NCBI GenBank assembly: GCA_016928395.1 | Contig: JAFGKV010000238.1 | Span: 20,341-84,340, forward strand | DNA from: Candidatus Fermentibacterota bacterium | Lineage (GTDB): Bacteria > JAFGKV01 | DNA length: 64,000 nt | Reading direction: 5' to 3' | Shown: one piece after another, positions 1 to 64,000 of the stretch | Layout: each line of letters begins with the position of its first letter | Position numbering within the stretch: position 1 is the first letter of the stretch | Notes under the pieces: generated by a model | What the model saw: the letters and a program-made list of their open reading frames with translations, nothing else | Told to the model about the DNA's origin: nothing | Database searches by the model: none | Made by a program: the position numbers and the translations under genes

Positions 1-2
1 AT

Positions 3-1736
3 CGCCTGGGCAAGTGGCCCTGGCCGAGAAGTGTCTTCCATCCCGTGGTCGACTATCTGGCCCGATCCGGCGCACAGGTGATTGGCTTCGACCTGTACTT
101 CCCCGTAGAGAGTGCGACTCAGCCCGAGGAAGACCGACGCCTGGTGAACGCCGCGCTACGAGCAGGCAACACCTGTCACGCGGTCGCTGCCGCCGGTTCT
201 AGGGGAGAGGTGACCCCTGATGATGTTCGGGCTCTCATCTCGGAACGATTCGGTGTGTCCTGCCGGGAGCGGCACGAAGAGTTCGAGCGACTTCTTACAC
301 CGTTTCCCGCTCTTCTGGATGCCTGTGATTGCTTGGGGCACGTTAATGTCCCCCGCGACGTAGACGGTGTGGCGCGGCGGGTGCCGATGGTGGTGTCAAG
401 CCAGGGCATGACCGTGCCCGCCCTGAGCGCAGCCATGTGGTTGTGGGCCCATGATCTCGGCCCACGGGACCTCCTCTGTGGCACGAAGCACATTGTCCTG
501 GGAGAGCCGGGCCCTCGAATACCTGTTGACCATCGGGGACGAGCCCTGTTGCGCTTCGGCAGGCACCCGCGTGTTCCAGTTCCCTTCTCGTCGGTGCTTC
601 ATGTGGCGTTGGCCGAGGCCGAGGGTAAAGAGCCCGATTGGCGGGGAGAAACACTGCCACCGGTCTCATCTGAGATGTTCCGCGATCGCACGGTGATCAT
701 TGCCTTGACCGCCTCGGGGCTTTTCGATCTAGTGTCGACCCCGCTGGGAAGGAGTGTTCCGGGCGTTGAGATCCAGGCCACAGCACTGGAGAACATCCTT
801 GTGGATGGGTTCGTTCGGGCGGCCTGGCCGGGCATAGCCGTGGCCGTGGCAGTCGTGTTGGCCGTTCTTCCCGGCGTGGCGCTTCGACGCTGGTCCACCA
901 CGGGCGGGCTGGCTCTATCGGGTGTTCTTGGCGGTGTCTATGTGGGCGCGGACGTGGTGATGCTCGGGCGCGGTACGTGGATGGCATTGTCCATGCCCCT
1001 GGCTGCCTTGGCGCTGGGAACGGCGGGTCACGTGGTGGCCCTGTACCTTTCGGAAGGTCGCGAGAAACGGCGATACCGCCAGACATTCTCCCGCTATGTG
1101 AGCCGGCAGGTCGTGGAAGAGTTGCTGCGTGATCCAAATGAGGTGCGTCTGAAAGGCGAGCAGCGGGAGATCACCGTACTCTTCTGCGATATCCGCGGGT
1201 TCACTACCTTCTCGGAGACCAAGGCGCCCGAGGACGTCGTGGCCATCCTTGATGAGTTCCTTAGTGCCATGGTCGACGTGGTCTTCGCCCATGGCGGGAC
1301 ACTGGACAAGTTCCTGGGAGACGGCATGATGGTGTTCTACGGGGCGCCGGGGGCGCTGCCCGATCATGCAGAGCGAGCGGTGTTGACGGGGCTAGCCATG
1401 TTGCACAAGCTTGAGGAGTTGAATGCGCGCTGGATCGTGAGAAATTGGCCCGCGCTACGCCTGGGTGTCGGTATCAATACGGGGCCTGCCATCGTGGGCA
1501 GTATAGGGAGCAAGGAGCGCATGGAGTACACGGCCATTGGGGATACGGTCAATACCGCCAGCAGGGTTCAGGCGCTGAACAAGGAACTTGAGACGTCAAT
1601 CCTCGTTACCGGGGCCACGGTCGAGAGCGTTGGCGGGAACCTCTGCTTCACACCGCGCGGCTCATGGAAGGTCCGCGGGCGGCAGCAGGAGGTCAAGCTG
1701 TTCGAGCCGATCTGCACGGAGGATGTCGATGCCTGA
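3..1736 (+). CDS. CHASE2-domain class III adenylate cyclase, 5'-truncated by the window
   Basis: Makes cAMP from ATP at the inner membrane. The frame is open to the left edge, and the residues before the first GTG (position 45) already read like CHASE2 (GKWPWPRSVFHPVVDYL, then GAQVIGFDLYFP), so the true start lies upstream. Order: extracytoplasmic CHASE2 sensor, about three TM helices (roughly 820-1050), then the cyclase domain. The two metal-binding aspartates are in FCDIRGFT and GDGMMVFYGAP, the transition-state Asn/Arg in GDTVNTASR. The lysine in LDKFLGDG and the aspartate in AIGDTVN are the adenine-specifying residues, so adenylate rather than guanylate cyclase. It overlaps the start of a cNMP-binding channel gene by a few bases, so the likely effector of its product is its operon partner. 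The family call is firm; the CHASE2 ligand is unknown. Confidence 0.93.
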   Translation, partial: RLGKWPWPRSVFHPVVDYLARSGAQVIGFDLYFPVESATQPEEDRRLVNAALRAGNTCHAVAAAGSRGEVTPDDVRALISERFGVSCRERHEEFERLLTPFPALLDACDCLGHVNVPRDVDGVARRVPMVVSSQGMTVPALSAAMWLWAHDLGPRDLLCGTKHIVLGEPGPRIPVDHRGRALLRFGRHPRVPVPFSSVLHVALAEAEGKEPDWRGETLPPVSSEMFRDRTVIIALTASGLFDLVSTPLGRSVPGVEIQATALENILVDGFVRAAWPGIAVAVAVVLAVLPGVALRRWSTTGGLALSGVLGGVYVGADVVMLGRGTWMALSMPLAALALGTAGHVVALYLSEGREKRRYRQTFSRYVSRQVVEELLRDPNEVRLKGEQREITVLFCDIRGFTTFSETKAPEDVVAILDEFLSAMVDVVFAHGGTLDKFLGDGMMVFYGAPGALPDHAERAVLTGLAMLHKLEELNARWIVRNWPALRLGVGINTGPAIVGSIGSKERMEYTAIGDTVNTASRVQALNKELETSILVTGATVESVGGNLCFTPRGSWKVRGRQQEVKLFEPICTEDVDA

Positions 1737-3342
1737 GTGGGGCATGCGCCTTGTCATGTCGTTGGGATTCGTTCTTGGACTCATGATTGTCCGTGCCATT
1801 GTCCACGGCGGGTTTCGGGTTCAGAAGGGGAGGAATCTCTCCGCCTTGGTGGTGTTTACTGCGGGTGTGCGGGTGATGCTGGGCACCCTCTCTCATGTTG
1901 ATCTTCTCGGTCCGTTCCACCCATTGACCGGAGCGGAGACCGTCCGTGCCGTCAATGGCGTTCTTGCACTCTGGGTGCTCATCCTCGTCATCCAATTCCT
2001 CGAGCCATTCCTTTTCGCCTGGATGGTTCCCGCGTCTCGCCGCAAGAGCTTCCCCACCATCCTGCGCGACATGGTTCGTGTGTTTCTGATGATCATCGTG
2101 GTCATGTCGGTACTCAAGACGGGGTTCGGCGTTGGGCTCGGGCATCTTCTTACCACCAGCGCCATCCTCTCGGCGGTCATCGGTCTTGCACTCCAGAGTA
2201 CCCTGAACAATATCCTGGCTGGCATCACCATCTTTGTGGAGAAGCCTTTCGAGGTCGGCGATTGGATAGGTTTAGGGGACAGAGAGGGCATGGTTGATCA
2301 AATGAGCTGGCGGGCTACCCGGATCTGGACCCGCGATAATGACTATGTAGTTGTCCCCAACAGTGTCCTGGCTGAGGGCCAACTGGTGAACTACACCAAG
2401 CCGGCCCAGCTTCACCGGGAACACTTCCCTATCGGCGTGAGCTACTCCGCCCCGCCCAACAAGGTGAAGAAGGTATTGCTGGAAATTGCCCGCGATGCAT
2501 CGCGTCATGGGATCATGCCTGACCCTCCCCCTGAGGTGCTCCTAAGATCCTACGATGATTTCTCGATCGAGTATGACCTCCGGTTCTGGATCGAAGACTT
2601 CCGGAGGCGTGATGTCATTCAAGACGCAGTCCGCTCTAGGGTATGGTACTACTTCCGGAGACACGGTATCGAGATTCCGTTTCCCATCCGGGATGTTGTT
2701 CTGCGGCCTTTGTCGCGCAAGGACTCGGAAGATCGAGGCCGCCGTCAGCGCACGGAGATACTCGATGCGCTTCGTCACGTATCAATCCTGCAACCCCTGG
2801 CGGATGAGGATCTTGAGCGTCTCGTGCCCGAAGTACTGCTCCAGAGCTACGCCTCGGGTGAAAACCTGGTCGTCCAGGACGATTCAGGTGACTGCTTCTA
2901 CATCATCCTTAAAGGCCGTGCCGGGGTGTTCGTTCTCAATGACCGAGGCATTGAGATTGAAGTCGCCACCCTCAGTCGGCACGACCACTTTGGCGAGATG
3001 AGCCTGCTGACCGGTGAGGCACGTAATGCGACGGTCAGGGCCGCGGAGGATTGCATTGTCGCCGTGGTCAGTCGGGATGCGTTCAAGCACGTCATCGAAT
3101 CCAATACCGCCATCCTTGAGGCGTTGACGGAGATCGTACACGCCAGGCTGGAGACCAATCGGCAGCGCCTGGCGGCCTCAGGCAAGGCGGGCGACGAGCT
3201 TCCTCCCGAGCGGGATAAGGGATGGGTTCGATCGACCATGGAGAACCTGCTGGGCGTCGGTCTGCTGCGTGGCTTGACTCGGAAGGGCTCTGGAGGTAAC
3301 GTCGAACCGAAAGGTTCACGCTCTAGAGGAGGAGATGGCTAG
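1729..3342 (+). CDS. MscS-family channel with C-terminal cyclic-nucleotide-binding domain
   Basis: Probable cyclic-nucleotide-modulated mechanosensitive-type channel, 537 aa. N-terminal TM helices lead into the MscS pore-lining helix and beta domain (AVIGLALQSTLNNILAGI, then VEKPFEVGDWI and VVPNSVLAEGQLVNY). From about residue 345 comes a cNMP-binding fold whose phosphate-binding cassette is intact (FGEMSLLTGEARNATVRA, with the ligand-contacting Glu and Arg). ATG 1729 is preferred because GGAGG at 1718-1722 is six bases away; ATG 1723 is in frame but too close. The gene overlaps the end of the adenylate cyclase, implying translational coupling. Bacterial cNMP-gated MscS (bCNG) channels are a known family, mostly reported as insensitive or weakly sensitive to tension. 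A direct cyclase-to-channel circuit is inference from order and domains. Confidence 0.92.
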   Translation: MPEWGMRLVMSLGFVLGLMIVRAIVHGGFRVQKGRNLSALVVFTAGVRVMLGTLSHVDLLGPFHPLTGAETVRAVNGVLALWVLILVIQFLEPFLFAWMVPASRRKSFPTILRDMVRVFLMIIVVMSVLKTGFGVGLGHLLTTSAILSAVIGLALQSTLNNILAGITIFVEKPFEVGDWIGLGDREGMVDQMSWRATRIWTRDNDYVVVPNSVLAEGQLVNYTKPAQLHREHFPIGVSYSAPPNKVKKVLLEIARDASRHGIMPDPPPEVLLRSYDDFSIEYDLRFWIEDFRRRDVIQDAVRSRVWYYFRRHGIEIPFPIRDVVLRPLSRKDSEDRGRRQRTEILDALRHVSILQPLADEDLERLVPEVLLQSYASGENLVVQDDSGDCFYIILKGRAGVFVLNDRGIEIEVATLSRHDHFGEMSLLTGEARNATVRAAEDCIVAVVSRDAFKHVIESNTAILEALTEIVHARLETNRQRLAASGKAGDELPPERDKGWVRSTMENLLGVGLLRGLTRKGSGGNVEPKGSRSRGGDG

Positions 3343-4212
3343 GTGAAGGCTCTTCTTGCCGTCGTACTTGTGATGCTCAACCATATTCAGGCAGTTTCGT
3401 GGCCGGCTGCCACTTCTGTTCTATTCGCCGGTGACGGGGCTAGTTGTGAGCTGAGGATCTCTGCCAGCACGTCACCCCGTCCGTTGTGGGAGGGGCGAAT
3501 TCTGGCAAAGGACTCGCGAGTGAGGGTCATCAATCGCCGCGCAGCGGGCACCATACCGCCCGGTCCTGAGGAATTGCTCTGGACCGGGAAGGGCATCGTC
3601 AGGTTCATGGGCGGTCGTCCCGGCGAGTTCTCGCCCGGCCCGGCTCTCACTCTGGCCGAGGTCTACTTGCTTGCCGATTTCTTGGTCCCGCTGTGGACAC
3701 CGTTGTCAACCGAGGATGAGCATAGGCTTCCGCTCGAAAGCGGGTTGGGGCGCGGCTACCTCACCGTCTTGCAGGATGGCAGACCCGAGTCATTGGTGGT
3801 CAACCCATTATCCCGGCCTCTGTGGGATGGCAGCAGCGCGCTGTGCATCACGTTCGAGCACAAAGGTGAGAGCGCTCCATGGCACGTGGCTAGGCTTACG
3901 GGATCTGGCGGAACGTCGCTCATCCTGGAGAGGCTCAGGTTCCGCCGGGACAAGCTTTCTGACGACGTGTTTGCCGTGGAGAATGAAGGAGGTCTCAGGC
4001 TGGCCGACCTTTCCAAGCCGCTGGGCGCGCTTGTCGGTTCGGATGCTGGGGGTTATGCCGAGACGGCGGGGTCCTCTGCGGCATTCAAGTCATCGAAGAC
4101 GGTCAGCAGCGGAGGAAAGGGGTCTCTCTACCTGGGTCCAGTGCCGACGCCCGATGAGGTCGATAGATTCCTCCACGAGGGGAAATTGGGGAGGTACGCC
4201 GATGAGGAGTAG
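3343..4212 (+). CDS. Exported protein of unknown function
   Basis: A 289-aa protein I do not recognise. GTG 3343 directly follows the channel stop codon and has a strong AGAGGAGGAG ribosome site at 3326-3335. The N-terminus is a classical signal peptide (MKALLAVVLVMLNHIQAVSW), so it is exported to the periplasm or beyond. The rest looks globular and mostly beta, with no catalytic motif I can name; the last 40 residues are Ser/Gly-rich followed by an acidic tail. It overlaps the start of the downstream M48 protease by 11 bases, so the two are probably co-translated and may work together in the envelope. Confidence 0.75.
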   Translation: MKALLAVVLVMLNHIQAVSWPAATSVLFAGDGASCELRISASTSPRPLWEGRILAKDSRVRVINRRAAGTIPPGPEELLWTGKGIVRFMGGRPGEFSPGPALTLAEVYLLADFLVPLWTPLSTEDEHRLPLESGLGRGYLTVLQDGRPESLVVNPLSRPLWDGSSALCITFEHKGESAPWHVARLTGSGGTSLILERLRFRRDKLSDDVFAVENEGGLRLADLSKPLGALVGSDAGGYAETAGSSAAFKSSKTVSSGGKGSLYLGPVPTPDEVDRFLHEGKLGRYADEE

Positions 4213-5041
4213 AACCCTGATGAGACTGGTCTGGGCGGTGGCCGTAGTGTTGGTGGTGGCCTCCAGTGCCTTGGCCCTACCGAGGATCGACATCGGCAAG
4301 GTCAAGAAGGCACGGGACACGCTGAAGGAAGTGAAACGGCTTCTCCCGATTTCGACGGAGGAGGAGATCGCTATCGGGAAACGTGTGGCGGCCAGGCTGC
4401 AGGAGACTTACGGGGTGTACAAGAATCGAGAGGTCGAGCAGTATGTGGCGCTGGTAGGGACCGCAGTCTCGTGGCGAAGCACCCGGCGTGACGTCGAGTA
4501 TATCTTCTCGATTCTCGACACCGAAGAGGTCAATGCCTACGCCGCGCCCGGAGGTTTCATCCTCATCAGCAGAGGCTTGCTAAGCCGCATGCAGAGCGAG
4601 GCCGAACTGGCCACGATTCTCGGGCATGAAATCTGGCACGTAGAAGCCCGCCATGAGATGAAGAGGGTGCAGCAGGCACAGATTGCCGGCACCCTCGTCT
4701 CGAAAGCTTTGTCAGCCATGACGGGGGAAGAGATAGATCAGGTGGCGGATCTCTGCTTGGAGGTATTGCAGAAGGGGAGGTCCAAGGAGGTGGAACTGGA
4801 GACGGATGTGCAAGGAGCGCGGCTTGCGTCGGAGGTCGGGTACGCACCGCGCGCGCTCCTCGTCCTCTTGTCACGCTTGGGGGGAGCATCGTCTGAGAGC
4901 GCACTCAAGCAACTTATGTCTACTCACCCGAAGACAACGGAACGTATCGGTGTGTTGCAGAAGAAGTACGGCAGCGACCTAAGTGGGTCGCTGGTGGAGA
5001 ACCGGTTCATGGTGCAGATTCAACCCCTGCACAAGTCCTAG
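4202..5041 (+). CDS. Periplasmic M48-family zinc metalloprotease (BepA/YfgC- or LoiP-like)
   Basis: A 279-aa secreted zinc peptidase. ATG 4202 is chosen because GGGGAGG (4188-4194) sits seven bases upstream and the product begins with a signal peptide (MRSRTLMRLVWAVAVVLVV...ALA). The zinc site is HEIWHVEARH (an HExxH motif), with the third ligand in ELETDVQGARLA. The family block NAYAAPGGFILISRGLL precedes it. There is no TPR domain after the peptidase, so it resembles the short LoiP/YcaL type more than full-length BepA. Members degrade or chaperone misfolded outer-membrane proteins, which fits a neighbourhood with a barrel protein at 5964. The M48 call is firm; the substrate is inference. 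Confidence 0.92.
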   Translation: MRSRTLMRLVWAVAVVLVVASSALALPRIDIGKVKKARDTLKEVKRLLPISTEEEIAIGKRVAARLQETYGVYKNREVEQYVALVGTAVSWRSTRRDVEYIFSILDTEEVNAYAAPGGFILISRGLLSRMQSEAELATILGHEIWHVEARHEMKRVQQAQIAGTLVSKALSAMTGEEIDQVADLCLEVLQKGRSKEVELETDVQGARLASEVGYAPRALLVLLSRLGGASSESALKQLMSTHPKTTERIGVLQKKYGSDLSGSLVENRFMVQIQPLHKS

Positions 5042-5073
5042 TCAGTCCACATGAGAGGAGGAAATCTCTGACC

Positions 5074-5325
5074 ATGCGCAAGAAGATCGCTGGAGTGCTG
5101 CTGACCCTCTTGGGTATCGTGGCGGCCATTGGGTGGTCATTTTCGGAAACAGCTCACTTCGAGTCGGCAGACACTGCGCTCGGCGGTGACCTCGTGGACA
5201 AGGGACGCATACTGTGGCAGCCGGAGAGCGGATTTGTCCTGCACGCCGTCTTGTCACAGTTCGTTGCCATAGCTTTGGGTGTGATGGGGATTGTCCTGGT
5301 CGCCCGACGCTCTCTTGCGGACTAG
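5074..5325 (+). CDS. Small two-TM membrane protein
   Basis: An 83-aa protein with GAGAGGAGG upstream of ATG 5074. One hydrophobic helix is at each end (about residues 5-22 and 58-77), with a roughly 30-residue polar loop between them. I do not recognise a family. It sits in the same run as the M48 protease and the next small membrane gene (the start codon follows within 16 bases), so it is likely co-expressed. Real-gene support is the strong ribosome site, tight spacing and membrane topology. Confidence 0.65.
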   Translation: MRKKIAGVLLTLLGIVAAIGWSFSETAHFESADTALGGDLVDKGRILWQPESGFVLHAVLSQFVAIALGVMGIVLVARRSLAD

Positions 5326-5340
5326 GTGAGGAGGAGAATC

Positions 5341-5517
5341 ATGGCAGGTGCCATACTTGGATGGGTCCTCATTGCACTGGCGGCAGCGATCCCCGGGCTG
5401 GCCGCGTTTCTCTTCGGGTGGGACAGGATCGCACTCTCCAAGCAGTACATGTGGCTCGGAATCGCTGCGGTCCTGCTGTGGTCCGGCCTCAACTCCCTCC
5501 GCCGTCGCATGGAATAG
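5341..5517 (+). CDS. Very small two-TM membrane protein
   Basis: A 58-aa, almost entirely hydrophobic protein (two TM helices, ending LNSLRRRME). ATG 5341 is preferred over the upstream in-frame GTG 5326 because GAGGAGGAG (5328-5336) is positioned as its ribosome site. No family recognised. It follows the 83-aa membrane gene directly and is probably part of the same transcript. Confidence 0.55.
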   Translation: MAGAILGWVLIALAAAIPGLAAFLFGWDRIALSKQYMWLGIAAVLLWSGLNSLRRRME

Positions 5518-5532
5518 CTCAGGTGCATCGCA

Positions 5533-5952
5533 GTGACGCAGGCTCGTGAGGCTGAAGCTGTACTCTCGGAGGAAGAGATCGCTGAACTCCGTGCCCGCGT
5601 TCGCAAGGAATTGGAGGCGGAGGAGGAAGAACGAATCAAGGCCTTGCAGCGGCAACGGGAGTCCCACGCATCTCGCACCGCCCGTGTTCGTGAGATAGAA
5701 CAAGAGGAAGAGGAGCGCTTCTACCAGGAGCGGGGCTATCGGCGTTTCGTGGATCGTTCCGGGAACGTGCGCTGGCTCAGCCCCGAGCAGGCGTCCCGGT
5801 GGGAGGAGGAACGTGCCCTGCACCAACGCCGCCGTCGCGCCATCAGCTATCGGCTGGCGAGCCGGAAGACGAGACGGCTCATCGTGATTGCCGTTGCTGG
5901 AGTCACGCTGGCACTATTCGCTGTGTTTCTCGCCGTGCTCAGGCGGGGTTGA
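5533..5952 (+). CDS. Coiled-coil protein with C-terminal TM anchor (paralogue of 37839-38351)
   Basis: A 139-aa protein with a GTG start and a weak AGGTG site at 5521. Residues 10-60 are a highly charged Glu/Arg coiled coil. A short conserved block follows (ERFYQERGYRRFVDRSG, then VRWLSP), then a basic stretch and a single C-terminal TM helix, making it a tail-anchored cytoplasmic protein by appearance. The same layout and block (ERFHRERGRVRYVSSGG, then VLWLSP) recur in the gene at 37839, so these are paralogues of a family I cannot name. Function unknown. Confidence 0.7.
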   Translation: MTQAREAEAVLSEEEIAELRARVRKELEAEEEERIKALQRQRESHASRTARVREIEQEEEERFYQERGYRRFVDRSGNVRWLSPEQASRWEEERALHQRRRRAISYRLASRKTRRLIVIAVAGVTLALFAVFLAVLRRG

Positions 5953-5963
5953 AAGGGGATTCG

Positions 5964-6557
5964 ATGGTGAGAGTCGCTCTCATGGTGCTGCTTGTTCCTT
6001 CTCTGGCCATGGCGGGCTTTCTAGAGGCCCGCAACGCGATCGGCATTAATCTCCAGACCTACAGTGGCCCTCAGCAGGCGTTCTACCGAGACCTGGGCGC
6101 GCAGCTCGTCTATGACGGTTATCCTGAATTTGGCTACGGCATAACCGTCAGGAGCTTCGGAACTGACCGCGTCGGCGCGGAACTGGTGTTCAACTATGCT
6201 GGCAAGTCGGGTTCCATCGATGGGTTGGGTCTCTCCACCATTCAGATCTGTCTCGGTCCCGTCTTCTCCATTCCGATTCTGGGTCAGAGCGAGTATGCAG
6301 TGCCTTTCGGATGCGCAGGGGTAGCGGTGGTACGATCCTCGGTCGACATCGACAGCCAGCTAGATATGGGCCTTTACCTCAAACTCGGTCTTCAGGGCAT
6401 CATCATGGATCATTTCGGCGTTGCCGGTATGATCGCGTACACCCGAGTCAGCGTGAAGTACCATGCCGACAAGGGGCTTGGGGGTGCCGGGTACATAGAG
6501 AAGAACTACCCGTTCGGCGACGGCACCTTCATACTCGAGCTCAGCTATTTTCCCTGA
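5964..6557 (+). CDS. Small outer-membrane beta-barrel-like protein
   Basis: A 197-aa exported protein. ATG 5964 follows GAAAGGGGA at 5951 and gives a short signal peptide (MVRVALMVLLVPSLAMA). The mature part is rich in alternating hydrophobic/aromatic strands with Gly turns and ends in an aromatic (ILELSYFP), typical of small outer-membrane barrels, although I cannot assign a named family. It is the last gene of the plus-strand group and faces the minus-strand operon that ends at 6920. Confidence 0.65.
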   Translation: MVRVALMVLLVPSLAMAGFLEARNAIGINLQTYSGPQQAFYRDLGAQLVYDGYPEFGYGITVRSFGTDRVGAELVFNYAGKSGSIDGLGLSTIQICLGPVFSIPILGQSEYAVPFGCAGVAVVRSSVDIDSQLDMGLYLKLGLQGIIMDHFGVAGMIAYTRVSVKYHADKGLGGAGYIEKNYPFGDGTFILELSYFP

Positions 6558-6919
6558 TTGATCCTCGAGGGGTCACCGAGCTACGACACAACGCGGCACT
6601 CCGGAGGCGTCTCGCTTCATTGGTTGGGGATACTCGCCCCCTCGTCGTGGGTGGACCCTGCGCCACGCATGGCGCCGATCCCTGTGCCGTCAGTCTATTT
6701 CCACGTTCGATAGGTCGGTTGTACCGCTACCTTTTTCACCATCTGCTGTATGCCTCAAGTATGGCTTCAGTGACCGTGTAATCCTCAAGGCCATCGGCCA
6801 CCCGCCGGACTCGCCGGGTCCTTTTCGCAAAGGCGTATCCGGCCCGCTCGATGTGGCGGCACAAGGGACGGGGTGCTGCCGCGTTCGCGGCAGCACCCCG
6901 GATGAGCCCTGCGGATCGT
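6558..6919. other. Convergent intergenic gap
   Basis: About 360 bp between two convergent genes. Apart from the stem-loop at 6869-6900 I see nothing: short open frames here lack ribosome sites and continue antisense into the neighbouring gene. Confidence 0.6.
6869..6900. terminator. Perfect 14-bp stem-loop between convergent genes
   Basis: CGGGGTGCTGCCGC and GCGGCAGCACCCCG pair perfectly over 14 bp around a four-base GTTC loop. It lies about 20 bases past the stop codon of the minus-strand operon. Neither strand has a T-run after it, so it is not a textbook intrinsic terminator. It could end or stabilise the long minus-strand transcript, or serve both directions. Confidence 0.65.
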
Positions 6920-9900
6920 CTACCGAAGAAGGACGATCAGATTACTTGCACTCTGCCCGCAGGCAACGAGCTGACAGTGATATGTGCCATTGGGAAGTGT
7001 CGTTCCATTTTGGTCAACGCCGTGCCAGCGAACTCCGTGTTCTCCCGCATCAAGCACTCCCAAGTCCATCCGTGACAGCACGCGGCCGGTCAAATCGCGC
7101 ACAAGCAACGTTGATCGCGAGGATCGAGGCACCGAGAAGGTAATGGCAACCTCTCCGGCTGCGGGGTTGGGCACAGGAGGGTGAAGCAGCAGTCGCGAGG
7201 GGTTCTCGGCGGGTGCTGCATGAACCCCAGTGCCGAACATGCCGGTATCCCGGTGATCCACCGGTATCAGGAATCCCGTGGTATCCCACGCCGCCGCAGC
7301 GGCGAAAGAGAGTGTAGTGGCGTAGGCGGTGTCGGCGTCTTGTTCGAGCGAGAACAGGATATTGCAGATTGCCCCTGTTCCCACGACCAGCGATGTTGCA
7401 TTCCGTCGCAGCGTCACGACCACCGAGCAGGCTGCCGCTACTGTCTCATCCACATGATAGCTGAGGACAAAGTCCTCGGCCCTACCTGCCAGCTCCACTC
7501 CTCCCTCCACAGGCACATGGGCGCCGTGCTCGGCGGAGTAGACCAGCGTGAAGCACAGGGAGTCAAGGCTGACGGGGTTGTATGTCTCGTTGTCCAACTC
7601 GATATCCACGGGATTGCCGGTCGAGCCCGGAGCGCCGGACCCGACGCCCACACAGAGGCGTACCGGGAGCTGGGCAACGAAGGTCTGGCCAGCAAGGTCA
7701 CTCATCAGATTGGCGATGGTGATCTCTTGGGGAAAGAAGCCCCAGGACACGCTGTCATCGTATGCCAGAGATGGCGTGATCTGATAGGCGAGGCCTCCCG
7801 GAACTGCTTCAAAGGAATAGGTCCCGACTGAGCTGGTGAAGGTGGAATCGGACCAGCCGCCGCTGAGGTGGACCGCAACGCCGGGCAGAGCCTCGCCATC
7901 TCTGCCGGCTATCGACCCCGTGATGGCATAGCGGGGGCGCACCCCAGTGAAGTCCCGATTGGTCTGTGGGGCGGTAAGGGGGTCAAACTGGTACGAGGGA
8001 GGCGTGAATGTCCACGCCCCTTCGGGAGGATCGTAGGAGGGTGTGACAGTGTAGGTTCTGCCGCCGGCAAGCGAAGAGAAGGAATACGACCCGTTGGCCG
8101 ACGTGGTCGTCGTGTCCACGGCTTCCCCGGCGAGTACCACGCGAACACCCTCCATCGACGCATTCGTTTCGTCTCGCACCGTGCCCGAGATCGTGTAGAA
8201 GGGCGGCGTGCCGACAAAGTCTTCGGCCCAGTGGTTGCTGTTCAGCAACTGAACGGTTCTGTTCTGTGGCTCGAAGGACCACGTGCCTTCTTGAGGAGTG
8301 TACGTCGGGGTGATCGTGTAGGTTTCGGCGCCCAGAAGGTTGCTGAACTGGAAGGAGCCTTGGGCATTGGTGGTCGTTTGCGCCTGCTGGAAACCGGACA
8401 GATTGACCGTGACCCCTTCCATCGGCACGCTCGCATAGCTCGTGATGGTACCACCGATGGTGTAGCGGGGGATACTGCCCGTGAAGTCCTGTCCCCATTG
8501 ATCGGCTTGAAGGTTGCTGTAGGTGCGATTCTGGGGGGAGAACGGCCAGGCACCAGCGATGTCCGAATAGGTGGGGGTGACGGTGTAGTTCCCTCCCGCG
8601 GCCAGATCAGAGAACGCATAGGTTCCGTCTCCTCCAGTCGTCACCTGGCCTGTCGACGACCCGGTGAGAGACACCACGGCGCCTGATAGAGGCGCGCCAG
8701 ACTCGGTACGCACTGTTCCGCCGATGGTATAGGCTGCCGCGATGGTCATCTGCCCCTGATAGGGGAAGAATCCCGGGTGCGTTACGGTCACCTCGATGGC
8801 GTCTTGCGTCGAGGGGGTGATCTGGAAGTAGGCGGTGCCGGAACCGTCGGCGTACCCGGCCTCATAGACCCCCGCGCCCCGCAGGCAGACCAGTGAACCC
8901 GAGACTCCCGTGGACACCGCCACGTTGGAGGTTCCCGTAGGAACCGTGGAGGGATGGCTCACATTCATTGTAGAGGGTTCTCTCGTCCACAGGGCCAGCT
9001 CCGGGTCTCCCAGGAGATTGTACTGACGCACCGTAACGGTCACCGTATCACTGGGCGGATAGTTGTAGGTCAGGTAGTACAGGCCCGCGTCGGTGATGGG
9101 GCCTATCCTGGTCAAGCCTTGATATGCCAGACCATCATAGATCCCCAAATCCAGGGTGTTGTTTGCATAGGTATGGGTGATGTGCGTGGCGCCGAAGAAG
9201 GCGATGGCACCACCCGCGGCGCGCATGAAGCTCTCGCCCAAACATTCGCCATACGCACCACCGGTATGGGTGAAATCCCCGGTGAGGCAAATGATACTGG
9301 TAACCAGGGGTCGCCTGGGGCCGTTCTGCATGAAGTAGCAGTAATCCTGGGTCCAGCCGATTTCGGCCAAGCGCTCCCTATCGGCGACTCCCCCGCGGTA
9401 GTTCAGGATGTTGCGTCCGTCATTGAGCTTCTGGAGAAGCTGCACGGCGGTGCCGCTGGGGGCAAACACCGAATCCACCTCATCGTACCCGAAGTTGAGA
9501 AGCCAATCCCGTACTATGCGTTTCGTGCCAGGGTGCGTCGGGTGCTCGGCGCCTGACGATACCGTGCCGCGTTCCATCCACGGGCCGTCACCTTCCCCCG
9601 ATTCGTACGAGAGGATCTTGTCGATCATGACCGCCAAGTCAGCGGTCCCCGCGGCAGGAAGCCTTCCCACGAAAACGTCAGGAAGCTCATCGTTCCCAAC
9701 GAATGTGCCATAGTAGCGGTCAGATTTGAGGTACCCACCAACAATGGGATTGTAGTAGTCATGGGTCGGCAACGCGGGATGATCGCCCACCAGGAGCACA
9801 TATTCCAAGGTTCCCGAAGTATTGTAGATGTCCCGGATGTACTGCCGTATGGCAGAATCCGTGGAGCCGGTCTGACTCAAGGTCGCCATCTGCGGCGCCA

Positions 9901-10435
9901 AGCCCTTGCGTTCCTTCCAGTCGAACAGGGCGCCGATGGAACCGGCCAGTTCGTCGGTGCAGACGAAGAGATAGCGGATGCCTGGACTGCGGCTCTCCAG
10001 CTGGATCTGATCCCAGTTAAGCACATAGGGGCGGATCAGCTCGGCGAATGACTGCGGCAGGTATCCCCGGAACGGTGGCATACCCTGATGAACGCCATCC
10101 AGCCGGAGGTCAATGCGAAGATCGATGACACCGTCAGGAACGTCTGTCGGTACATTGGCAATCAACGGCACCACCCGAAGCTCGCGGATCATGGCGGGTT
10201 CACCGGTCTCGACAATGGTCGTGCCCATGCCCGTGCGCATGGAGGTCGCGACGCTGTGGATCTCGATTCCTCCGGGCGCGGCGACGAAACCCAGAGGGAT
10301 TCGCTGGCCAGGGTGTGCGGTGAGAGATGCCTCCAGCGTCACTGAGTGTGTGGCTGTTGCCACCACGTTTATGGTATGGGCCTCCGACGCGGCGCCCATT
10401 CCCAGAACCCCCACAAGTACGAGAAGAAGAAGCAT
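6920..10435 (-). CDS. C25 (gingipain)-family secreted protein with carboxypeptidase-regulatory repeats and T9SS-type sorting domain
   Basis: A 1171-aa secreted protein with a signal peptide (MLLLLVLVGVLGMGAASEA). Order: C25 peptidase-like domain (about 100-500), four carboxypeptidase-regulatory-like beta-sandwich repeats of 80-90 residues (about 555-915, each starting YTIGGTV/YTISGTV-like), a cohesin-like beta domain, and a C-terminal FlgD-like/T9SS sorting domain (about 1085-1171, PNPAAGEVAITF, then RDLTGRVLSRMDL, ending GTYHCQL...LIVLLR). The catalytic Cys position is present (ICLTGDF, near residue 383), but the usual GHG histidine site reads NYRGGVAD, so the His appears absent. It is the last gene of the minus-strand operon. 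Either a pseudo-protease scaffold or an enzyme with altered catalysis. The C25 and sorting-domain calls are firm by motif; activity is doubtful. Confidence 0.88.
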   Translation of the reverse strand: MLLLLVLVGVLGMGAASEAHTINVVATATHSVTLEASLTAHPGQRIPLGFVAAPGGIEIHSVATSMRTGMGTTIVETGEPAMIRELRVVPLIANVPTDVPDGVIDLRIDLRLDGVHQGMPPFRGYLPQSFAELIRPYVLNWDQIQLESRSPGIRYLFVCTDELAGSIGALFDWKERKGLAPQMATLSQTGSTDSAIRQYIRDIYNTSGTLEYVLLVGDHPALPTHDYYNPIVGGYLKSDRYYGTFVGNDELPDVFVGRLPAAGTADLAVMIDKILSYESGEGDGPWMERGTVSSGAEHPTHPGTKRIVRDWLLNFGYDEVDSVFAPSGTAVQLLQKLNDGRNILNYRGGVADRERLAEIGWTQDYCYFMQNGPRRPLVTSIICLTGDFTHTGGAYGECLGESFMRAAGGAIAFFGATHITHTYANNTLDLGIYDGLAYQGLTRIGPITDAGLYYLTYNYPPSDTVTVTVRQYNLLGDPELALWTREPSTMNVSHPSTVPTGTSNVAVSTGVSGSLVCLRGAGVYEAGYADGSGTAYFQITPSTQDAIEVTVTHPGFFPYQGQMTIAAAYTIGGTVRTESGAPLSGAVVSLTGSSTGQVTTGGDGTYAFSDLAAGGNYTVTPTYSDIAGAWPFSPQNRTYSNLQADQWGQDFTGSIPRYTIGGTITSYASVPMEGVTVNLSGFQQAQTTTNAQGSFQFSNLLGAETYTITPTYTPQEGTWSFEPQNRTVQLLNSNHWAEDFVGTPPFYTISGTVRDETNASMEGVRVVLAGEAVDTTTTSANGSYSFSSLAGGRTYTVTPSYDPPEGAWTFTPPSYQFDPLTAPQTNRDFTGVRPRYAITGSIAGRDGEALPGVAVHLSGGWSDSTFTSSVGTYSFEAVPGGLAYQITPSLAYDDSVSWGFFPQEITIANLMSDLAGQTFVAQLPVRLCVGVGSGAPGSTGNPVDIELDNETYNPVSLDSLCFTLVYSAEHGAHVPVEGGVELAGRAEDFVLSYHVDETVAAACSVVVTLRRNATSLVVGTGAICNILFSLEQDADTAYATTLSFAAAAAWDTTGFLIPVDHRDTGMFGTGVHAAPAENPSRLLLHPPVPNPAAGEVAITFSVPRSSRSTLLVRDLTGRVLSRMDLGVLDAGEHGVRWHGVDQNGTTLPNGTYHCQLVACGQSASNLIVLLR

Positions 10436-10445
10436 TGCTACACTC

Positions 10446-12278
10446 CTATGGGATATCGGCTATCACCTGGAAGACGGAAACGCGGGCCGATAGATTCGAT
10501 GCATTGCCGGTCTTGTCGACCGCCAGGACGCGGTAGTAGTCGTATTCGTCATAGAACGATGTCGTGTCGGTTTGTGCGGTGGACCAAGGGGTCCATCCGG
10601 AGTCAACCATGGCGTGCTGTGGATGGATGATGGCGGGGAGCTGCTCCTGCAGGGCCACAGATGGGTAGCGGTAGCGAAGCGCCCGGTAGAACAGCAGATC
10701 CTCGGGGCCGCCGTTGACATCTACCGTCACGGTGTTCCACGACAGGGCCATCAGCGAATCAACAAGATCCACCTGGGCCTGAAACCCGGACACGCCCGCG
10801 GGAGGCGTGTCATCGGAACCGTAGTTGCTGGGTATGACGTAGATAAGGCCCGCATCATACCCCGCGAAAGGTGAGCCGTCTACGCCGAGGATGAGATCCG
10901 CCAGCCCGTCGCCGTTCACATCACCTCCGGCCACGCTACGGCCAGCCCAGTCTTTGTGGCCAACGCCTTGCCATCCGCCTTGGGAAGTCTCGATGTCCAA
11001 CTGGGCAGGCCAATTCGCCGCCGCACGGCCGAAGACGGCGTATGCCTTACCATACCCCGCGCCCCAATCCGGCGCGCCGACCGCGAAATCGTCGTAGGAA
11101 TCGCCGTTGACATCTCCCAACGAACACAGGGCCGCACCGGTGGAGGCATAGGAGCCGACGATCTGCGTCGTGGCGGCGCTGGGAGGGGTGTCCTGGCCCC
11201 AGGCGGCCAGGGAGCTTCCTCTCCACAGATAGACGCTGCCCGTTCCGATGGGCGTCGAAATCAGGAAGTCGCCCTTATCGTCATTGTCAGTGTCGCCGGC
11301 GTCAGAAACGCAGGAACCCATCTCGTCGCCGGTGACTGCTCCAAGGAATGATTTGTCCGCATTGGCCAGGGATTCATTGATGATCCATCCGGTGGCCCTG
11401 CCCAGAACAAGGTAGGCCTTGCCTATGAAAAAGTCGTCCCAATCCGGTGAGTACTTGGGGGCGCCGATGAGGATCTCGTCGCGGCCGTCGCTGTTCAAGT
11501 CAGGCACCACCGCGACCGTGAAACCGGCACGGCTCATTCCCGTGGCATCCGCCTCGCCAACAAGGGACGCATCGGCATTTGCCAAGGATACGGACTGCGC
11601 CCACCCCGTTGTCTTGCCCAAAATGAGATAGACCTTGCCGCTGCCTGCCATGGGGGCGCCGATGAGGAAATCTCCCACGCCGTCACCGTTGACGTCGCCG
11701 GCGGAGGCGACAACGTGGCCGGCCCGATGACCGTAATCCTCACCGAGGTATGACGCGTCGGCCGTGGACAAGGAGACATCCTGTCCCCAGCCCGACGGCT
11801 TGCCGAAGACGACGTACACCTTGCCGGCGTCTTCTTCAGCCTCGCCGTTGGCTGGGGCACCTACCACGAGATCGGCATAGGTATCACCGTTGATGCTGGG
11901 GACGATGGCAAGGGACCATCCCGGGTGATCACCCACGGTTTCGCCCTTGAAACTGGCGCTCACCGAACCAGTGAGAGCCATCTCAGGTTGCCACCCCAGC
12001 GCGGATCCGAACACGAGGTATACGGTACCGTATTCGCCCCCGGTGGTATCAAAGGGCGCGGAGAACGCCAGATCATCAATCCCATCGCCGTTCAGGTCGC
12101 CTCCGGAGGAGACGGCGTAACCCACCTGCGCGGCCGGCGCCGGCCCCATCCATGACCACGGTGCCGACCATAGTCTCTCATTCTGCTGCCAGGCGGACGC
12201 GGACAGGGGGGCGAGGGAGACGAAAATGGGCAGCGCTACGCAAAGGTGTTCCAACCGGTGAGAGAATCGTGACATCAT
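10446..12278 (-). CDS. Secreted FG-GAP (integrin-alpha-like) beta-propeller protein
   Basis: A 610-aa exported protein. ATG 12278 is preferred over the upstream frame start (12302) because CAGAGGAC precedes it and it opens the signal peptide (MMSRFSHRLEHLC...SASA). Seven FG-GAP blades are visible, each with a calcium-loop motif of the DxNxDGxxD type (GGDLNGDGIDDLAFSAP, AGDVNGDGVGDFLIGAP, GGDVNGDGLADLILGVD and four more); some loops are degenerate (AGDTDNDDKGD). A fibronectin-like tail follows (about 500-610). Such propellers bind calcium and act in adhesion or display; no enzymatic role is visible. No clear sorting domain is seen at the C-terminus, unlike the next gene of the operon. Confidence 0.88.
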   Translation of the reverse strand: MMSRFSHRLEHLCVALPIFVSLAPLSASAWQQNERLWSAPWSWMGPAPAAQVGYAVSSGGDLNGDGIDDLAFSAPFDTTGGEYGTVYLVFGSALGWQPEMALTGSVSASFKGETVGDHPGWSLAIVPSINGDTYADLVVGAPANGEAEEDAGKVYVVFGKPSGWGQDVSLSTADASYLGEDYGHRAGHVVASAGDVNGDGVGDFLIGAPMAGSGKVYLILGKTTGWAQSVSLANADASLVGEADATGMSRAGFTVAVVPDLNSDGRDEILIGAPKYSPDWDDFFIGKAYLVLGRATGWIINESLANADKSFLGAVTGDEMGSCVSDAGDTDNDDKGDFLISTPIGTGSVYLWRGSSLAAWGQDTPPSAATTQIVGSYASTGAALCSLGDVNGDSYDDFAVGAPDWGAGYGKAYAVFGRAAANWPAQLDIETSQGGWQGVGHKDWAGRSVAGGDVNGDGLADLILGVDGSPFAGYDAGLIYVIPSNYGSDDTPPAGVSGFQAQVDLVDSLMALSWNTVTVDVNGGPEDLLFYRALRYRYPSVALQEQLPAIIHPQHAMVDSGWTPWSTAQTDTTSFYDEYDYYRVLAVDKTGNASNLSARVSVFQVIADIP

Positions 12279-12295
12279 CAAGGGTCCTCTGTTTC

Positions 12296-13306
12296 CTACC
12301 ACGAGAGGATGACCAGACCGTTTCTTGTAGTTCCCACGTAGATGTAGTCATCGTCGGCGGCCATGGAGTACGAGGCGTTCACGACATACTGGCCGATTAC
12401 GTGGGGCCGGTCGGGCCGGGACACATCCAGGACCAGGACGCCTTCATAGCTATCGGCGACCAGCAGCCTGTCGCGGTGAAGGATGACTTGCTTCGCGTTC
12501 CCCGGGGTACGGTGCCACCCGATCTGGCGGAGGTCCGCGGGATCGGTAGCGTCGATGACCCAGATGCCTCGGGCATTGTCGGCGACAAATGCCACAACCT
12601 GGTTGCCCAAGGAGCCCACGGCGACGTCATTGGCATAATCTTCAGTATCGAGGGAGTCGAGAGGTTCCATGACGCCGGAGAAATTGTCGGGCCTGTGACG
12701 GGCCGTGACCAGGCCGGCCTCACCCTGAGCGACATAGATCACTCCGTCGCGCACGGCAACGCCGCGGGCGTAACCCGGGAGACGTAGCCGGTTGGCGAAA
12801 TGCAGGTCGGGAGGCGTGTGGTCGATCTCCTTGATGTCGAAACTGACGAGGCCGCCGGAACGATCGGCGACGTACAGCATGGTATCTACTGCGGCAACGT
12901 CTTCATACGACTCAACATAGGATGGCTGCACTTCAGTCCAGTAGAAGGGCGCAGTGGGGTCGGTTACATCCGCGACGAACATGCCAAGGTAGGATCCGGC
13001 CGTCACGCAGGCGAACTTTCTCATCCCCCGGTCAACCACTACCAGAGACTTCGAGTAGCCATTTGGGGGATCCAATCGGCCGCCCTGAGCGGGCGCCTCA
13101 GGATCGCGTACGTCGATGGTGGTGAGACCCAGTTCTCCAGTGGCGAGATAGGCCCACCCGTCGTCCACCACCACATCGTACACCTGACCCTCTGTCGGAA
13201 TCGACGCCACCACCTTGAACGCATCTTTCGGCTCGATGGGGCCTTCCCGCTCAGCGCAGGAGACCAGCAAAGCCGCCCCCAGCAGCACCAGGGTATTCCT
13301 TGTCAT
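12296..13306 (-). CDS. LVIVD-repeat beta-propeller lipoprotein
   Basis: A 336-aa protein with a lipobox near residue 17 (LLVSC), so a probable lipoprotein. The body is a series of LVIVD-type blades (GLTTIDVRDPEAP, GIWVIDATDPADL, GVLVLDVSRPDRP, GLVILSW), a family of surface propellers common in FCB genomes. GGGAGG lies ahead of ATG 13306. It starts three bases after the barrel gene upstream and ends 17 bases before the FG-GAP gene, so it is firmly in the operon. Ligand unknown. Confidence 0.87.
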   Translation of the reverse strand: MTRNTLVLLGAALLVSCAEREGPIEPKDAFKVVASIPTEGQVYDVVVDDGWAYLATGELGLTTIDVRDPEAPAQGGRLDPPNGYSKSLVVVDRGMRKFACVTAGSYLGMFVADVTDPTAPFYWTEVQPSYVESYEDVAAVDTMLYVADRSGGLVSFDIKEIDHTPPDLHFANRLRLPGYARGVAVRDGVIYVAQGEAGLVTARHRPDNFSGVMEPLDSLDTEDYANDVAVGSLGNQVVAFVADNARGIWVIDATDPADLRQIGWHRTPGNAKQVILHRDRLLVADSYEGVLVLDVSRPDRPHVIGQYVVNASYSMAADDDYIYVGTTRNGLVILSW

Positions 13307-13309
13307 TGT

Positions 13310-14413
13310 CTACCTCCCAGTCTTTCCGACGAGGCCTCGCGTTACCGACATCGAAAGGCCGATGGTATTGGCGGTGAAATCCTTCTCTTCCCCGAGGTCG
13401 TCCTTGGCGTACGAATCAACTTCGCGCTTCTGCCACTTGTAGTTCAGATTGGCGGACACCCCCGCACCCAGGCTGAACCCGATGCCGGTTTCCAGGGCAA
13501 CCTTATTGTCTTTTCGGCCAGCATGGTAGGGGTCATCGATGAAGTCCTTCTTGGTAGTGCACGCCTTCAGATTGTAGCTTAGGCCGAAACTCAGTGATGG
13601 AGACGAGGCGAGCACCTTGACCGGCAATATATACGAACCGAACACATCATAGTTGTTCTCGTGGTACGAACCATCCGTCTCATCCGAGGTCTCCTTCGTC
13701 TCACCGGGTTCGTCATAGCCTTTCATGGTGACTCTTCGGTAGTTGGCGCTGACACCTAGCGTGAGGCGTCTTGTGACACCGTACTTTGCCTCAGCCGTGA
13801 CGGCGAAACCGTGGAAGTCATACTCCTGGAAGTAGTCAGGGTATTTCTCCCGCTCATACTGCCCGCGCGCCCGAAGCCCCAACCTTCCGCCCTTAAGGAG
13901 CCCCTTGGTGGCCTGCAGAGAGAGGAAATGCTTCGCGTAGTCATACTCCTCATAGTCCATCGTGTCCTCATCGTAAATCTGACGGATGTAGTACCGAGGA
14001 GTGTATCGATACGTGAGATAGGTGTAGAAATAACTGCCGATCCTTCTGCGAAGATCGAGCGAATAGTTGTGAAAGCTCTTCATCGTGTTGCGGTAGTTGC
14101 TGTTCTGCTTGACGGTGAGGGTAACCCTGGTGTCACCCTTGTACGCCTGAAGCCCCAGAGACTGCGCGATGATCAGATCGTCGGTAGTCTCCACCGTGGA
14201 GTACTGATCAGTCTGCGGCAGGTTTTTTATCAGGTCGATCTCATCCTCTGAGTACCGGAAGACGTTGTCGTCATAAGTAAACGACAGCCCCGTGACCAGG
14301 TCCAACTGGATGGAGGGAGGCGTCTTCTTCTTCGGCTTCGGCTTGGGGGTGGCCGCGGTTGCGGGCATGACAAACCCTACCATCACCGCGATCAGCATCA
14401 GCTTCTTAGTCAA
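13310..14413 (-). CDS. Outer-membrane beta-barrel protein
   Basis: A 367-aa protein. The start is taken as TTG 14413: an AAGGAGG ribosome site lies seven bases upstream, and the product then begins as a signal peptide (MTKKLMLIAVMVGFVMPATA) followed by a Lys/Pro-rich linker. The remainder is alternating-residue beta strands rich in Tyr, with many charged loops, typical of a 14-18-strand barrel. No named family. Its position after the Pgs genes makes it a candidate outer-membrane partner or exit route for that polymer, which is inference only. Confidence 0.72.
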   Translation of the reverse strand: MTKKLMLIAVMVGFVMPATAATPKPKPKKKTPPSIQLDLVTGLSFTYDDNVFRYSEDEIDLIKNLPQTDQYSTVETTDDLIIAQSLGLQAYKGDTRVTLTVKQNSNYRNTMKSFHNYSLDLRRRIGSYFYTYLTYRYTPRYYIRQIYDEDTMDYEEYDYAKHFLSLQATKGLLKGGRLGLRARGQYEREKYPDYFQEYDFHGFAVTAEAKYGVTRRLTLGVSANYRRVTMKGYDEPGETKETSDETDGSYHENNYDVFGSYILPVKVLASSPSLSFGLSYNLKACTTKKDFIDDPYHAGRKDNKVALETGIGFSLGAGVSANLNYKWQKREVDSYAKDDLGEEKDFTANTIGLSMSVTRGLVGKTGR

Positions 14414-14482
14414 ACCGTATCCTCCTTCAAGTGGGGCCGCGCTTCGCAGTGAAGGATGTGGCAGAAGCACGGCGGTCGTGGA

Positions 14483-15349
14483 TCAGATATCCTTCTGAGG
14501 AATCAAGAACCGGAGCAAAACGCTGTCCAGGGCACTGCCTGGCTTGAAGCTCCAGTGGTGGACACCCGGCGGGACCGGAATGACTGCACGTTTGCCTGGC
14601 GCCGGTACCAGGTCATCCCGGTCAAGATATCTGGTCACATCGGAGCGTCGTGAGCTCCACGTGAACGAGTGGATCACCTGACTGCTCTCTAGTATTTGTA
14701 CCTGGTAGTTCTGAATTCCTTTCATGTCGTAAGTGAACTCAAGGCGAGAGTAGATCACCAGCGTGGTCGGGCCGATGATCTCCAACTCCACCGGAGTCTG
14801 AGCTGTCGCGCGGTAGTATTTGACCTCGCGTTCCGCCCGTTCCAGGCGCACCACATCGGCATACCGTTCCGGGGACATGGCCGAGAGCTTGCCGAGGGAG
14901 GAGGGCTTGGCCGAGAAGAGCACCTTGACAGAGACGTTCTTGTCAGGGCACGTGATGGCGATCTGCCTCGTCCTCGGCGGGATGACTGCATACGAAGTGC
15001 GGCTCTCACCGACCCATAGCTTCCGGCCCGGTACGCCCGCTATCCCCGACTTCCTTGTAGAGTACGTCTTGGCGACCTTCCTGGTTCCTCCCACTATGGT
15101 TAACGAATAGGAAGTGTCCCGTTGCGTGGGGCGGGGGCCGATCCACCGAGAGACCACCCTAAGGCCACCTGGTCCCGTCACGTTCAACCGCAACCCGTTC
15201 GCCCGATAGTACGTGGTCGACCTCCCTTTGATCACCACCGGTTGCTCCACGGTAGTTCCATATATGGGAGTCAGGGTCTTCCACTGACTCGACTCCGCTC
15301 CCGTAGCAGCAACCACCCACGCAACGACCAGAAGGCATCGACACATCAT
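14483..15349 (-). CDS. Exported beta-rich protein of unknown function in the pgs operon
   Basis: A 288-aa protein. GGGAGG sits six bases before ATG 15349, which opens a signal peptide (MMCRCLLVVAWVVAATG). The mature protein is beta-rich with two similar-looking halves (each has a TGPGGLRVVSR / IGPTTLVIYSR strand), suggesting two related sandwich domains. No family recognised. It follows pgsW by 11 bases and precedes the barrel gene by 69, so it probably works with the polymer synthesis or export genes. Confidence 0.65.
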   Translation of the reverse strand: MMCRCLLVVAWVVAATGAESSQWKTLTPIYGTTVEQPVVIKGRSTTYYRANGLRLNVTGPGGLRVVSRWIGPRPTQRDTSYSLTIVGGTRKVAKTYSTRKSGIAGVPGRKLWVGESRTSYAVIPPRTRQIAITCPDKNVSVKVLFSAKPSSLGKLSAMSPERYADVVRLERAEREVKYYRATAQTPVELEIIGPTTLVIYSRLEFTYDMKGIQNYQVQILESSQVIHSFTWSSRRSDVTRYLDRDDLVPAPGKRAVIPVPPGVHHWSFKPGSALDSVLLRFLIPQKDI

Positions 15350-15360
15350 GGCAGGCCTCC

Positions 15361-16473
15361 CTAAGGGGATGGTGCTCTTGAAGTCTTGCGCAGCAGGCTG
15401 TGCGCGAGATCCACCCGGATTGTGATCAATAGCACCAGACTCAGAAGGAACAAGAGGAAAGCGGCGATCCCGGTGTTGAGCCGCTCCGTGAAGTAGATTG
15501 TCCCGACGCCGATCTCAGGATCAGGACCTGGGGGAACAGGCAAGCCGTACTGCCGTGCCAGGCGCTCCACCTGGAGTATGTGAATCACGGGGATTCCTCG
15601 CTGGGCCAGGAGAAGGGTGGCGCCTTTGGTAGGGAAGTTGCGGCGGGCCAATGTCATGGAGAGCCCCGAGCGAATGAGCCGGCCATTGATGCTTGCCCCC
15701 AATGAGGCAACACCCCCGCCGACATTGACCGCGGCCTGGATCGGGCGATCGCCGGTTGCCCGGGAATAGAGTTCCATCCGTCGGCGAATGGAGGCTTCCA
15801 GGGTTCTCTCATTTATGAACTCAACGCCGTTTCGAGTGATTGCCTGTTCGATGAGCAGGCGGCCTCGCCGGCTGAGGCCTCTCCCCCGATCTTCGCCGCC
15901 TCCGACCGACGCGGCGATGGACTTGGTGCGGATGATTCCCTTCCTTACCAGCAACTCCTCCATGTCAAGCCAGGTAAACTCGGGGTCGTTGGCGCCCCAT
16001 GTGGATGACCCTACACTGGCGATGACGATGGGGCGGAGTTCCATGGTCTCCGCAGCAACAAGCAGAGCGATGTTGAGGCACGGGAGGGAGCCAGTCAAGG
16101 ACACAGCGATCGCATCGCCGGGCTTGAGCCCCGCGTGACCAAGCATATCCACGAACACCGCGGCGAAGTTGGGATTGGTCGAGGTGAGCTTGGCCCGCAG
16201 TACGCCGCGATCGGTGGTAACGAGCGTGTATTCCTGACCGATCAGGCCCGTGGCGTGAGGGTCGTTCACCAAGTCGATGACCAGCCCTTTGGGCAGGCGG
16301 TAGTCGCGGATGGCCTGCTGAGCCAGCATGGCGGTTCGCGAGGCCCTAAGCTTTTCGGTGTAGAACGGGCTGTGATGAATCACCTTCGACCGCTGCACCA
16401 CCACCATGCACAGCACGGCGGCCGCAGAGACCGCGACCAGCACCACGCCGGAAACAGTGCGATAGCCACCCAT
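15361..16473 (-). CDS. pgsW: Poly-gamma-glutamate system protein PgsW-like
   Basis: A 370-aa membrane protein. ATG 16473 overlaps the stop codon of pgsC (ATGTAATG arrangement). An N-terminal TM helix (VVLVAVSAAAVLCMVVV) is followed by a periplasmic-looking domain (PGDAIAVSLTGSLPCLNIALL, VGSSTWGANDPEFTWLDME, GGGVASLGAS) and a C-terminal TM helix (FLLFLLSLVLLITI). This matches the PgsW family, which accompanies PgsB and PgsC in some bacteria. There is no PgsA/CapA homologue here, so PgsW probably belongs to the export side. Family recognition is by eye. Confidence 0.8.
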   Translation of the reverse strand: MGGYRTVSGVVLVAVSAAAVLCMVVVQRSKVIHHSPFYTEKLRASRTAMLAQQAIRDYRLPKGLVIDLVNDPHATGLIGQEYTLVTTDRGVLRAKLTSTNPNFAAVFVDMLGHAGLKPGDAIAVSLTGSLPCLNIALLVAAETMELRPIVIASVGSSTWGANDPEFTWLDMEELLVRKGIIRTKSIAASVGGGEDRGRGLSRRGRLLIEQAITRNGVEFINERTLEASIRRRMELYSRATGDRPIQAAVNVGGGVASLGASINGRLIRSGLSMTLARRNFPTKGATLLLAQRGIPVIHILQVERLARQYGLPVPPGPDPEIGVGTIYFTERLNTGIAAFLLFLLSLVLLITIRVDLAHSLLRKTSRAPSP

Positions 16474-16937
16474 TACATCGCCTCCGGCATACCGAAGAAC
16501 GCACCACCGGACACCAGAATTAGAACAAGCCGCACCAGCACCGATGCGATGAGCAGCGTGGTCAGGGTGTGGAGTATTCCCTGCTTGTCCATATGCATAC
16601 TGACCAAGCCTGGAATGATGTAGCCGACCGGCGCCAAATCCAACGGCAGATTGGCTATCTGGGGCCCCGGAAACGATCGAAGCGCCCATCCCGTGAGGAA
16701 ACCGATGATGATGGTCAGCACCATACGTCGCCGGCCAAAAATGAACATGAAATAGGATAGGAACTTGATCACGCCCAGCGTTACAAAGCTGGCGACGGCC
16801 GTCGACACGAGGGCAAGCGGCCGGTCCAGATAGAGGGCTACATACCCCGGCACGACCAAGCCGCCTGCGACAAGGCCGAAGAGCTCGGAGAAGACAAGGC
16901 TAACTACAAGACCGAGACCCAGAGACTCCAGTACCAA
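16473..16937 (-). CDS. pgsC: Poly-gamma-glutamate biosynthesis membrane protein PgsC/CapC
   Basis: A 154-aa polytopic membrane protein, the usual length for PgsC/CapC. The start is TTG 16937, eight bases after AGAGG; it gives the typical opening (MVLESLGLGLVVSLVFSELFG, then GGLVVPGYVALYLDRP), and the family block GYIIPGLVSMHMDKQGI is near the C-terminus. It overlaps pgsB by 38 bases and shares its stop region with the pgsW start. PgsC forms the membrane ligase complex with PgsB. Confidence 0.9.
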   Translation of the reverse strand: MVLESLGLGLVVSLVFSELFGLVAGGLVVPGYVALYLDRPLALVSTAVASFVTLGVIKFLSYFMFIFGRRRMVLTIIIGFLTGWALRSFPGPQIANLPLDLAPVGYIIPGLVSMHMDKQGILHTLTTLLIASVLVRLVLILVSGGAFFGMPEAM

Positions 16938-18132
16938 GAGCCTTACCTCTGTTTTGAAAGTATGATGCCACTTCTTCGCCCAAGCCGACAATGTTGCCGA
17001 CCGCCACCACCAACGCCGTCGATGGCGTGAGGGCGAGCACCTTCTCAAACACTTCCGCTGGCGACGCGTCGCCCAGGTTTGTGATCCTCTCTGCGTCAAG
17101 ACCCTCGCGGATGGCCTGATCCTCGACCGCCTTGGTGAGTTGACCGATGAGCACGCAGTGGTCTGACGGCCATCGTGTGGCGATGAACTTCCCGAACTGC
17201 TGCGCGCGGGACAGCCGATCGCCGCGGTTGTTGAATAGCACGATAGTCTTGTCCGTGGATGGCACGGAGTGCCTGGCCCGTTCGCACGCCAGCAAGGTCG
17301 ACTCAGGGTCATTGGCCGCCAACGCATTCACAAAGAAGAGCCGCTTCTCGAAGAATGCAATCTCCCAGGCCTGGAGCGCACCGATATCAGGCCGTGCTTC
17401 CCACATGCCGTGGAGCGCAGTCTCGCGATCAATCCCCAGCGATTGGCAGACGGCCAAAGCCAGCGCGATGTTCTCAGGGTGTTCGAGATACGAGAAGCCC
17501 TTGGCTGCTTCGACGTCAGCCTCGGCGGGCTGCGTGACCGTCAAGGTTGTTTCCCTGGCGGCAGCAGTCTGCTGGAACGGATGGATCATCTTATGCTCGG
17601 CTGTGAATGCTTTTGCCCGCTTCGGCATGGTGTTGGAGAGAGCCCACGCGACATCTTCAACCGTGGGACCCATGACGTCAAGATGATCCTCCCGTGCATT
17701 GGTGATCACCCCATGGGTCGCCTTGACTACCAGGTGTTCCGTGAAGCGCTGATACTCGGGCTGCACCGCCATGCATTCCAGCACCAATGCCTGGACATCC
17801 CGGGTTGCCGCACGAATGATGACCTTAATCTGCTCCCGTACAGACGGTGGCCCGTGACGAACCACGGGAGTCTCCCGACCATTCTCCCAGATGAGGCGCG
17901 CCGCCGATCCAGTCGTCTTTGCGATAGTACGGATGCCACCCGCCCGGAGTCCGGCTGCAATAAGGCGGGTTACACTGGACTTTCCCCGGGTGCCATTTAC
18001 ATGGATCCGGATGGGGATTCTCGCCAGGGCCTGCCGATGGCGACGGTGTTCGATGATCCCGGCTATCACGAGGAAAGCCAGCAGGGCCGGGAGTATTAGA
18101 AGTGAGGGCCCCGTCAGGGTGTCAATGACCAC
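16900..18132 (-). CDS. pgsB: Poly-gamma-glutamate synthase PgsB/CapB
   Basis: A 410-aa amide ligase related to Mur ligases. GTG 18132 is chosen: AGAGGAG lies eight bases upstream and the product then starts with the expected N-terminal TM helix. The ATP site is HVNGTRGKSSVTRLI; other blocks are NAREDHLDVMGPTVEDVA and GNIVGLGEEVASYF. Known members polymerise glutamate through gamma-carboxyl links using ATP, together with PgsC. It overlaps the DJ-1 gene upstream by 19 bases. Capsule or released polymer cannot be told from the sequence, and an alternative amino-acid polymer is possible. Confidence 0.92.
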   Translation of the reverse strand: MVIDTLTGPSLLILPALLAFLVIAGIIEHRRHRQALARIPIRIHVNGTRGKSSVTRLIAAGLRAGGIRTIAKTTGSAARLIWENGRETPVVRHGPPSVREQIKVIIRAATRDVQALVLECMAVQPEYQRFTEHLVVKATHGVITNAREDHLDVMGPTVEDVAWALSNTMPKRAKAFTAEHKMIHPFQQTAAARETTLTVTQPAEADVEAAKGFSYLEHPENIALALAVCQSLGIDRETALHGMWEARPDIGALQAWEIAFFEKRLFFVNALAANDPESTLLACERARHSVPSTDKTIVLFNNRGDRLSRAQQFGKFIATRWPSDHCVLIGQLTKAVEDQAIREGLDAERITNLGDASPAEVFEKVLALTPSTALVVAVGNIVGLGEEVASYFQNRGKALGTGVSGSRSCS

Positions 18133-18725
18133 CGGGTCCACTCCTCTCGAACCACATCCGGCACATCGACAACCATGGCCTCGGCCAGGGCGATTGCCCT
18201 TTCCCGGCCTGTGAGGCAAGAGACCATGGTGAGACCACAGAGCAGGGCCGTGCCGGGCCCTCTGCTGGTAACGAAAGGCGCATCCACCACAACCGGGGAT
18301 TCGCAATAGTGAGAGTCCACCAACTCCGCCCTGCACGAGGGATGTGATGTGACCCGTCGGCCGCGGAGTAGCCCCATGCGGTGAAGCACGGTGGGTGCGG
18401 CGCAGATTGCAGCGATGAGCATGCCTCGACGTCGCACTTCATCGATGGCCACCATCACCGCCTCGGATTCCGCGAGACGGTTCGTGCCTGGCATACCGCC
18501 GGGAAGGAAAATGCCCATGGCAGCTTCCATATCGACCGTTTCCAGGGATACCTCTGCCTGAAGCCTGAAGCCATGGCTTCCTGGGACCATGCTCGGGGCT
18601 CCCGGCAGCCGGGCCACTACCGGGAGGATGCCTGCCCTGGAGAGCACATCGGCGACAGCCACCGCCTCCGTTTCTTCGTAGCCTACAGCCAGTGGAATCA
18701 CCACAAAAGGGCGCGGTCGGGGCAT
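18114..18725 (-). CDS. DJ-1/PfpI-family protein (YajL/ThiJ-like)
   Basis: A 203-aa cytoplasmic protein of the DJ-1 superfamily. The nucleophile-elbow cysteine is in AAICAAPTVLHRMGLL, the conserved N-terminal Glu in GYEETEAV, and the family block FLPGGMPGTNRL precedes. Members act in glyoxal/oxidative stress defence or protein repair; the exact role here is open. ATG 18725 immediately follows the previous stop codon (TGAATG), indicating coupling. The link to pgsB, which it overlaps, has no obvious explanation. Confidence 0.9.
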   Translation of the reverse strand: MPRPRPFVVIPLAVGYEETEAVAVADVLSRAGILPVVARLPGAPSMVPGSHGFRLQAEVSLETVDMEAAMGIFLPGGMPGTNRLAESEAVMVAIDEVRRRGMLIAAICAAPTVLHRMGLLRGRRVTSHPSCRAELVDSHYCESPVVVDAPFVTSRGPGTALLCGLTMVSCLTGRERAIALAEAMVVDVPDVVREEWTRWSLTP

Positions 18726-19178
18726 TCAGAAGCCTTCGCGCTCCAGCAGGTGCAGTGGCCAGCAGGACTCGATGAGCGACTCGCCTGTGGCTGCCAGGCC
18801 CAGAACCCTCACCAGGCCGTCGGCTATCTCCAGGCCCCGAAGGTTGCCGGGCGCCCCCGGTCCAACGGCCGGGCCAGATGGCCCGCGCTCGTGGCCAAGG
18901 GCGGGCCGAGCCGAAGGTTGATGCGCCATACCAATGGTTAGATCGCCCAATCGGTGCACCCGGGAGATGGGCGTGGTGCCATCACCATAGTCGGGGTGGT
19001 GCAGGCCGGGGACCACAACGGTCTCTTCTCCTTCATTCACGAAACCCTGGATATCGGTGTGTTCATCACCCAGATGAACCACGGTATCCACCCTCACCCT
19101 TGCCCTGGCCAGGGCAAGGGCCTCTCCCAGCAACCGCCTGTTGCCGTGGGTGTCGCTGACCACCACGCACCTATGCAA
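18726..19178 (-). CDS. YfcE/MJ0936-type metallophosphoesterase, incomplete metal site
   Basis: A 150-aa protein. TTG 19178 follows AGGAG by seven bases. The N-terminal motifs are intact (VVSDTHGN and HLGDE), typical of the small YfcE phosphodiesterases. The usual GNCD motif is replaced by GLHHPDYGDG, and I cannot find the C-terminal GHTH metal ligands (the region reads GMAHQPSARP). It may bind one metal or be inactive. It starts inside the end of the upstream C25 gene region and is followed directly by the DJ-1 gene. Confidence 0.72.
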   Translation of the reverse strand: MHRCVVVSDTHGNRRLLGEALALARARVRVDTVVHLGDEHTDIQGFVNEGEETVVVPGLHHPDYGDGTTPISRVHRLGDLTIGMAHQPSARPALGHERGPSGPAVGPGAPGNLRGLEIADGLVRVLGLAATGESLIESCWPLHLLEREGF

Positions 19179-19182
19179 GCGG

Positions 19183-22100
19183 CTACTCCTGCACTACGTA
19201 ATCCTGCTCACCTACGGTCGGCGAGGCGACTGATTCGTTGGCCGCCGCATCCACTGCGGTGACTGCATAGAAGTAGTTCAGATTCGGATCTCCGATGCCT
19301 TCCGTCACGGGAAAGGTCGTGCCGGATGTCGTCGCCAGCGGCGTGAGCCCGACGACGTCGAAGTAGGCAGTTGCGCTGCGGTAGATACGATATCCGGTTA
19401 CGCCCACATTGTCGGTGGCGGGTGCCCATGAAAGGGTGCCCGCGGCATCTAGGCCGGTCCACGCAGGGGCGGTGGGCGCCTGGAGGTCTCCGCTGCCACC
19501 CCTCAGCCATGCCAGCGACTGTGCAATGACGCCACCGATAGTATTGTCGCCCGCACCCGTCGTGCTGAACGCCTCTAAGGCCGTGGCGAAGAAGATGACG
19601 CGGTAGGTAGCATCCCCGGTTGCCGGGTACCGAATCACCGTAGACTTCCCATTGTTGGCCATGCGAAACACCGTTGCCGCGGACGGGTCGGGGCCTACCG
19701 TGTCGGGGTAATCTGAGAGGTCGCTAGGGCAGGTGATTGTGACCTGGAGCCCATCGCTGATGGGATCTCCCGGCACACCCTGTACGCTGGTTAAACCGCT
19801 TACATTCGTCTGGAATGATGCCACATGAAGATGCTGGGAGGTGAATGAGTCTCCCGCATACGACGAGAGGTAGTTCTCGGCAGAGAACAGCAGCGCGCCT
19901 CCATTGTCCAGATAGGCAGCCAGGTCGGTGCGGTCTTGCCCATTGCAGGAGCTTTGGTTCTGATCACCAGCAGCCCAGAGGACGACCTGATACTGCATGA
20001 GATTGAGGAGCCCCGGCGATCCTGCCGAGTACCATAGCCATTGATCGTACGTCTCACCAAGTCCATTCAGCGCCTGCACGATGCGTCCCTCGTGGGCTTC
20101 ATCGTCGGTGTCGACGAAGAGGAGAGGCTTCTGGCCCACGCACACGGTGAGCGACGCGGTCGCTACATAGTCTCCCGCTGCGGACAGATCCAACGTGAAT
20201 GTTACCAGGTGCGCCAGTGGTGTTGACGGGGAGAGCTCAACCTCGAAGGGGACCGTGGGGCCAGCGGCCGACGAGGGCGCGAGGTCGGGGTACCCTGCGT
20301 TGGGGTTCATGATGGTGGTGAACCCGTCAGCCTCGGACAGAGTGGCACTGACATTCCAGGCAGTGCCATTACCATTGTTCTTGACGGACGGGATGATCTG
20401 TACGGTCTCACCGGCATCCGGCTTGCCATTGCCGTTACCGGAGACCTCGACCACGGAGAATCCGTCGAGGTCAAGTACCGGTGCATTCACCAAGAACGAG
20501 CGATACGAATCCCATGCGTTCGCCCCGGACGTAGCATGGATCAGAACGGAAACACCCTGGCGATCAGGGCAGTTGCCTCCCACGGAGAAGACATAGTCGC
20601 CCGGCGACCAGACTTCCGCGCCTGCTGCCATGTCACCGAAGCTCTGTGTGCTCTGCGTGAACTGGACATAGGGCGACGCGGTACTGGCGACGGCGGCTAC
20701 CCCGGGCGCAGGATCGACTCCCACGTTCTTGAGCTGCACACCAAACTCGATGGTCTCACCGAGTTCTATCACACCATCACCGTTGCCAAAACTGGCGCCA
20801 GCCATGTCATCATCCACGGAATGCGCGATGGCGACCACATACGGGCCCGAGGGCGAGATGACTTCGACGGTGCCGTGGTGTTCCAGGTAGTCGTGGGCAC
20901 TTACGTAGAGGTCCATCGGTCCTGGAGTCTGAGGTGGCGTGTCGAACTCGACAATGGCGGTTCCCGAGCCGTCGGTGATGGCACTGCCGAGAAGCACGCC
21001 ATCGCGGGAGAAGGCGACGCGGGCTCCCGCAACACCGGGCACCGAGACCGTGAAGGTCGCCTCCCCGATTACGTAGGCTGCCGCATGATTGACGACCATG
21101 GTGGTAGGCTGCGCGGTCCAAATATCGAGGAGCGGATCGCCTAACACGTTCAGTTCGTAGTAGCACCAGCGATTCTGCTCGAACCCAATGTAAGGAATAT
21201 TGTCTTCCTTTGAATCCTGGTTGGCCTCGGCGATGTTGGTGATGCCTTCACCGAACAGCGCATCGAAGAACTGCCGGTCATAGTACTGGCTGGAACCATT
21301 GGTGCTGCTGTGGGCGCCCCACCCGTAGCGGGAGCAGGAGATGTTGGCCACCGCACCGTGGGCGAGCTCGAACGCGATACGCTCATTGATGCAGTCGGAT
21401 GTGTAGCCGCCCGAGGTGGTCCGGTTGTCGAACGAGCCGCAGTAGCAGCCCTGACTGTAGGTGATGTAGAACGAGTGGTTCACGCCATTGTTCGTGAAGT
21501 TCGCGTCGGTCAGGTCGGAGTTGTAGAGCCTCATGTAGTACGTGACATCGGCGTGACCGAGATGGTTCACGAGGTGGACACCGTTGTTGAGCAGCGGCCT
21601 GAGCTGGCTCATGGCATTCCACGTACCGAGGTCACGGTCATACAAGGTCGCCACGTCGAAATTCGGGGGGAACCCGACCGTGGTATACCCATGGGTCGAG
21701 GCGCCGAACTTGATCTCGTCCTTGTAGTCGCCGCCGTAGGTCGGGTCGCTCCACAGGAGTTCGCCGACCATGAGTGCTTCGGTGCATTCGGAAACGATGG
21801 GGTTGGTTTGATAGGCAACCGTCTTGTTGTAGAAGTTGGTGAACTCGGTGGCATTGTCCCCGCACACACGCGCCACGTAGACTTCGGCCACCAGGTCTGA
21901 TTCGAGGCTGTTCTCGCCCCAGAGCCCGTCGCCATCGGTGTTCCAGTTCCCGTCAAGCCCGGCGAAGTAGAGGTCGGCGGCAATGTCGTCGTCCTCGTAG
22001 CCCCATCCCGGATCGTTGTAGAGACCTCGGTGCGGAACGTTCTCGTTATCGCCGCCCAACATCACATACTGGATGCCGTTGTTCGTGTAGTAATCGATGA

Positions 22101-22914
22101 TGCAGTTGCGGATCTTATCGGGGTTGTCCACACCGGTGTAGGCCGCATAGATGGACTCCACCGTCTCCACGGCGATGCGCCAGCCGCGGACGGTCTTGTA
22201 GTTGACATAGGAATTCAGGTTGGCCTGTTGGGCATTGTTCGTTACGATCAAGAGGTCGTAGGGTACGTCGCGGAGGGAACGCGCAGCCGGATAGGTCATC
22301 ATCGCGGTAGGGTTGATCACCGCTCGCTCCACCCTGGCTCTGTCACGCTCCGTCCCGCGGTACATCGCGGCGAGCGCGTCGGCGGCTCTTGGGGTTGCCT
22401 CGGTGATGACCTGCACGGTCAGCCGTGGATAATACTGGAGTTCTCCCGTGGCCGGAGTATAGCTCACGGGATGCAGGGTGAACACGCCAAGGCTGCATCC
22501 CATTTTGAATTCAGTTGAGGAGTTGGCCACCCGGTACGAGGGGAATGCGTCGCGGCTTCCGAGAAGGTCCGGTACCAGGGGCGTCGTTTCCCACGGGCCT
22601 TGATAGGAGAATGGATACTGCCGTTGAACGACCTCCACGGTATAGGCGGCGGGCAGGGAGATGGGCTCGGCTGATTCCACGTGCACGGACACGATCTCAT
22701 GACCTGGCGGAAGCAGCGCCGTAATTCCCTGCACCGGAAGCCGGGGTTCGCCCGTCTGACCGATGCTCAGGCATCCTTGAATCTCAACGCGGTAGGCATC
22801 GCCGATCGGGGTGACCGTCGGTTCCTCGTAGTCAAACGAGAAGGTGAGCATGTCGGCATGGGAGATCGCCACCGAGGCGATGACCATGACAGCTGCGACC
22901 GTGAATCTGAACAT
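19183..22914 (-). CDS. C25 (gingipain)-family secreted cysteine peptidase, multidomain
   Basis: A 1243-aa secreted protein with a signal peptide (MFRFTVAAVMVIASVAISHA) and a GGGAGG ribosome site. Order: N-terminal propeptide-like beta domain, C25 catalytic domain (about 220-640), Ig-like domains, a GATase1/ThuA-like Rossmann domain (about 930-1150, starting QKPLLFVDTDDEAHEGR), and a fibronectin-III domain at the end. The dyad is present: His near 454 (NHLGHAD) and Cys near 490/492 (QGCYCGSFD), spaced as in gingipains. The second Cys makes the nucleophile ambiguous. It lacks the FlgD-like sorting domain seen in the third C25 gene, but its C-terminus (VGEQDYVVQE) matches the shape of the next paralogue. 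Cell-surface proteolysis is the likely role. Confidence 0.92.
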   Translation of the reverse strand: MFRFTVAAVMVIASVAISHADMLTFSFDYEEPTVTPIGDAYRVEIQGCLSIGQTGEPRLPVQGITALLPPGHEIVSVHVESAEPISLPAAYTVEVVQRQYPFSYQGPWETTPLVPDLLGSRDAFPSYRVANSSTEFKMGCSLGVFTLHPVSYTPATGELQYYPRLTVQVITEATPRAADALAAMYRGTERDRARVERAVINPTAMMTYPAARSLRDVPYDLLIVTNNAQQANLNSYVNYKTVRGWRIAVETVESIYAAYTGVDNPDKIRNCIIDYYTNNGIQYVMLGGDNENVPHRGLYNDPGWGYEDDDIAADLYFAGLDGNWNTDGDGLWGENSLESDLVAEVYVARVCGDNATEFTNFYNKTVAYQTNPIVSECTEALMVGELLWSDPTYGGDYKDEIKFGASTHGYTTVGFPPNFDVATLYDRDLGTWNAMSQLRPLLNNGVHLVNHLGHADVTYYMRLYNSDLTDANFTNNGVNHSFYITYSQGCYCGSFDNRTTSGGYTSDCINERIAFELAHGAVANISCSRYGWGAHSSTNGSSQYYDRQFFDALFGEGITNIAEANQDSKEDNIPYIGFEQNRWCYYELNVLGDPLLDIWTAQPTTMVVNHAAAYVIGEATFTVSVPGVAGARVAFSRDGVLLGSAITDGSGTAIVEFDTPPQTPGPMDLYVSAHDYLEHHGTVEVISPSGPYVVAIAHSVDDDMAGASFGNGDGVIELGETIEFGVQLKNVGVDPAPGVAAVASTASPYVQFTQSTQSFGDMAAGAEVWSPGDYVFSVGGNCPDRQGVSVLIHATSGANAWDSYRSFLVNAPVLDLDGFSVVEVSGNGNGKPDAGETVQIIPSVKNNGNGTAWNVSATLSEADGFTTIMNPNAGYPDLAPSSAAGPTVPFEVELSPSTPLAHLVTFTLDLSAAGDYVATASLTVCVGQKPLLFVDTDDEAHEGRIVQALNGLGETYDQWLWYSAGSPGLLNLMQYQVVLWAAGDQNQSSCNGQDRTDLAAYLDNGGALLFSAENYLSSYAGDSFTSQHLHVASFQTNVSGLTSVQGVPGDPISDGLQVTITCPSDLSDYPDTVGPDPSAATVFRMANNGKSTVIRYPATGDATYRVIFFATALEAFSTTGAGDNTIGGVIAQSLAWLRGGSGDLQAPTAPAWTGLDAAGTLSWAPATDNVGVTGYRIYRSATAYFDVVGLTPLATTSGTTFPVTEGIGDPNLNYFYAVTAVDAAANESVASPTVGEQDYVVQE

Positions 22915-22926
22915 TGGCTTTCCTCC

Positions 22927-25269
22927 CTATTCGGGTTGTGGAAGGGTGGCAGCGGGGGAACCGGAGGGAACGACCAGTTGATAGTCGTGTTCGCCCACCG
23001 TGGGCGAGGGCGCTGATTCGTTGATCGCAGCGTCGATGGCGGTGACACGGAATGAGTAGTTCGCCAAGGGATCACCGAGCGAGCCCGACACGTCGAATGA
23101 GGTCGACGGCGTGGTCGCCATGAGCAGAGACGGAGTGGGAGCGAAGTATGCTGCCGAGGATCGGTAGACCCGATAGCCGGTTACACCCACATTGTCGGTG
23201 GCCGGCGACCAGGTGAGAAGGCCCGTCGTGCCCAGCGCGATGGAGGCCGGTGCGGACGGCGGTTCGGAATCGCCACCGCCGATGGTGATGGCACCCATGA
23301 AGGCTACTCCATTGTAGGCGGTGACCGTGACATTCAAGGCCCCGGCCGTGGCGGAGGGAATGGGAAGAGTCGCGTGGCCGACTCCGTCGGTGTACGCGAC
23401 TGCATGCACCTCGCCGGCTTTGTACAAGCAGACAAGGGCGTCGGGGCATGGAGAGCCGCCCCTGGTCACGGTACACGGCACCGACTGAGGCGTCCCAGCG
23501 GGGATTTCCGCGGGGAAGCTCGCCGCCAGCGGGGAGGGCGCCAATGTGTACATGAGTAGCGAAGGATCACCGAGGATGTTGTACTGCTCGAAGTAACCCT
23601 TGGTGGCGTTGTTCGTCCCATACCCCTGCTTGTAGCGGAGTTTGCCCTCGAGAATGAACCCGCCAGTCCAGTTGTAGCCATCGTCAAACAGGGCATCCCA
23701 CATGCGGCGCTGCAGATAGTCATCGTTCGGCCAGAAGGAGCTTACCGACGAGCCATATGCCACGACTGCGCCCTTACCCGGCCTTCGGATCCATCGTTCC
23801 ATGTAGCAATCCTGGTCGCTGGTCCAGGCAAAGTTGCCGGTGAGGCAGGCGAAGCTCAGCACGATGGGGTACCTATCGAGGTTGTTGAGCTGGTCCACGT
23901 TCCAGCGGCTGAACGTCGGCCCTTGCCATCCCGTTTCCACGCCATGGCCTGAGTAGGTCACCATGGCGCGCCCGGTAGCTACTGCTGTAGCGATAGGTGT
24001 TCCTGTACCGTAGAACCCCCACAGCGAGTCACAGACCACGCCGTGGGCGCGGGCCTTGGCCATGCAGTAGGCGTGGGTGCCTTCGGTGACTCCGTGATAG
24101 TTCCAGTCATCGGAAGAGATGAAGTACTCCCGGCCAGTCCACAGGGAGTCGACGGCCCACGCTGTCTGCTCGTAGTCAACGGTCTTCTCGACCAGCCCCT
24201 GGATGTCGGCGATCGTCCTGAGTGAGAATCGGCCAAGGTAGAGATCCGGCACCCAGTCTGTTCCATCCACGCAGCTGTAGTTGAGATCGGTAGGGGGGTT
24301 CTGGTTGCCGGTGCCGTTCCATGCGGGAATCGTGTTGGAATCGCCGACCAGGAGCACGAACTCCGGGGGCGGATCCCATGTCCCATATGCGTTCTGAATG
24401 TAGTTCTTGATGGTGGTGGCAGTGGCGCCGCCCGGGATTTCGCTCAACCTGGTCAGCGTGGTGGGGTAGCCCTTGCGGGTCTTCCATTCGGCCAGAGGAA
24501 CTACGGCATCATAGAGGGAGTCCACGACGATCGCAAGGTACCCTGCCGGGAGGGCAACCGTCTCCCGCGGGGGGGGATTCAGCAGAAGGCCGGCCGCGTG
24601 CTGCGCGAAGACGCTGTGCTGCAAGCGGTCTTCAGGCTGTTCCAAGGAAGCATCGAAGGAGATCCGGACAACCGCCGACTCAATGGTTTCCAGGGTTGCA
24701 TTGGTGGGATCGTAGCACACCGGGGAAAGCTCGATCATGGCCAATTGCATGCCTCGCATGCGTCCTAGCTGAGCAATCCGCGCGGTCCCCGGAGGCGCGG
24801 TCGGGGTGGCGTACGAGGCTTCGTCGAGAACCCACCCGTCATCCGGGGATGCTCCCGGAATCTTCGGCACCGGCCGCATCACCGGGGCCAGACGTTCGGC
24901 GCCCCATGCCCGCAGGTCGTGAGATCGACGCCCAGAAAACTCCACCGCGACCGTCACCGATCCGTCGGCGGGGATTCGAATGAACGCCCGGGCGACCGGA
25001 ACCTCGGGCCCGCCCCATGTCTCGGGCTTCCCCATGTCCTCCATGACAAGGTGCGCATATCGTATGCCTTCTCTCGCGACAACCTGAGCTTTCAATGCGG
25101 GGGAGTCCCACCGAAATTCGAGATCCGTCACGCCGGAGCGGAGAAGATGCCACCCCGGCATTGTCGTCCCTTCTCGCACCAGGTAGACCTGAGCCGGCGC
25201 CACGGCCACGGTCGATGCAACGAAGAGCAGGCACAGGAACACCACCACTGAGAATGAACAACGTAGCAC
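22927..25269 (-). CDS. C25 (gingipain)-family secreted cysteine peptidase
   Basis: A 780-aa secreted protein; GTG 25269 follows GGAGG by nine bases and opens a signal peptide (MLRCSFSVVVFLCLLFVAST). A propeptide-like domain precedes the C25 catalytic domain, whose dyad is complete: His near 442 (TYSGHGVE) and Cys near 475 (ACLTGNF). An Ig-like domain and a fibronectin-III domain follow, ending VGEHDYQLVV, similar to the C-terminus of the 1243-aa paralogue. It is the first gene of the 12-gene minus-strand operon, with a candidate promoter at 25398-25426. Of the three C25 genes this one looks the most conventional. Confidence 0.93.
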   Translation of the reverse strand: MLRCSFSVVVFLCLLFVASTVAVAPAQVYLVREGTTMPGWHLLRSGVTDLEFRWDSPALKAQVVAREGIRYAHLVMEDMGKPETWGGPEVPVARAFIRIPADGSVTVAVEFSGRRSHDLRAWGAERLAPVMRPVPKIPGASPDDGWVLDEASYATPTAPPGTARIAQLGRMRGMQLAMIELSPVCYDPTNATLETIESAVVRISFDASLEQPEDRLQHSVFAQHAAGLLLNPPPRETVALPAGYLAIVVDSLYDAVVPLAEWKTRKGYPTTLTRLSEIPGGATATTIKNYIQNAYGTWDPPPEFVLLVGDSNTIPAWNGTGNQNPPTDLNYSCVDGTDWVPDLYLGRFSLRTIADIQGLVEKTVDYEQTAWAVDSLWTGREYFISSDDWNYHGVTEGTHAYCMAKARAHGVVCDSLWGFYGTGTPIATAVATGRAMVTYSGHGVETGWQGPTFSRWNVDQLNNLDRYPIVLSFACLTGNFAWTSDQDCYMERWIRRPGKGAVVAYGSSVSSFWPNDDYLQRRMWDALFDDGYNWTGGFILEGKLRYKQGYGTNNATKGYFEQYNILGDPSLLMYTLAPSPLAASFPAEIPAGTPQSVPCTVTRGGSPCPDALVCLYKAGEVHAVAYTDGVGHATLPIPSATAGALNVTVTAYNGVAFMGAITIGGGDSEPPSAPASIALGTTGLLTWSPATDNVGVTGYRVYRSSAAYFAPTPSLLMATTPSTSFDVSGSLGDPLANYSFRVTAIDAAINESAPSPTVGEHDYQLVVPSGSPAATLPQPE

Positions 25270-25688
25270 GAAGGGGATCCTCCGATGGGGCTGCCTAGGT
25301 TCGCCCAGACAGGATGAAAGGGACTCCCGGGGTGCCGTCGGTGAGGCGGCAAAGGCGAGGTCCGGCGTTGCCGAGAGGTGGACCGGGAAACAGAAGAAAC
25401 GTATCTTGGCCCTCGTAGGCTGTCAAGCACCCAGAGAATGATGCACAGGAGAGGCGAGACCCCGTTCGCACGAGGGTTGGATGCTACTCCTGAGTGGCTT
25501 CGCTACTGGGGGTAATGGGATCTGGCAGTAGCCCATGTCCAGCGAGCATGTTCTACTTGTGGTGAGGAAGAGACCACACGGTCGCAGGATCGTCAAGTCG
25601 TTGAGGATTCTGATGGGATAGAGATGGAGAGGGTATTCCGTGGAGCGATTGTCCAGAGAAGGGTCTGAGAGGCGGGCTTGCACGACAC
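25270..25688. other. Divergent intergenic region
   Basis: About 420 bp between the minus-strand C25 operon and the plus-strand phospholipase-D-like gene. It holds the minus-strand promoter described separately. An 86-codon open frame on the minus strand (25426-25683) has no ribosome site and looks fortuitous. I see no convincing plus-strand promoter. Confidence 0.6.
25398..25426 (-). promoter_or_regulatory. Candidate sigma-70-type promoter of the C25/pgs operon
   Basis: On the minus strand a perfect TTGACA (25426-25421) is separated by exactly 17 bases from TACGTT (25403-25398), which matches the -10 consensus at 3 of 6 positions. It lies about 130 bases before the first operon gene. The -35 and spacing are good and the -10 is poor. 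Confidence 0.5.
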
Positions 25689-27224
25689 ATGAGAACTAGA
25701 AGGATGCTCCGGAGTCGTATCCTCTACGCATTGATGACATTGGCCGTCGTGATAGTCGTTGTCGTGCTTTTCAGGGTGCGTCCAAGGGAAACCTCATGGC
25801 CTCCCGAACCCGAGGAGGAGGCAATACCGACTCCCCCGCTTCAGCCGCTCTCTCAGCTTCCTCATGTCTCCGTATGGTTTAACTCCGGGCGTTCCGCGGT
25901 CTACCGAGAGCCCTACAGGGGTACGTGGCGATTGGGGGACAACCTGGAGGAGTTGATCATCGAGGCCATCGAAGACGCGCAGGTTTCTGTCAATGTCGCG
26001 GTGCAGGAGCTGAACCTCCCCGGAGTTGCCCAGGCGCTGTGCCGAAAGCACCGGGACGGAGTCCGGGTTCGAATCATTCTTGAGAACGCTTACAATCGTG
26101 TGTTCAGCATGATGAGCCCGCCGGAGGTTCGGCGCTTGTCAAGCCATGCTCGCGCCAAGTACGACGAGTTTCTCCGCCTCGCCGACCTGGATGGCGACGG
26201 GCACATATCCTTGGAAGAGGCCGTGGAGCGCGATGCGATCACTATCCTGCGAGCATGTGGGGTTCCCATTGTCGATGACACCGAGGATGGTAGCAAGGGA
26301 AGCGGCATCATGCACCACAAGTTCATGGTCCTCGACGGCGCCACGGTGGTGTTCGGCTCCGCCAACTTCACCATGAGCGGCGTGCACGGAGATTTCGCCA
26401 ACCCGGCGACCAGGGGCAATGCGAATCATCTGCTGCGGTTCGAAAGCCCTGATCTCGCTGCGCATTTCGAGGACGAGTTTGCTGTCATGTGGGGAGATGG
26501 CCCCGGCGGTGAGAAAGACAGCAGGTTTGGAAAGCAGAAACCGCATCGGGGCGAGCGAATGGTGGTGATCGATGGATGTCCCGTCATGGTGAAGTTCTCC
26601 CCGACACCGGGCATTCTCCCGTACGAGCAGACGACAAATGCCTTGATCGCCAGCATCGTGCGCAAGGCATCTCGTTCCGTGGATATGGCGCTGTTCGTAT
26701 TCAGTGCCCAGGAAATCGTCGACGCGCTGGCTGAGGCATGCGTGCGGCATCCCGCCCTCACGGTTCGAGGGGTGTTTGATGCAAGTTTTGCGTCGCGCTA
26801 CTACAGCGAGACTCTGGACATGTGGCGGATGGCGTTGCAGGAGAAGGACAGGTACGAGACGAGTTCGGAGACCGGGATGCCCAACCGGCCATGGGATTTC
26901 GACCGGGGTAACATTGGTATCGCCATTCTCCCTGAAGGAGACAAGCTCCACCACAAATTTGCTGTAGTCGATTCAGAGTTGGTGATTACCGGGAGCCATA
27001 ACTGGAGCGCCGCCGCAAACACCAACAATGACGAAGCCATCGTAGTGTTCCACAGTGAGGCTGTCGCGGCTCACTTCCTCCGGGAGATGGATCGACTCAC
27101 CGCCTCCATGCATGTGGGGCCGACCCGCAGGCTCGTAGAGCGCGTCGGCGAGCGCGGAGGTTATCTCCCTCCACACCACGATTCGCACGAGCCGAAAGGG
27201 CGGCCTTGGCCCGCCGAAGACTAA
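25689..27224 (+). CDS. Membrane-anchored/secreted phospholipase D-like protein with internal EF-hand
   Basis: A 511-aa protein with an N-terminal TM or signal anchor (about residues 8-24) and two PLD catalytic modules: HHKFMVLDGATVVFGSANFT near residue 208 and HHKFAVVDSELVITGSHNWS near 421. Each is an HxK motif, with the usual G-S-x-N following. Between the start and the first HxK lies an EF-hand-like loop (ADLDGDGHISLEEA, about 166-178), which suggests calcium dependence or a dockerin-like contact. Members hydrolyse phosphodiesters in lipids or nucleic acids. The start (ATG 25689) lacks a strong ribosome site; ATG 25704 is an alternative. No operon partner. Confidence 0.9.
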   Translation: MRTRRMLRSRILYALMTLAVVIVVVVLFRVRPRETSWPPEPEEEAIPTPPLQPLSQLPHVSVWFNSGRSAVYREPYRGTWRLGDNLEELIIEAIEDAQVSVNVAVQELNLPGVAQALCRKHRDGVRVRIILENAYNRVFSMMSPPEVRRLSSHARAKYDEFLRLADLDGDGHISLEEAVERDAITILRACGVPIVDDTEDGSKGSGIMHHKFMVLDGATVVFGSANFTMSGVHGDFANPATRGNANHLLRFESPDLAAHFEDEFAVMWGDGPGGEKDSRFGKQKPHRGERMVVIDGCPVMVKFSPTPGILPYEQTTNALIASIVRKASRSVDMALFVFSAQEIVDALAEACVRHPALTVRGVFDASFASRYYSETLDMWRMALQEKDRYETSSETGMPNRPWDFDRGNIGIAILPEGDKLHHKFAVVDSELVITGSHNWSAAANTNNDEAIVVFHSEAVAAHFLREMDRLTASMHVGPTRRLVERVGERGGYLPPHHDSHEPKGRPWPAED

Positions 27225-27506
27225 CTACCCATCACGACGATGGCCTCTGGAAGCGCGTTTTGAAGAAGCAGGATATAGACAACGCGCTGTGGCGAAGGCG
27301 CCGGCCACGTTGCCCGCCTTCGGGCGGATCGTGGTGCGGATATAGCTGACAGGCTACCGTCATTTCTGCAGCGGGAGCATCTGTGAACCTTCAATGGCAC
27401 GCCCGGCAGGAGCAGAAGACAACGCGTGCACGATGCCAGTCCACCAAACTCCATAGGGCGCACTCCACACGCGAATCTGCGGTTCTCGTGAAGATAGACG
27501 ACTTCT
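27225..27506. other. Intergenic region after the PLD gene
   Basis: About 280 bp with no convincing gene. It contains a short GC hairpin with a TTCG tetraloop (27314-27327); the DtxR promoter follows at 27510. Confidence 0.55.
27314..27327 (+). terminator. GC hairpin with UUCG tetraloop
   Basis: CCGCC-TTCG-GGCGG, a five-pair stem with a stable UUCG loop, 90 bases past the PLD stop. There is no T-tract, so termination is only a possibility. Confidence 0.3.
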
Positions 27507-27509
27507 TTG

Positions 27510-27538
27510 TTGACATTATTTTCGGGGCAGCGTAAATT
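27510..27538 (+). promoter_or_regulatory. Sigma-70-type promoter of the dtxR-feo operon
   Basis: TTGACA at 27510-27515, a 17-base spacer, then TAAATT at 27533-27538 (4 of 6 matches to TATAAT). It lies about 47 bases before the chosen start codon of the regulator, so an in-frame ATG at 27507 cannot be the real start. Confidence 0.65.
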
Positions 27539-27560
27539 GGTAGGAGTTCCGAAAAATAAT
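27515..27560 (+). promoter_or_regulatory. Inverted repeat spanning the feo promoter, candidate metalloregulator operator
   Basis: ATTATTTTCGG (27515-27525) and CCGAAAAATAAT (27549-27560) form an inverted repeat, complementary except for one extra A. The arms flank the -10 element. AT-rich arms in a GC-rich genome next to a DtxR-family gene suggest autoregulation by iron or manganese. The sequence does not match the DtxR or MntR consensus I know, so the assignment is inference. Confidence 0.45.
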
Positions 27561-27584
27561 ACGCCCGCAATCCGAGGGTTTCTC

Positions 27585-28130
27585 GTGGAAGCAGTGAGTC
27601 TGAGCGCCAGCCTGGAGGACTATTTGGAAGCCATCTACCAGATAGTGGAAGCCCAGAGGGTGGCCAGGCCTCGTGATATTACTCGACGACTCCGTGTGGG
27701 GAGTTCATCGGTGACCGGAGCGCTTCATGCGCTGGCAGAGAGGGGCATGATCGACTACGCTCCCCACGATTTGGTGACTCTCACGCCGCAGGGTGAGCAG
27801 GTGGCGAAGGACATTGTGCGGAGGCATGAGTCATTGCGGGAATTCCTCGTGAAGGTCCTGGGCGTCGAGCCCGGCATCGCCGATGAGAGCGCTTGCAAGA
27901 TGGAACATGCGCTTTCTCGCTCGGTGTCTGATCGTTTCACGGAGTTCGTGCGATTCGTGGAACGTTGCCCTTGGTGGGGCGACGGATGGATTGAACGATT
28001 CCGGCGTTGTACGCTCGATATGCCTTCAGCCGTTCAATGCACGGCATGTATCGAATCATGTCTCCGTGGGATGCAAGCTCACGGAAATGGTAAAGGTGGT
28101 TCCGAGATCAGCACTCGTCCTCATGAATGA
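27585..28130 (+). CDS. DtxR/MntR-family metal-dependent transcriptional regulator
   Basis: A 181-aa regulator. GTG 27585 is chosen because GAGGG precedes it by six bases and the promoter at 27510-27538 excludes the more upstream frame. The N-terminal winged helix is typical (SLEDYLEAIYQIVEA, then ITRRLRVGSSSVTGALHALAERGMIDY), and the metal-binding/dimerisation helix includes ESACKMEHALS. There is no clear SH3-like third domain; instead a Cys-containing tail (RCPWWGDGW, then VQCTACIESCL) is visible. It leads the feo genes and probably represses them when metal is bound. Confidence 0.9.
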   Translation: MEAVSLSASLEDYLEAIYQIVEAQRVARPRDITRRLRVGSSSVTGALHALAERGMIDYAPHDLVTLTPQGEQVAKDIVRRHESLREFLVKVLGVEPGIADESACKMEHALSRSVSDRFTEFVRFVERCPWWGDGWIERFRRCTLDMPSAVQCTACIESCLRGMQAHGNGKGGSEISTRPHE

Positions 28131-28142
28131 CGCATGGTGTAT

Positions 28143-28168
28143 GATGGTGATCGGCCGTGATCGCCATC
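28143..28168 (+). promoter_or_regulatory. Stem-loop between dtxR and feoA
   Basis: GATGGTGATC and GATCGCCATC can pair over ten positions (one G-U) around a six-base loop, in the 84-base gap before feoA. It could be a processing or attenuation element; nothing more can be said. Confidence 0.35.
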
Positions 28169-28214
28169 GGCGCCATCCGCTGAGGGAAAGAGGCGACCGA
28201 TACTGTAGAGAGGA

Positions 28215-28442
28215 ATGCGTGGAACTATGTCACTGGGGATGGCGAAGTCGGGTCAAACCGTCCGGGTAGTGCGAATCAGCGCCGGCCGTGGCCTTCAATC
28301 GCGCCTGTCGGCATTAGGCATCATGCCTGGCGTTGAGCTTACTGTGGTGGCGGGGAGTCGGCGGGGGCCAATTGTTGTGGCCGTGAAGGACAGCCGTGTT
28401 GTCCTCGGCCGGGGAATGGCCCAGCGGATCGACGTGGTGTGA
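28215..28442 (+). CDS. feoA: FeoA, ferrous iron transport accessory protein
   Basis: A 75-aa SH3-like protein of normal FeoA length (SGQTVRVVRISAGRGLQSRLSALGIMPGVELTVV, given here as two joined family blocks, then GPIVVAVKDSRVVLGRGMA). ATG 28215 has GAGAGGA directly upstream with very short spacing; ATG 28227 in the same frame is an alternative. It lies 44 bases before feoB. FeoA is thought to modulate the FeoB channel. Confidence 0.93.
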   Translation: MRGTMSLGMAKSGQTVRVVRISAGRGLQSRLSALGIMPGVELTVVAGSRRGPIVVAVKDSRVVLGRGMAQRIDVV

Positions 28443-28485
28443 AGCCCCCAGCCGGGCTGGCTCTTCACGCGGGCCGGGAAACGGT

Positions 28486-30990
28486 ATGCCTCGTATGGCG
28501 ATGACGCGCTCCATTACTGTCGCACTGGCCGGCAACCCCAATTCCGGCAAGAGCACCATCTTCAACAATCTCACGGGTCACCGGCAGCATGTCGGAAACT
28601 ACCCCGGCGTCACGGTGGAGACGAAACAGGGCGTCTGCCGGTGGGGCGACCAGCAAATCCACATCATCGATCTCCCAGGTACCTATAGCCTTACTGCCTA
28701 TTCGCCGGAGGAGCTCGAAGCGCGAACCTTCATCGTAAAGCAGCAACCCGATGTGGTGGTGGATGTGGTCGACGCGTCGAATATTGAGCGCAATCTGTAT
28801 CTGACCACACAGCTTCTCGATCTTGGCAGGCCGGTGATCATCGCGCTGAACATGACCGACGTGGCCCACGTGCGAGGGATCGAGTTTGATCTAAAGCAGC
28901 TCTCGCTTCTCCTTGGCACTCCCATCGTACCCATGGTGGGATCGCGGAACGAGGGCACGCGCGAGCTCATTGCCGCCATTGCACAGGTGGCCACCGATGG
29001 TTCTCCCTACCGATCGCGGCATGTCTACTACGGTCGTGAGATCGAGGAAGAGGTCGCGAGGGTCGAGGATGCGCTGACTTCAGATGGGGGCGCGCAGGCT
29101 TCTGTCCCGCAGCGTTGGGTGGCACTGCAACTTCTGGAAGGCGACCCTGAGGTGGCAGAGACCGCCCCCTCCGCCGCCAAGGCTGTCGCCGCGTCGAGCA
29201 TTCAGCATCTCGAGCGGGTATTTGGGGGGGCATTGGATACCGTCATGGCGGATCGAAGGTATGGATTCGTATCGGGTGCGTGCCAGGAGGCGGTGCGCTC
29301 CACCGCCGAGACACGACACAGCCTCTCTGACGCAATAGACGCGGTGGTGACCAGCAGCCTGTTCGGACTGCCGCTGTTCCTAGCGTTGATGTACGTGGTC
29401 TTCCTTGTCATTTTCCGACTGGGCGGGCCGGCTACCGATCTCCTCTCGGCCGGGTTCGGGCACCTTGGTTCACTGATCATCGACTGGTGGCCACCGGGGA
29501 TGGATACCACAGTCCGCGACCTGCTCGTCGAAGGCGTGATCGGGGGAGTCGGGGGTGTACTCGCTCTGCTGCCCAACGTGCTGTTCTTGTTCATGGCCAT
29601 CGCCATACTCGAGGATACGGGGTACATGGCCAGGGCCGCGTTTATCACCGATCGTCTCATGCATCATATCGGGCTGCATGGGAAGAGCTTCATTCCCCTG
29701 GTGCTCGGCTTCGGATGCACGGTTCCCGCCGTGATGGCAACCCGCATCCTGGAAAACCGACGCGACAGGCTGACCACCATGCTCGTGGCGCCTCTCATGA
29801 GTTGCGGCGCCAAGTTTGCCGTCTACTCCATGCTGATCGCCGCCTTCTTTCCTCAGGCGTGGCGGGCGCCCGTATTATGGTCGGTCTATCTCATCGGTGT
29901 AATGCTGGCCATGGCCGGGGCCAGACTCCTTCGCAGCACCCTGCTTCGGGGGGAGTCGGTCCCGCTGGTCATGGAGCTTCCCCCTTACCGTATGCCCACG
30001 GTTCGAGGCATTCTCATTCATATGTGGGAGCGCGGCGGCGAGTTCGTGAAGAAGGCTGGCACGGTCATTCTGGCCCTTTCCATCGTCCTGTGGGCGATGA
30101 CGGCCTATCCGAGGCTACCGGACGACGGCAGGTATGACGCACGGCGTGACGAGGCCGCTGCCCGATACGAGGAAGGACTTCATTCGCTCAGGGCTCTGTT
30201 GGGCCTTCCGGAAAGCTCAGCCGTTCCAGGGAATCTGCTCTTGGATGATAGGGTCGGGCTAGAAGAAAACGCGGCGGAAGGCTCAGTCGATGACCATAAA
30301 CGGGAGGCCACAGGCGAAGGCGCCACGATGGAGCGGTTTCTTTCGCTTCTCAGAGATGTCAGAGCCATACGGGAGCGCATGGCGGACGCAGAGCGTGTCC
30401 GATTCGAGGATAGCGGCAGTTCCGCAAAGCAATTGCTCCAGGAGGCGGCCGTGGCACGGCTCTCTCAGCTTGAGTATCGGGAACCCAGCCTCTTCTCAGC
30501 GGCCGTTCGCTATCTGGATGAGGTTGAGGGCCCCTATCGCGTTGCCCTGGAATCCATAGACGGCGAGGAGCATGCCGCGCGGCTGGGCAACTCAGCGGCC
30601 GGCCGGATCGGCCATTTCATGGAACCGGCCTTGGTCCCGCTGGGATTCGACTGGAGAATCGGCACTGCGTTGATCGGCGCGATGGCGGCACGGGAAGCGT
30701 TCATCGCCCAACTGGGAATCCTGTTCGCCGCGGATGGCCGGCAGTCATCCCGCGAGCTGCAGCACAGGCTGGGGGCAACCTACCCGCCTCTCACCGGGTT
30801 CACTATCATGCTCTTCATTCTTATCGGAAGTCCCTGTCTCCCCACGCTGGCTGTGACCTATCGGGAGAGTCGCTCGTGGAAATGGCCGCTACTGCAGATC
30901 ATAGCCTTCACCTTTGCTGCGTATGCGATCGTGTTCGTGGTCTATTCTCTGGGCATGATCCTTGGCGTGGGCACCACCATCATCGGGTAG
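28486..30990 (+). CDS. feoB: FeoB, ferrous iron transporter
   Basis: An 834-aa inner-membrane Fe(II) transporter. ATG 28486 is preferred because the G domain begins directly after it; the longer frame starts inside feoA. G motifs: GNPNSGKST, NYPGVTVE, DLPGTYSL, NMTD. The Gate blocks are present (GFGCTVPAVMATRILENRRD and SCGAKFAVYSML; later LGNSAAGRIGHFMEPALVPL and MAAREAFIAQLGILFA). Odd: a charged, largely helical soluble segment of about 150 residues (roughly 550-700) sits between the two Gate halves. It is longer than in the FeoB proteins I know and includes predicted coiled coil. Confidence 0.96.
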   Translation: MPRMAMTRSITVALAGNPNSGKSTIFNNLTGHRQHVGNYPGVTVETKQGVCRWGDQQIHIIDLPGTYSLTAYSPEELEARTFIVKQQPDVVVDVVDASNIERNLYLTTQLLDLGRPVIIALNMTDVAHVRGIEFDLKQLSLLLGTPIVPMVGSRNEGTRELIAAIAQVATDGSPYRSRHVYYGREIEEEVARVEDALTSDGGAQASVPQRWVALQLLEGDPEVAETAPSAAKAVAASSIQHLERVFGGALDTVMADRRYGFVSGACQEAVRSTAETRHSLSDAIDAVVTSSLFGLPLFLALMYVVFLVIFRLGGPATDLLSAGFGHLGSLIIDWWPPGMDTTVRDLLVEGVIGGVGGVLALLPNVLFLFMAIAILEDTGYMARAAFITDRLMHHIGLHGKSFIPLVLGFGCTVPAVMATRILENRRDRLTTMLVAPLMSCGAKFAVYSMLIAAFFPQAWRAPVLWSVYLIGVMLAMAGARLLRSTLLRGESVPLVMELPPYRMPTVRGILIHMWERGGEFVKKAGTVILALSIVLWAMTAYPRLPDDGRYDARRDEAAARYEEGLHSLRALLGLPESSAVPGNLLLDDRVGLEENAAEGSVDDHKREATGEGATMERFLSLLRDVRAIRERMADAERVRFEDSGSSAKQLLQEAAVARLSQLEYREPSLFSAAVRYLDEVEGPYRVALESIDGEEHAARLGNSAAGRIGHFMEPALVPLGFDWRIGTALIGAMAAREAFIAQLGILFAADGRQSSRELQHRLGATYPPLTGFTIMLFILIGSPCLPTLAVTYRESRSWKWPLLQIIAFTFAAYAIVFVVYSLGMILGVGTTIIG

Positions 30991-30993
30991 CGC

Positions 30994-31236
30994 ATGAGCA
31001 CCCTTATCGTTGTTGCTGCGGTGATGGTCTCGGTTGTCGTGGTGGTTCGGCATGCCCGCCGCAGCCTTCGTGGGCACCCCTCGTCCTGTGCCGGGTGTCC
31101 CTGCCGCTGTAGCCCCCGCAACCCCTGCGAACGGCCAGAGGAGTCCGGGGCACGGCGGCGGATGCCACTGGGAGATGACCAGGGAGACTCGCGCAGAGCT
31201 GCGGGACGCGGACCAGAGACCGAGGCAGGACTGTAG
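30994..31236 (+). CDS. FeoB-associated Cys-rich membrane protein
   Basis: An 80-aa protein starting three bases after feoB. One N-terminal TM helix (TLIVVAAVMVSVVVVV) is followed by a short Cys cluster (SSCAGCPCRCSPRNPC), the layout of the FeoB_associated family (TM helix plus CxGCxC motif). The Arg/Gly-rich tail beyond the Cys cluster is longer than usual and may be non-homologous. Its role in Fe(II) uptake is unknown, but its position after feoB is typical. Confidence 0.8.
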   Translation: MSTLIVVAAVMVSVVVVVRHARRSLRGHPSSCAGCPCRCSPRNPCERPEESGARRRMPLGDDQGDSRRAAGRGPETEAGL

Positions 31237-31765
31237 GAGATGGGGTGGCGCCCGCCCTATCCGGTGAAGCGGGCAGCGAATGGAGGGATGTGAGGAGGAT
31301 GAGATCGACGACTACTATGCTCACGAGCAACTATCTGAACATCGCAGCTTCCCACGGGGGGGCGTTGAGCTTCGGCATGGTCGTTGCGTGCCCGATATCG
31401 CAAGCCTTAGGCACTGGGTTCCTCTGACCAACCAGACAGCAGGATTCAGGAGGGGGAAAGCGAGACCCTGTCTCTGATACAATAGACCCAACGACCCAAC
31501 CGTTGCCTCAATTGCCCTTGTCTCACGATCCTCCTGACATCGCGAGCGATCACAAAGCCTTTTTGCTCGTGCCGGGACCATGCCCTCGGAACAAGGCCGA
31601 TCCCTCATCCCTGTCTCCCCCGGAGCGGCTACATCAGCCTCTTTCACTGTGGGTGACATGCCGCCGGCTGCCCACTCACTTGACATCTGACCGCTGAGAC
31701 GGCATCTGGCGTGGCAACCCGGATCCATCGCCTAGGAGGCAGCCAGTCCCGCCTGGGAGCAGCAC
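31237..31765. other. Intergenic region before the PP2C regulator
   Basis: About 530 bp, the longest gene-free stretch here. An extended -10 candidate (TGATACAAT, 31475-31483) has no matching -35. A GC hairpin (GGGTGG-CGC-CCGCCC, near 31243-31257) just after the feo operon could help termination but lacks a T-run. Short open frames (for example 31300-31427) have no homology I recognise. Confidence 0.5.
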
Positions 31766-33337
31766 ATGCATTCTGACAAGCAGATCCTCTTGAACGCCGC
31801 CACTGAGTTGCTTCTCCTGCAGAGAAGGCCTGCCATTACCCGAACCATCCTGCAGTATGCGAGGAGGATCTCTGGAGTCGAAGACATCACCCTTGCAGCT
31901 GTTGGCCGGACGGCGAGTCGGCGGGATCGTCGCGGCGACCGAAGCGTCTTCACGAGAATCCCCTTGGCCTACGGACGAAGGACGTGGGGATGCCTCGAGC
32001 TTGGTGTGGCACCGAAGGACCTCCAGGGGTGCCGCGATGACCTGGAGGTGTTGGCAAGGTGGGCTGCCCGGGCCCTTCGCAATGCCCATGTCTATTCAAG
32101 ACTGAGGCAGAGGGTGAAGGGTGTCACCGCCCTCTACCGGGTTGGCACCACCATCACATCAACATTGAACCTGCGGTATCTGCTGGATCTCATTCTATCA
32201 TCACTGCGCGAGGTTATCTCCTACGATGCCGCCGGAATCTACCTTCTGGAGGAGGACGGTGTCCGGCTCCGAGGCGTCGCCATGCGAGGATACCGACCCG
32301 AAGAGGAGAAGGCTGCCATGGCAAAATTGGGGCAGGGTGTGATTGGGTGGGCAGCAACGCAAGGGACTGATCTGCTGGTTGGTGATGTTTCCAGGAACAC
32401 CCACTATCTTTGTGCGAGGGACCAGACCGTTACGGAGATGGTAGCATTGCTGCGCCGGGGTACTCGTCTGCTGGGCGCGTTCAACGTGGAAAGCGACCGG
32501 CCTCATGCGTATGGAGGGACTGATTTGGTGCTCCTCCGGGCCTTCGCCAGCCAGGCCGCAGTGGCAGTGGACAATGCGGTACTGTACCGGGATGCAGTCG
32601 AGAAACGCAGGCTTGACTCTGAGCTTTCCGTAGCCAGCGAGATTCAGCAGCGGCTGCTGCCGTTGGGTGCGCCGAGTCTTGCCGGATGGGAGATGGCCGG
32701 ATTGAGTGTACCCGCGACGCGAATCGGCGGCGACTACTACGATTTCGTCGGCGTGAGCCCCGGGGTGATAGGCATAGCCATAGCCGACGTGGCCGGCAAG
32801 GGAGTGCCTGCGGCGCTGGTCATGGCAACCTTCCGCGCCTGTCTGCTGGCCGAAATAGTGAACGAGTACTCCATCGAGATGATCTTTCGCAAAGTCAATG
32901 AGATCCTCCTGCGCAGTACGGAGCCTTCCGTGTTCGTGACTGCCATCTACGGTGCCCTGGAGGCCGGCAGCGGTGTGTTCACCTACTGCAACGCCGGGCA
33001 TATCGAGCCGCTGGTCGTACCCCAGCACGGGGCCCCTCGGATACTGAACGGCAGTGACCTGATCCTAGGAGCGTTCGGCCATGCCTCGTATCACCAGCGA
33101 CGGATTGAGCTGCGACCAGGCGAGGTGCTGGTCTTGGCCACCGATGGTATCATAGAGGCCAGCGCGGGTGACGAAGAGTTCGGTCTCGAACGGGTCTGCC
33201 GCGTGGTACAGGCTCACCAGCATGCATCAGCGGTGGAGATCCGAGACCACATTCACGCTGAGGTTCTGCGATTCGCGGTTGATCAACAGCAACGTGACGA
33301 TATGACTGCCGTGGTGGTGAAGAGGCTTCCAGGCTGA
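31766..33337 (+). CDS. GAF-domain PP2C (SpoIIE/RsbU-type) serine/threonine phosphatase
   Basis: A 523-aa cytoplasmic signalling protein, with GGGAG eight bases before ATG 31766. A degenerate GAF-like domain (about 1-110) and a fuller GAF domain (about 120-275) precede a PPM phosphatase domain. Its metal motifs are present: GGDYYDF, ADVAGKGVPAALVMATFR, CNAGHIEPLV, LATDGIIEA and RDDMTAVVV. Proteins of this layout dephosphorylate anti-sigma-factor antagonists or act in other partner-switching circuits; no such partner gene is visible in the window. The GAF ligand is unknown. Confidence 0.93.
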   Translation: MHSDKQILLNAATELLLLQRRPAITRTILQYARRISGVEDITLAAVGRTASRRDRRGDRSVFTRIPLAYGRRTWGCLELGVAPKDLQGCRDDLEVLARWAARALRNAHVYSRLRQRVKGVTALYRVGTTITSTLNLRYLLDLILSSLREVISYDAAGIYLLEEDGVRLRGVAMRGYRPEEEKAAMAKLGQGVIGWAATQGTDLLVGDVSRNTHYLCARDQTVTEMVALLRRGTRLLGAFNVESDRPHAYGGTDLVLLRAFASQAAVAVDNAVLYRDAVEKRRLDSELSVASEIQQRLLPLGAPSLAGWEMAGLSVPATRIGGDYYDFVGVSPGVIGIAIADVAGKGVPAALVMATFRACLLAEIVNEYSIEMIFRKVNEILLRSTEPSVFVTAIYGALEAGSGVFTYCNAGHIEPLVVPQHGAPRILNGSDLILGAFGHASYHQRRIELRPGEVLVLATDGIIEASAGDEEFGLERVCRVVQAHQHASAVEIRDHIHAEVLRFAVDQQQRDDMTAVVVKRLPG

Positions 33338-33534
33338 TTCGGGAGGGGTACTGAGTTCTCCCCCCTGGACGACTTGCCCACACGTACCGGATCGTATAGC
33401 CAGGGCCGAGCCGGGTCAGGCATCTGTCTGTGAAGTTCGGACCCGGCCGGGAAAGCGCAGGTGTTCGTGGGAGATCTGATGATCGTGGAATTTCCCGGTG
33501 CCGGTTCACGCAATGGCTGCAACTCGGGGCATAC

Positions 33535-34599
33535 ATGGTAGACACTCCGGTCAAATCTCTGTTTGGATGGGAGGGGCGTTATCGAAGCGTTCTGCAGGCG
33601 ATTCCCGCACGTTCGCGGTTGCGCGAAGGAGTGACTGTTATCATTCCCTCCTGGAACGCGGTGGAGCTGCTTGCTGCGTGTCTGCGGTGCGTGGAGGCTC
33701 AGGACCTGAGCCCCACGCGGATCTTGGTGGTCGACAATGCTTCCACCGATGGTACGCGTGAGCTCGTGTCACGCAGTCGGAAAGTTGAGGTCGTACGACT
33801 CCCGCGCAATGTCGGCTACAGTGGGGCTCTTTCCCTCGCCTTTCCATTGGTGGACACGAGCTTCGTCGCGATTCTCAATAACGATGCCAGGCCAGACCGT
33901 GAATGGCTTTTGCGGCTTGTGGGTCACCTCCGCGAGTACCCCCACTTGGGTTGCGCCTATCCATTGGCCATTCGCACTGACGGGACCATTGATACGGCGG
34001 GCGATGTCCTTACGATTGCCGGGTTCGCCTACAAGCGCCTCCATCGTCGTGGTCGTTTGGTCAGGCCTCGGGATGGCCTGTTCGTCTCCCCTCCGGGGGT
34101 TGCCCCGGTGTACCGTACCGTGGCCGTTGCCTCGGCTGGCGGTTGGGACGGAATGCTGCACTCGCAGTGGGACGACGTGGATCTGGGTATCCGCCTGTGG
34201 AATGCAGGGTGGGATGCTGTCTTGGATACCAAGGTGCGCGTGGTGCATGAGCAGGGATCGTCTTCATCACGGCGTGCCCGGTCCCGCGAATTCCTTGCCG
34301 CACGAAATGAGGCGGTCGTCCTGCTGAAAACCATGTCGCCGTTCCTTCTCGTGCTGATGGCGCCACACCATGCTCTGTTTCTCATACTCTCGTTCTGTTC
34401 GCATCTCTTCCGGGGGACCGCGCCTGCCTTTCTGGCCGGGAAGGCCGCGGCCTTGGCAAGCCTGGGCGCCATCGCCGAGTCCCGGGGCCGTCTGCACCCG
34501 GTACGCTGGGTGCACATCCGCTCTCTGGATTGGCGGTGGCTGTCAGTCTGGTATGGCCTTTCCCGCTTTGGAGGTCGGCGGGCGCCTACTGCGTCTTGA
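33535..34599 (+). CDS. GT2-family glycosyltransferase (rhamnosyltransferase-like)
   Basis: A 354-aa inverting GT-A enzyme. Blocks: VTVIIPSWNAVELLAACL (nucleotide-sugar site), VVDNASTDGTRELV, ILNNDARPDREWL (the acidic metal site) and QWDDVDLGIRLWNAGW (acceptor and base region). A C-terminal hydrophobic stretch (about 255-310) suggests membrane association. ATG 33535 is chosen; upstream in-frame GTG 33430 would add residues of poor character. It heads a glycan gene cluster ending with the polyprenyl-phosphate sugar transferase at 38344. The sugar is unknown. Confidence 0.88.
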   Translation: MVDTPVKSLFGWEGRYRSVLQAIPARSRLREGVTVIIPSWNAVELLAACLRCVEAQDLSPTRILVVDNASTDGTRELVSRSRKVEVVRLPRNVGYSGALSLAFPLVDTSFVAILNNDARPDREWLLRLVGHLREYPHLGCAYPLAIRTDGTIDTAGDVLTIAGFAYKRLHRRGRLVRPRDGLFVSPPGVAPVYRTVAVASAGGWDGMLHSQWDDVDLGIRLWNAGWDAVLDTKVRVVHEQGSSSSRRARSREFLAARNEAVVLLKTMSPFLLVLMAPHHALFLILSFCSHLFRGTAPAFLAGKAAALASLGAIAESRGRLHPVRWVHIRSLDWRWLSVWYGLSRFGGRRAPTAS

Positions 34600-34666
34600 C
34601 CAGCGAGGCGGGAAGGCACATACTGAGACGTTTGGCCATTTGTGGCTTCACTCCCATTGAGACAAA

Positions 34667-35401
34667 ATGAACCGCACCATCGTCATTGTACCTACCTACA
34701 ACGAACGTGAGAACATCGAACCGCTTGCCACCATGGTCTTGGGGCAGGACGAAGCGCTCCATCTTCTCGTGGTCGACGACTCCTCGCCTGATGGAACGGC
34801 GGAAGCCGTGCGCCGGCTCCAGCGTGCCAGCGATCGCCTTCACCTCATCGTGCGCCCCGGCAAGGCCGGGCTGGGCACAGCCTACGTGCAGGCCTTTCGA
34901 ACCGCTCTCGCAGACGGGTTCGACCGGGTTGTCACCATGGACGGCGATCTTTCCCATGATCCGGCACATCTTCCCGACCTACTCCGGAGACTGGAGTCCT
35001 ACGACATGGTGATTGGTTCCCGTTATGTCTCCGGCGGGAAGACCTACAATTGGAGCTTTGGTCGAAGGCTTTTGAGTGCCTGCGGCAACCTCTATGCGCG
35101 CTCTGTCCTGCGTGTTCCCATCCGTGACTGCTCGGCCGGGTTCATAGGCTATCGGCGTCGTGTGCTCGAGGCCATTCCCCTGGATGGGGTCCATTCCGAG
35201 GGGTACTCCTTCCTCATGGAGATGAAGTACTGGACCCACAACCTGGGATTTACCATAGACGAGATGCCCATACTGTTCGTCGAGCGCTCGCGCGGCCGAT
35301 CAAAGATCTCCCGCGCCATTCTTTTTGAGGCCCTCTGGCTCGTCTGGCGCCTTCGCCTCACCGTTCCGAGGGTCGCTGCCAGGATGAAGGGCGCGTCGTG
35401 A
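34667..35401 (+). CDS. Polyprenol-phosphate mannose/glycose synthase (DPM1-like GT2)
   Basis: A 244-aa soluble enzyme of normal DPM1 length. Blocks: IVIVPTYNERENIEPL, VVDDSSPDGTAEAV, the metal motif MDGDLSHDP, and IGSRYVSGG with DCSAGFIGYRR. No C-terminal TM domain, as in the short Dpm1/Ppm1 type. It transfers a sugar (usually mannose from GDP-mannose) to a polyprenyl phosphate, giving a donor for periplasmic glycosylation. Its stop overlaps the next start (GTGA), indicating translational coupling. Confidence 0.92.
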   Translation: MNRTIVIVPTYNERENIEPLATMVLGQDEALHLLVVDDSSPDGTAEAVRRLQRASDRLHLIVRPGKAGLGTAYVQAFRTALADGFDRVVTMDGDLSHDPAHLPDLLRRLESYDMVIGSRYVSGGKTYNWSFGRRLLSACGNLYARSVLRVPIRDCSAGFIGYRRRVLEAIPLDGVHSEGYSFLMEMKYWTHNLGFTIDEMPILFVERSRGRSKISRAILFEALWLVWRLRLTVPRVAARMKGAS

Positions 35402-37827
35402 TTTCCAGCCGACGCCCTCCTCTGACGTTCGTGTGCGCCATGGGTTTGATCTCTGGTGGGCTGATGCTCCTCGAGCTGTCGCTCACCCGGGTGTTCAGCG
35501 TCACGATGTGGTATCACTTTGCCTTTATGGCCATATCCATCGCGATGTTGGGCCTTTCGGGCGGCGCCGTGTTGGTGCATCGCCTCGGATCCCGTTGTGG
35601 TGAGAAGGCTCTGGAGCGCGCGCTCCCGATGCTCTGCGTGCTGTCTGCCGCCTTATCGATGGCCGGTGTCTCCGTTGTCCTTCGCCTCCGGTTCAGCCAG
35701 ACACTCTCGATCCAGGGGGTGGCTCAGCTTGCGCTGATCTACGTGCTCACCACCATGCCCTTCGTGGTCGGCGGTGCGGTGATGGCGATCATTGTAAGGC
35801 GTTTTGCTTCGGGCATGAGTGTCTTGTACTTCGGCGATCTGGTGGGTGCGGCCGGCGCATGTTTGCTAGTGATACCGCTGTTGCGGATGCTGAACGGGCC
35901 ACCCACGGTGTATGTCACGTGCACCCTGCTCTGCGCGGCGGGTCTTTTGCTCTCGGGTCGGCGTTTGCTGGTACCCGCGGTCTCTTTGGCCGTAGCCCTG
36001 GGGCTGTGGACCACCAACGACCACAGTGGGTTGCTACGGGTGGTGTGGGCAAAACAACGTCATGAGCGTGACTTGGTTCATGAGGCATGGAATTCGTACT
36101 CGCGAGTCACCGTATTCCCCACAGAGGAGGCCTGGAGCACGCAGTTCTTTGCGTGGGGCATGAGCCCGGCATACGACGGCGGAGTTCCGCGTCAGCTGGG
36201 CATGCACATTGACTCATACGCAGGCACTCCCATCACGGCTTTTGACGGCAACTGGGATGACCTCGATCACCTTGCCTATGATGTGACTGCATTCGCCTAT
36301 CACCTACGGCCATACGGGAAGCACCTCATCATCGGCCCCGGGGGCGGTCGTGACATCTTGGCGGCACTCTCTCTGGGCGCGGACTCGGTGGTGGCGGTGG
36401 AGATGAACCCGGAGGTGGTCGAAGCGGTGAATGAGGTATTCGGCGAGTTCTCGGGGCGGCCTTACAGCCTCCCCCGGGTCGAGCCGATCATCGCCGAGGC
36501 CCGTTCGCACCTGCGCCGCGAGACGCGTCGATTCAACCTCATCCAAGCGTCGTTGGTTGATACATGGGCGGCCACCGCCGCCGGCGCCTACACTCTGACC
36601 GAGAATACGCTCTATACCGTGGAGGCCATGGAGGACTATCTGCGCTGTCTGCAGAGGAACGGCCTGGTGTCGATTTCCCGCTTTCTCACCGAACCGCCCG
36701 GCGAAGCTTTGCGGCTTGTGGCGGTGGCCTTGGAGGCTCTGGCCAGGATGGGAGCCCCGGACCCCGCGGCCCATGTGGCCGTGGTCGGCTGCCGCAACAT
36801 TGCGACTCTCATAGTGGGCGCAGAGCCGCTGAGTGAGGAGGACCTTGGCCGGATCCGATCCTTGGCCGAGAGGTTCATGTTCCGGCTCGTTGCCATGCCC
36901 GGCGAGTGCCATCATCCGCTTTTCGCTGAGCTATCAACGAGGTTTCGAGACCCCGGCTTCTATGATGCATACGTCTTCGACGTTCGTCCGACCACCGATG
37001 ACCGTCCGTTCTTCTTCAATATGGTCAAGCCCATCGACTTCCTCAAGGTGTTCAGCCTGAACGACTTGCCGACCCAGACTCACGCCAACGATGCGGTCTT
37101 CATTCTTGTGGCCGTGTTTTTCATCTCGTTTCTCATGACGGGCCTCATCGTCTTGTGGCCCCTGCGCCGGATCGCCAGAGAGGGGGGTCCCCGTGGCATG
37201 ATGTTCAGCGGGTACTTTGCACTGCTCGGGCTCGCCTTCATGCTGGCTGAGGTGACCTTACTCCAGCGTTTCGTGCTCTTCCTTGGTCATCCAGTCTACT
37301 CGCTCTCCGTGGTGCTGCTGTCCCTCTTGCTCTTCGGCAGTGCGGGGAGCTTTGCGACTGCCCGGATACGGCCTGGGAGGGAACACCGCTGGGTAGCGCC
37401 TATCGGGCTTGGTTTGTGCGGGATGCTGTTTCTGGCACGAGTGGGCCTGGACTACCCGCTTACCCAATGGCTAGGACTGGGCAAAGCATCTCGCATTCTC
37501 CTCACGTTCTTGCTTCTGTTTCCCTTGGGCTTCTGCATGGGAACGATGTTGCCGCTGGGTATGCGTCGGGCATCGGCCTGGCGGGCGGATTCGACACCCT
37601 GGCTGTGGGGCGTGAATGGGGCGGCATCGGTACTTGGCTCAGTTACGGCTTTTGTGCTGGCAATGAACCTTGGATTCCGCTCAACTCTCATGGTGGCGGC
37701 AGTCTGCTACGGTGCAGCCGCGCTTATGCTCCCTCTGGCAGCCCGAGGCCAGGCCTTGCCTGAACGTCCCCGAGGTCGTAACATCTCTCTGTTTCCTGAT
37801 TCCGAGGAGCACGACAGACCGGCTTGA
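35398..37827 (+). CDS. Polytopic membrane protein with spermidine-synthase-like domain
   Basis: An 809-aa protein. N-terminal TM block (about 1-210), a SpeE-like Rossmann domain (about 300-480), and a second TM block (about 565-795). The SAM-fold loop is present as IIGPGGGRDILAALSLGA, followed by VVAVEMNPEVV. The catalytic spermidine-synthase region is altered: FNLIQASLVDTW stands where D-x-x-x-D-x-T is normal, so polyamine synthesis is doubtful. Many FCB genomes carry such fused proteins with unknown function. It sits between glycosyltransferase genes, perhaps as a transporter or lipid/glycan-modifying membrane enzyme (inference). Confidence 0.8.
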   Translation: MISSRRPPLTFVCAMGLISGGLMLLELSLTRVFSVTMWYHFAFMAISIAMLGLSGGAVLVHRLGSRCGEKALERALPMLCVLSAALSMAGVSVVLRLRFSQTLSIQGVAQLALIYVLTTMPFVVGGAVMAIIVRRFASGMSVLYFGDLVGAAGACLLVIPLLRMLNGPPTVYVTCTLLCAAGLLLSGRRLLVPAVSLAVALGLWTTNDHSGLLRVVWAKQRHERDLVHEAWNSYSRVTVFPTEEAWSTQFFAWGMSPAYDGGVPRQLGMHIDSYAGTPITAFDGNWDDLDHLAYDVTAFAYHLRPYGKHLIIGPGGGRDILAALSLGADSVVAVEMNPEVVEAVNEVFGEFSGRPYSLPRVEPIIAEARSHLRRETRRFNLIQASLVDTWAATAAGAYTLTENTLYTVEAMEDYLRCLQRNGLVSISRFLTEPPGEALRLVAVALEALARMGAPDPAAHVAVVGCRNIATLIVGAEPLSEEDLGRIRSLAERFMFRLVAMPGECHHPLFAELSTRFRDPGFYDAYVFDVRPTTDDRPFFFNMVKPIDFLKVFSLNDLPTQTHANDAVFILVAVFFISFLMTGLIVLWPLRRIAREGGPRGMMFSGYFALLGLAFMLAEVTLLQRFVLFLGHPVYSLSVVLLSLLLFGSAGSFATARIRPGREHRWVAPIGLGLCGMLFLARVGLDYPLTQWLGLGKASRILLTFLLLFPLGFCMGTMLPLGMRRASAWRADSTPWLWGVNGAASVLGSVTAFVLAMNLGFRSTLMVAAVCYGAAALMLPLAARGQALPERPRGRNISLFPDSEEHDRPA

Positions 37828-37838
37828 CAGGCGAGACC

Positions 37839-38351
37839 ATGACTGAGATGCCCACTGTGCCACGGAATGATGAGCAAGGCTTTGCCCCGCTGCGGGATCC
37901 GCCGGAGGTCGAGAGCCCTTTCGTCGCGGATGGCGGTCTTAGCGCGGCCGAAGAGGAGGCGATCCGCCAACGGGCCCGCGCGCGTTTGCGGGCGCAAGAA
38001 GAGGCGGATCGTGCGCGGGAGCGGGCGCGCCAGGAAGAACGATTGCTCCGATTGGAGGCCGAGCGGCTTCGCTGGCAGATAGTGGAAGACGAGACGGAGC
38101 GATTCCACCGTGAGCGCGGCAGGGTTCGCTACGTGTCATCCGGTGGTCAGGTCTTGTGGCTTTCGCCTGACGATATCAGCACGAGGCGCGCTCATCGGGT
38201 CCGCGGCAGACGCAAGGGCCGTTCCCATCGCACCAGGCGAACCGGTTCCGTCATCGCCATCACTCTGAGGGTTGCGGGCGTATCTCTCGCCATCGCCTTC
38301 GGGCTCATACTCGTGCTTGGCGCGGCGATCTATATTGTGGAGTATGCCTGA
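37839..38351 (+). CDS. Coiled-coil protein with C-terminal TM anchor (paralogue of 5533-5952)
   Basis: A 170-aa protein, ATG 37839, AGGCGAG upstream. A 35-residue Pro/acidic N-terminal stretch is followed by an Arg/Glu coiled coil (about 35-90) and a conserved block (ERFHRERGRVRYVSSGG, then VLWLSP). A basic, Arg-rich stretch and one TM helix (about 142-165) end the protein. The block and order match the gene at 5533. It overlaps the next start by eight bases, tying it to the polyprenyl-glycosylphosphotransferase. Function unknown. Confidence 0.72.
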   Translation: MTEMPTVPRNDEQGFAPLRDPPEVESPFVADGGLSAAEEEAIRQRARARLRAQEEADRARERARQEERLLRLEAERLRWQIVEDETERFHRERGRVRYVSSGGQVLWLSPDDISTRRAHRVRGRRKGRSHRTRRTGSVIAITLRVAGVSLAIAFGLILVLGAAIYIVEYA

Positions 38352-39885
38352 GTTGTCCACCATGGGTGATGGTGTTCCGCGCGATGCCCTGCAGGATCCG
38401 CTCAGCAGGGCACAGGACGAACGCGTGGGTGCGGTGACGGTGCCCCAAGGCAGCCGGCGGGAGCGCCGTTTCCGGGCCTTCGTCGTACCCTCGCTCCTGA
38501 TGCTTCACGCCGTCACCGTCATGACGGCGATGGTCTCCTCCTACTGGCTTCGTTTTCATGTCGCGCCGGCGTTGGGCCTCCTGGCACACATTCATCCGCC
38601 CGGCATTGGACTCTACTTGCCGGGGTTTGTCGGCGGTGCGGCGATTGTGGTCGCAGTGCTCTCGTATCTAGGTTGCTACGGAAGTAGAAGACGCCTGGTG
38701 CGGGACGGTGATTACACCATGGCTCTGAAGGCCTGTACTATCGGTACGGTTCTCCAACTCGCTCTCTCGTATTTCACCAAGTCCACCTACTTCTCGAGAC
38801 TTATCTTCCTAATGTCGTGGGTCAACGGGGCTGTGCTCTTCTACCTGGTGCTCATGATTCTCGCCCGAGTCCAGCGTCTCCTTGTCCGCCGCGGCCTCGC
38901 TCGGTCGCGGTTCTTGATTGTCGGAGACGGGGAGAGTGCCCGGGCTCTGCGGAGACGACTCCAGGTGGACGCTGATCTGGGCAAGGAGTTCGTAGGCTTC
39001 ATATCCTCGCATTCGTTGAATCAGCCCCGGATTCACGCGCCAGAGGTAGTGGGCTCGGTGGACGATGTCGGTGCGGCCATAGGTCAGTTCAATGTTGACC
39101 ATGTCTACATCACCTCCCGTGACCTTAGTCATGCGGCCATTCTGCGAATACTAGACGACTGTAGCACGCATCACGCCCAGGTGGATATGCTGTCCGATCT
39201 CTACGAAATTCTTCATGGGGGCGCGACGGTACAGCAGGTTGCCGGGTTCCCCATGGTGAGCCTACGCCAGGTGGCCTTGCGGCAGCGGCAGGAGACGATC
39301 AAGCGATGGATGGACGTGATGGTGGCACTGGCGCTTATGGTTTTCGCGGTACCTCTGGCCTGCGTGATCGCCGCCGCCATCCGTCTCGACTCGCCTGGTC
39401 CCGTATTCTACTCTCAGGTTCGGATAGGCAAGGGGGGAAGACGGTTTCGCATGTACAAGTTCCGCTCCATGGCCCTGGACGCAGACGAGCGCCTGGATCA
39501 AGTGAAGCGGCTGAACGAAGCGGCCGGTCCGCTCTTCAAGATCCGCGAAGACCCTCGGGTGACCCGAATTGGACGTCTGCTTCGACGCACCAGCCTCGAC
39601 GAGCTTCCGCAGATCTTCAATGTGCTCAATGGTGATATGAGTCTTGTCGGTCCCCGGCCTCCATTGCCTTCAGAAGTCGAATCGTACGCCGACTGGCATC
39701 ATCGGAGGCTGACAGTCAGGCAGGGTATGACCGGGTTATGGCAAGTCAGCGGCAGAAGCCTGCTGGCCTTCGATGAGATGGTCAACCTCGACATATACTA
39801 TATCGAGAATTGGTCAATCTGGCTCGATCTTCTCATCTTGCTGCGAACTATCCCCATCGTGCTGCAGGCCCGGGGCGCCTACTGA
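38344..39885 (+). CDS. Exopolysaccharide polyprenyl glycosylphosphotransferase (WbaP/CpsE-like)
   Basis: A 513-aa membrane enzyme that starts glycan synthesis by putting a sugar-1-phosphate on undecaprenyl phosphate. Four N-terminal TM helices and a CoA-binding-like cytoplasmic domain ([20 protein letters not shown]) precede the bacterial sugar transferase domain (about 325-513: [31 protein letters not shown], then GPRPPLP, and [12 protein letters not shown]). ATG 38344 overlaps the coiled-coil gene; ATG 38362 is an alternative start with no better ribosome site. It is the last gene of the glycan cluster and converges on the DUF362 gene. Confidence 0.93.
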
Positions 39886-40053
39886 AGTCCTCCTCCCGAA
39901 CCCCGAACCCTGCCGCCTTTTGGGTTGCCACAAGGTCATGGTCTCGTCATCGAACCGTGCGGAGTGGCCGATGGCGTCTTGCACCGCCGCGCTTGGCGTC
40001 GCGAGACGCATGACGTGAGAAGGTAACGGGCTGTTGGTGTGCCTTCGTTTGCT

Positions 40054-40944
40054 TCAGACCGCGATGGTCTCCCAATGAAGGCTGCCAAAGCCAAGGGAGG
40101 CAGCATGAATGATGTGGGGCACATCGCTGCCCTTGAGCGCCCGGCCATCCCAACGAGCCAGCGTGCACGCGTAGGAGTCAATGGCTACAGGGTCCTCGGC
40201 AGCGGCGACGATTCCCGGCTGGACGATGATGCCCGGCCCCTGGGGACCACGGGAGGTCAAAACCGTGGTGGCGTCGAGCACAGTGATGTCCGGCTTGACC
40301 ACGTGGAATAGCTCTGCGATAGCTTTCTGAAGATCCGCCTCACGGTGAAACACTTGACGGTCCTGCACACACCCCATCAGGTTCTTGGCTCCGAATGATA
40401 CCGCCGTGGCGGAGTGGGCTTTCGCCTTCGGCACATTGATGACACAGGTCGCCCTAAGGAGTTCCCTCGCTCGTTCCACCCGAGCCAATTGGCTCCCCAC
40501 GGGTAGAGAAAGGGGCACGAAGTCCCTTGGCCGTGTCGGCACAACGAGGCGGGTATTGAGCAGATCCTTGAGGGCTTCTACGGCGCCTGTTCGCTCAATG
40601 CAGCGCGTCGCCTCACCCAAAGGGTTGTCCAGCACCACCACTGAGGAGGCGCCCTTGTCCACGCAATACCGCGCCACTGCAGTCAGCACATCCGGGCTGG
40701 TGGTCGTCGCCCAGGCCGGCGGATTTGGCCACGAAATATTCGGTTTGATCACTACCCGTGCCCCTTCTCGTATGAGCCTGCGTGCAGCAGGTATGGCATC
40801 AAGAAGACGAGGCACTCCTTCCGACGGTGCCGCGCCAGATGTCCACACGGGCGACTGCAACAGCTCCTCGCTTTGGAGCAAGTGCGGTGCGACCAGGGCG
40901 CCGGCCATGGCACCGAGAAAGCTGCGGCGATTTGTCTGTCTCAG
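40054..40944 (-). CDS. DUF362 protein with Tat signal, probable CTG start
   Basis: About 296 aa. The DUF362 core is clear (VVIKPNISWPNPPAWATTTS, ATCVINVPKAKAHSATAVSF, GAKNLMGCVQDRQVFH, DITVLDATTVLTSRGPQ). From ATG 40908 the protein would begin inside a hydrophobic stretch; reading upstream in frame adds RQTNRRSFLGAM, a twin-arginine motif directly before that stretch. CTG 40944 lies six bases after a GGAGG site and three bases past the stop of the upstream gene, so CTG is the likely start codon. No iron-sulfur ferredoxin domain, unlike longer DUF362 proteins. Exported folded via Tat; biochemical role unknown. Confidence 0.82.
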   Translation of the reverse strand: MRQTNRRSFLGAMAGALVAPHLLQSEELLQSPVWTSGAAPSEGVPRLLDAIPAARRLIREGARVVIKPNISWPNPPAWATTTSPDVLTAVARYCVDKGASSVVVLDNPLGEATRCIERTGAVEALKDLLNTRLVVPTRPRDFVPLSLPVGSQLARVERARELLRATCVINVPKAKAHSATAVSFGAKNLMGCVQDRQVFHREADLQKAIAELFHVVKPDITVLDATTVLTSRGPQGPGIIVQPGIVAAAEDPVAIDSYACTLARWDGRALKGSDVPHIIHAASLGFGSLHWETIAV

Positions 40945-40946
40945 TG

Positions 40947-41501
40947 TCAGCCTCCGTAGATGGTGAGGCTCACGTTCTCGGCGAACTGCACGACCGTCTG
41001 ACGGGCGAGATCCGGTGCCACCTGCCGGTTGTCCAACGTGGCCTGCACGTAGAACCTGTCGTGCCAGAAATCGAGCACCACAGTGTCAAGACCAGTGGCT
41101 TCGTCGATCCGAGCTTCGTTGGCCGCGCCTATGAGGATCTCTTGCGCGAAGGGCAGGCGGTCGGCCCTTCGGTCAAAGATGCTCTTGGCATTAGAGGATG
41201 ACCCCTGGTCTGCGATAAACAACTCCAGGGTCGACGTGGTGGTGGAAAGCGTTCCTCGGTAGTGATGGAGTACGCCCGACACAAAACCCCTCTCGGTAAA
41301 CTCGGCCGCACCGCCGTCAATCAAATCGTACAGCGTAGCCCCGTCGGTGGCCTCGGCAGGTATCCCGTCCCATTGCCAGCCGGATATCTCGCCATCTGCG
41401 GGAAGAAGGTCTATCGGCTCCAGCAGTGACGAGCCCCCATTCTCATCACAGCACACGGCTACTGCCACGACGCACAACAGAAAAGTCCTCAGGTCGCGCA
41501 T
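40947..41501 (-). CDS. Small exported lipoprotein-like protein (resembles DUF6599)
   Basis: A 184-aa protein. ATG 41501 follows AAAGGAG by seven bases and opens a signal peptide ending VAVAVCC, a plausible lipobox. The block GATLYDLIDGGAAEFTERGF resembles the start of DUF6599 domains, which I associate with DUF362 proteins in the same operon; the assignment is from memory. The two genes are three bases apart, so probably co-translated. Function unknown. Confidence 0.7.
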   Translation of the reverse strand: MRDLRTFLLCVVAVAVCCDENGGSSLLEPIDLLPADGEISGWQWDGIPAEATDGATLYDLIDGGAAEFTERGFVSGVLHHYRGTLSTTTSTLELFIADQGSSSNAKSIFDRRADRLPFAQEILIGAANEARIDEATGLDTVVLDFWHDRFYVQATLDNRQVAPDLARQTVVQFAENVSLTIYGG

Positions 41502-41604
41502 GAGATGACTCCTTTCTTTCGACCCAATGTGGATCGCATTCCCAGGGGCGTCAAGCCGGGATTCGGTTGACTGAGCCTCCCTCCACAGGGACATTGGCAG
41601 CGTC

Positions 41605-41623
41605 GAGGATCATATTGATCCTC
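41605..41623. promoter_or_regulatory. Perfect palindrome (operator candidate) upstream of the histidine kinase
   Basis: GAGGATCATATTGATCCTC: eight-base arms around TAT, perfectly symmetric, inside the 158-bp gap between the divergent lipoprotein and kinase genes. Typical of a dimeric regulator site. The protein that binds it is unknown. Confidence 0.5.
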
Positions 41624-41628
41624 CAACG

Positions 41629-41644
41629 CCGGGATCGATCCCGG
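41629..41644. promoter_or_regulatory. Second perfect palindrome just before the kinase ribosome site
   Basis: CCGGGATCGATCCCGG, a 16-base perfect palindrome whose centre is about 22 bases (two helical turns) from that of the site at 41605-41623. It ends two bases before the GGAGG of the kinase gene, so it could also form an RNA hairpin that controls translation. Confidence 0.45.
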
Positions 41645-41659
41645 GCGGAGGTATTCCGA

Positions 41660-42805
41660 ATGCCCAGAGCTTCTGCACTGGAGCCGGCATCAAGCCAGTC
41701 ACCGGACGCACAGTCCCAGGTCTCCGGGTGGGCGGAGCACCGGCACACGGTGGCCGAGATTCTGTCGGCATTGACCCAACCCGAAACCTATGCACTTTCG
41801 CGGAACCTGTACCTCCTGGTGGGTTTGCTGTGGGGATTGGCCGTCACCTCGGCGGCGTGGCTGCTGGCCGCGAGCCACCAGGGCTTCGGCGCGTCACCCC
41901 GAGGTGTGTACCACATGGTGGGGAGCCAACCTACGGCGCTGCTCATGCTGGTGTTTCCGGTGGCGTTCACTGTGTTTCTGGGAGCTTTGGGCTATCTGAA
42001 GCATCGTCGTGACCGGTACATAGCGGCATTGCTCCAGGAGCTGAACGTCAACGTGCAGCGTCTGGCCTCGGCGAATGAGGAACTGCGGGAGTTGGACCGC
42101 CTGAAGGAGGAGTTCACCAGCAATATCACCCACGAGCTCAGGACACCCCTAGTGACAATCAAGGGATACACAGAACTCCTGCTTGGCGGAGATCTGGGCG
42201 CTCTGGACGAAACGCAACAGCGTTCGCTCAGGGTGATAGCCAAGAATGTCGCCCGTCTCATCGAGCTGATCGATCAGATTCTTCTGTTCCGTCAGCATGG
42301 CGCCACACCGCTACCCAGACAGCTTCGACCTTTCTCTCTTGGCGACCTGCTCAACGAGGTGGGCGAGAACTTCCGGCCTCAGATCATGGAGAAGAGATTG
42401 GACTTTCGCGTGCAGTTACCAGATCAACCTGTCACGGTCGTCGCCGATCGCTCCAGGATCGAGCGGGTGTTCACGAATCTGTTGTCGAATGCCACGAAGT
42501 TCACTCCGAGAGAGGGGATGGTGGTTATAGCGGTGACGTCCCCACGGAATGGGCGAGTCGGCGTATCGGTGGTAGACAATGGTTGCGGGATACCCAAGGA
42601 CGCGCAGAAGTATATCTTTGACCGCTACCGCCAGGCAAATGGATCCGTCCGCAGAAGGTTTGGAGGAACTGGGCTCGGCCTGGCCATCGTCAAGCGAATC
42701 CTCCAGGCCCATGGCGTGGACATACGCGTTGAGAGTGACGTAGGCAAAGGGTCAACGTTCACCTTCGAGCTTCCCGTTCTGAGGTCCTCCAAGGGGCGGC
42801 ACTGA
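41660..42805 (+). CDS. Membrane sensor histidine kinase
   Basis: A 381-aa kinase. ATG 41660 has GGAGG (41647-41651) eight bases upstream. Two TM helices (about 50-70 and 88-110) enclose a short periplasmic loop; a cytoplasmic coiled coil leads into HisKA (phospho-acceptor His158 in NITHELRTPL) and a HATPase_c domain (NLLSNATKF, VVDNGCGIP, GGTGLGLAIVKRIL). There is no recognised sensor domain. The response regulator follows 65 bases downstream, then an FHA gene and SprA, so this pair may control type IX secretion. Confidence 0.94.
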   Translation: MPRASALEPASSQSPDAQSQVSGWAEHRHTVAEILSALTQPETYALSRNLYLLVGLLWGLAVTSAAWLLAASHQGFGASPRGVYHMVGSQPTALLMLVFPVAFTVFLGALGYLKHRRDRYIAALLQELNVNVQRLASANEELRELDRLKEEFTSNITHELRTPLVTIKGYTELLLGGDLGALDETQQRSLRVIAKNVARLIELIDQILLFRQHGATPLPRQLRPFSLGDLLNEVGENFRPQIMEKRLDFRVQLPDQPVTVVADRSRIERVFTNLLSNATKFTPREGMVVIAVTSPRNGRVGVSVVDNGCGIPKDAQKYIFDRYRQANGSVRRRFGGTGLGLAIVKRILQAHGVDIRVESDVGKGSTFTFELPVLRSSKGRH

Positions 42806-42870
42806 CGAGGCGCCCCGGAGGGGGTTCGTATGCAGGCAATCATCCGCAATTCACAAAGGAGAATCTCAAC

Positions 42871-43620
42871 ATGAGCCCCATGAACGCATCAGTCACACCG
42901 ACGATTCTGGCCATTGATGATGAAGAGGACATACTCGGCTTCCTGACTACTCTGTTCGGGACCAGAGGTTTCCGGGTGCTCACCGCTCTTGACGGAGAGC
43001 GTGGCTTCGAGTTGGCGCAGCGCGAGCATCCCAGCGTCGTGCTGTTGGACATAATGATGCCCGAGGTTGACGGCCATGAAGTCTGCAGGCGGCTCAAGGC
43101 CGATCCCGTCACTTCGCGCATCCCCGTGCTTATGCTGACCGCGATGAATCGGATCAAGGACATCGCTCAAGCGATAGATGAAGGTGCGGATGGTTTCATG
43201 GCCAAGCCATTCGAGAATCGGAGCCTCGTTGAGGTCGTGAGCCTGATGGTGACTCCAGGCGGCCAACTCCCAGAGTTCTACATTGCGAAGAAGCCTGGTG
43301 CAGTCCCGCTTCGGAGGATCGAGGATGTCGAGAAGGGGCATCTTGTGGTCTGGCTCAACGTCACTGAGGCGGGCCCCGACTCCATCCTGGATGATGGCTC
43401 GATTCTGGAAGGTGCCTACTTGCTTACCATCTTCACCGAGGCCAGCGATCCCCGGCAGACGAGCACGACAGCTCTGCTGGAGGTGGCAACCCCCGAGGCG
43501 CTGGGGGATGTGGTCAACCGCCTTGCCGCGCGGGGGGGCCAGGTGGTCAGTGCTCGCGTTTTTCGCGACATCCTGGAAGTCCCCTTCTCAGCGCTGCCCC
43601 GGTCTGAACACAACGAGTAG
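42871..43620 (+). CDS. Response regulator with unknown C-terminal domain
   Basis: A 249-aa protein with an AAGGAGA site. The REC domain (about 10-130) has the acidic pair (IDDEED), phospho-acceptor Asp60 (VVLLDIMMPEVDG), the switch Thr (MLTAM) and Lys (MAKPFE). The remaining 115 residues form a domain I do not recognise; it is not a DNA-binding, GGDEF or HPt type, so output is probably through protein contact. Coupled to the upstream kinase; the FHA gene follows within seven bases. Confidence 0.9.
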   Translation: MSPMNASVTPTILAIDDEEDILGFLTTLFGTRGFRVLTALDGERGFELAQREHPSVVLLDIMMPEVDGHEVCRRLKADPVTSRIPVLMLTAMNRIKDIAQAIDEGADGFMAKPFENRSLVEVVSLMVTPGGQLPEFYIAKKPGAVPLRRIEDVEKGHLVVWLNVTEAGPDSILDDGSILEGAYLLTIFTEASDPRQTSTTALLEVATPEALGDVVNRLAARGGQVVSARVFRDILEVPFSALPRSEHNE

Positions 43621-43626
43621 GATGCC

Positions 43627-44064
43627 ATGCAATGGCGGCGGCACACGAGAGCGGAGACGAGAGACCTCAGGCAGCTTCGACCGCGGGATCCTCCGGCCTT
43701 CGATGGCGGTGAGTTCATCGCCGTAGACGGGCCGCACTGCGGTCTCAGGGCGCGACTGGGCAACGGTGCCACCAGCCTCGGGAGGAGCGATGACAACGGG
43801 ATTGCCCTCACTCTGGATGCCGGCGTGTCCCGACGTCATGCGTTGGTGGAATGGGTCGGGCAGCGTCTCTATCTTCGCGATTTGAGCTCCACCAACGGCA
43901 CCCGGGTCAACGGTGTTCTGGTGCAGGGGAAAGTTGGTCTCTCCCATCTGGACGTCGTGTCGCTGGGGGGAACCTCATTACAGATCGTATTCGATGATCC
44001 CGGCGTGGTGCCTGTGTACGAGCTGCCCGATTCCGACGAAACCCCGACCGAGCCTCCCGTGTAG
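43627..44064 (+). CDS. FHA-domain protein
   Basis: A 145-aa protein that is almost entirely one FHA domain (about 35-130), with the phosphothreonine-binding residues in TSLGRSDDNGI and VSRRHALVEW and the block DLSSTNGTRVNGV. It is preceded by a basic Arg-rich N-terminus. It reads a phosphorylated partner; no Ser/Thr kinase is present in the window, though the PP2C-type phosphatase at 31766 is. Its position between a two-component pair and sprA suggests it links signalling to secretion (inference). Confidence 0.9.
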   Translation: MQWRRHTRAETRDLRQLRPRDPPAFDGGEFIAVDGPHCGLRARLGNGATSLGRSDDNGIALTLDAGVSRRHALVEWVGQRLYLRDLSSTNGTRVNGVLVQGKVGLSHLDVVSLGGTSLQIVFDDPGVVPVYELPDSDETPTEPPV

Positions 44065-44135
44065 CTTAGGTCAGCACGCGTAACCGGGTCGTAACGCCCC
44101 ATTCTCCTCCACTTTTGGTGAGGCCGCTCCGCGCC

Positions 44136-47100
44136 ATGAATCATTGGCGGATACTACATCTGTTCATAGCCCTTTGTGGCGTTGCGTCTCCCCGCGGGGC
44201 AGCCGTCGGCGTGGGGACGCTGTGGCTGGGATCACCTGCCGGGCCTGCCCACCTGGCCTCGCCGCACCCGCCGCATCTTGTTCTCGGTGCCGATTCCTTG
44301 GCCTTGCTTCGTATGGATAAGGCCGTATGGAAGAAGTATGCGACTGCTCTTGAGTTGCCATGGCTGGATGCAGAGGCACCCACGCTCTTTCGCCTGAATT
44401 CCGACCAACTCTCCTCCCATGCCACGGCAATGGCCCGCAGGGATGTCAGTCGCCTGTGGCACGAGGCGGTTGTGCGCAAGAAGACCGCTTCCGAGAGAGA
44501 AGGGGGTGGTTTGCTCAAGGATATCGAGTTGCCCGTGAAGCTGCCAGGCCTTCTTGGGCATGTGGTGTCGGGCAAGGCGGGGTTGAGGGTTTCGGGGCGG
44601 CAGAGGCTTGAGCTTGGCGGCAGATCTTCCTACCAGGTGGGAGGGCTTGCCGATCCAAATCGGAGCAATTCGAAATTCCCCCAGCTTCACATGGAGCAGC
44701 AGTTGCGGGTGAGCCTCAAGGGGAATGTGGGCGACAAGATCAGTGTGCTTGTGGATCACGACAGTGGCCAGCGATCCAGCGACAAGAACAAGATCCGGAT
44801 ACGATACGAGGGTACCGAAGACGAGATCCTCCGTGAGGTCGAGGCGGGCAACACAAGCCTGTCTCTCGGCAGCGGGCCGGAATTCATTACCCCCAGCTTC
44901 AGCCACCAGGGACTCTTCGGCATTCGGGCCGGAGGCCAGGTGGGGCCTGCGACGCTCACAGTCATTGCCTCCAAGGAGGAGAGCCAGAAGCAGACCACCA
45001 GCTTCACCGGCCAAGCCAAGCTCGATACGATCCAGATAAACGACACGCAATACGTCCATAATCAGTTCTACTCCGTCATGATGATGCCGGGCGCCTCGTC
45101 TCTTGTGATCGACCCCACCGACAGCGTGACCAGTATTACGGTGTACCTCGACAACCAGGTCGACAATGCGGAGCGCATTCAATCCGGCACGAAGGCTATA
45201 TGCTATCTGGACCCGCGGGCTCCCTCCGAAGAAGAGACGTATCGCGGCGTTTTCACTGTGCTGCGGGAGGCTGGCGACTACGATTTTTCCTCGTCCACGG
45301 GCATCCTCGAATTGAAGCAGCCGCTGATGGAGAACAGCGTGCTCGCCGTGGCGTACACCAGCCGGAATCAGGGCGTGGTAGGGGGAGCTGCTATTGGGGA
45401 TTCGGTGAGCCTGAAGTTGGTGAAACCGCCCAACATGAATCCCGAGTCGAAGACGTGGGCCTATGAGTTGCGCAATGTGTACTACCTGGGCTCCCGATCC
45501 ATTGACACCAGCAAGTTCAGACTCACCATCAAGCGGCGGGTAGCTTCGGGAACAGATCTGGAGATCTACAACGGGAACACCTACCTGAATCTTCTGGGTC
45601 TAGACAACGACCGAAACGGCATGGTTGATCTCGACCGATCCGTTTTGGATCCTGATCGTGGCATTCTGGTGTTTCCCAATCCCGAACCGTTCAATCAGCC
45701 AGCCGTGCTGGACACGGTGAATCCCACGATTTACCGCGAGCAGTACAGCAGACTCAAGCCCGAACACAACCTCTACTACCTCGAAGCCAGCTATGAACTG
45801 CTGCAGTCGACGTATGCGCTCAGCCCTTTCATGATCGAGAATTCCGCGGTCGTCAGGGTTAACGGGCGGACCATGGTTCGCGGGCAGGATTATGACATCG
45901 AGTTCTTCGAGTTGCGCTTCCGGGCGGGAGTCATCACCGGACCGGACGACAATGTTGTCATTTCGTACGAGGTGAAGCCCCTGTTCGCCTCGGGCCAGAA
46001 GACGCTGGTGGGTGCCCGCTTCGAACTCCCGACCTCCCGGGTCACCAAGGTGGGCGCCACCTGGATGTACCAGAGCGAGGGCGGACCGCGCACGACTCTG
46101 CTGCCCAGGTTCGGCGAGGAGCCGAGGCGTTCGATGGTGGCCGGGTTGGATGGGCGTGTGGAGTTCAAGCCGCAGTGGCTGACAGATGCGGCCAACTTCC
46201 TGCCCTTCGTGGCGACAGATGCTCCGTCGACTATTACGCTCAGTGCCGAACTGGCCTACAGCATGCCCAACCCCAATATCCGGGGGGGCGCCACGGTGGA
46301 CGATATGGAGGGCAATCGCGAGGCTACCCCCCTGCCATTGGCATTTCGCCGGTGGTCTCTGGGCAGCCTGCCCTTCGGAGTCAACGCCGCAGGGCAGGAT
46401 ACACTGTTCTACTGGCACAATTTCGGCTATAGCGATCCATCCAAGCTGTCCAAGGGCGACATCTATCCCGACAGCGTGCTCACCGACGATCGGGAGCGGG
46501 ATGAGCTGGTGGAGGTCTTGAACCTGCGGGTTCACCCCTCGGCTGATGCTCCCGGTGGGACATGGGCGGCCATCCAGACTCTGGTACAAGCGGGAGGTGC
46601 GGATTTGACCGAGCGGGAGTACCTTGAGGTCTTGGTCCGGGGCGACACGGGGAGGCTGCACATCGATCTCGGGGCGGTCTCCGAGGACCAGGCCAGGAAG
46701 GGGACTGGAGGCAACGGGGTATTGGACACCGAGGATCAGAATCCCCGAGACGGAGAGTTCTTTGCTCTCGAGGAGGACACCGGATTCGATGGCCTGCGCA
46801 ATGCCGATGAACCCGGGGAGGGGCATGACCCCGCAGGAGACGATTACGCCTACGATTCGGCGCGTCCTCAGGACTACACCAAGGTCAACGGGGAAGAAGG
46901 CAACGATGTGTGGGACACCGAGGACCTCAATAGGAACGGCCAGATAGACGTGCGAGAGGCCTTCTTCTCATTCGATCTTCCCCTGGATTCCTACAGCGAA
47001 CTCATCGAGGCAGAGTACCAGAACGGGTGGCGCTTGTTCCGGATTCCGCTGGGAAGCGACCAGGTGGCAAAGGTCGGCAATGCCACGTGGTCCAGTGTGG

Positions 47101-49748
47101 AGTACTGCCGGGTCTGGGCGGAAGGCCTCGGCCAGGAAGACGAGTCATGGATCCAGATCGCGAATCTGGAGGTCGTGGGGAGTACATGGCGGTCCACCGG
47201 CGTCGAAGCGCCGGACGGGCGGATCGACGATTCGGAGGTATTCCGGGTCAAGACCAGGAACAACAAAGACGATGCTCTGTATGTGCCGCCCTTTGACCCG
47301 GGCGAAGACGAGCGAACTGGGTATGTGCGGCGGGAGCAGTCGCTGGTGCTTTCGTTCGAGAGTATCGCCCCGGGGCATTGGGGCAGCGCATATCAGTCAT
47401 TCTACCGCGACCAAGACTACTCGGGCTATCGCGGCATCGCAGTCTGGATTCGACCCCATGAGGTTCGGGATCAGGCGGGTATGGTACTGGATCCCTTGGT
47501 CTGGCTGCGGCTGGGCGCCAATGAGACCGACTACTACGAGATTCGGCTGCGGGCCGAGGCGGATCAATGGCGCAAGGTCGAGATTGACATGGATCAGCTC
47601 ACCCGGACGAAGGTCGATGGCGTCATCGAAACGCCCGAGGGCTATCTGCTCAGAGTAGTGGGGGCTCCCTCGATTACTCGCATTCGTCGGGGTGTAGTGG
47701 GGGTTGAGAACCCGTCAGGACGGCAGATGACAGGTGAGGTCTGGATCGATGAGCTCCATTTGGTCAGGGTCAAACGCGAGCAAGGAGCTGCGAGGCGGAC
47801 CTCTGCCAAGGTGCAGATCGCCAATTTGGCTACCGTGGATGTGGACTACCGCAATCTGGACGCGACCTTCACCCGCCTGGACCAGCGGGGAAGCACGGGC
47901 GCGACCAGCAGCAGTACCACGGGCCAGGTTTCCGGCACTCTCTCGTTGGACCAGTTCTTTCCTGCCCGCTGGGGGATCCGGCTCCCTGTCGCGGCATCGC
48001 AATCCTCCCGTCGCTCAACGCCTCGATTGGCCACGGGAAGCGACGTGACGCTCACCAGCGACGAGCGGCGACGGGAGCGGACCGTTGATCAGAGCCGGAG
48101 GATCAGCATGAATCTGAGCAAGGCGAATCCCTCCAGGCATGCCATCATGCGGGCCACGCTGGACAAGATCCGAGTCTCCGCCTCGTCCAGCAGGACGAAC
48201 AATGCCGGCCCTGCCCGGGCCGACAGCAGCACCTCACATCGATTCTCCGTGGATTGGGGGTGGACAGCTTCTGCGAAGCAGCCGTTGCGGATTCCCTTGC
48301 TGGGGCTTGGGATCAACTACCTGCCCACGTCGGTGTCTCTTGGAGTGACCGGACAACAGACCGACCCCCGCGTGTGGGTCGTCAGCGGGGATTCACTGGT
48401 CTCTTCGCCCACGCGCTTCAGCCGCGATGTGGGCGAGAAGGCATCGGTGGGCTTTCAGCCGGTGAGGGCACTGGATGCGACCTACTCCTTCAACGCTACG
48501 CGCGATTTAACCTACATGTCGTCTAGCAGGGGAGAGCATCTGCTGGACGAGCAGCTACGGTACACTGACCGGGTGCTGCCCTTTTGGCGAATCCTGGAGG
48601 CGCGCGAGACCAGGAGAAACCAACAATTGGGCCTTCGGCTGACCCAGCGGATCGCGGCATGGCTTGACCCGAGCCTGACCTACGATGCGACATACAGCGA
48701 GAACCATGATCCCGGGCTCGCCGCGGCGCAGCCAGATTCCCAGGATGTGCGGGACGCGTCCACCAACACCAGCGCCAAGGCTCGGGCTACCTTCTCGCCT
48801 TCCCAGTTTCTCTCGTGGGTTTCCCGGATGCTGGGCAAGACGAAGTGGATGGAGGATGTCGCACGCATCGGCGGGAAACTGCAGGCTATCCAGGGCAGCG
48901 TCGGTACCACCGTCTCGTCCAGCTACCGTGAACTCACCGAAAGACCCCCGCTGGGATACCAGTTTGGAGTGTGGCAGTCGCTGGAGGGGTCCGTACCTCA
49001 TGACCTTTCCCGGCGGAACTCGTGGGATCTCAGCGGCGGAATCCAGATTCTGAAGGACCTGCGCGCCACTGCACGAACAAGCTCCGAACGCACCCGGCGG
49101 GCATACAGCGGTGCCGAGACCGGGACGACCAGTTCCACGTTCCCGGATGTTGACGTCAGCTGGACGGGTCTCCACACAGTGGGCCCGCTCAAGGGAAGGG
49201 TGGCCAGCTCCACCGTTCGGTCAGCCCTGCGGATCACCACCGGCACCAGCGGCAAGTATGAGGGTGGAATCTTCAGTAAAGACGCAACTACCCGCCGGGA
49301 GGACTACTCGCCGCTTCTGAGCGTGAGCCTGACCCTCAAGAACCGGCTGACCTTCACGCTGGGAGATACGTATTCCAAGGATGAACGCGTGGATCTGCTA
49401 CAGGCCATTCCCTCCACACGCACCTCTACGTCTCACCGCAGCAATGCCGCGGTGCAGTACGCCTTCAGCGCACCCCAGGGTTTGACCCTGCCCGTAGTGG
49501 GACAAATGAAGTTCAATTCGGATCTTAGATTGTCACTGGATATATCGCGGGATCGCCGTCTGGACAGAATAGGGGGGGCAGCACCCACCACCGACACGTC
49601 GACCTGGTCGGTGCGCCCAGGGGCCTCCTATGATTTCGGGGTGGTGGACTCCGGCGTGGAGATCGAAGTCGGCCAGACGAGCAACAGCAAACTCAACCAG
49701 ACGAGGCGTGAGATTGGGCTGAGAGTATGGGTGAACTTTCCTTTCTGA
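44136..49748 (+). CDS. sprA: SprA/Sov-type T9SS outer-membrane translocon
   Basis: About 1870 aa, with signal peptide MNHWRILHLFIALCG. It matches SprA in order and motif: an N-terminal region with KIRIRYEGTEDEILREVEAG and GLFGIRAGG, mid-protein blocks (RGGATVDDMEGNREATPL, YSGYRGIAVWIRP), and a long Tyr/Ser/Thr-rich C-terminal half of amphipathic strands ending in WVNFPF, an outer-membrane barrel terminus. SprA forms the very large barrel through which T9SS cargo leaves. It is shorter than the roughly 2400 residues of Bacteroidete SprA. The start is uncertain (ATG 44136 used; TTG 44115 and GTG 44118 in frame). It overlaps the following cargo gene by 22 bases. Confidence 0.92.
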   Translation: MNHWRILHLFIALCGVASPRGAAVGVGTLWLGSPAGPAHLASPHPPHLVLGADSLALLRMDKAVWKKYATALELPWLDAEAPTLFRLNSDQLSSHATAMARRDVSRLWHEAVVRKKTASEREGGGLLKDIELPVKLPGLLGHVVSGKAGLRVSGRQRLELGGRSSYQVGGLADPNRSNSKFPQLHMEQQLRVSLKGNVGDKISVLVDHDSGQRSSDKNKIRIRYEGTEDEILREVEAGNTSLSLGSGPEFITPSFSHQGLFGIRAGGQVGPATLTVIASKEESQKQTTSFTGQAKLDTIQINDTQYVHNQFYSVMMMPGASSLVIDPTDSVTSITVYLDNQVDNAERIQSGTKAICYLDPRAPSEEETYRGVFTVLREAGDYDFSSSTGILELKQPLMENSVLAVAYTSRNQGVVGGAAIGDSVSLKLVKPPNMNPESKTWAYELRNVYYLGSRSIDTSKFRLTIKRRVASGTDLEIYNGNTYLNLLGLDNDRNGMVDLDRSVLDPDRGILVFPNPEPFNQPAVLDTVNPTIYREQYSRLKPEHNLYYLEASYELLQSTYALSPFMIENSAVVRVNGRTMVRGQDYDIEFFELRFRAGVITGPDDNVVISYEVKPLFASGQKTLVGARFELPTSRVTKVGATWMYQSEGGPRTTLLPRFGEEPRRSMVAGLDGRVEFKPQWLTDAANFLPFVATDAPSTITLSAELAYSMPNPNIRGGATVDDMEGNREATPLPLAFRRWSLGSLPFGVNAAGQDTLFYWHNFGYSDPSKLSKGDIYPDSVLTDDRERDELVEVLNLRVHPSADAPGGTWAAIQTLVQAGGADLTEREYLEVLVRGDTGRLHIDLGAVSEDQARKGTGGNGVLDTEDQNPRDGEFFALEEDTGFDGLRNADEPGEGHDPAGDDYAYDSARPQDYTKVNGEEGNDVWDTEDLNRNGQIDVREAFFSFDLPLDSYSELIEAEYQNGWRLFRIPLGSDQVAKVGNATWSSVEYCRVWAEGLGQEDESWIQIANLEVVGSTWRSTGVEAPDGRIDDSEVFRVKTRNNKDDALYVPPFDPGEDERTGYVRREQSLVLSFESIAPGHWGSAYQSFYRDQDYSGYRGIAVWIRPHEVRDQAGMVLDPLVWLRLGANETDYYEIRLRAEADQWRKVEIDMDQLTRTKVDGVIETPEGYLLRVVGAPSITRIRRGVVGVENPSGRQMTGEVWIDELHLVRVKREQGAARRTSAKVQIANLATVDVDYRNLDATFTRLDQRGSTGATSSSTTGQVSGTLSLDQFFPARWGIRLPVAASQSSRRSTPRLATGSDVTLTSDERRRERTVDQSRRISMNLSKANPSRHAIMRATLDKIRVSASSSRTNNAGPARADSSTSHRFSVDWGWTASAKQPLRIPLLGLGINYLPTSVSLGVTGQQTDPRVWVVSGDSLVSSPTRFSRDVGEKASVGFQPVRALDATYSFNATRDLTYMSSSRGEHLLDEQLRYTDRVLPFWRILEARETRRNQQLGLRLTQRIAAWLDPSLTYDATYSENHDPGLAAAQPDSQDVRDASTNTSAKARATFSPSQFLSWVSRMLGKTKWMEDVARIGGKLQAIQGSVGTTVSSSYRELTERPPLGYQFGVWQSLEGSVPHDLSRRNSWDLSGGIQILKDLRATARTSSERTRRAYSGAETGTTSSTFPDVDVSWTGLHTVGPLKGRVASSTVRSALRITTGTSGKYEGGIFSKDATTRREDYSPLLSVSLTLKNRLTFTLGDTYSKDERVDLLQAIPSTRTSTSHRSNAAVQYAFSAPQGLTLPVVGQMKFNSDLRLSLDISRDRRLDRIGGAAPTTDTSTWSVRPGASYDFGVVDSGVEIEVGQTSNSKLNQTRREIGLRVWVNFPF

Positions 49749-52633
49749 GCAGACCCCTCGTGGGCTGTTTCTTCGCGGTATTGCCGGTTTTCTCAGGGAT
49801 GACGCCCGCCGCAGCGCAGCCGGCGTCCGTCTCGTTCGCCGGGTTGGACAGCCTGCGCATCTGGCCAGGGCAAGACATTACGATCAGCGTTGAAGTCGGC
49901 GGCGCGTCCGAGGGAACCTGCACCGTCTCCAATCTTTCCAGCGGCGATTCGGTTACTCGCGGCTTCAGTACGGCCGATTCGGTGGCGCTCATCGTATTGC
50001 CGTTTGGTCCAGGATGGACGGTGGGATCGGGTGTGTCTGCAGATACGCTGCTGCAGGCTTCGTACGGACACTTGATCGCGGCCTCCGTGGAAGGGGTCTC
50101 CGATACTGCCAGAATCGGTATCGAGGCCGCTCGAATCGTCGTGGCGCCGGAGGATGCGGCAGTGGGTGCCGTACTCACGATTTCTCTGGAGGATCGTGAT
50201 CAGGATCTGGATACGACGCTGCCCGACACGATCAGTGTCACGTGGTCGAGCCTGCTGGCCCAGCGGGAAGGGCAGATCATTCTCGAGGAGTCAGGCCCGA
50301 GCACAGGCGTGTTCTCGGCATCCGTGTCTGTGGCATGTGTTCTCGACGAAGATCCTCCCGGTGATGCAGTACTAGTGATTGACGCCGACACTCTATCATT
50401 CATGTTCCGGGACTCCCTGGCGGCGTGGGTTGGATGGGATCCTCCCTACGGCCTCGACATCGCCCGTTTCCAGCCAGTGACGACCCGCACGGCCACGCTG
50501 TCCGTGATTCATCCTGACTACGGAGATGTCGTCTTCTTGCCTTTGGACGGCGATTCCCTTGAGGTGTGCGTGGCCGAGCCTGACCTCGCCGGAGTGGGCG
50601 AGCTCGACGCCCGGGCGTTCATCCGCACCCCAGAGGGGATCATGGCGGACTCTACGCAGCTGGAGCTAGTCGAGACCTCAGATGGTACGTTTTCCGGCAG
50701 TGTCTTGCTTGGCGCCATAGGTGGGGGTCTTGACGCCCTGAGCGGCGATTCACTCCTCGTTACCTACCTTGATCGGGCCAATGATCTGGGGCTGTCCGGG
50801 GCCGAAACCGTGTCGGCTCTGGTTGGCGCCGTGGTCGTATCCGGGGCCATTCTGGACACGCTGTGGCTTCCCGGTGTGCCCCTGGTATTGGCCGACACGG
50901 TCACGGTGGAATCCGGTCATCATCTGCGGGTCGCACCAGGCTGCATCGTCGGCGCACTGCCGAACCGATCTGTTGTCTGGCACGTGGACGGGACGCTGGA
51001 GTTGGGGGAAGCAGAGGAGGACTCCGTGTGGGTGAAAAGCGCGGCCCGGGAACGCAGACGCGGCGACTGGCTTGGGTTTGCGATTGCGGGAACTCTGGAG
51101 GCCCGCGTCGCATCCATTGCGGATGCCGTGACCGGCACTGCCGTAATGCCGGGGGCATCGGTTGACCTGGAGGGCGTGAGGTTCAGCAACTGCGGCCTTG
51201 CATCGGGGGGTGAGCTGGCCGTGTGGAAGCAGGCCAGGAGGGGCGATCAGGATATCGCGCATTTCGCACGTCAGGCACGGTCGGTACCCGGCGCGATTTC
51301 GGCTACAGATGCGCATGTCGAAGTCAGGCAGGGGGTGATTGAGGAGAATGGTGGATTCGGCGTGTTCACTGATGGAGGTGACTGCGCACTGTCGAATTCC
51401 ACAATCAGGGCCAATGCAATGGATGGTCTTCTGGCCATCGGGGGGACTTGCCGGGTGGATAGTGGGCGTATCACCGGCAACGGAGAAGGCGGCATCTACG
51501 TCGTCCAGGGCGATCTCGCCATGATGAACGCATCCGCCTCCTGGAATGATCTTCAGGGAGTCTATGCCGTGGGCGGAATCATGGAGTTGTCTGGCGCGGA
51601 GCTGCTTGGGAATAGGGGGGGCGGCCTGATGGTGCGCGATGCCAATCAGTCCATGGTGGTTGCCACCTTGATCTCGAAGAACCATGGATCTGGCATCGAC
51701 GAGGCGTGGGACTGTCGCCTCGGCATGGAGTCCAGCACGGTAGCGGGCAATGGGGGGGACGGACTGGCGGTGAACTACCACAGCGGATTCACCATCTCGG
51801 CATCAACGCTGGCCTTTAATAGGCGGTACTCGGTCAATGTCGGCCCGTGGTGCACAGTTAGTGACACTCTCGACGCCCGCCAGTGCTGGTGGGGCGTCGC
51901 CATACCCCCGTTGGACAGCACAGGGGTGAACAACGGGCTCATCTATGACGGGGTGGATAGCCCAGGACGGGCCGTCGTTGACTTTTCTTCCTGGCGTACC
52001 ACGCCACCGCCCCCCCCCGCGCCCGGCGAATTGGTTCCAGCCGGCGGTGAAGTGCTCACCTTCGTCGGGGGTGGCGGAGGGCCAGGCGACACCTTGGCGC
52101 TCGAGCTCTCGCCGTCTGGTGAAGCTCCGGCGCGATATGCCGCAGTCGCCGTCGCAAGCAGCCTCGACACTCTGGTATGCCTTCTCCTATCGACCGAATC
52201 AGTCGGCGGCGGCCCTCTTCGAGGACAGATCGTCCTGAGTGCGACGGCGGACCTGACCGCACCGGACCAGTTGGCTGCGGCCACTGCCGACCAGATTCGC
52301 GCCTGGTGGGTTGCTGATTCGACAGTCACTGCAGATCTGACCCTGCCCGCCGTGCACCCTGAAGAGATACCATCCGATATGCGACTGGAGGTCTACCCTA
52401 ATCCTTTCTCGACCTCTCTGGAGCTTGCCTGGCGCGCCCCCTCGCCGGGCGTGGAGGTAGCCGTTCTTGACATGGCCGGCCGCCGACTCTGGCATCGGCG
52501 GAATCTTGAGTCAATCGGTAGGATAACCCTGGGCGGTGAGTGCACTCGCCCCTGGCCGCAGGGCGTCTATGTCGTGGTGGTGCGAAACGTCGACCGTCGG
52601 CAGTGTGCGCGGGTCATCCTCATTCGAGGGTAG
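49727..52633 (+). CDS. Secreted right-handed beta-helix protein with T9SS sorting domain
   Basis: A 968-aa exported protein beginning inside the end of sprA, with a signal peptide (about residues 8-30). N-terminal beta-sandwich repeats (about 30-400) are followed by a right-handed parallel beta-helix (about 520-720; repeats of GGxxxxDxxxxxxNxxxG type such as IRANAMDGLLAIGG and ITGNGEGGIYVVQG), then a Pro linker and a C-terminal sorting domain (about 880-968: MRLEVYPNPFSTSLELAW, then DMAGRRLWHRR, and QGVYVVVVRN). Likely a cell-surface T9SS substrate, perhaps polysaccharide-binding, but no catalytic residues are visible. Its overlap with sprA is notable for a cargo gene. Confidence 0.88.
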   Translation: MGELSFLSRPLVGCFFAVLPVFSGMTPAAAQPASVSFAGLDSLRIWPGQDITISVEVGGASEGTCTVSNLSSGDSVTRGFSTADSVALIVLPFGPGWTVGSGVSADTLLQASYGHLIAASVEGVSDTARIGIEAARIVVAPEDAAVGAVLTISLEDRDQDLDTTLPDTISVTWSSLLAQREGQIILEESGPSTGVFSASVSVACVLDEDPPGDAVLVIDADTLSFMFRDSLAAWVGWDPPYGLDIARFQPVTTRTATLSVIHPDYGDVVFLPLDGDSLEVCVAEPDLAGVGELDARAFIRTPEGIMADSTQLELVETSDGTFSGSVLLGAIGGGLDALSGDSLLVTYLDRANDLGLSGAETVSALVGAVVVSGAILDTLWLPGVPLVLADTVTVESGHHLRVAPGCIVGALPNRSVVWHVDGTLELGEAEEDSVWVKSAARERRRGDWLGFAIAGTLEARVASIADAVTGTAVMPGASVDLEGVRFSNCGLASGGELAVWKQARRGDQDIAHFARQARSVPGAISATDAHVEVRQGVIEENGGFGVFTDGGDCALSNSTIRANAMDGLLAIGGTCRVDSGRITGNGEGGIYVVQGDLAMMNASASWNDLQGVYAVGGIMELSGAELLGNRGGGLMVRDANQSMVVATLISKNHGSGIDEAWDCRLGMESSTVAGNGGDGLAVNYHSGFTISASTLAFNRRYSVNVGPWCTVSDTLDARQCWWGVAIPPLDSTGVNNGLIYDGVDSPGRAVVDFSSWRTTPPPPPAPGELVPAGGEVLTFVGGGGGPGDTLALELSPSGEAPARYAAVAVASSLDTLVCLLLSTESVGGGPLRGQIVLSATADLTAPDQLAAATADQIRAWWVADSTVTADLTLPAVHPEEIPSDMRLEVYPNPFSTSLELAWRAPSPGVEVAVLDMAGRRLWHRRNLESIGRITLGGECTRPWPQGVYVVVVRNVDRRQCARVILIRG

Positions 52634-52669
52634 GGGAAAGAACTGGCGCGGCGTGCGGGCATTCGTGAG

Positions 52670-52855
52670 GTGAGTGCGCTGCAAGTGTTCACGAGGCGCG
52701 AGCGGACAGTGCTCTGGGCGATGGCAGTCGTGATTGTCGTTCTTTCGGTGGTCAGATTGCTTCACGACGCCCGTTTGTTGGGCATGTTCCAAAGGGGGGA
52801 GATCCTCCGTACGATCGAGGGCGAACCTCGCCATGACAGGACGCATATTCCCTAG
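52670..52855 (+). CDS. Small single-TM protein
   Basis: A 61-aa protein with a GTG start and one TM helix (about residues 15-31). A short basic/acidic tail follows. The N-terminus (VFTRRERTVLWAMAVVIVV) resembles the membrane anchor that precedes helix-hairpin-helix ComEA domains in related genomes, but no HhH domain is present, so it may be a remnant or a genuine small protein. It lies between the cargo gene and the pilin-like gene. Confidence 0.5.
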   Translation: MSALQVFTRRERTVLWAMAVVIVVLSVVRLLHDARLLGMFQRGEILRTIEGEPRHDRTHIP

Positions 52856-52943
52856 TTGACAGGCCTTGTCCCACGGTGCATCTTCGTGGTTTGTCATTCG
52901 ACCCTGCTCACGCGATGTTTGGATCCATTGAAAGGAGAGCGCG

Positions 52944-53618
52944 ATGATGGTGAAGAGGAACGGTGGTATCTCTCTCATTGATGTTATGATCGTGCTCGCG
53001 GTGATAGCCGTGATAGCCGTGTTGCTTGTGCCCAAGTACAATGAGAAGAAAGCACGGGAACTCAGAGCCGAGATGATCACGGAAGCTCGGGAAGCCATGC
53101 TCGAGGCAAAGCTCGCCCAAGAACTCCATTTTGAGCGGCATGGCCGGTTCACCGACGATCTCAATGAGCTGGCTGTCTTCAACCCCGCATTGCGTGATCT
53201 GAGGTGTCCTTTCGACAAGGCACCGTACGCCATCGCCTACGACTCCACACGGTTTGCGATCTCCTGTTCCGTGCCGGATCCAGGCGCCATCGAGGGCGGC
53301 GTTCCATCGTGGCTGGCGGAGCCGGGCGCCGAGGGACTCCGCGCCTCATTGATCATGCGATCCAGGGATCGCATGGCGAAGGTGGCCGCCGCGCTGGATT
53401 CATTCAAGGCAATCACCGGATCGTATACCGCCGATCTGGATACTCTGGAATCCCAGACGCCGGGTGTTAAGAACCTCTTGTGCCCCCTCATGATGAAGCG
53501 GTTCTCCATTATCCTGTCTGACTCGCTTGGATACGAAGTGACATCCCATCTGGACGAGGTTGGACGGATCGTGGATGGCACGCCGGATTACCCACCCCTA
53601 CCGACCCCCAAGACCTGA
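52944..53618 (+). CDS. Type IV pilin/pseudopilin-like protein with duplicated globular domain
   Basis: A 224-aa protein; AAAGGAGAG precedes ATG 52944. The class III prepilin leader is short (KRNGG), with cleavage expected after the second Gly, leaving ISLIDVMIVLAVIAVIAVLL as the N-terminal helix. Position +5 is Asp, not the usual Glu. Two similar halves follow: RHGRFTDDLNELAVF with LRDLRCPF, and ITGSYTADLDTLESQ with VKNLLCPL, each after a helix and each ending in a beta segment. That makes a tandem duplication of the pilin head. The prepilin peptidase follows within 102 bases and the four MshEN-AAA+ genes after that, so it is the likely assembled subunit of this locus. Confidence 0.85.
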   Translation: MMVKRNGGISLIDVMIVLAVIAVIAVLLVPKYNEKKARELRAEMITEAREAMLEAKLAQELHFERHGRFTDDLNELAVFNPALRDLRCPFDKAPYAIAYDSTRFAISCSVPDPGAIEGGVPSWLAEPGAEGLRASLIMRSRDRMAKVAAALDSFKAITGSYTADLDTLESQTPGVKNLLCPLMMKRFSIILSDSLGYEVTSHLDEVGRIVDGTPDYPPLPTPKT

Positions 53619-53720
53619 CGGCCGGGGGAGTCCATCGCCGGGGGGTCTGTCTGGAGAGGATTGCCTCGCATCCGGCTCACGGCCCTGGCTTTGTGTCTGG
53701 TGGCTAAGGTAGTGTGATCC

Positions 53721-54497
53721 TTGTGCTTCACGGCTAGTCTCACGCTGCCCGTGTTCGCGCTAGGAGCGTGCATCGGCAGTTTTCTGAACGTGGTGGTCTA
53801 CCGGTTGCCGCGGGGCGAGTCAGTGGCATGGCCGGGTTCGCGATGCCCCTGGTGCACGGCGCCGCTGGCGGCGTTGGACAACATACCGCTCTTCAGCTTC
53901 CTGCTGCTTTCCGCCCGGTGCAGGTACTGTGGCGCGCCCATAGCCTTGCGCTACCCGGTGGTGGAAGGCATTGGCGGTCTGCTGGCAGTGTGTACATGTA
54001 TCCTGTGGGGTTTTACACCATCAGGCCTCATGTGGGCGGTGTTTCTTGCCACTTTGGTGGCGGTGGCGCTGATCGACCTCGACACTTTCGTGATTCCAGA
54101 TTCTCTGTGCCTCCTTCTTGTTGGCTGCGGGCTCGTGCTGGCCCATGTGTCTCCCGATGAGGGATCATTGTCTTCTCGGCTTCTCGCGGGGGCGCTGAGT
54201 GCGGGGGGTGTGTGGGCGTTGAGTGTGATGACTCGTGGAGGCATGGGCATGGGCGATGCGAAGCTCCTTGGCGCCATGGGAATCGCACTGGGGCCGCGCG
54301 GAGTGGCGTTCGCATTCGGTCTCGCCGTGCTGTTGGGGGCCATCTCAGGTGTATGGCTGCTGGCTCTCAAACGTAAGCGGAGCGGAGATCCCGTTCCGTT
54401 TGGGCCATTTCTCGTCCTGGGCGCACTGGTGGCTGCACTGGGCGGGAACCAGATAGCTGAATGGTATTCGAGGGCACTCCTCGGTATCTTGGATTGA
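53721..54497 (+). CDS. pilD: Prepilin peptidase/N-methyltransferase (PilD/GspO type)
   Basis: A 258-aa polytopic membrane aspartic peptidase. An in-frame stop at 53715 leaves TTG 53721 as the earliest start. The N-terminal block GSFLNVVVYRLPRGES, the two CxxC pairs (CPWC and CRYC) of the methyltransferase region, and the catalytic aspartates (ALIDLDTFVIPD and GMGMGDAKLLG) are all present. It should cleave and methylate the pilin-like protein upstream. The gene lies 101 bases before the first MshEN-AAA+ gene, so it probably belongs to the same system. Confidence 0.95.
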   Translation: MCFTASLTLPVFALGACIGSFLNVVVYRLPRGESVAWPGSRCPWCTAPLAALDNIPLFSFLLLSARCRYCGAPIALRYPVVEGIGGLLAVCTCILWGFTPSGLMWAVFLATLVAVALIDLDTFVIPDSLCLLLVGCGLVLAHVSPDEGSLSSRLLAGALSAGGVWALSVMTRGGMGMGDAKLLGAMGIALGPRGVAFAFGLAVLLGAISGVWLLALKRKRSGDPVPFGPFLVLGALVAALGGNQIAEWYSRALLGILD

Positions 54498-54520
54498 TGC
54501 CGTGCGTATCGGAAGGCAGC

Positions 54521-54549
54521 TTGACGGATGCGCAAGGTCGAGTTACTCT
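54521..54549 (+). promoter_or_regulatory. Weak candidate promoter before the MshEN-AAA+ cluster
   Basis: TTGACG (54521-54526), a 17-base gap, and TACTCT (54544-54549), 50 bases before the first of the four genes. The -35 matches at 5 of 6 and the -10 at 3 of 6, so support is limited; the cluster may also be read from upstream. Confidence 0.3.
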
Positions 54550-54598
54550 ATGACTAACGAGCCAAACCGTGTATAGACGCCCCTGCCGGGAGTGATCA

Positions 54599-57550
54599 AT
54601 GCCTGGGAAACAGCCGAATGCCTTTGTTGATATTCTGGTTGCCGAAGGCCTGCTTTCCAAGAAGCGAGCCCGGGACATCATCAAGTCTTCCTCACGGGTG
54701 GGGAAGTCATCCATCGAACTAGCGATCGAGGAAGGCGCCGTTGCCCTTGATGCCGTGGATCGGGTTGCAGAGAACATGGGTCTTAGCTGCCCTGATCTTG
54801 ATACCTCGATGGTTGACTGGCTCGCAGTGAATCGGGTCACTCTGGCCGAGGCCCAGAGGATTCCTATGGCGCCGCTGGTGGGCGACGGGAAAGAGCTGCG
54901 AGTCGCTGTCGTCGACCCATTCGATGCGGACCTTGTCGGTCTGCTCCGGGATCAGTTTGGCTGTCCCGTAACCCTCATGTTTGCACATCCCGCCCGAATC
55001 CGGGCCGTTCTTGCACAAGGCCCTCCCGCCGAAGGCGAGGGAGATCTGGCTGCTGTTGCTTCCTTCGCCGACTTCGTGGTGGATGAAGGCCAACGCCGTG
55101 TCGTTGAGGAAGTGCAAAACTTCATTCGCACCGATACGGAATGGCGACGTCCTGTGCTGCTGGTAGGTCCAGGTTGCGTGGGCAAGACCCATTTGCTCAA
55201 CGCTGCTCGGCAGGAGTTGGGCAGCCTGCACCCGAGTCGCACCGTGCTTTTCATTGAAGGCCGGCATGCTAAAGATAAAACCGCTCCCTTTGGCACCCAT
55301 CTCTCTCCTGGTGGGTTGATCCTGGATGATCTGGATTCCCTCGCCGGAGATGCGCGGCTGGAAGAGGCTTTCATGCAGGCGTTCAATACGGTTTTCCAAC
55401 AGGGAGGGCCCATCATTGTCTCCAGCAGCAAGCCGCTGGCCTCCATGGAGCCTCTGTCGATGCGCGTCAGGGCCGCTCTGGGCATCTGTCGGCCTTTGAC
55501 GCTGGTCGCGCCCAAGCAGGAAACCATCGTCACCATCGCATTCCGGGTGGCAGAGAAGGCCGGCGTGGAGTCCAAGGGAGTAAACTGGGGCGTTTTGGTG
55601 CAGGAAGCTGGCGGAGATCTCCGGCGAGTGCTTGAGGCGATTGGCGGCGGCAGATCCGTTCGCGGTGCAGGCCGTGTCGCCGAGACTACGGTTACTGCTT
55701 TCGAGCCACGAGTCAGCCCCTCGGAAGAGTCCGGCGCCGCCCGAACAGCCGCGCTCTTACGCGAGGAGGCGGAAGCAATCATCAGCGAGGCAAGAACCGC
55801 CATCGATGAGATCGAGCAACGGCCTGGAGCTATCGACTCCGAGCTCCTGGATCGCGCCAAGGATGCTTTGGCGCAGGCGATTCGCGCGCGGGATTCCGGC
55901 GACTTCGATGCAAGTGAGCAACTAGGAATGGAGGCGCTGGAGAAGGCGGCGCTTGCCCACAGTCGGTCGGAGGGGACGATGGTCGCGAAGAGTCCGCCCG
56001 AGGCTGCGGCCACACCGAAGCAATCACAGCCGGTGCTGGCGCCCTACACCGAGCCGGAGGGTACTGATGAGCACGTGAAGGCATCGCTTCGGGAGGCTGA
56101 GAAGGCGATCCGAGATGCATGTGATGCCGGGGCTGAGGAATACGCTTCTCGCGAGCTGCGGATGGCCGTCAACGGGCTCGAGGAAGCGCGGCGGATAGCG
56201 GCGGATCCCGCGTTGCGTGCGCGGGCCGTTGACGAGGCCCGGCTGGCGGCGGAGCAGGCGTGGGATGCCGGACGAAGAGCCAAGACCAGAAAGGAAGAGG
56301 CTCGGATCAAGCAGGAGAAAGACAAGGTCCGCCGTTGTCAGATGGCAATTGAGGAGGTACGGAAAGAGCACGAGCGTCTTGCAGTGCATGAAGGTGATAC
56401 ACCCATCGTCGCCCAGCTTGAGGAAGTTGGGGTTTTTATCGACACGGCCGCGCAGTACCAGGAAGTCGGAAGCATAGGTCAGGCGCTGGAGCATGTGATG
56501 AAGGCCCGGAAGCGCCTCAACGAGATCTCAGATGAAGCGCGGCTTCGTCGTGAACTTCGCGACATCATAAACGAAGTGGACGGTCTCGTCGGTGAGGCAG
56601 ACAAGCGTGGCGAGACGCAGAGTCCTCAGCAACTGGTCGACATCCAGAACGCCTTGGCAGAAGCAGAGCGAGTGCTCATGGGTGACAGCGCCGACTATGA
56701 GCTGGGACTAAACTGGGCACGAGTCGCCCGACAGAAGGCCTTGAGACTGGCCGAAGGGGGCACCGATCGTCGATCGAAGGACGTCGGCAAGTCCAAGCGG
56801 CAGGATGGACCTGAGCTCACTTTCGATAGTCTCGAAGTGTGCGAGGGCAACCAGTTTGTCATCGCCATGGCCAGGACCGCAGCTGAGACACCTCACCTCG
56901 TCAAGAGCCCCCTCTACGTTTTTGGCGACGTCGGGGTGGGGAAGACCCACCTCTTATCTGCGATTCAAGATCTGGCCAAGAAGACGCATCCTGACAACTC
57001 CGTTGTTCTCACGACTGCAGCGGATTTCTCCGAAGACTACCGTGAGGCCCTTGCCCTGGGCAAGGCATCGTCCTTCAGGGAGGCCTACCGTGCCTCGGAT
57101 CTGTTCATCCTCGATGACCTGCACCACATCGTAGCGAATCCCGATGGGATTCGCGAGTTCTTCCATACGTTGAGCGCCATCGAGGCATCAGGCGGTTTGG
57201 CCGTGGTATCGGCCGCCGTTCCCCCGCGGAAGCTGGGGATTGATGACAAGAGCTTTCGGTCGCGTCTCGAGGGTGGTGTGACAGCAGAGATGAAGTACCC
57301 CTCTCTGGAGGCGCGCGAACGCATACTCCGCCACGCGGCGAAGCGCTACGATTTGAAGATTCCTGATGAGGCCATTACTCTTCTGGCTACCATGATCACC
57401 AGCAATGTGCGGGAACTCCTCGGCGCGTTGGGCAAGGTCGCCGCGCATTCCCGCGCCGAGGGCGGCCAGGTCACTGGTGAGATCATGAGAAGGGTTCTTC
57501 AAGAGGTGCTTCCGGGGCCCAGTGAGGACGAAAAGTGGCTTCACTCATAG
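54599..57550 (+). CDS. MshEN-like domain + two DnaA-type AAA+ modules + helical repeats (cluster gene 1)
   Basis: A 983-aa protein with GGGAG before ATG 54599. Order: MshEN-like domain (about 10-140; both 24-residue motifs are recognisable but degenerate, AFVDILVAEGLLSKKRARDI and SSIELAIEEGAVALDAV); first AAA+ (about 155-360: Walker A GPGCVGKTHLLNA near 190, Walker B LILDDLD near 243); charged helical region with repeats (about 375-735); second AAA+ (about 745-975: Walker A GDVGVGKTHLLSA near 776, Walker B LFILDDLHH near 839, sensor-2 helix SNVRELLGALGKV). The second module keeps the DnaA-like arginine finger (FRSRLEGG); the first reads MRVRAALG there. No DNA-binding domain IV. It overlaps the next gene by 16 bases. 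Product name unknown; the domain calls are strong. Confidence 0.85.
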   Translation: MPGKQPNAFVDILVAEGLLSKKRARDIIKSSSRVGKSSIELAIEEGAVALDAVDRVAENMGLSCPDLDTSMVDWLAVNRVTLAEAQRIPMAPLVGDGKELRVAVVDPFDADLVGLLRDQFGCPVTLMFAHPARIRAVLAQGPPAEGEGDLAAVASFADFVVDEGQRRVVEEVQNFIRTDTEWRRPVLLVGPGCVGKTHLLNAARQELGSLHPSRTVLFIEGRHAKDKTAPFGTHLSPGGLILDDLDSLAGDARLEEAFMQAFNTVFQQGGPIIVSSSKPLASMEPLSMRVRAALGICRPLTLVAPKQETIVTIAFRVAEKAGVESKGVNWGVLVQEAGGDLRRVLEAIGGGRSVRGAGRVAETTVTAFEPRVSPSEESGAARTAALLREEAEAIISEARTAIDEIEQRPGAIDSELLDRAKDALAQAIRARDSGDFDASEQLGMEALEKAALAHSRSEGTMVAKSPPEAAATPKQSQPVLAPYTEPEGTDEHVKASLREAEKAIRDACDAGAEEYASRELRMAVNGLEEARRIAADPALRARAVDEARLAAEQAWDAGRRAKTRKEEARIKQEKDKVRRCQMAIEEVRKEHERLAVHEGDTPIVAQLEEVGVFIDTAAQYQEVGSIGQALEHVMKARKRLNEISDEARLRRELRDIINEVDGLVGEADKRGETQSPQQLVDIQNALAEAERVLMGDSADYELGLNWARVARQKALRLAEGGTDRRSKDVGKSKRQDGPELTFDSLEVCEGNQFVIAMARTAAETPHLVKSPLYVFGDVGVGKTHLLSAIQDLAKKTHPDNSVVLTTAADFSEDYREALALGKASSFREAYRASDLFILDDLHHIVANPDGIREFFHTLSAIEASGGLAVVSAAVPPRKLGIDDKSFRSRLEGGVTAEMKYPSLEARERILRHAAKRYDLKIPDEAITLLATMITSNVRELLGALGKVAAHSRAEGGQVTGEIMRRVLQEVLPGPSEDEKWLHS

Positions 57551-58803
57551 AACTGCTCGTATCTCGACAGATGATCTCTTCCGAGCAGGCTCGTGAAGCG
57601 GCGGCTCTATCAGAAGAGACTGGGGCTTTCATAGGGCGAATCCTCGTTTCTCAGGGAGCAGTGGAGGAGCAAATGCTGGCTCGTTTTCTCGAGCGGGAAT
57701 GCACCGAGAAGCCGGGGGCTCTGCACATCGAGGCAGACGCTCAGTTGATGCAGTTGCTCCCCGAGAGGCTCATGCGCACCTACCGCATGGTCCCCTTGGG
57801 AAGATCTCCCTCCGGCGTCCTGAAGCTCGCAGTATCGGAGCCGCTATCCATAGGCGGCATAGACCAGGTGAAGCGCCGGCTGGGAATGCCCGTCAGGCTG
57901 ATTCTGGTGGATTCTGATACCATCGAGACGCTGCTGGGTGTGCCCGTGCAGTCCGTGGCGGTCCAGCCCCCGCTACCTCCAGAGCCTACCTCCGCATCGG
58001 TGAGCCTGGCTCCCTCGCGTCCTATTCACACTCCGTCTACCTCTGCTGCGTCCGCGGAGGGTTCTCTTGCACAGGATCAGGGCGCAGTGTTGCGGCCTCG
58101 AATGGTGCGCCAGCGGGTTGATGCTCCTGAGGACTGGCAGCCCGATCCCGTGCCGGGCGAGCTTCCTTCGGTCCTGGAGGAAGCCTTCAATGCGCTTCAG
58201 TCCGTCGTGGAAAGCAGCCAGCACGTGTTCTTAGTGGTCACTGGTCCGGATTCTGCGAGGGACCTAGTACTCAGGAAGCTGCGCACGGTCACATGGGGAG
58301 ACCACGAGGCATTCTATCTGGATCTGATCGCCCATCATTTTCCTGCTGAGGTTGATCATCAGCGCAGAGTTCCTACCATACTGGACGGAGTTGACGTGGC
58401 CGGGATCGATGAGGAAGAGGAGCGGCGCCTTCTCCGTACCATCAGCGCAGCGTATGCTGCCAAGACACCGCTGGTGCTTGGAATGAGGAAGAGCCCTAAG
58501 GAGTCCCAGAATTTGAGTGGAGGCCTGCGACTCACGCTTGGCCTGGCCAAGATGGTGCCCATCGAGGTAGAGGAGACCGCGGAGAGATCCGCGTCTCCAC
58601 CTGATTTTGAACAGCTATTCCTGGCCTTGGCCGATGAGACTGCGGCTTGGAGTGAGGCGGCATTTGCCGGGGCGAGTCTTCGTCCTCTGCTCCAGGCCGC
58701 TTCTCGAGCGTATACGAGGGGAAGCCGACAGGAGGCTCTCGGCAAGGCAGCAACGGCCGTGGCCAGCCGCGTTTCTCATCTCACCGAGGAGCGGCTTGGC
58801 TGA
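57535..58803 (+). CDS. MshEN-like domain + degenerate AAA+ (cluster gene 2)
   Basis: A 422-aa protein; GTG 57535 lies inside the end of gene 1. The MshEN-like domain spans about 1-135 (LIELLVSRQMISSEQAREAA and FIGRILVSQGAVEEQMLARF, then VLKLAVSEPLSIGGID). A Pro/Ser-rich linker (about 140-190) leads to a region shaped like an AAA+ fold (about 205-370), but its P-loop reads VTGPDSARDLVL near 240 with no GKT, and the Walker B area reads ILDGVDVAGIDE. It should not hydrolyse ATP. It may be a structural or regulatory partner of the active modules. Its stop overlaps the next start (ATGA), indicating coupling. Confidence 0.78.
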   Translation: MASLIELLVSRQMISSEQAREAAALSEETGAFIGRILVSQGAVEEQMLARFLERECTEKPGALHIEADAQLMQLLPERLMRTYRMVPLGRSPSGVLKLAVSEPLSIGGIDQVKRRLGMPVRLILVDSDTIETLLGVPVQSVAVQPPLPPEPTSASVSLAPSRPIHTPSTSAASAEGSLAQDQGAVLRPRMVRQRVDAPEDWQPDPVPGELPSVLEEAFNALQSVVESSQHVFLVVTGPDSARDLVLRKLRTVTWGDHEAFYLDLIAHHFPAEVDHQRRVPTILDGVDVAGIDEEEERRLLRTISAAYAAKTPLVLGMRKSPKESQNLSGGLRLTLGLAKMVPIEVEETAERSASPPDFEQLFLALADETAAWSEAAFAGASLRPLLQAASRAYTRGSRQEALGKAATAVASRVSHLTEERLG

Positions 58804-60074
58804 TGCCAAGGCGGCGGAATACTCGTGCCGGGCTTGGAAGACGTTTCGGCCGAACCCTGGTTCGATGGGGAGCAGTCACCGAAGCTCAGTTGAAGGAGGC
58901 CCTGACTCATCAGCACGAGCGCGGGGGTCTCATAGGCAGATGGCTTGTCGAAACAGGTGCAGTGTCCCCAGGAAGAATGAGAGACCTCCTCGATCGGTTT
59001 CATCGGCGGCGGCATCTGTCGGTGGCTAATCTCCGCATCGACCGCGAAGTGCTGCGGGTTCTCACGAAAGATCTTGCGTGGGCATGGTGCGCACTACCGT
59101 TGGATATCTCAGATGGCGATCTCGTTGTCGCTGTCCCTGATGCTTCTGAGACCGAATGCGTCGCCACTCTCGCCGACGCAACCGGCATGACGATCCAGCC
59201 GGTCTCGTGTCCTGAAGACGAAATTGCTGAGGCCATCCGACGTCACTACGGATCTCAGGGCGTGATCCCCGACGAGTGGTTGTTTGGATCGGCTCCTCTC
59301 TCGAAGTTTCGCTTCGAGACCTACGTGGTCGGCGAGGCGAATCGACGTGTGTATGAGGCAGCCATGGCTGTTGCGGTGGCACCCGGGGTGCGACATAATC
59401 CGCTTTTCGTGTATGGGGAAGTAGGGCATGGCAAGACGCATCTTCTGAATGCCATCGGCAATCGGATCAGAGAGGAGCGTCCCTCAAGCATAGTACTCTA
59501 TCTCCCAGCAGTTCGTTTCGCTGATGAGCTCCTTCGTGCAATAGAGCATAACAGACTCGTGGAATTCCGGACGGTATACGCGCGTACGACGGTGCTTCTA
59601 CTGGATGATGTGCAGTTCCTGGCCGATCAACGGGCCGTCCAAGAGGAGTTCGCGAACCTCTTCGAAGTGCTGCAGGCGAGGGGACGGCAGATCGTTATCA
59701 CCAGTGATCGTGCTCCCGAGGAAGTACAGACCTTGGCGGATCGAGTTAAATCGGGACTTGGCGCTGGGCTCATTGTCGGCGTGGAAGTCCCCAGCATCGC
59801 GATGAAGGCTGCGATTCTCATGGAGAAGCGGCGTGAGCATAAGTGGGCCTTGCCCGATAATGTCATTACCCGCGTCGCGCACGAGTTTGACGGGGATGTG
59901 AGACGGCTAGAGGGGATACTCCGAACTGTATGCGCACGGATTGAACTTGACAGCGGCAGGCCGATGGACGAAATATTATCTTCTGTTCTTACAACTGTGC
60001 ATTCAGATACAGGCGTCGCGGAACCGTGGGAGTCCGCCCCCGAGTTGCGGGCTCGAACACATCCAAACCGATAG
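58803..60074 (+). CDS. MshEN domain + DnaA-type AAA+, arginine finger missing (cluster gene 3)
   Basis: A 423-aa protein. The MshEN domain (about 10-150) is well preserved: RFGRTLVRWGAVTEAQLKEA and LIGRWLVETGAVSPGRMRDL, separated by the usual five-residue spacer. A DnaA domain-III-type AAA+ follows (about 170-400): FRFETYVVGEANRRVYEA, Walker A GEVGHGKTHLLNAIGN near 205, Walker B VLLLDDVQFLADQRAVQEEF near 268, sensor-1 ITSDRAPEE, sensor-2 GDVRRLEGILRTV. At the DnaA box VII arginine-finger position (E. coli Arg285, SRF) it reads VKSGLGAG, so that Arg seems to be lost. No domain IV or HTH after the AAA+. Gene 4 begins nine bases on. Confidence 0.88.
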   Translation: MPRRRNTRAGLGRRFGRTLVRWGAVTEAQLKEALTHQHERGGLIGRWLVETGAVSPGRMRDLLDRFHRRRHLSVANLRIDREVLRVLTKDLAWAWCALPLDISDGDLVVAVPDASETECVATLADATGMTIQPVSCPEDEIAEAIRRHYGSQGVIPDEWLFGSAPLSKFRFETYVVGEANRRVYEAAMAVAVAPGVRHNPLFVYGEVGHGKTHLLNAIGNRIREERPSSIVLYLPAVRFADELLRAIEHNRLVEFRTVYARTTVLLLDDVQFLADQRAVQEEFANLFEVLQARGRQIVITSDRAPEEVQTLADRVKSGLGAGLIVGVEVPSIAMKAAILMEKRREHKWALPDNVITRVAHEFDGDVRRLEGILRTVCARIELDSGRPMDEILSSVLTTVHSDTGVAEPWESAPELRARTHPNR

Positions 60075-60083
60075 GTGAGCACG

Positions 60084-63000
60084 ATGGCGAAGCAGCAGCA
60101 ACAGCGGCTCGGCGACCTACTCGTCGAACATAAGGTTATCACCAAGAAACAGCTGAAGCAGGCGCATGAGGAGCAGTCGCGTGACACTGAGGGTCGCCGA
60201 TTGGGGAGAATCCTGATTGACCTTAACTTTATTGGTGAAGAGACTCTTATCAGTTTTCTTGCACGGCAGTGCGGAATGCCTCACCTACGTTTGGGTGATT
60301 ACGAGATAGACAGTGAGGTAATAAAGTACGTATCTCCTGAACTTGTAACAAAGTATCAGGCTGTACCCATCGACAAACTTGGGAAAATACTCACTGTTGC
60401 CATGGTTGACCCTTTGGACGATGAGGCGCTTGACGGCCTGCAGAAGGCCACTGGCTTCGTGGTCAAGCCTATCGTGTGTTCAGAAAAGGACATCGAGGAC
60501 GCAATTGATCGGTACTATGGTGCGGGAGTGCTTGAGGCCAGTAAGGAAAGCCGCAGGCGGGCGGTCGCTGAAGCGTCGGGTCGGCCCACGGCAGAGCAGG
60601 AACCGGTGGCAATCGAGGAGAGTCTGGATGGCCTCCGGCCTCTGAAGCCATATACCTTCGACGAGTTCGTCGTCGGTCACGCGAACCAGTTCACCTACGC
60701 GACGGCCAAGGCCGTTGCTGAGGCTCCCGCACAGGACTACAACCCTCTGTTCATCTACAGCGGCGTTGGTCTCGGAAAGACCCACTTGGTCAATGCAATA
60801 GGCAACCACATCCTTGCCCGTGACCCAGGATCCCGCGTCATCTATCTCTCTTCGGAGCGATTCACTGCTGAACTAGTCAGTGCGATTCAGAGGAATGATA
60901 TCAAGAGTTTTCGGCGACGCTACCGTGAAGTGGATGTTCTGCTTCTTGATGACATTCACTTTCTGGCGGGCAAGGAGCGTGCTCAGGAGGAGTTCTTCCA
61001 CACGTTCAACGAACTCTACAATGCACACAAGCAAATCGTCACGACCAGTGATCGGCCACCCAAAAGCATGCTTACTTTGGAGAAGCGCCTTCGGAGTAGG
61101 TTCGAGGGCGGGATTATCACCGATATCCAGCCGCCCGAGTATGAAACGAGATTGGCGATACTCCACAAGAAGATGGAGCGGATGGGACAAAGTGTGGATC
61201 AGCCGGTGCTTGAGCTTCTGGCTGAGCGCATCACATCCAATATCCGAGAGCTGGAGGGCGCATTACGAGGGGTGATCGCGTCTGCAGAGGCTGCTGGCGA
61301 GTCTATTACCCGGCGTTACGCCGAGCGGGTCTTGGATGAGATTCTTGGCGAGACAGAGGCTGCGTCCAGGCAGCGCGAAGTGGAAGAGGAAGTTGCTGAA
61401 ATCATCACGAAGGCCAAGGCGCGGCTCCAGGATGTGGTTGATGCCGGGGTCGAAGCCGAACTGCCCGAGGGTGTTGAGAACGTTCGCTCTCAGCTTGAGG
61501 TGGCCAATCAGGCGCTACGAAGTGGTGATCTGAATGCGGCCCGGAGCGCCGCGATGGAGGCACGGGAGCGAGCGGTGGCATTATTGCGGGAGCAAGAGGA
61601 AGGCCGGAAAGTCCGGGCGCGTGAACGGATCGAATCTGGGCTGAGGGAGAAGGTAGGCACTCTGCAGCAGCTAATCGATCAGGCCGCACAGGTCGGAGTC
61701 GGGGAAGAGGTTGTCCAGGGTTTCTCCTCGTCCCTCTTGAACTTCGAGGGAGAAATGGCCCGCGGCGGAGATCCTGTACCGCTGGAGGCTGAGGTTGGCA
61801 GACTCTTGAAACAGGTCGCGAAGGCAATCGAGGAGGCGAGTATGAGCTCCCGTGCCGCTGAAGATTCTCGCTCTTTGGACTGGGAAATCACCGGTGTGCA
61901 AGCCGAGATGGATCGTTTGGCAGCGGCTACCCAGGGTCGCCTTGGGGCGCAAGCTTCGGAGGCGGAGCGTCTCCTTCGGGAAGCTATCGGTCTGGTCCGG
62001 GCAGGAAAGCACACACAAGCCCGTGCTCTGGTGAAGCAGGCCAAGGAGATCGCGACTGCGCTCAAGGCTGCGGGTATCGAAGATGCAGAGGAGCCGCAGA
62101 AGCTTGATGCCGATCAGGCCGTGAAGAGCGCGGCGACTGCCATCGAGCGAGCGAAGGCGGAGGGTGCAGCGCAGCTTGCGGCCCAACCTCTTGAAGAGGC
62201 GGAGGATCTGGTCATCAACGCCGAGGCGATGCTTGAAGCTGAGGAGTTCGATGAAGCGCTCGCCTATGCTTTGCGGGCTGAGGAGGCAGCACTGCGGGCG
62301 TCGGCGTCGGCCATCGAGCAAAGAACAGCCATCAAGCGCCAGGAGACTGAGCAGAACCTCGCCAAGGCGGCGGAACTGGTGGCATTGGCGACCGAGAGCG
62401 GCGCCGAAGAGTACTCCCGTGAGGACCTCGACGCCATTACTGCCAGCCAGGTCGAGGCCAAAGCTGCTGTGGAGCAGGACCGGGTCATCGAGGCTTTCGA
62501 CCTTAGTCAGTCTCTGCTCCGAGCTTCTCAGAAGCTGCTCAACGACACCAAGGCGCGAAAGACCGAATCCCTCCGAAAAGCCCTTGCCGATCGCCTTTCC
62601 CGTGCTGAAGAAACGATCGAGCGCGCCCGTGGCCGGGGCGCGGCAAAGTACTGCCCAAGTGATCTTGGTGACGTGGAGAAGCTCCTGGGAGACGGAAAGA
62701 AGCTTCTGAAAGCCGGTCAGTTTGAGAAGGGGCTGGAGGTCTCAGAGGAGATTCCTGCTCGTGTCGATGCCTTGGCGCAGAAGACAGAACAAGCGCGGGA
62801 CGCGGAAGAGTCGCTTCGCAAGCGGAGCAAGGAGACACTTCGGGAGGCAGAGTCGATCCTGCAGGGGGCTCTTGCTGCGGGTGCACTTCGCTATGTACTG
62901 AAGACCTTCCAGGACGCGCAGGTTGCCCTTGCCCGGGCGGTTGAGCTTGTTGAGGGTGAGGATCCACAGAAAGCGTTCCAGGAGAGCCAGACGGTACTGT

Positions 63001-64000
63001 CACAAGCCCGGCGTGTGATCGAGTCTATCGAGGAGAAGAAACTCGAGGTCAAGCGGCAGGAACTCCAAACCGTCATCGAGGGCGCGAAGGCGAATCTAGA
63101 GAATGCCGTGAAGGAAGGGGCCGAGAAGTACGTACCCTCTCTGTTGGAGGAGGCTCGGAACTCTCTGGCTCTGCTTCAGACTGCATACGATGAAGCCAAG
63201 TATGACGATGGCCTTGCACTCAAGGGACAGCTTGTGGAACTGGTGCGACAGACGCGTCAGGAATCCGAGCAGAGGCGTCTCCGGGAGGAGAGGACTAGGA
63301 ATCGCTGCCAGCAGTTGCTGGGTACAGCCAAGGATCTCGTGTCTCAGTCGGAAGCCTTGGAGGCATCGCGGTACGCGGGTGCCCAGTTGAAGCAGGTGAG
63401 AGGGCAGATCGAGGACGTAACTCATCATCTCGATGAGGATAAGGTAGAGGAGGCGGAAACACTCGCTCAGGCAACGCTTTCCATGGCTGAGAATCTCTTG
63501 GCTGCCACGCAGGAGGAACGCGGCGCCGAGATGAAGCGCACACTCCAGGGCTATGTCGAGACTCTCTCCGAGATGCTCAGCCTTACTCTGGAAACAGGCG
63601 GCCGTCGATACGCACCCGAGAAGGTGCAGCGCGCGGAGGCTCAACTGGGAGAGATTCGGCAGAGCCTCGAATCTGGTGAGTATGAAGCTGGCCTCGAGGG
63701 AGCGGAGCCTCTGGAGGCTCTGCTGGTGCAGCTCCAGGACGAGACTGAGACCAAGCGGAAGGAAGAAGAGGAGCTGCGTCGAACAACCCGAGCGGCGCTG
63801 GACCGTTCCGAGGAACTTCTCGGTGAGGCCATAGCTATCGGTGCTGAGGAGTTCGCCGAGGAGTCTCTCAAGAACGTTCAGGCTCTCTTTAGCAGGGCTT
63901 CCGATGTCGGTCGAGGTGATGACACTCGGCGGGCCTTTGAGCTGTCACAGGGGGTTGTTGAACGGGCTGCCAAGTTGGTCGAGGAAGCGAGAGTACGGAA
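60084..64000 (+). CDS. MshEN domain + canonical DnaA-type AAA+ + 80-residue helical repeats, 3'-truncated by the window (cluster gene 4)
   Basis: Open to the right edge, at least 1305 aa. ATG 60084 follows AGGTGAG (60073-60079). The MshEN domain (about 5-140) has intact tandem motifs ([20 protein letters not shown] and [20 protein letters not shown], then [11 protein letters not shown]), so it may bind c-di-GMP. AAA+ (about 195-420): [17 protein letters not shown], Walker [17 protein letters not shown] near 227, Walker [21 protein letters not shown] near 289, sensor-1 TTSDRPP, arginine finger LRSRFEGG near 339, sensor-2 [13 protein letters not shown]. This is close to replication DnaA, yet instead of domain IV a charged helical array begins near 430 and continues to the edge. 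The first 330 bases use more AT-rich codons than the neighbours. Not the replication initiator. Confidence 0.88.
61446..64000 (+). repeat. Array of at least eleven ~80-residue helical repeats in cluster gene 4
   Basis: A landmark of the GAxxY type ([63 protein letters not shown]) recurs at residues 455, 538, 618, 694, 773, 852, 933, 1012, 1093, 1172 and 1253. Each is followed by L-x-x-A and a G-x-(Y/F)-x-x-A/G-L helix. The mean spacing is 80 residues (240 bases). The DNA copies are well diverged, so this is protein-level repetition resembling the DUF4398 type; similar units occur in gene 1 near residues 410, 511, 598 and 672. Confidence 0.8.

Follow-up and report, generated by a model that had tools for sequence, protein, structure and literature searches.

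MshEN domains joined to DnaA-type AAA+ modules in a four-gene cluster of a type IV pilus operon in a Candidatus Fermentibacterota bacterium

DnaA-type AAA+ cores are familiar in replication initiation and helicase loading, and the question raised by this locus is what such cores do when they are joined to the N-terminal domain of pilus assembly ATPases. We analyzed a stretch of 64,000 nucleotides (hereafter, the window) that carries four consecutive forward-strand genes of this kind, designated g1–g4 (Table 1). Genes g1 and g2 overlap by 16 bp, g2 and g3 overlap by 1 bp, and g3 and g4 abut. The source assembly is fragmented (343 contigs), and the window ends with its contig (C299, 84340 of 84340) inside g4, which continues beyond position 63998.

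Table 1. Features of the g1–g4 cluster and the genes directly upstream (window positions)
Feature	Position	Strand	Evidence
Pilin/pseudopilin-like gene, N-terminal hydrophobic stretch GGISLIDVMIVLAVIAVIAVLL	52944..53618	+	direct sequence reading
pilD, prepilin peptidase	53721..54497	+	PF06750 1.2e-30, PF01478 5.1e-16
g1: degenerate MshEN, divergent DnaA-like AAA+, short helical repeats, second DnaA-like AAA+; 983 aa	54599..57550	+	ortholog L057:4309-7260 in G002, 51% identity
g1 MshEN domain, residues 61-140, c-di-GMP motifs lost	54779..55018	+	PF05157 3.3e-7, 30.7 bits; motif score 4/10 twice
g1 first AAA+ module	55046..55648	+	leave-out model 56.8 bits; residue reading
g1 helical repeats, g4 type, 3 copies	56108..56776	+	iterated repeat model; DUF4398 2.7e-8
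g1 second AAA+ module, DnaA domain III with Walker A/B, Arg finger, sensor II	56789..57517	+	PF00308 2e-41
g2: MshEN, probable pseudo-AAA without Walker A; 422 aa	57535..58803	+	PF05157 2e-12; ortholog L057:7245-8555 in G002, 44%
g2 MshEN domain, second c-di-GMP half-motif alone recognisable	57535..57936	+	PF05157; motif scoring
g2 putative degenerate AAA+, GPDSARD where Walker A GxxGxGKT expected	58162..58746	+	weak leave-out scores; alignment by eye
g3: MshEN, DnaA-type AAA+; 423 aa	58803..60074	+	PF05157 2e-15, PF00308 1.5e-49
g3 MshEN domain, two near-consensus c-di-GMP motifs, standard 5-residue spacer	58842..59261	+	motif scores 9 and 7 of 10
g3 AAA+ module, Walker A/B and sensor II kept, Arg finger to G	59286..60011	+	residue reading
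g4: MshEN, DnaA-type AAA+, ~80-residue helical repeats; truncated at contig end	60075..63998	+	profile searches; ortholog 1993 aa
g4 MshEN domain	60105..60524	+	PF05157 4e-20; motif scores 8 and 9 of 10
g4 AAA+ module	60633..61358	+	PF00308 1.3e-67
g4 helical repeat array, period ~80 residues, 8 copies in window	61428..63998	+	iterated repeat model

The N-terminal domains that an earlier note had assigned to the GspE_N/MshEN type were recovered by profile search in all four products, which scored 30.7 (g1), 47.4 (g2), 57.0 (g3), and 72.0 bits (g4) against a PF05157 cut-off of 23.1 bits. DnaA domain-III AAA+ modules are borne by g1, g3, and g4: the Bac_DnaA model (PF00308; cut-off, 23 bits) gave 142 bits in g1, where the best match was the C-terminal module, 169 bits in g3, and 227 bits in g4. 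The predicted AF2 model of g3 (pLDDT 79) matched DnaA domain III (8bv3) with a TM score of 0.92 by target length. The first AAA+ module of g1 is divergent yet clear (56.8 bits, E = 4e-19, in a model built without that module); its Walker A/B motifs and sensor II are kept, its Arg finger is replaced by A, and its initiator-specific insert is shortened. A fourth, weak copy of the g1 repeats lies near residues 415–451. The full-length ortholog of g4 comprises an MshEN domain, a DnaA-type AAA+ module, approximately 14 helical repeats of about 80 residues (14 copies in the iterated repeat model, of which the two weakest are marginal), and a second DnaA-type AAA+ module; the repeat array and the second module had been overlooked in the earlier note. 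The module that the note had called degenerate, in the C-terminal region of g2, had no Pfam AAA match. This region scored 11.3 bits in a model leaving out g2 and 0.2 bits once the first module of g1 was also left out (maximum of 500 shuffles, 2.6), the AF2 model was uninformative (pLDDT 47.5), and a profile-profile comparison with the fusions matched the MshEN part alone. By eye, the alignment suggests that this region is a likely AAA+ module, at best a pseudo-AAA.

The cluster differs from DnaA in that no DnaA domain I was seen and Bac_DnaA_C (DNA-binding domain IV, PF08299) had no match anywhere in g1–g4, as the earlier note had also read. The ordinary dnaA of this genome is a separate, full-length gene on another contig (C126; PF08299, 95.5 bits), which rules out g1–g4 as the replication initiator. 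In the AAA+ tree, a branch (98/79) set the DnaA sequences apart from every fusion, so the fusions lie outside the DnaA clade. The closest likeness to DnaA is in g4, which shares the domain III AAA+ fold with its initiator-specific insert, Walker A/B, Arg finger, and sensor II, keeps all the DnaA residues tested (K178, V211, D235, D236, R245, R285, and R334 in E. coli numbering), and passes the NCBIfam DnaA cut-off (348.7 vs 343.9 bits). Automated annotation will label some fusion proteins DnaA.

The catalytic residues differ among the modules of the four-gene set. The Arg finger is kept in both AAA+ modules of g4 and in the second module of g1 and is lost in g3, in the first module of g1, and in g2 (three of six modules); g2 has additionally lost Walker A. 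The pattern is alike in this genome (G000) and in a relative (G002), with the second module of g4 read in G002 only. Loss of ATP sites and Arg fingers in some subunits but not in others, as in ORC/RFC-like assemblies, was taken to imply an ordered hetero-oligomer, and it supports the suggestion in the earlier note that the g1–g4 products would form one. The single fusions of other lineages all keep Walker A/B, the Arg finger, and sensor II, i.e., every AAA+ catalytic residue tested, and the ancestral form was probably a single self-assembling fusion.

The genomic context supports an envelope role, which the earlier note had proposed, although it had overlooked the pilus operon, including the pilD and pilin-like genes just upstream. 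The pilin-like gene has no Pfam match and has a counterpart at the same place in G002 (L057:2623-3303), where pilD also holds the same position (51% identity). The gene order in G002 is pilin, pilD, g1–g4, a TonB_C protein with one membrane span, pilB, pilT, pilC, pilS, pilT2, and pilR; in this genome, pilS-pilT2-pilR open another contig (C154), and pilT2 is 84% identical to that of G002. In this genome's family, the g1–g4 cluster lies within a type IV pilus (T4P) operon. PilM was present in 11 of the 11 genomes searched. G001 and G002 also carry additional solo MshEN-DnaA paralogs, which are located away from pilus genes. The operon context points to a process and not to a mechanism.

A survey of genomes, as the earlier note had suggested, recovered the fusion in three other lineages, within or close to gene sets for pili or polarity, a recurrence that the note itself had overlooked; the fusion thus occurs in four separate, rare bacterial lineages. 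In a second phylum, each of the three genomes examined (G026, G173, and G311) has a single-gene fusion immediately upstream of pilB, and in a third lineage (G268) the fusion is loosely linked, approximately 6 kb from pilB-pilC. The fusion is therefore encoded with motor genes in independent lineages (G000/G002, G026, G173, G311, and G268). In the fourth lineage (G118/G255), it lies beside genes for an MglA-like GTPase, an MglB-like roadblock protein, and DUF4388; these neighbors in G118 are of the polarity type and include no pilus motor genes. With a fusion query, a contig search gave DnaA-type matches, most of which lacked the N-domain, and in plasmid and phage collections no match covered 80% of the query. 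One further phylum (195 genomes) gave no fusion when some candidates per genome were scored. Given its rarity, the fusion does not belong to the T4P core. A tree of 22 short MshEN domains was too weak to show if pilB of the same operon had been the source of the N-domains.

The fusions share with the assembly ATPases PilB, GspE, and MshE the N-terminal MshEN/GSPII domain, the same operons, and a predicted docking site; they differ in that the T2SSE motor (PF00437), which was found in the neighboring PilB and PilT, is replaced in g1–g4 by a DnaA-type AAA+ core, and no T2SSE match occurs in the cluster. PilB sits in the PilM socket, where contact with PilM is likely made by its N1D (PMC11656802). 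Judging from the domain family, the N-domain of the fusions would bring them to the same docking place at the base of the pilus, the PilM socket. The AAA+ core would then oligomerize on ATP binding, and the nucleotide-dependent assembly would position, gate, or scaffold the pilus motors, with the giant g4 serving as a long spacer that separates two AAA+ heads of the ordered hetero-oligomer. On balance, we lean toward g1–g4 being a control or scaffold ATPase of the T4P that docks at the pilus base. More tentatively, DnaA-fold AAA+ ATPases may constitute an undescribed class of T4P component, combining docking through a PilB-type N-domain with nucleotide-switched control of the pilus motors, here as an ordered hetero-oligomer with up to six modules and a giant double-headed scaffold.

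Binding of c-di-GMP by MshEN relies on a pair of 24-residue motifs separated by a spacer of 5 residues (PMC5013675; definition extended by PMC11731258). Of the four products, only g3 and g4 are plausible candidates for the c-di-GMP responsiveness proposed in the earlier note. In these, 16 and 17 of the 20 motif positions checked, respectively, match the consensus; the motifs of g4 depart from it at Gly10 (K, N) and one Leu (H), with a 7-residue spacer. The N-domains of these two products may additionally read c-di-GMP, whereas g2 keeps the second motif only, g1 has neither, and one fusion-bearing lineage has lost both. Sensing of c-di-GMP is the weakest part of the proposed explanation.

Retention in g4 and most single fusions of the residues with which DnaA holds single-stranded DNA counts against pilus control. 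Roles of E. coli DnaA V211, R245, and R285, including those of V211 and R245 in ssDNA binding, have been described (PMC12122000), and counterparts of V211 (or I/L) and R245 are kept together with the full initiator-specific insert. The cores might accordingly bind incoming ssDNA in pilus-linked DNA uptake, with MshEN tying them to the T4P machine. We consider this unlikely: g3 and the second module of g1 are without these basic residues, and no competence gene was seen adjoining the fusions, whose neighbors are motors, PilS/PilR, or MglA-type genes. ComEC-type proteins occur in 11 of 11 genomes, but they match in most control genomes too, so their presence does not discriminate. An improbability of the same order attaches to a trans-envelope scaffold of the polarity or gliding type, in which g4, the TonB_C protein, and MglA/MglB-like partners would form a pole-organizing complex that also places pili. 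The polarity genes of the G118 lineage, the single-span protein between g4 and pilB, and the giant repeat structure of g4 fit this idea; however, the direct neighbors in two lineages are the pilus motors themselves, and nothing of the MglA type turned up around the cluster in G002 or G026.

Still less probable is a link from surface state to the cell cycle, in which the cores would assemble together with the genuine DnaA, or inactivate it, and report c-di-GMP or pilus state to replication. Hda is a precedent for a regulator with the DnaA fold, g4 has the full DnaA-type interface residues, and a GGDEF diguanylate cyclase gene adjoins dnaA in this genome (L065:7186-8097). Like Hda, g1–g4 have DnaA-type AAA+ modules without the DNA-binding domain, but they add MshEN, keep the initiator-specific insert, and miss the Hda model cut-off (TIGR03420; 129, 79, and 87.5 bits for three cluster scores vs 194.8), and their neighbors are pilus or polarity genes, none for replication. 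A functionless chance fusion or assembly artefact, suggested by the 343 contigs and the contig end inside g4, was rejected, since the gene order is repeated in an independent genome at 44–80% protein identity with conserved catalytic residues and fusions occur in four lineages.

Pilus or gliding regulators of the FrzS, AglZ, PilZ, and FimX type combine a signal-input domain with a scaffold or adaptor for pilus motors or polarity, and we know of none with a DnaA-type AAA+ core. In the same genomes, receiver-DnaA AAA+ proteins also join a sensor domain to a DnaA-type AAA+ and are sister to g3 in the AAA+ tree; they differ in that a receiver replaces MshEN and they are scattered outside the pilus operon, and the Arg finger is lost in both of those inspected. 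In the open-licence literature, we found no paper joining DnaA with MshEN or, in the sense meant here, with type IV pili. The recurrence of the fusion in four lineages suggests that an ATP-switched DnaA-type assembly has been recruited for driving or positioning a surface machine, and control by such an assembly is a possible answer to how pilus motors are regulated through the poorly understood N1D/PilM site.

The four consecutive + strand genes at the end of the window (g1–g4) are joined by a 16 bp overlap, a 1 bp overlap, and an abutment, and this layout therefore suggests a single operon. The MshEN domain (PF05157) scored above the Pfam cut-off in all four products, and a DnaA DNA-binding domain was found in none of them, both as the earlier note had read the sequence. 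Its third claim, that every protein continues into DnaA-like AAA+ modules (one of them degenerate), was confirmed for three: the DnaA ATPase domain (PF00308) gave strong Pfam matches in g3, g4, and the C-terminal half of g1, and the first AAA+ module of g1 was still recovered at 56.8 bits by a model built without it. The C-terminal region of g2 scored 11.3 bits in the same kind of leave-out test and 0.2 bits in a stricter version, and is therefore best termed a probable pseudo-AAA; the pLDDT of a g2 fragment in AlphaFold2 was only 47.5, too low to decide the fold. The AlphaFold2 model of g3 had a mean pLDDT of 79, and its AAA+ half matched the solved DnaA domain III (8bv3) with a TM of 0.92 by target length. 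NCBIfam was in accord with Pfam and further matched its MshE-type c-di-GMP domain model to g2, g3, and g4.

The window and its contig end together inside g4, and the complete cluster is carried by G002, a relative of the same family, with identities of 51% (g1), 44% (g2), 64% (g3), and 63% (g4, over the shared part). Full-length g4 in G002 is 1993 aa and consists of MshEN, a DnaA-type AAA+ module, ∼14 helical repeats, one every ∼80 residues (the two weakest being marginal), and a second DnaA-type AAA+ module. The order in G002 is a pilin-like gene, a prepilin peptidase, g1–g4, a TonB_C protein, pilB, pilT, pilC, a PilS-type kinase, a second pilT, and a PilR-type regulator. Contig C154 of the genome that carries the window (G000) begins with pilS, pilT2, and pilR, its pilT2 being 84% identical to that of G002. 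The window cluster is therefore part of a type IV pilus operon, broken by an assembly gap. The TonB_C protein of G002 is a candidate envelope partner of g4.

Features recorded in the window and in the genomes searched
Feature	Genome	Coordinates	Remarks
g1, g2, g3, g4	G000	window 54599-57550, 57535-58803, 58803-60074, 60075 to beyond 63998	+ strand
TonB_C protein	G002	L057:15978-17432	lies between g4 and pilB; N-terminus rich in proline, a single membrane span, helical repeats, TonB_C domain
Receiver-DnaA AAA+ proteins	G000 and two relatives	L062, L064:2189-4042, L066-L071, L073-L075, L217-L222	several in each genome
Giant proteins with terminal DnaA-type AAA+	G014, G162, G301	L198:8958-15356, L199:8725-14085, L200:4480-9732	1750-2132 aa; long TPR array in G014
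Tandem DnaA-type AAA+ proteins	G107	L204:5392-7497, L205:6924-9017	∼700 aa, two modules
MshEN-free second DnaA-type AAA+ proteins	G118, G240	L203:3233-6872, L206:8932-17314	709 and 611 aa; near PilT-type ATPase gene, separated from it by glycine-cleavage-type genes (by eye)
Metalloenzyme-MshEN-deaminase ORF	G000 (C318)	L209:1951-4428	825 aa; phosphopentomutase-type metalloenzyme, MshEN, and cytidine deaminase domains
MshEN with ParA/MinD-type P-loop region	G000	L208:4017-5183	P-loop region by eye, no Pfam match there
MshEN protein	G000	L207:9875-10648	N-terminal MshEN part apparently doubled
GGDEF diguanylate cyclase gene	G000 (C126)	L065:7186-8097	directly adjoins true dnaA
SprA_N protein and two C25-type peptidases	G000	window 44115-49748, 6920-10435, 19183-22914
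CHASE2-type adenylate/guanylate cyclase	G000	window 45-3342	adjoins mechanosensitive channel with cyclic-nucleotide-binding domain

The fusion of MshEN to DnaA-type AAA+, an architecture that the earlier note had not met elsewhere, recurs with pilus or polarity genes nearby. Full-length matches were obtained in four lineages only, in a profile search of 386 genomes (mostly 1–3 per phylum) that scored the best few candidates in each, so that divergent fusions like g1 and g2 could be missed. In all three genomes searched from one phylum (G026, G173, and G311), a one-gene version (single fusion) lies directly 5' of pilB, followed by pilT, pilS, pilR, and pilC. The fusion of G268 lies ∼6 kb from pilB–pilC, and a second genome of that phylum is without it. 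The G118 and G255 copies have as neighbors DUF4388 genes, a small GTPase resembling MglA, and a roadblock protein resembling MglB; the G382 copy adjoins the same kind of DUF4388 gene. A main rival to action on the pilus motors is that the fusions form a polarity scaffold. G001 and G002 also carry extra solo copies, and pilus genes do not adjoin these. No fusion was found in 195 genomes of a further phylum by a search that scored some candidates in each, and none of the plasmid and phage records searched covered it.

By E. coli DnaA numbering, all seven single fusions of other lineages keep K178 (Walker A), D235/D236 (Walker B), R285 (arginine finger), R334 (sensor II), and a full-length initiator-specific insert. 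A second main rival is ssDNA handling during DNA uptake; the ssDNA positions V211/R245 are kept in g4 and most single fusions. In the expanded set, the arginine finger is kept in both modules of g4 and the second of g1, and lost in g3 (G), the first module of g1 (A or S), and g2 (T), where sensor II and the lysine of Walker A are missing as well. G000 and G002 show an identical pattern for the modules sequenced in both. ORC and RFC are examples of ordered hetero-oligomers, which are usually marked by uneven loss, some subunits giving fingers and others only sites. The g1–g4 set shows a similar unevenness, and by this analogy its proteins may join in one complex.

A link to replication control is the remaining main rival. 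Genome-wide, G000 has 13 Bac_DnaA matches, one of which, on contig C126, is an ordinary DnaA including the C-terminal helix-turn-helix domain, and in a tree built from 68 AAA+ domains a branch (98/79) sets the DnaA rows on one side with no fusion among them. The separate DnaA and the tree placement rule out g1–g4 as the replication initiator, in agreement with the earlier note. Because g4 passes the NCBIfam DnaA model (348.7 bits against a cut-off of 343.9), automated naming will mislead. Those receiver-DnaA proteins that were placed in the AAA+ tree make up a single clade with g3 as its sister. Both g3, which has no finger, and the extra solo fusions group with receiver-DnaA proteins of the same genomes (100/97), and the arginine finger was absent in both receiver-DnaA proteins inspected. 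The receiver-DnaA proteins appear to be a family of DnaA-type response regulators that has not been described.

MshEN recognizes c-di-GMP with a pair of 24-residue motifs and a spacer of 5 residues (PMC5013675), for which an extended consensus is available (PMC11731258). Of the 10 key positions in each motif, 9 and 7 are kept in g3, whose spacer is correct, and 8 and 9 in g4, where the spacer is 7 residues long and Gly10 is absent; judging from these motifs, c-di-GMP may control g3 and g4, and G000 encodes a diguanylate cyclase. Only the second motif occurs in g2 and neither in g1, and the G118 lineage has lost both, so c-di-GMP control is not common to the fusions; what they share is the MshEN domain family itself. 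The PilB domain of this family likely contacts PilM, which forms the socket where PilB docks (PMC11656802), and PilM was present in all 11 genomes searched, one of them fusion-free. MshEN is mobile in G000, where the 825-aa ORF is possibly a nucleoside-salvage enzyme with a c-di-GMP-type domain. Elsewhere in the window, the SprA_N protein and C25-type peptidases suggest that this lineage has a type IX secretion system.

A search of a literature library returned no paper in which DnaA-type AAA+ proteins were tied to either MshEN or type IV pili. The individual parts are already known. To the extent that this could be checked, there is no earlier description of them in combination, of the combination recurring in four lineages together with pilus or polarity genes, or of the expanded, putatively hetero-oligomeric set. 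We propose that the motor-type N-domain would bring an ATP-switched DnaA-type assembly to the pilus base, where it may act on the pilus motors or their placement. Most carriers would use one self-assembling fusion protein, and the family of the window's genome a four-gene hetero-oligomer with g4 as a giant double-headed scaffold.
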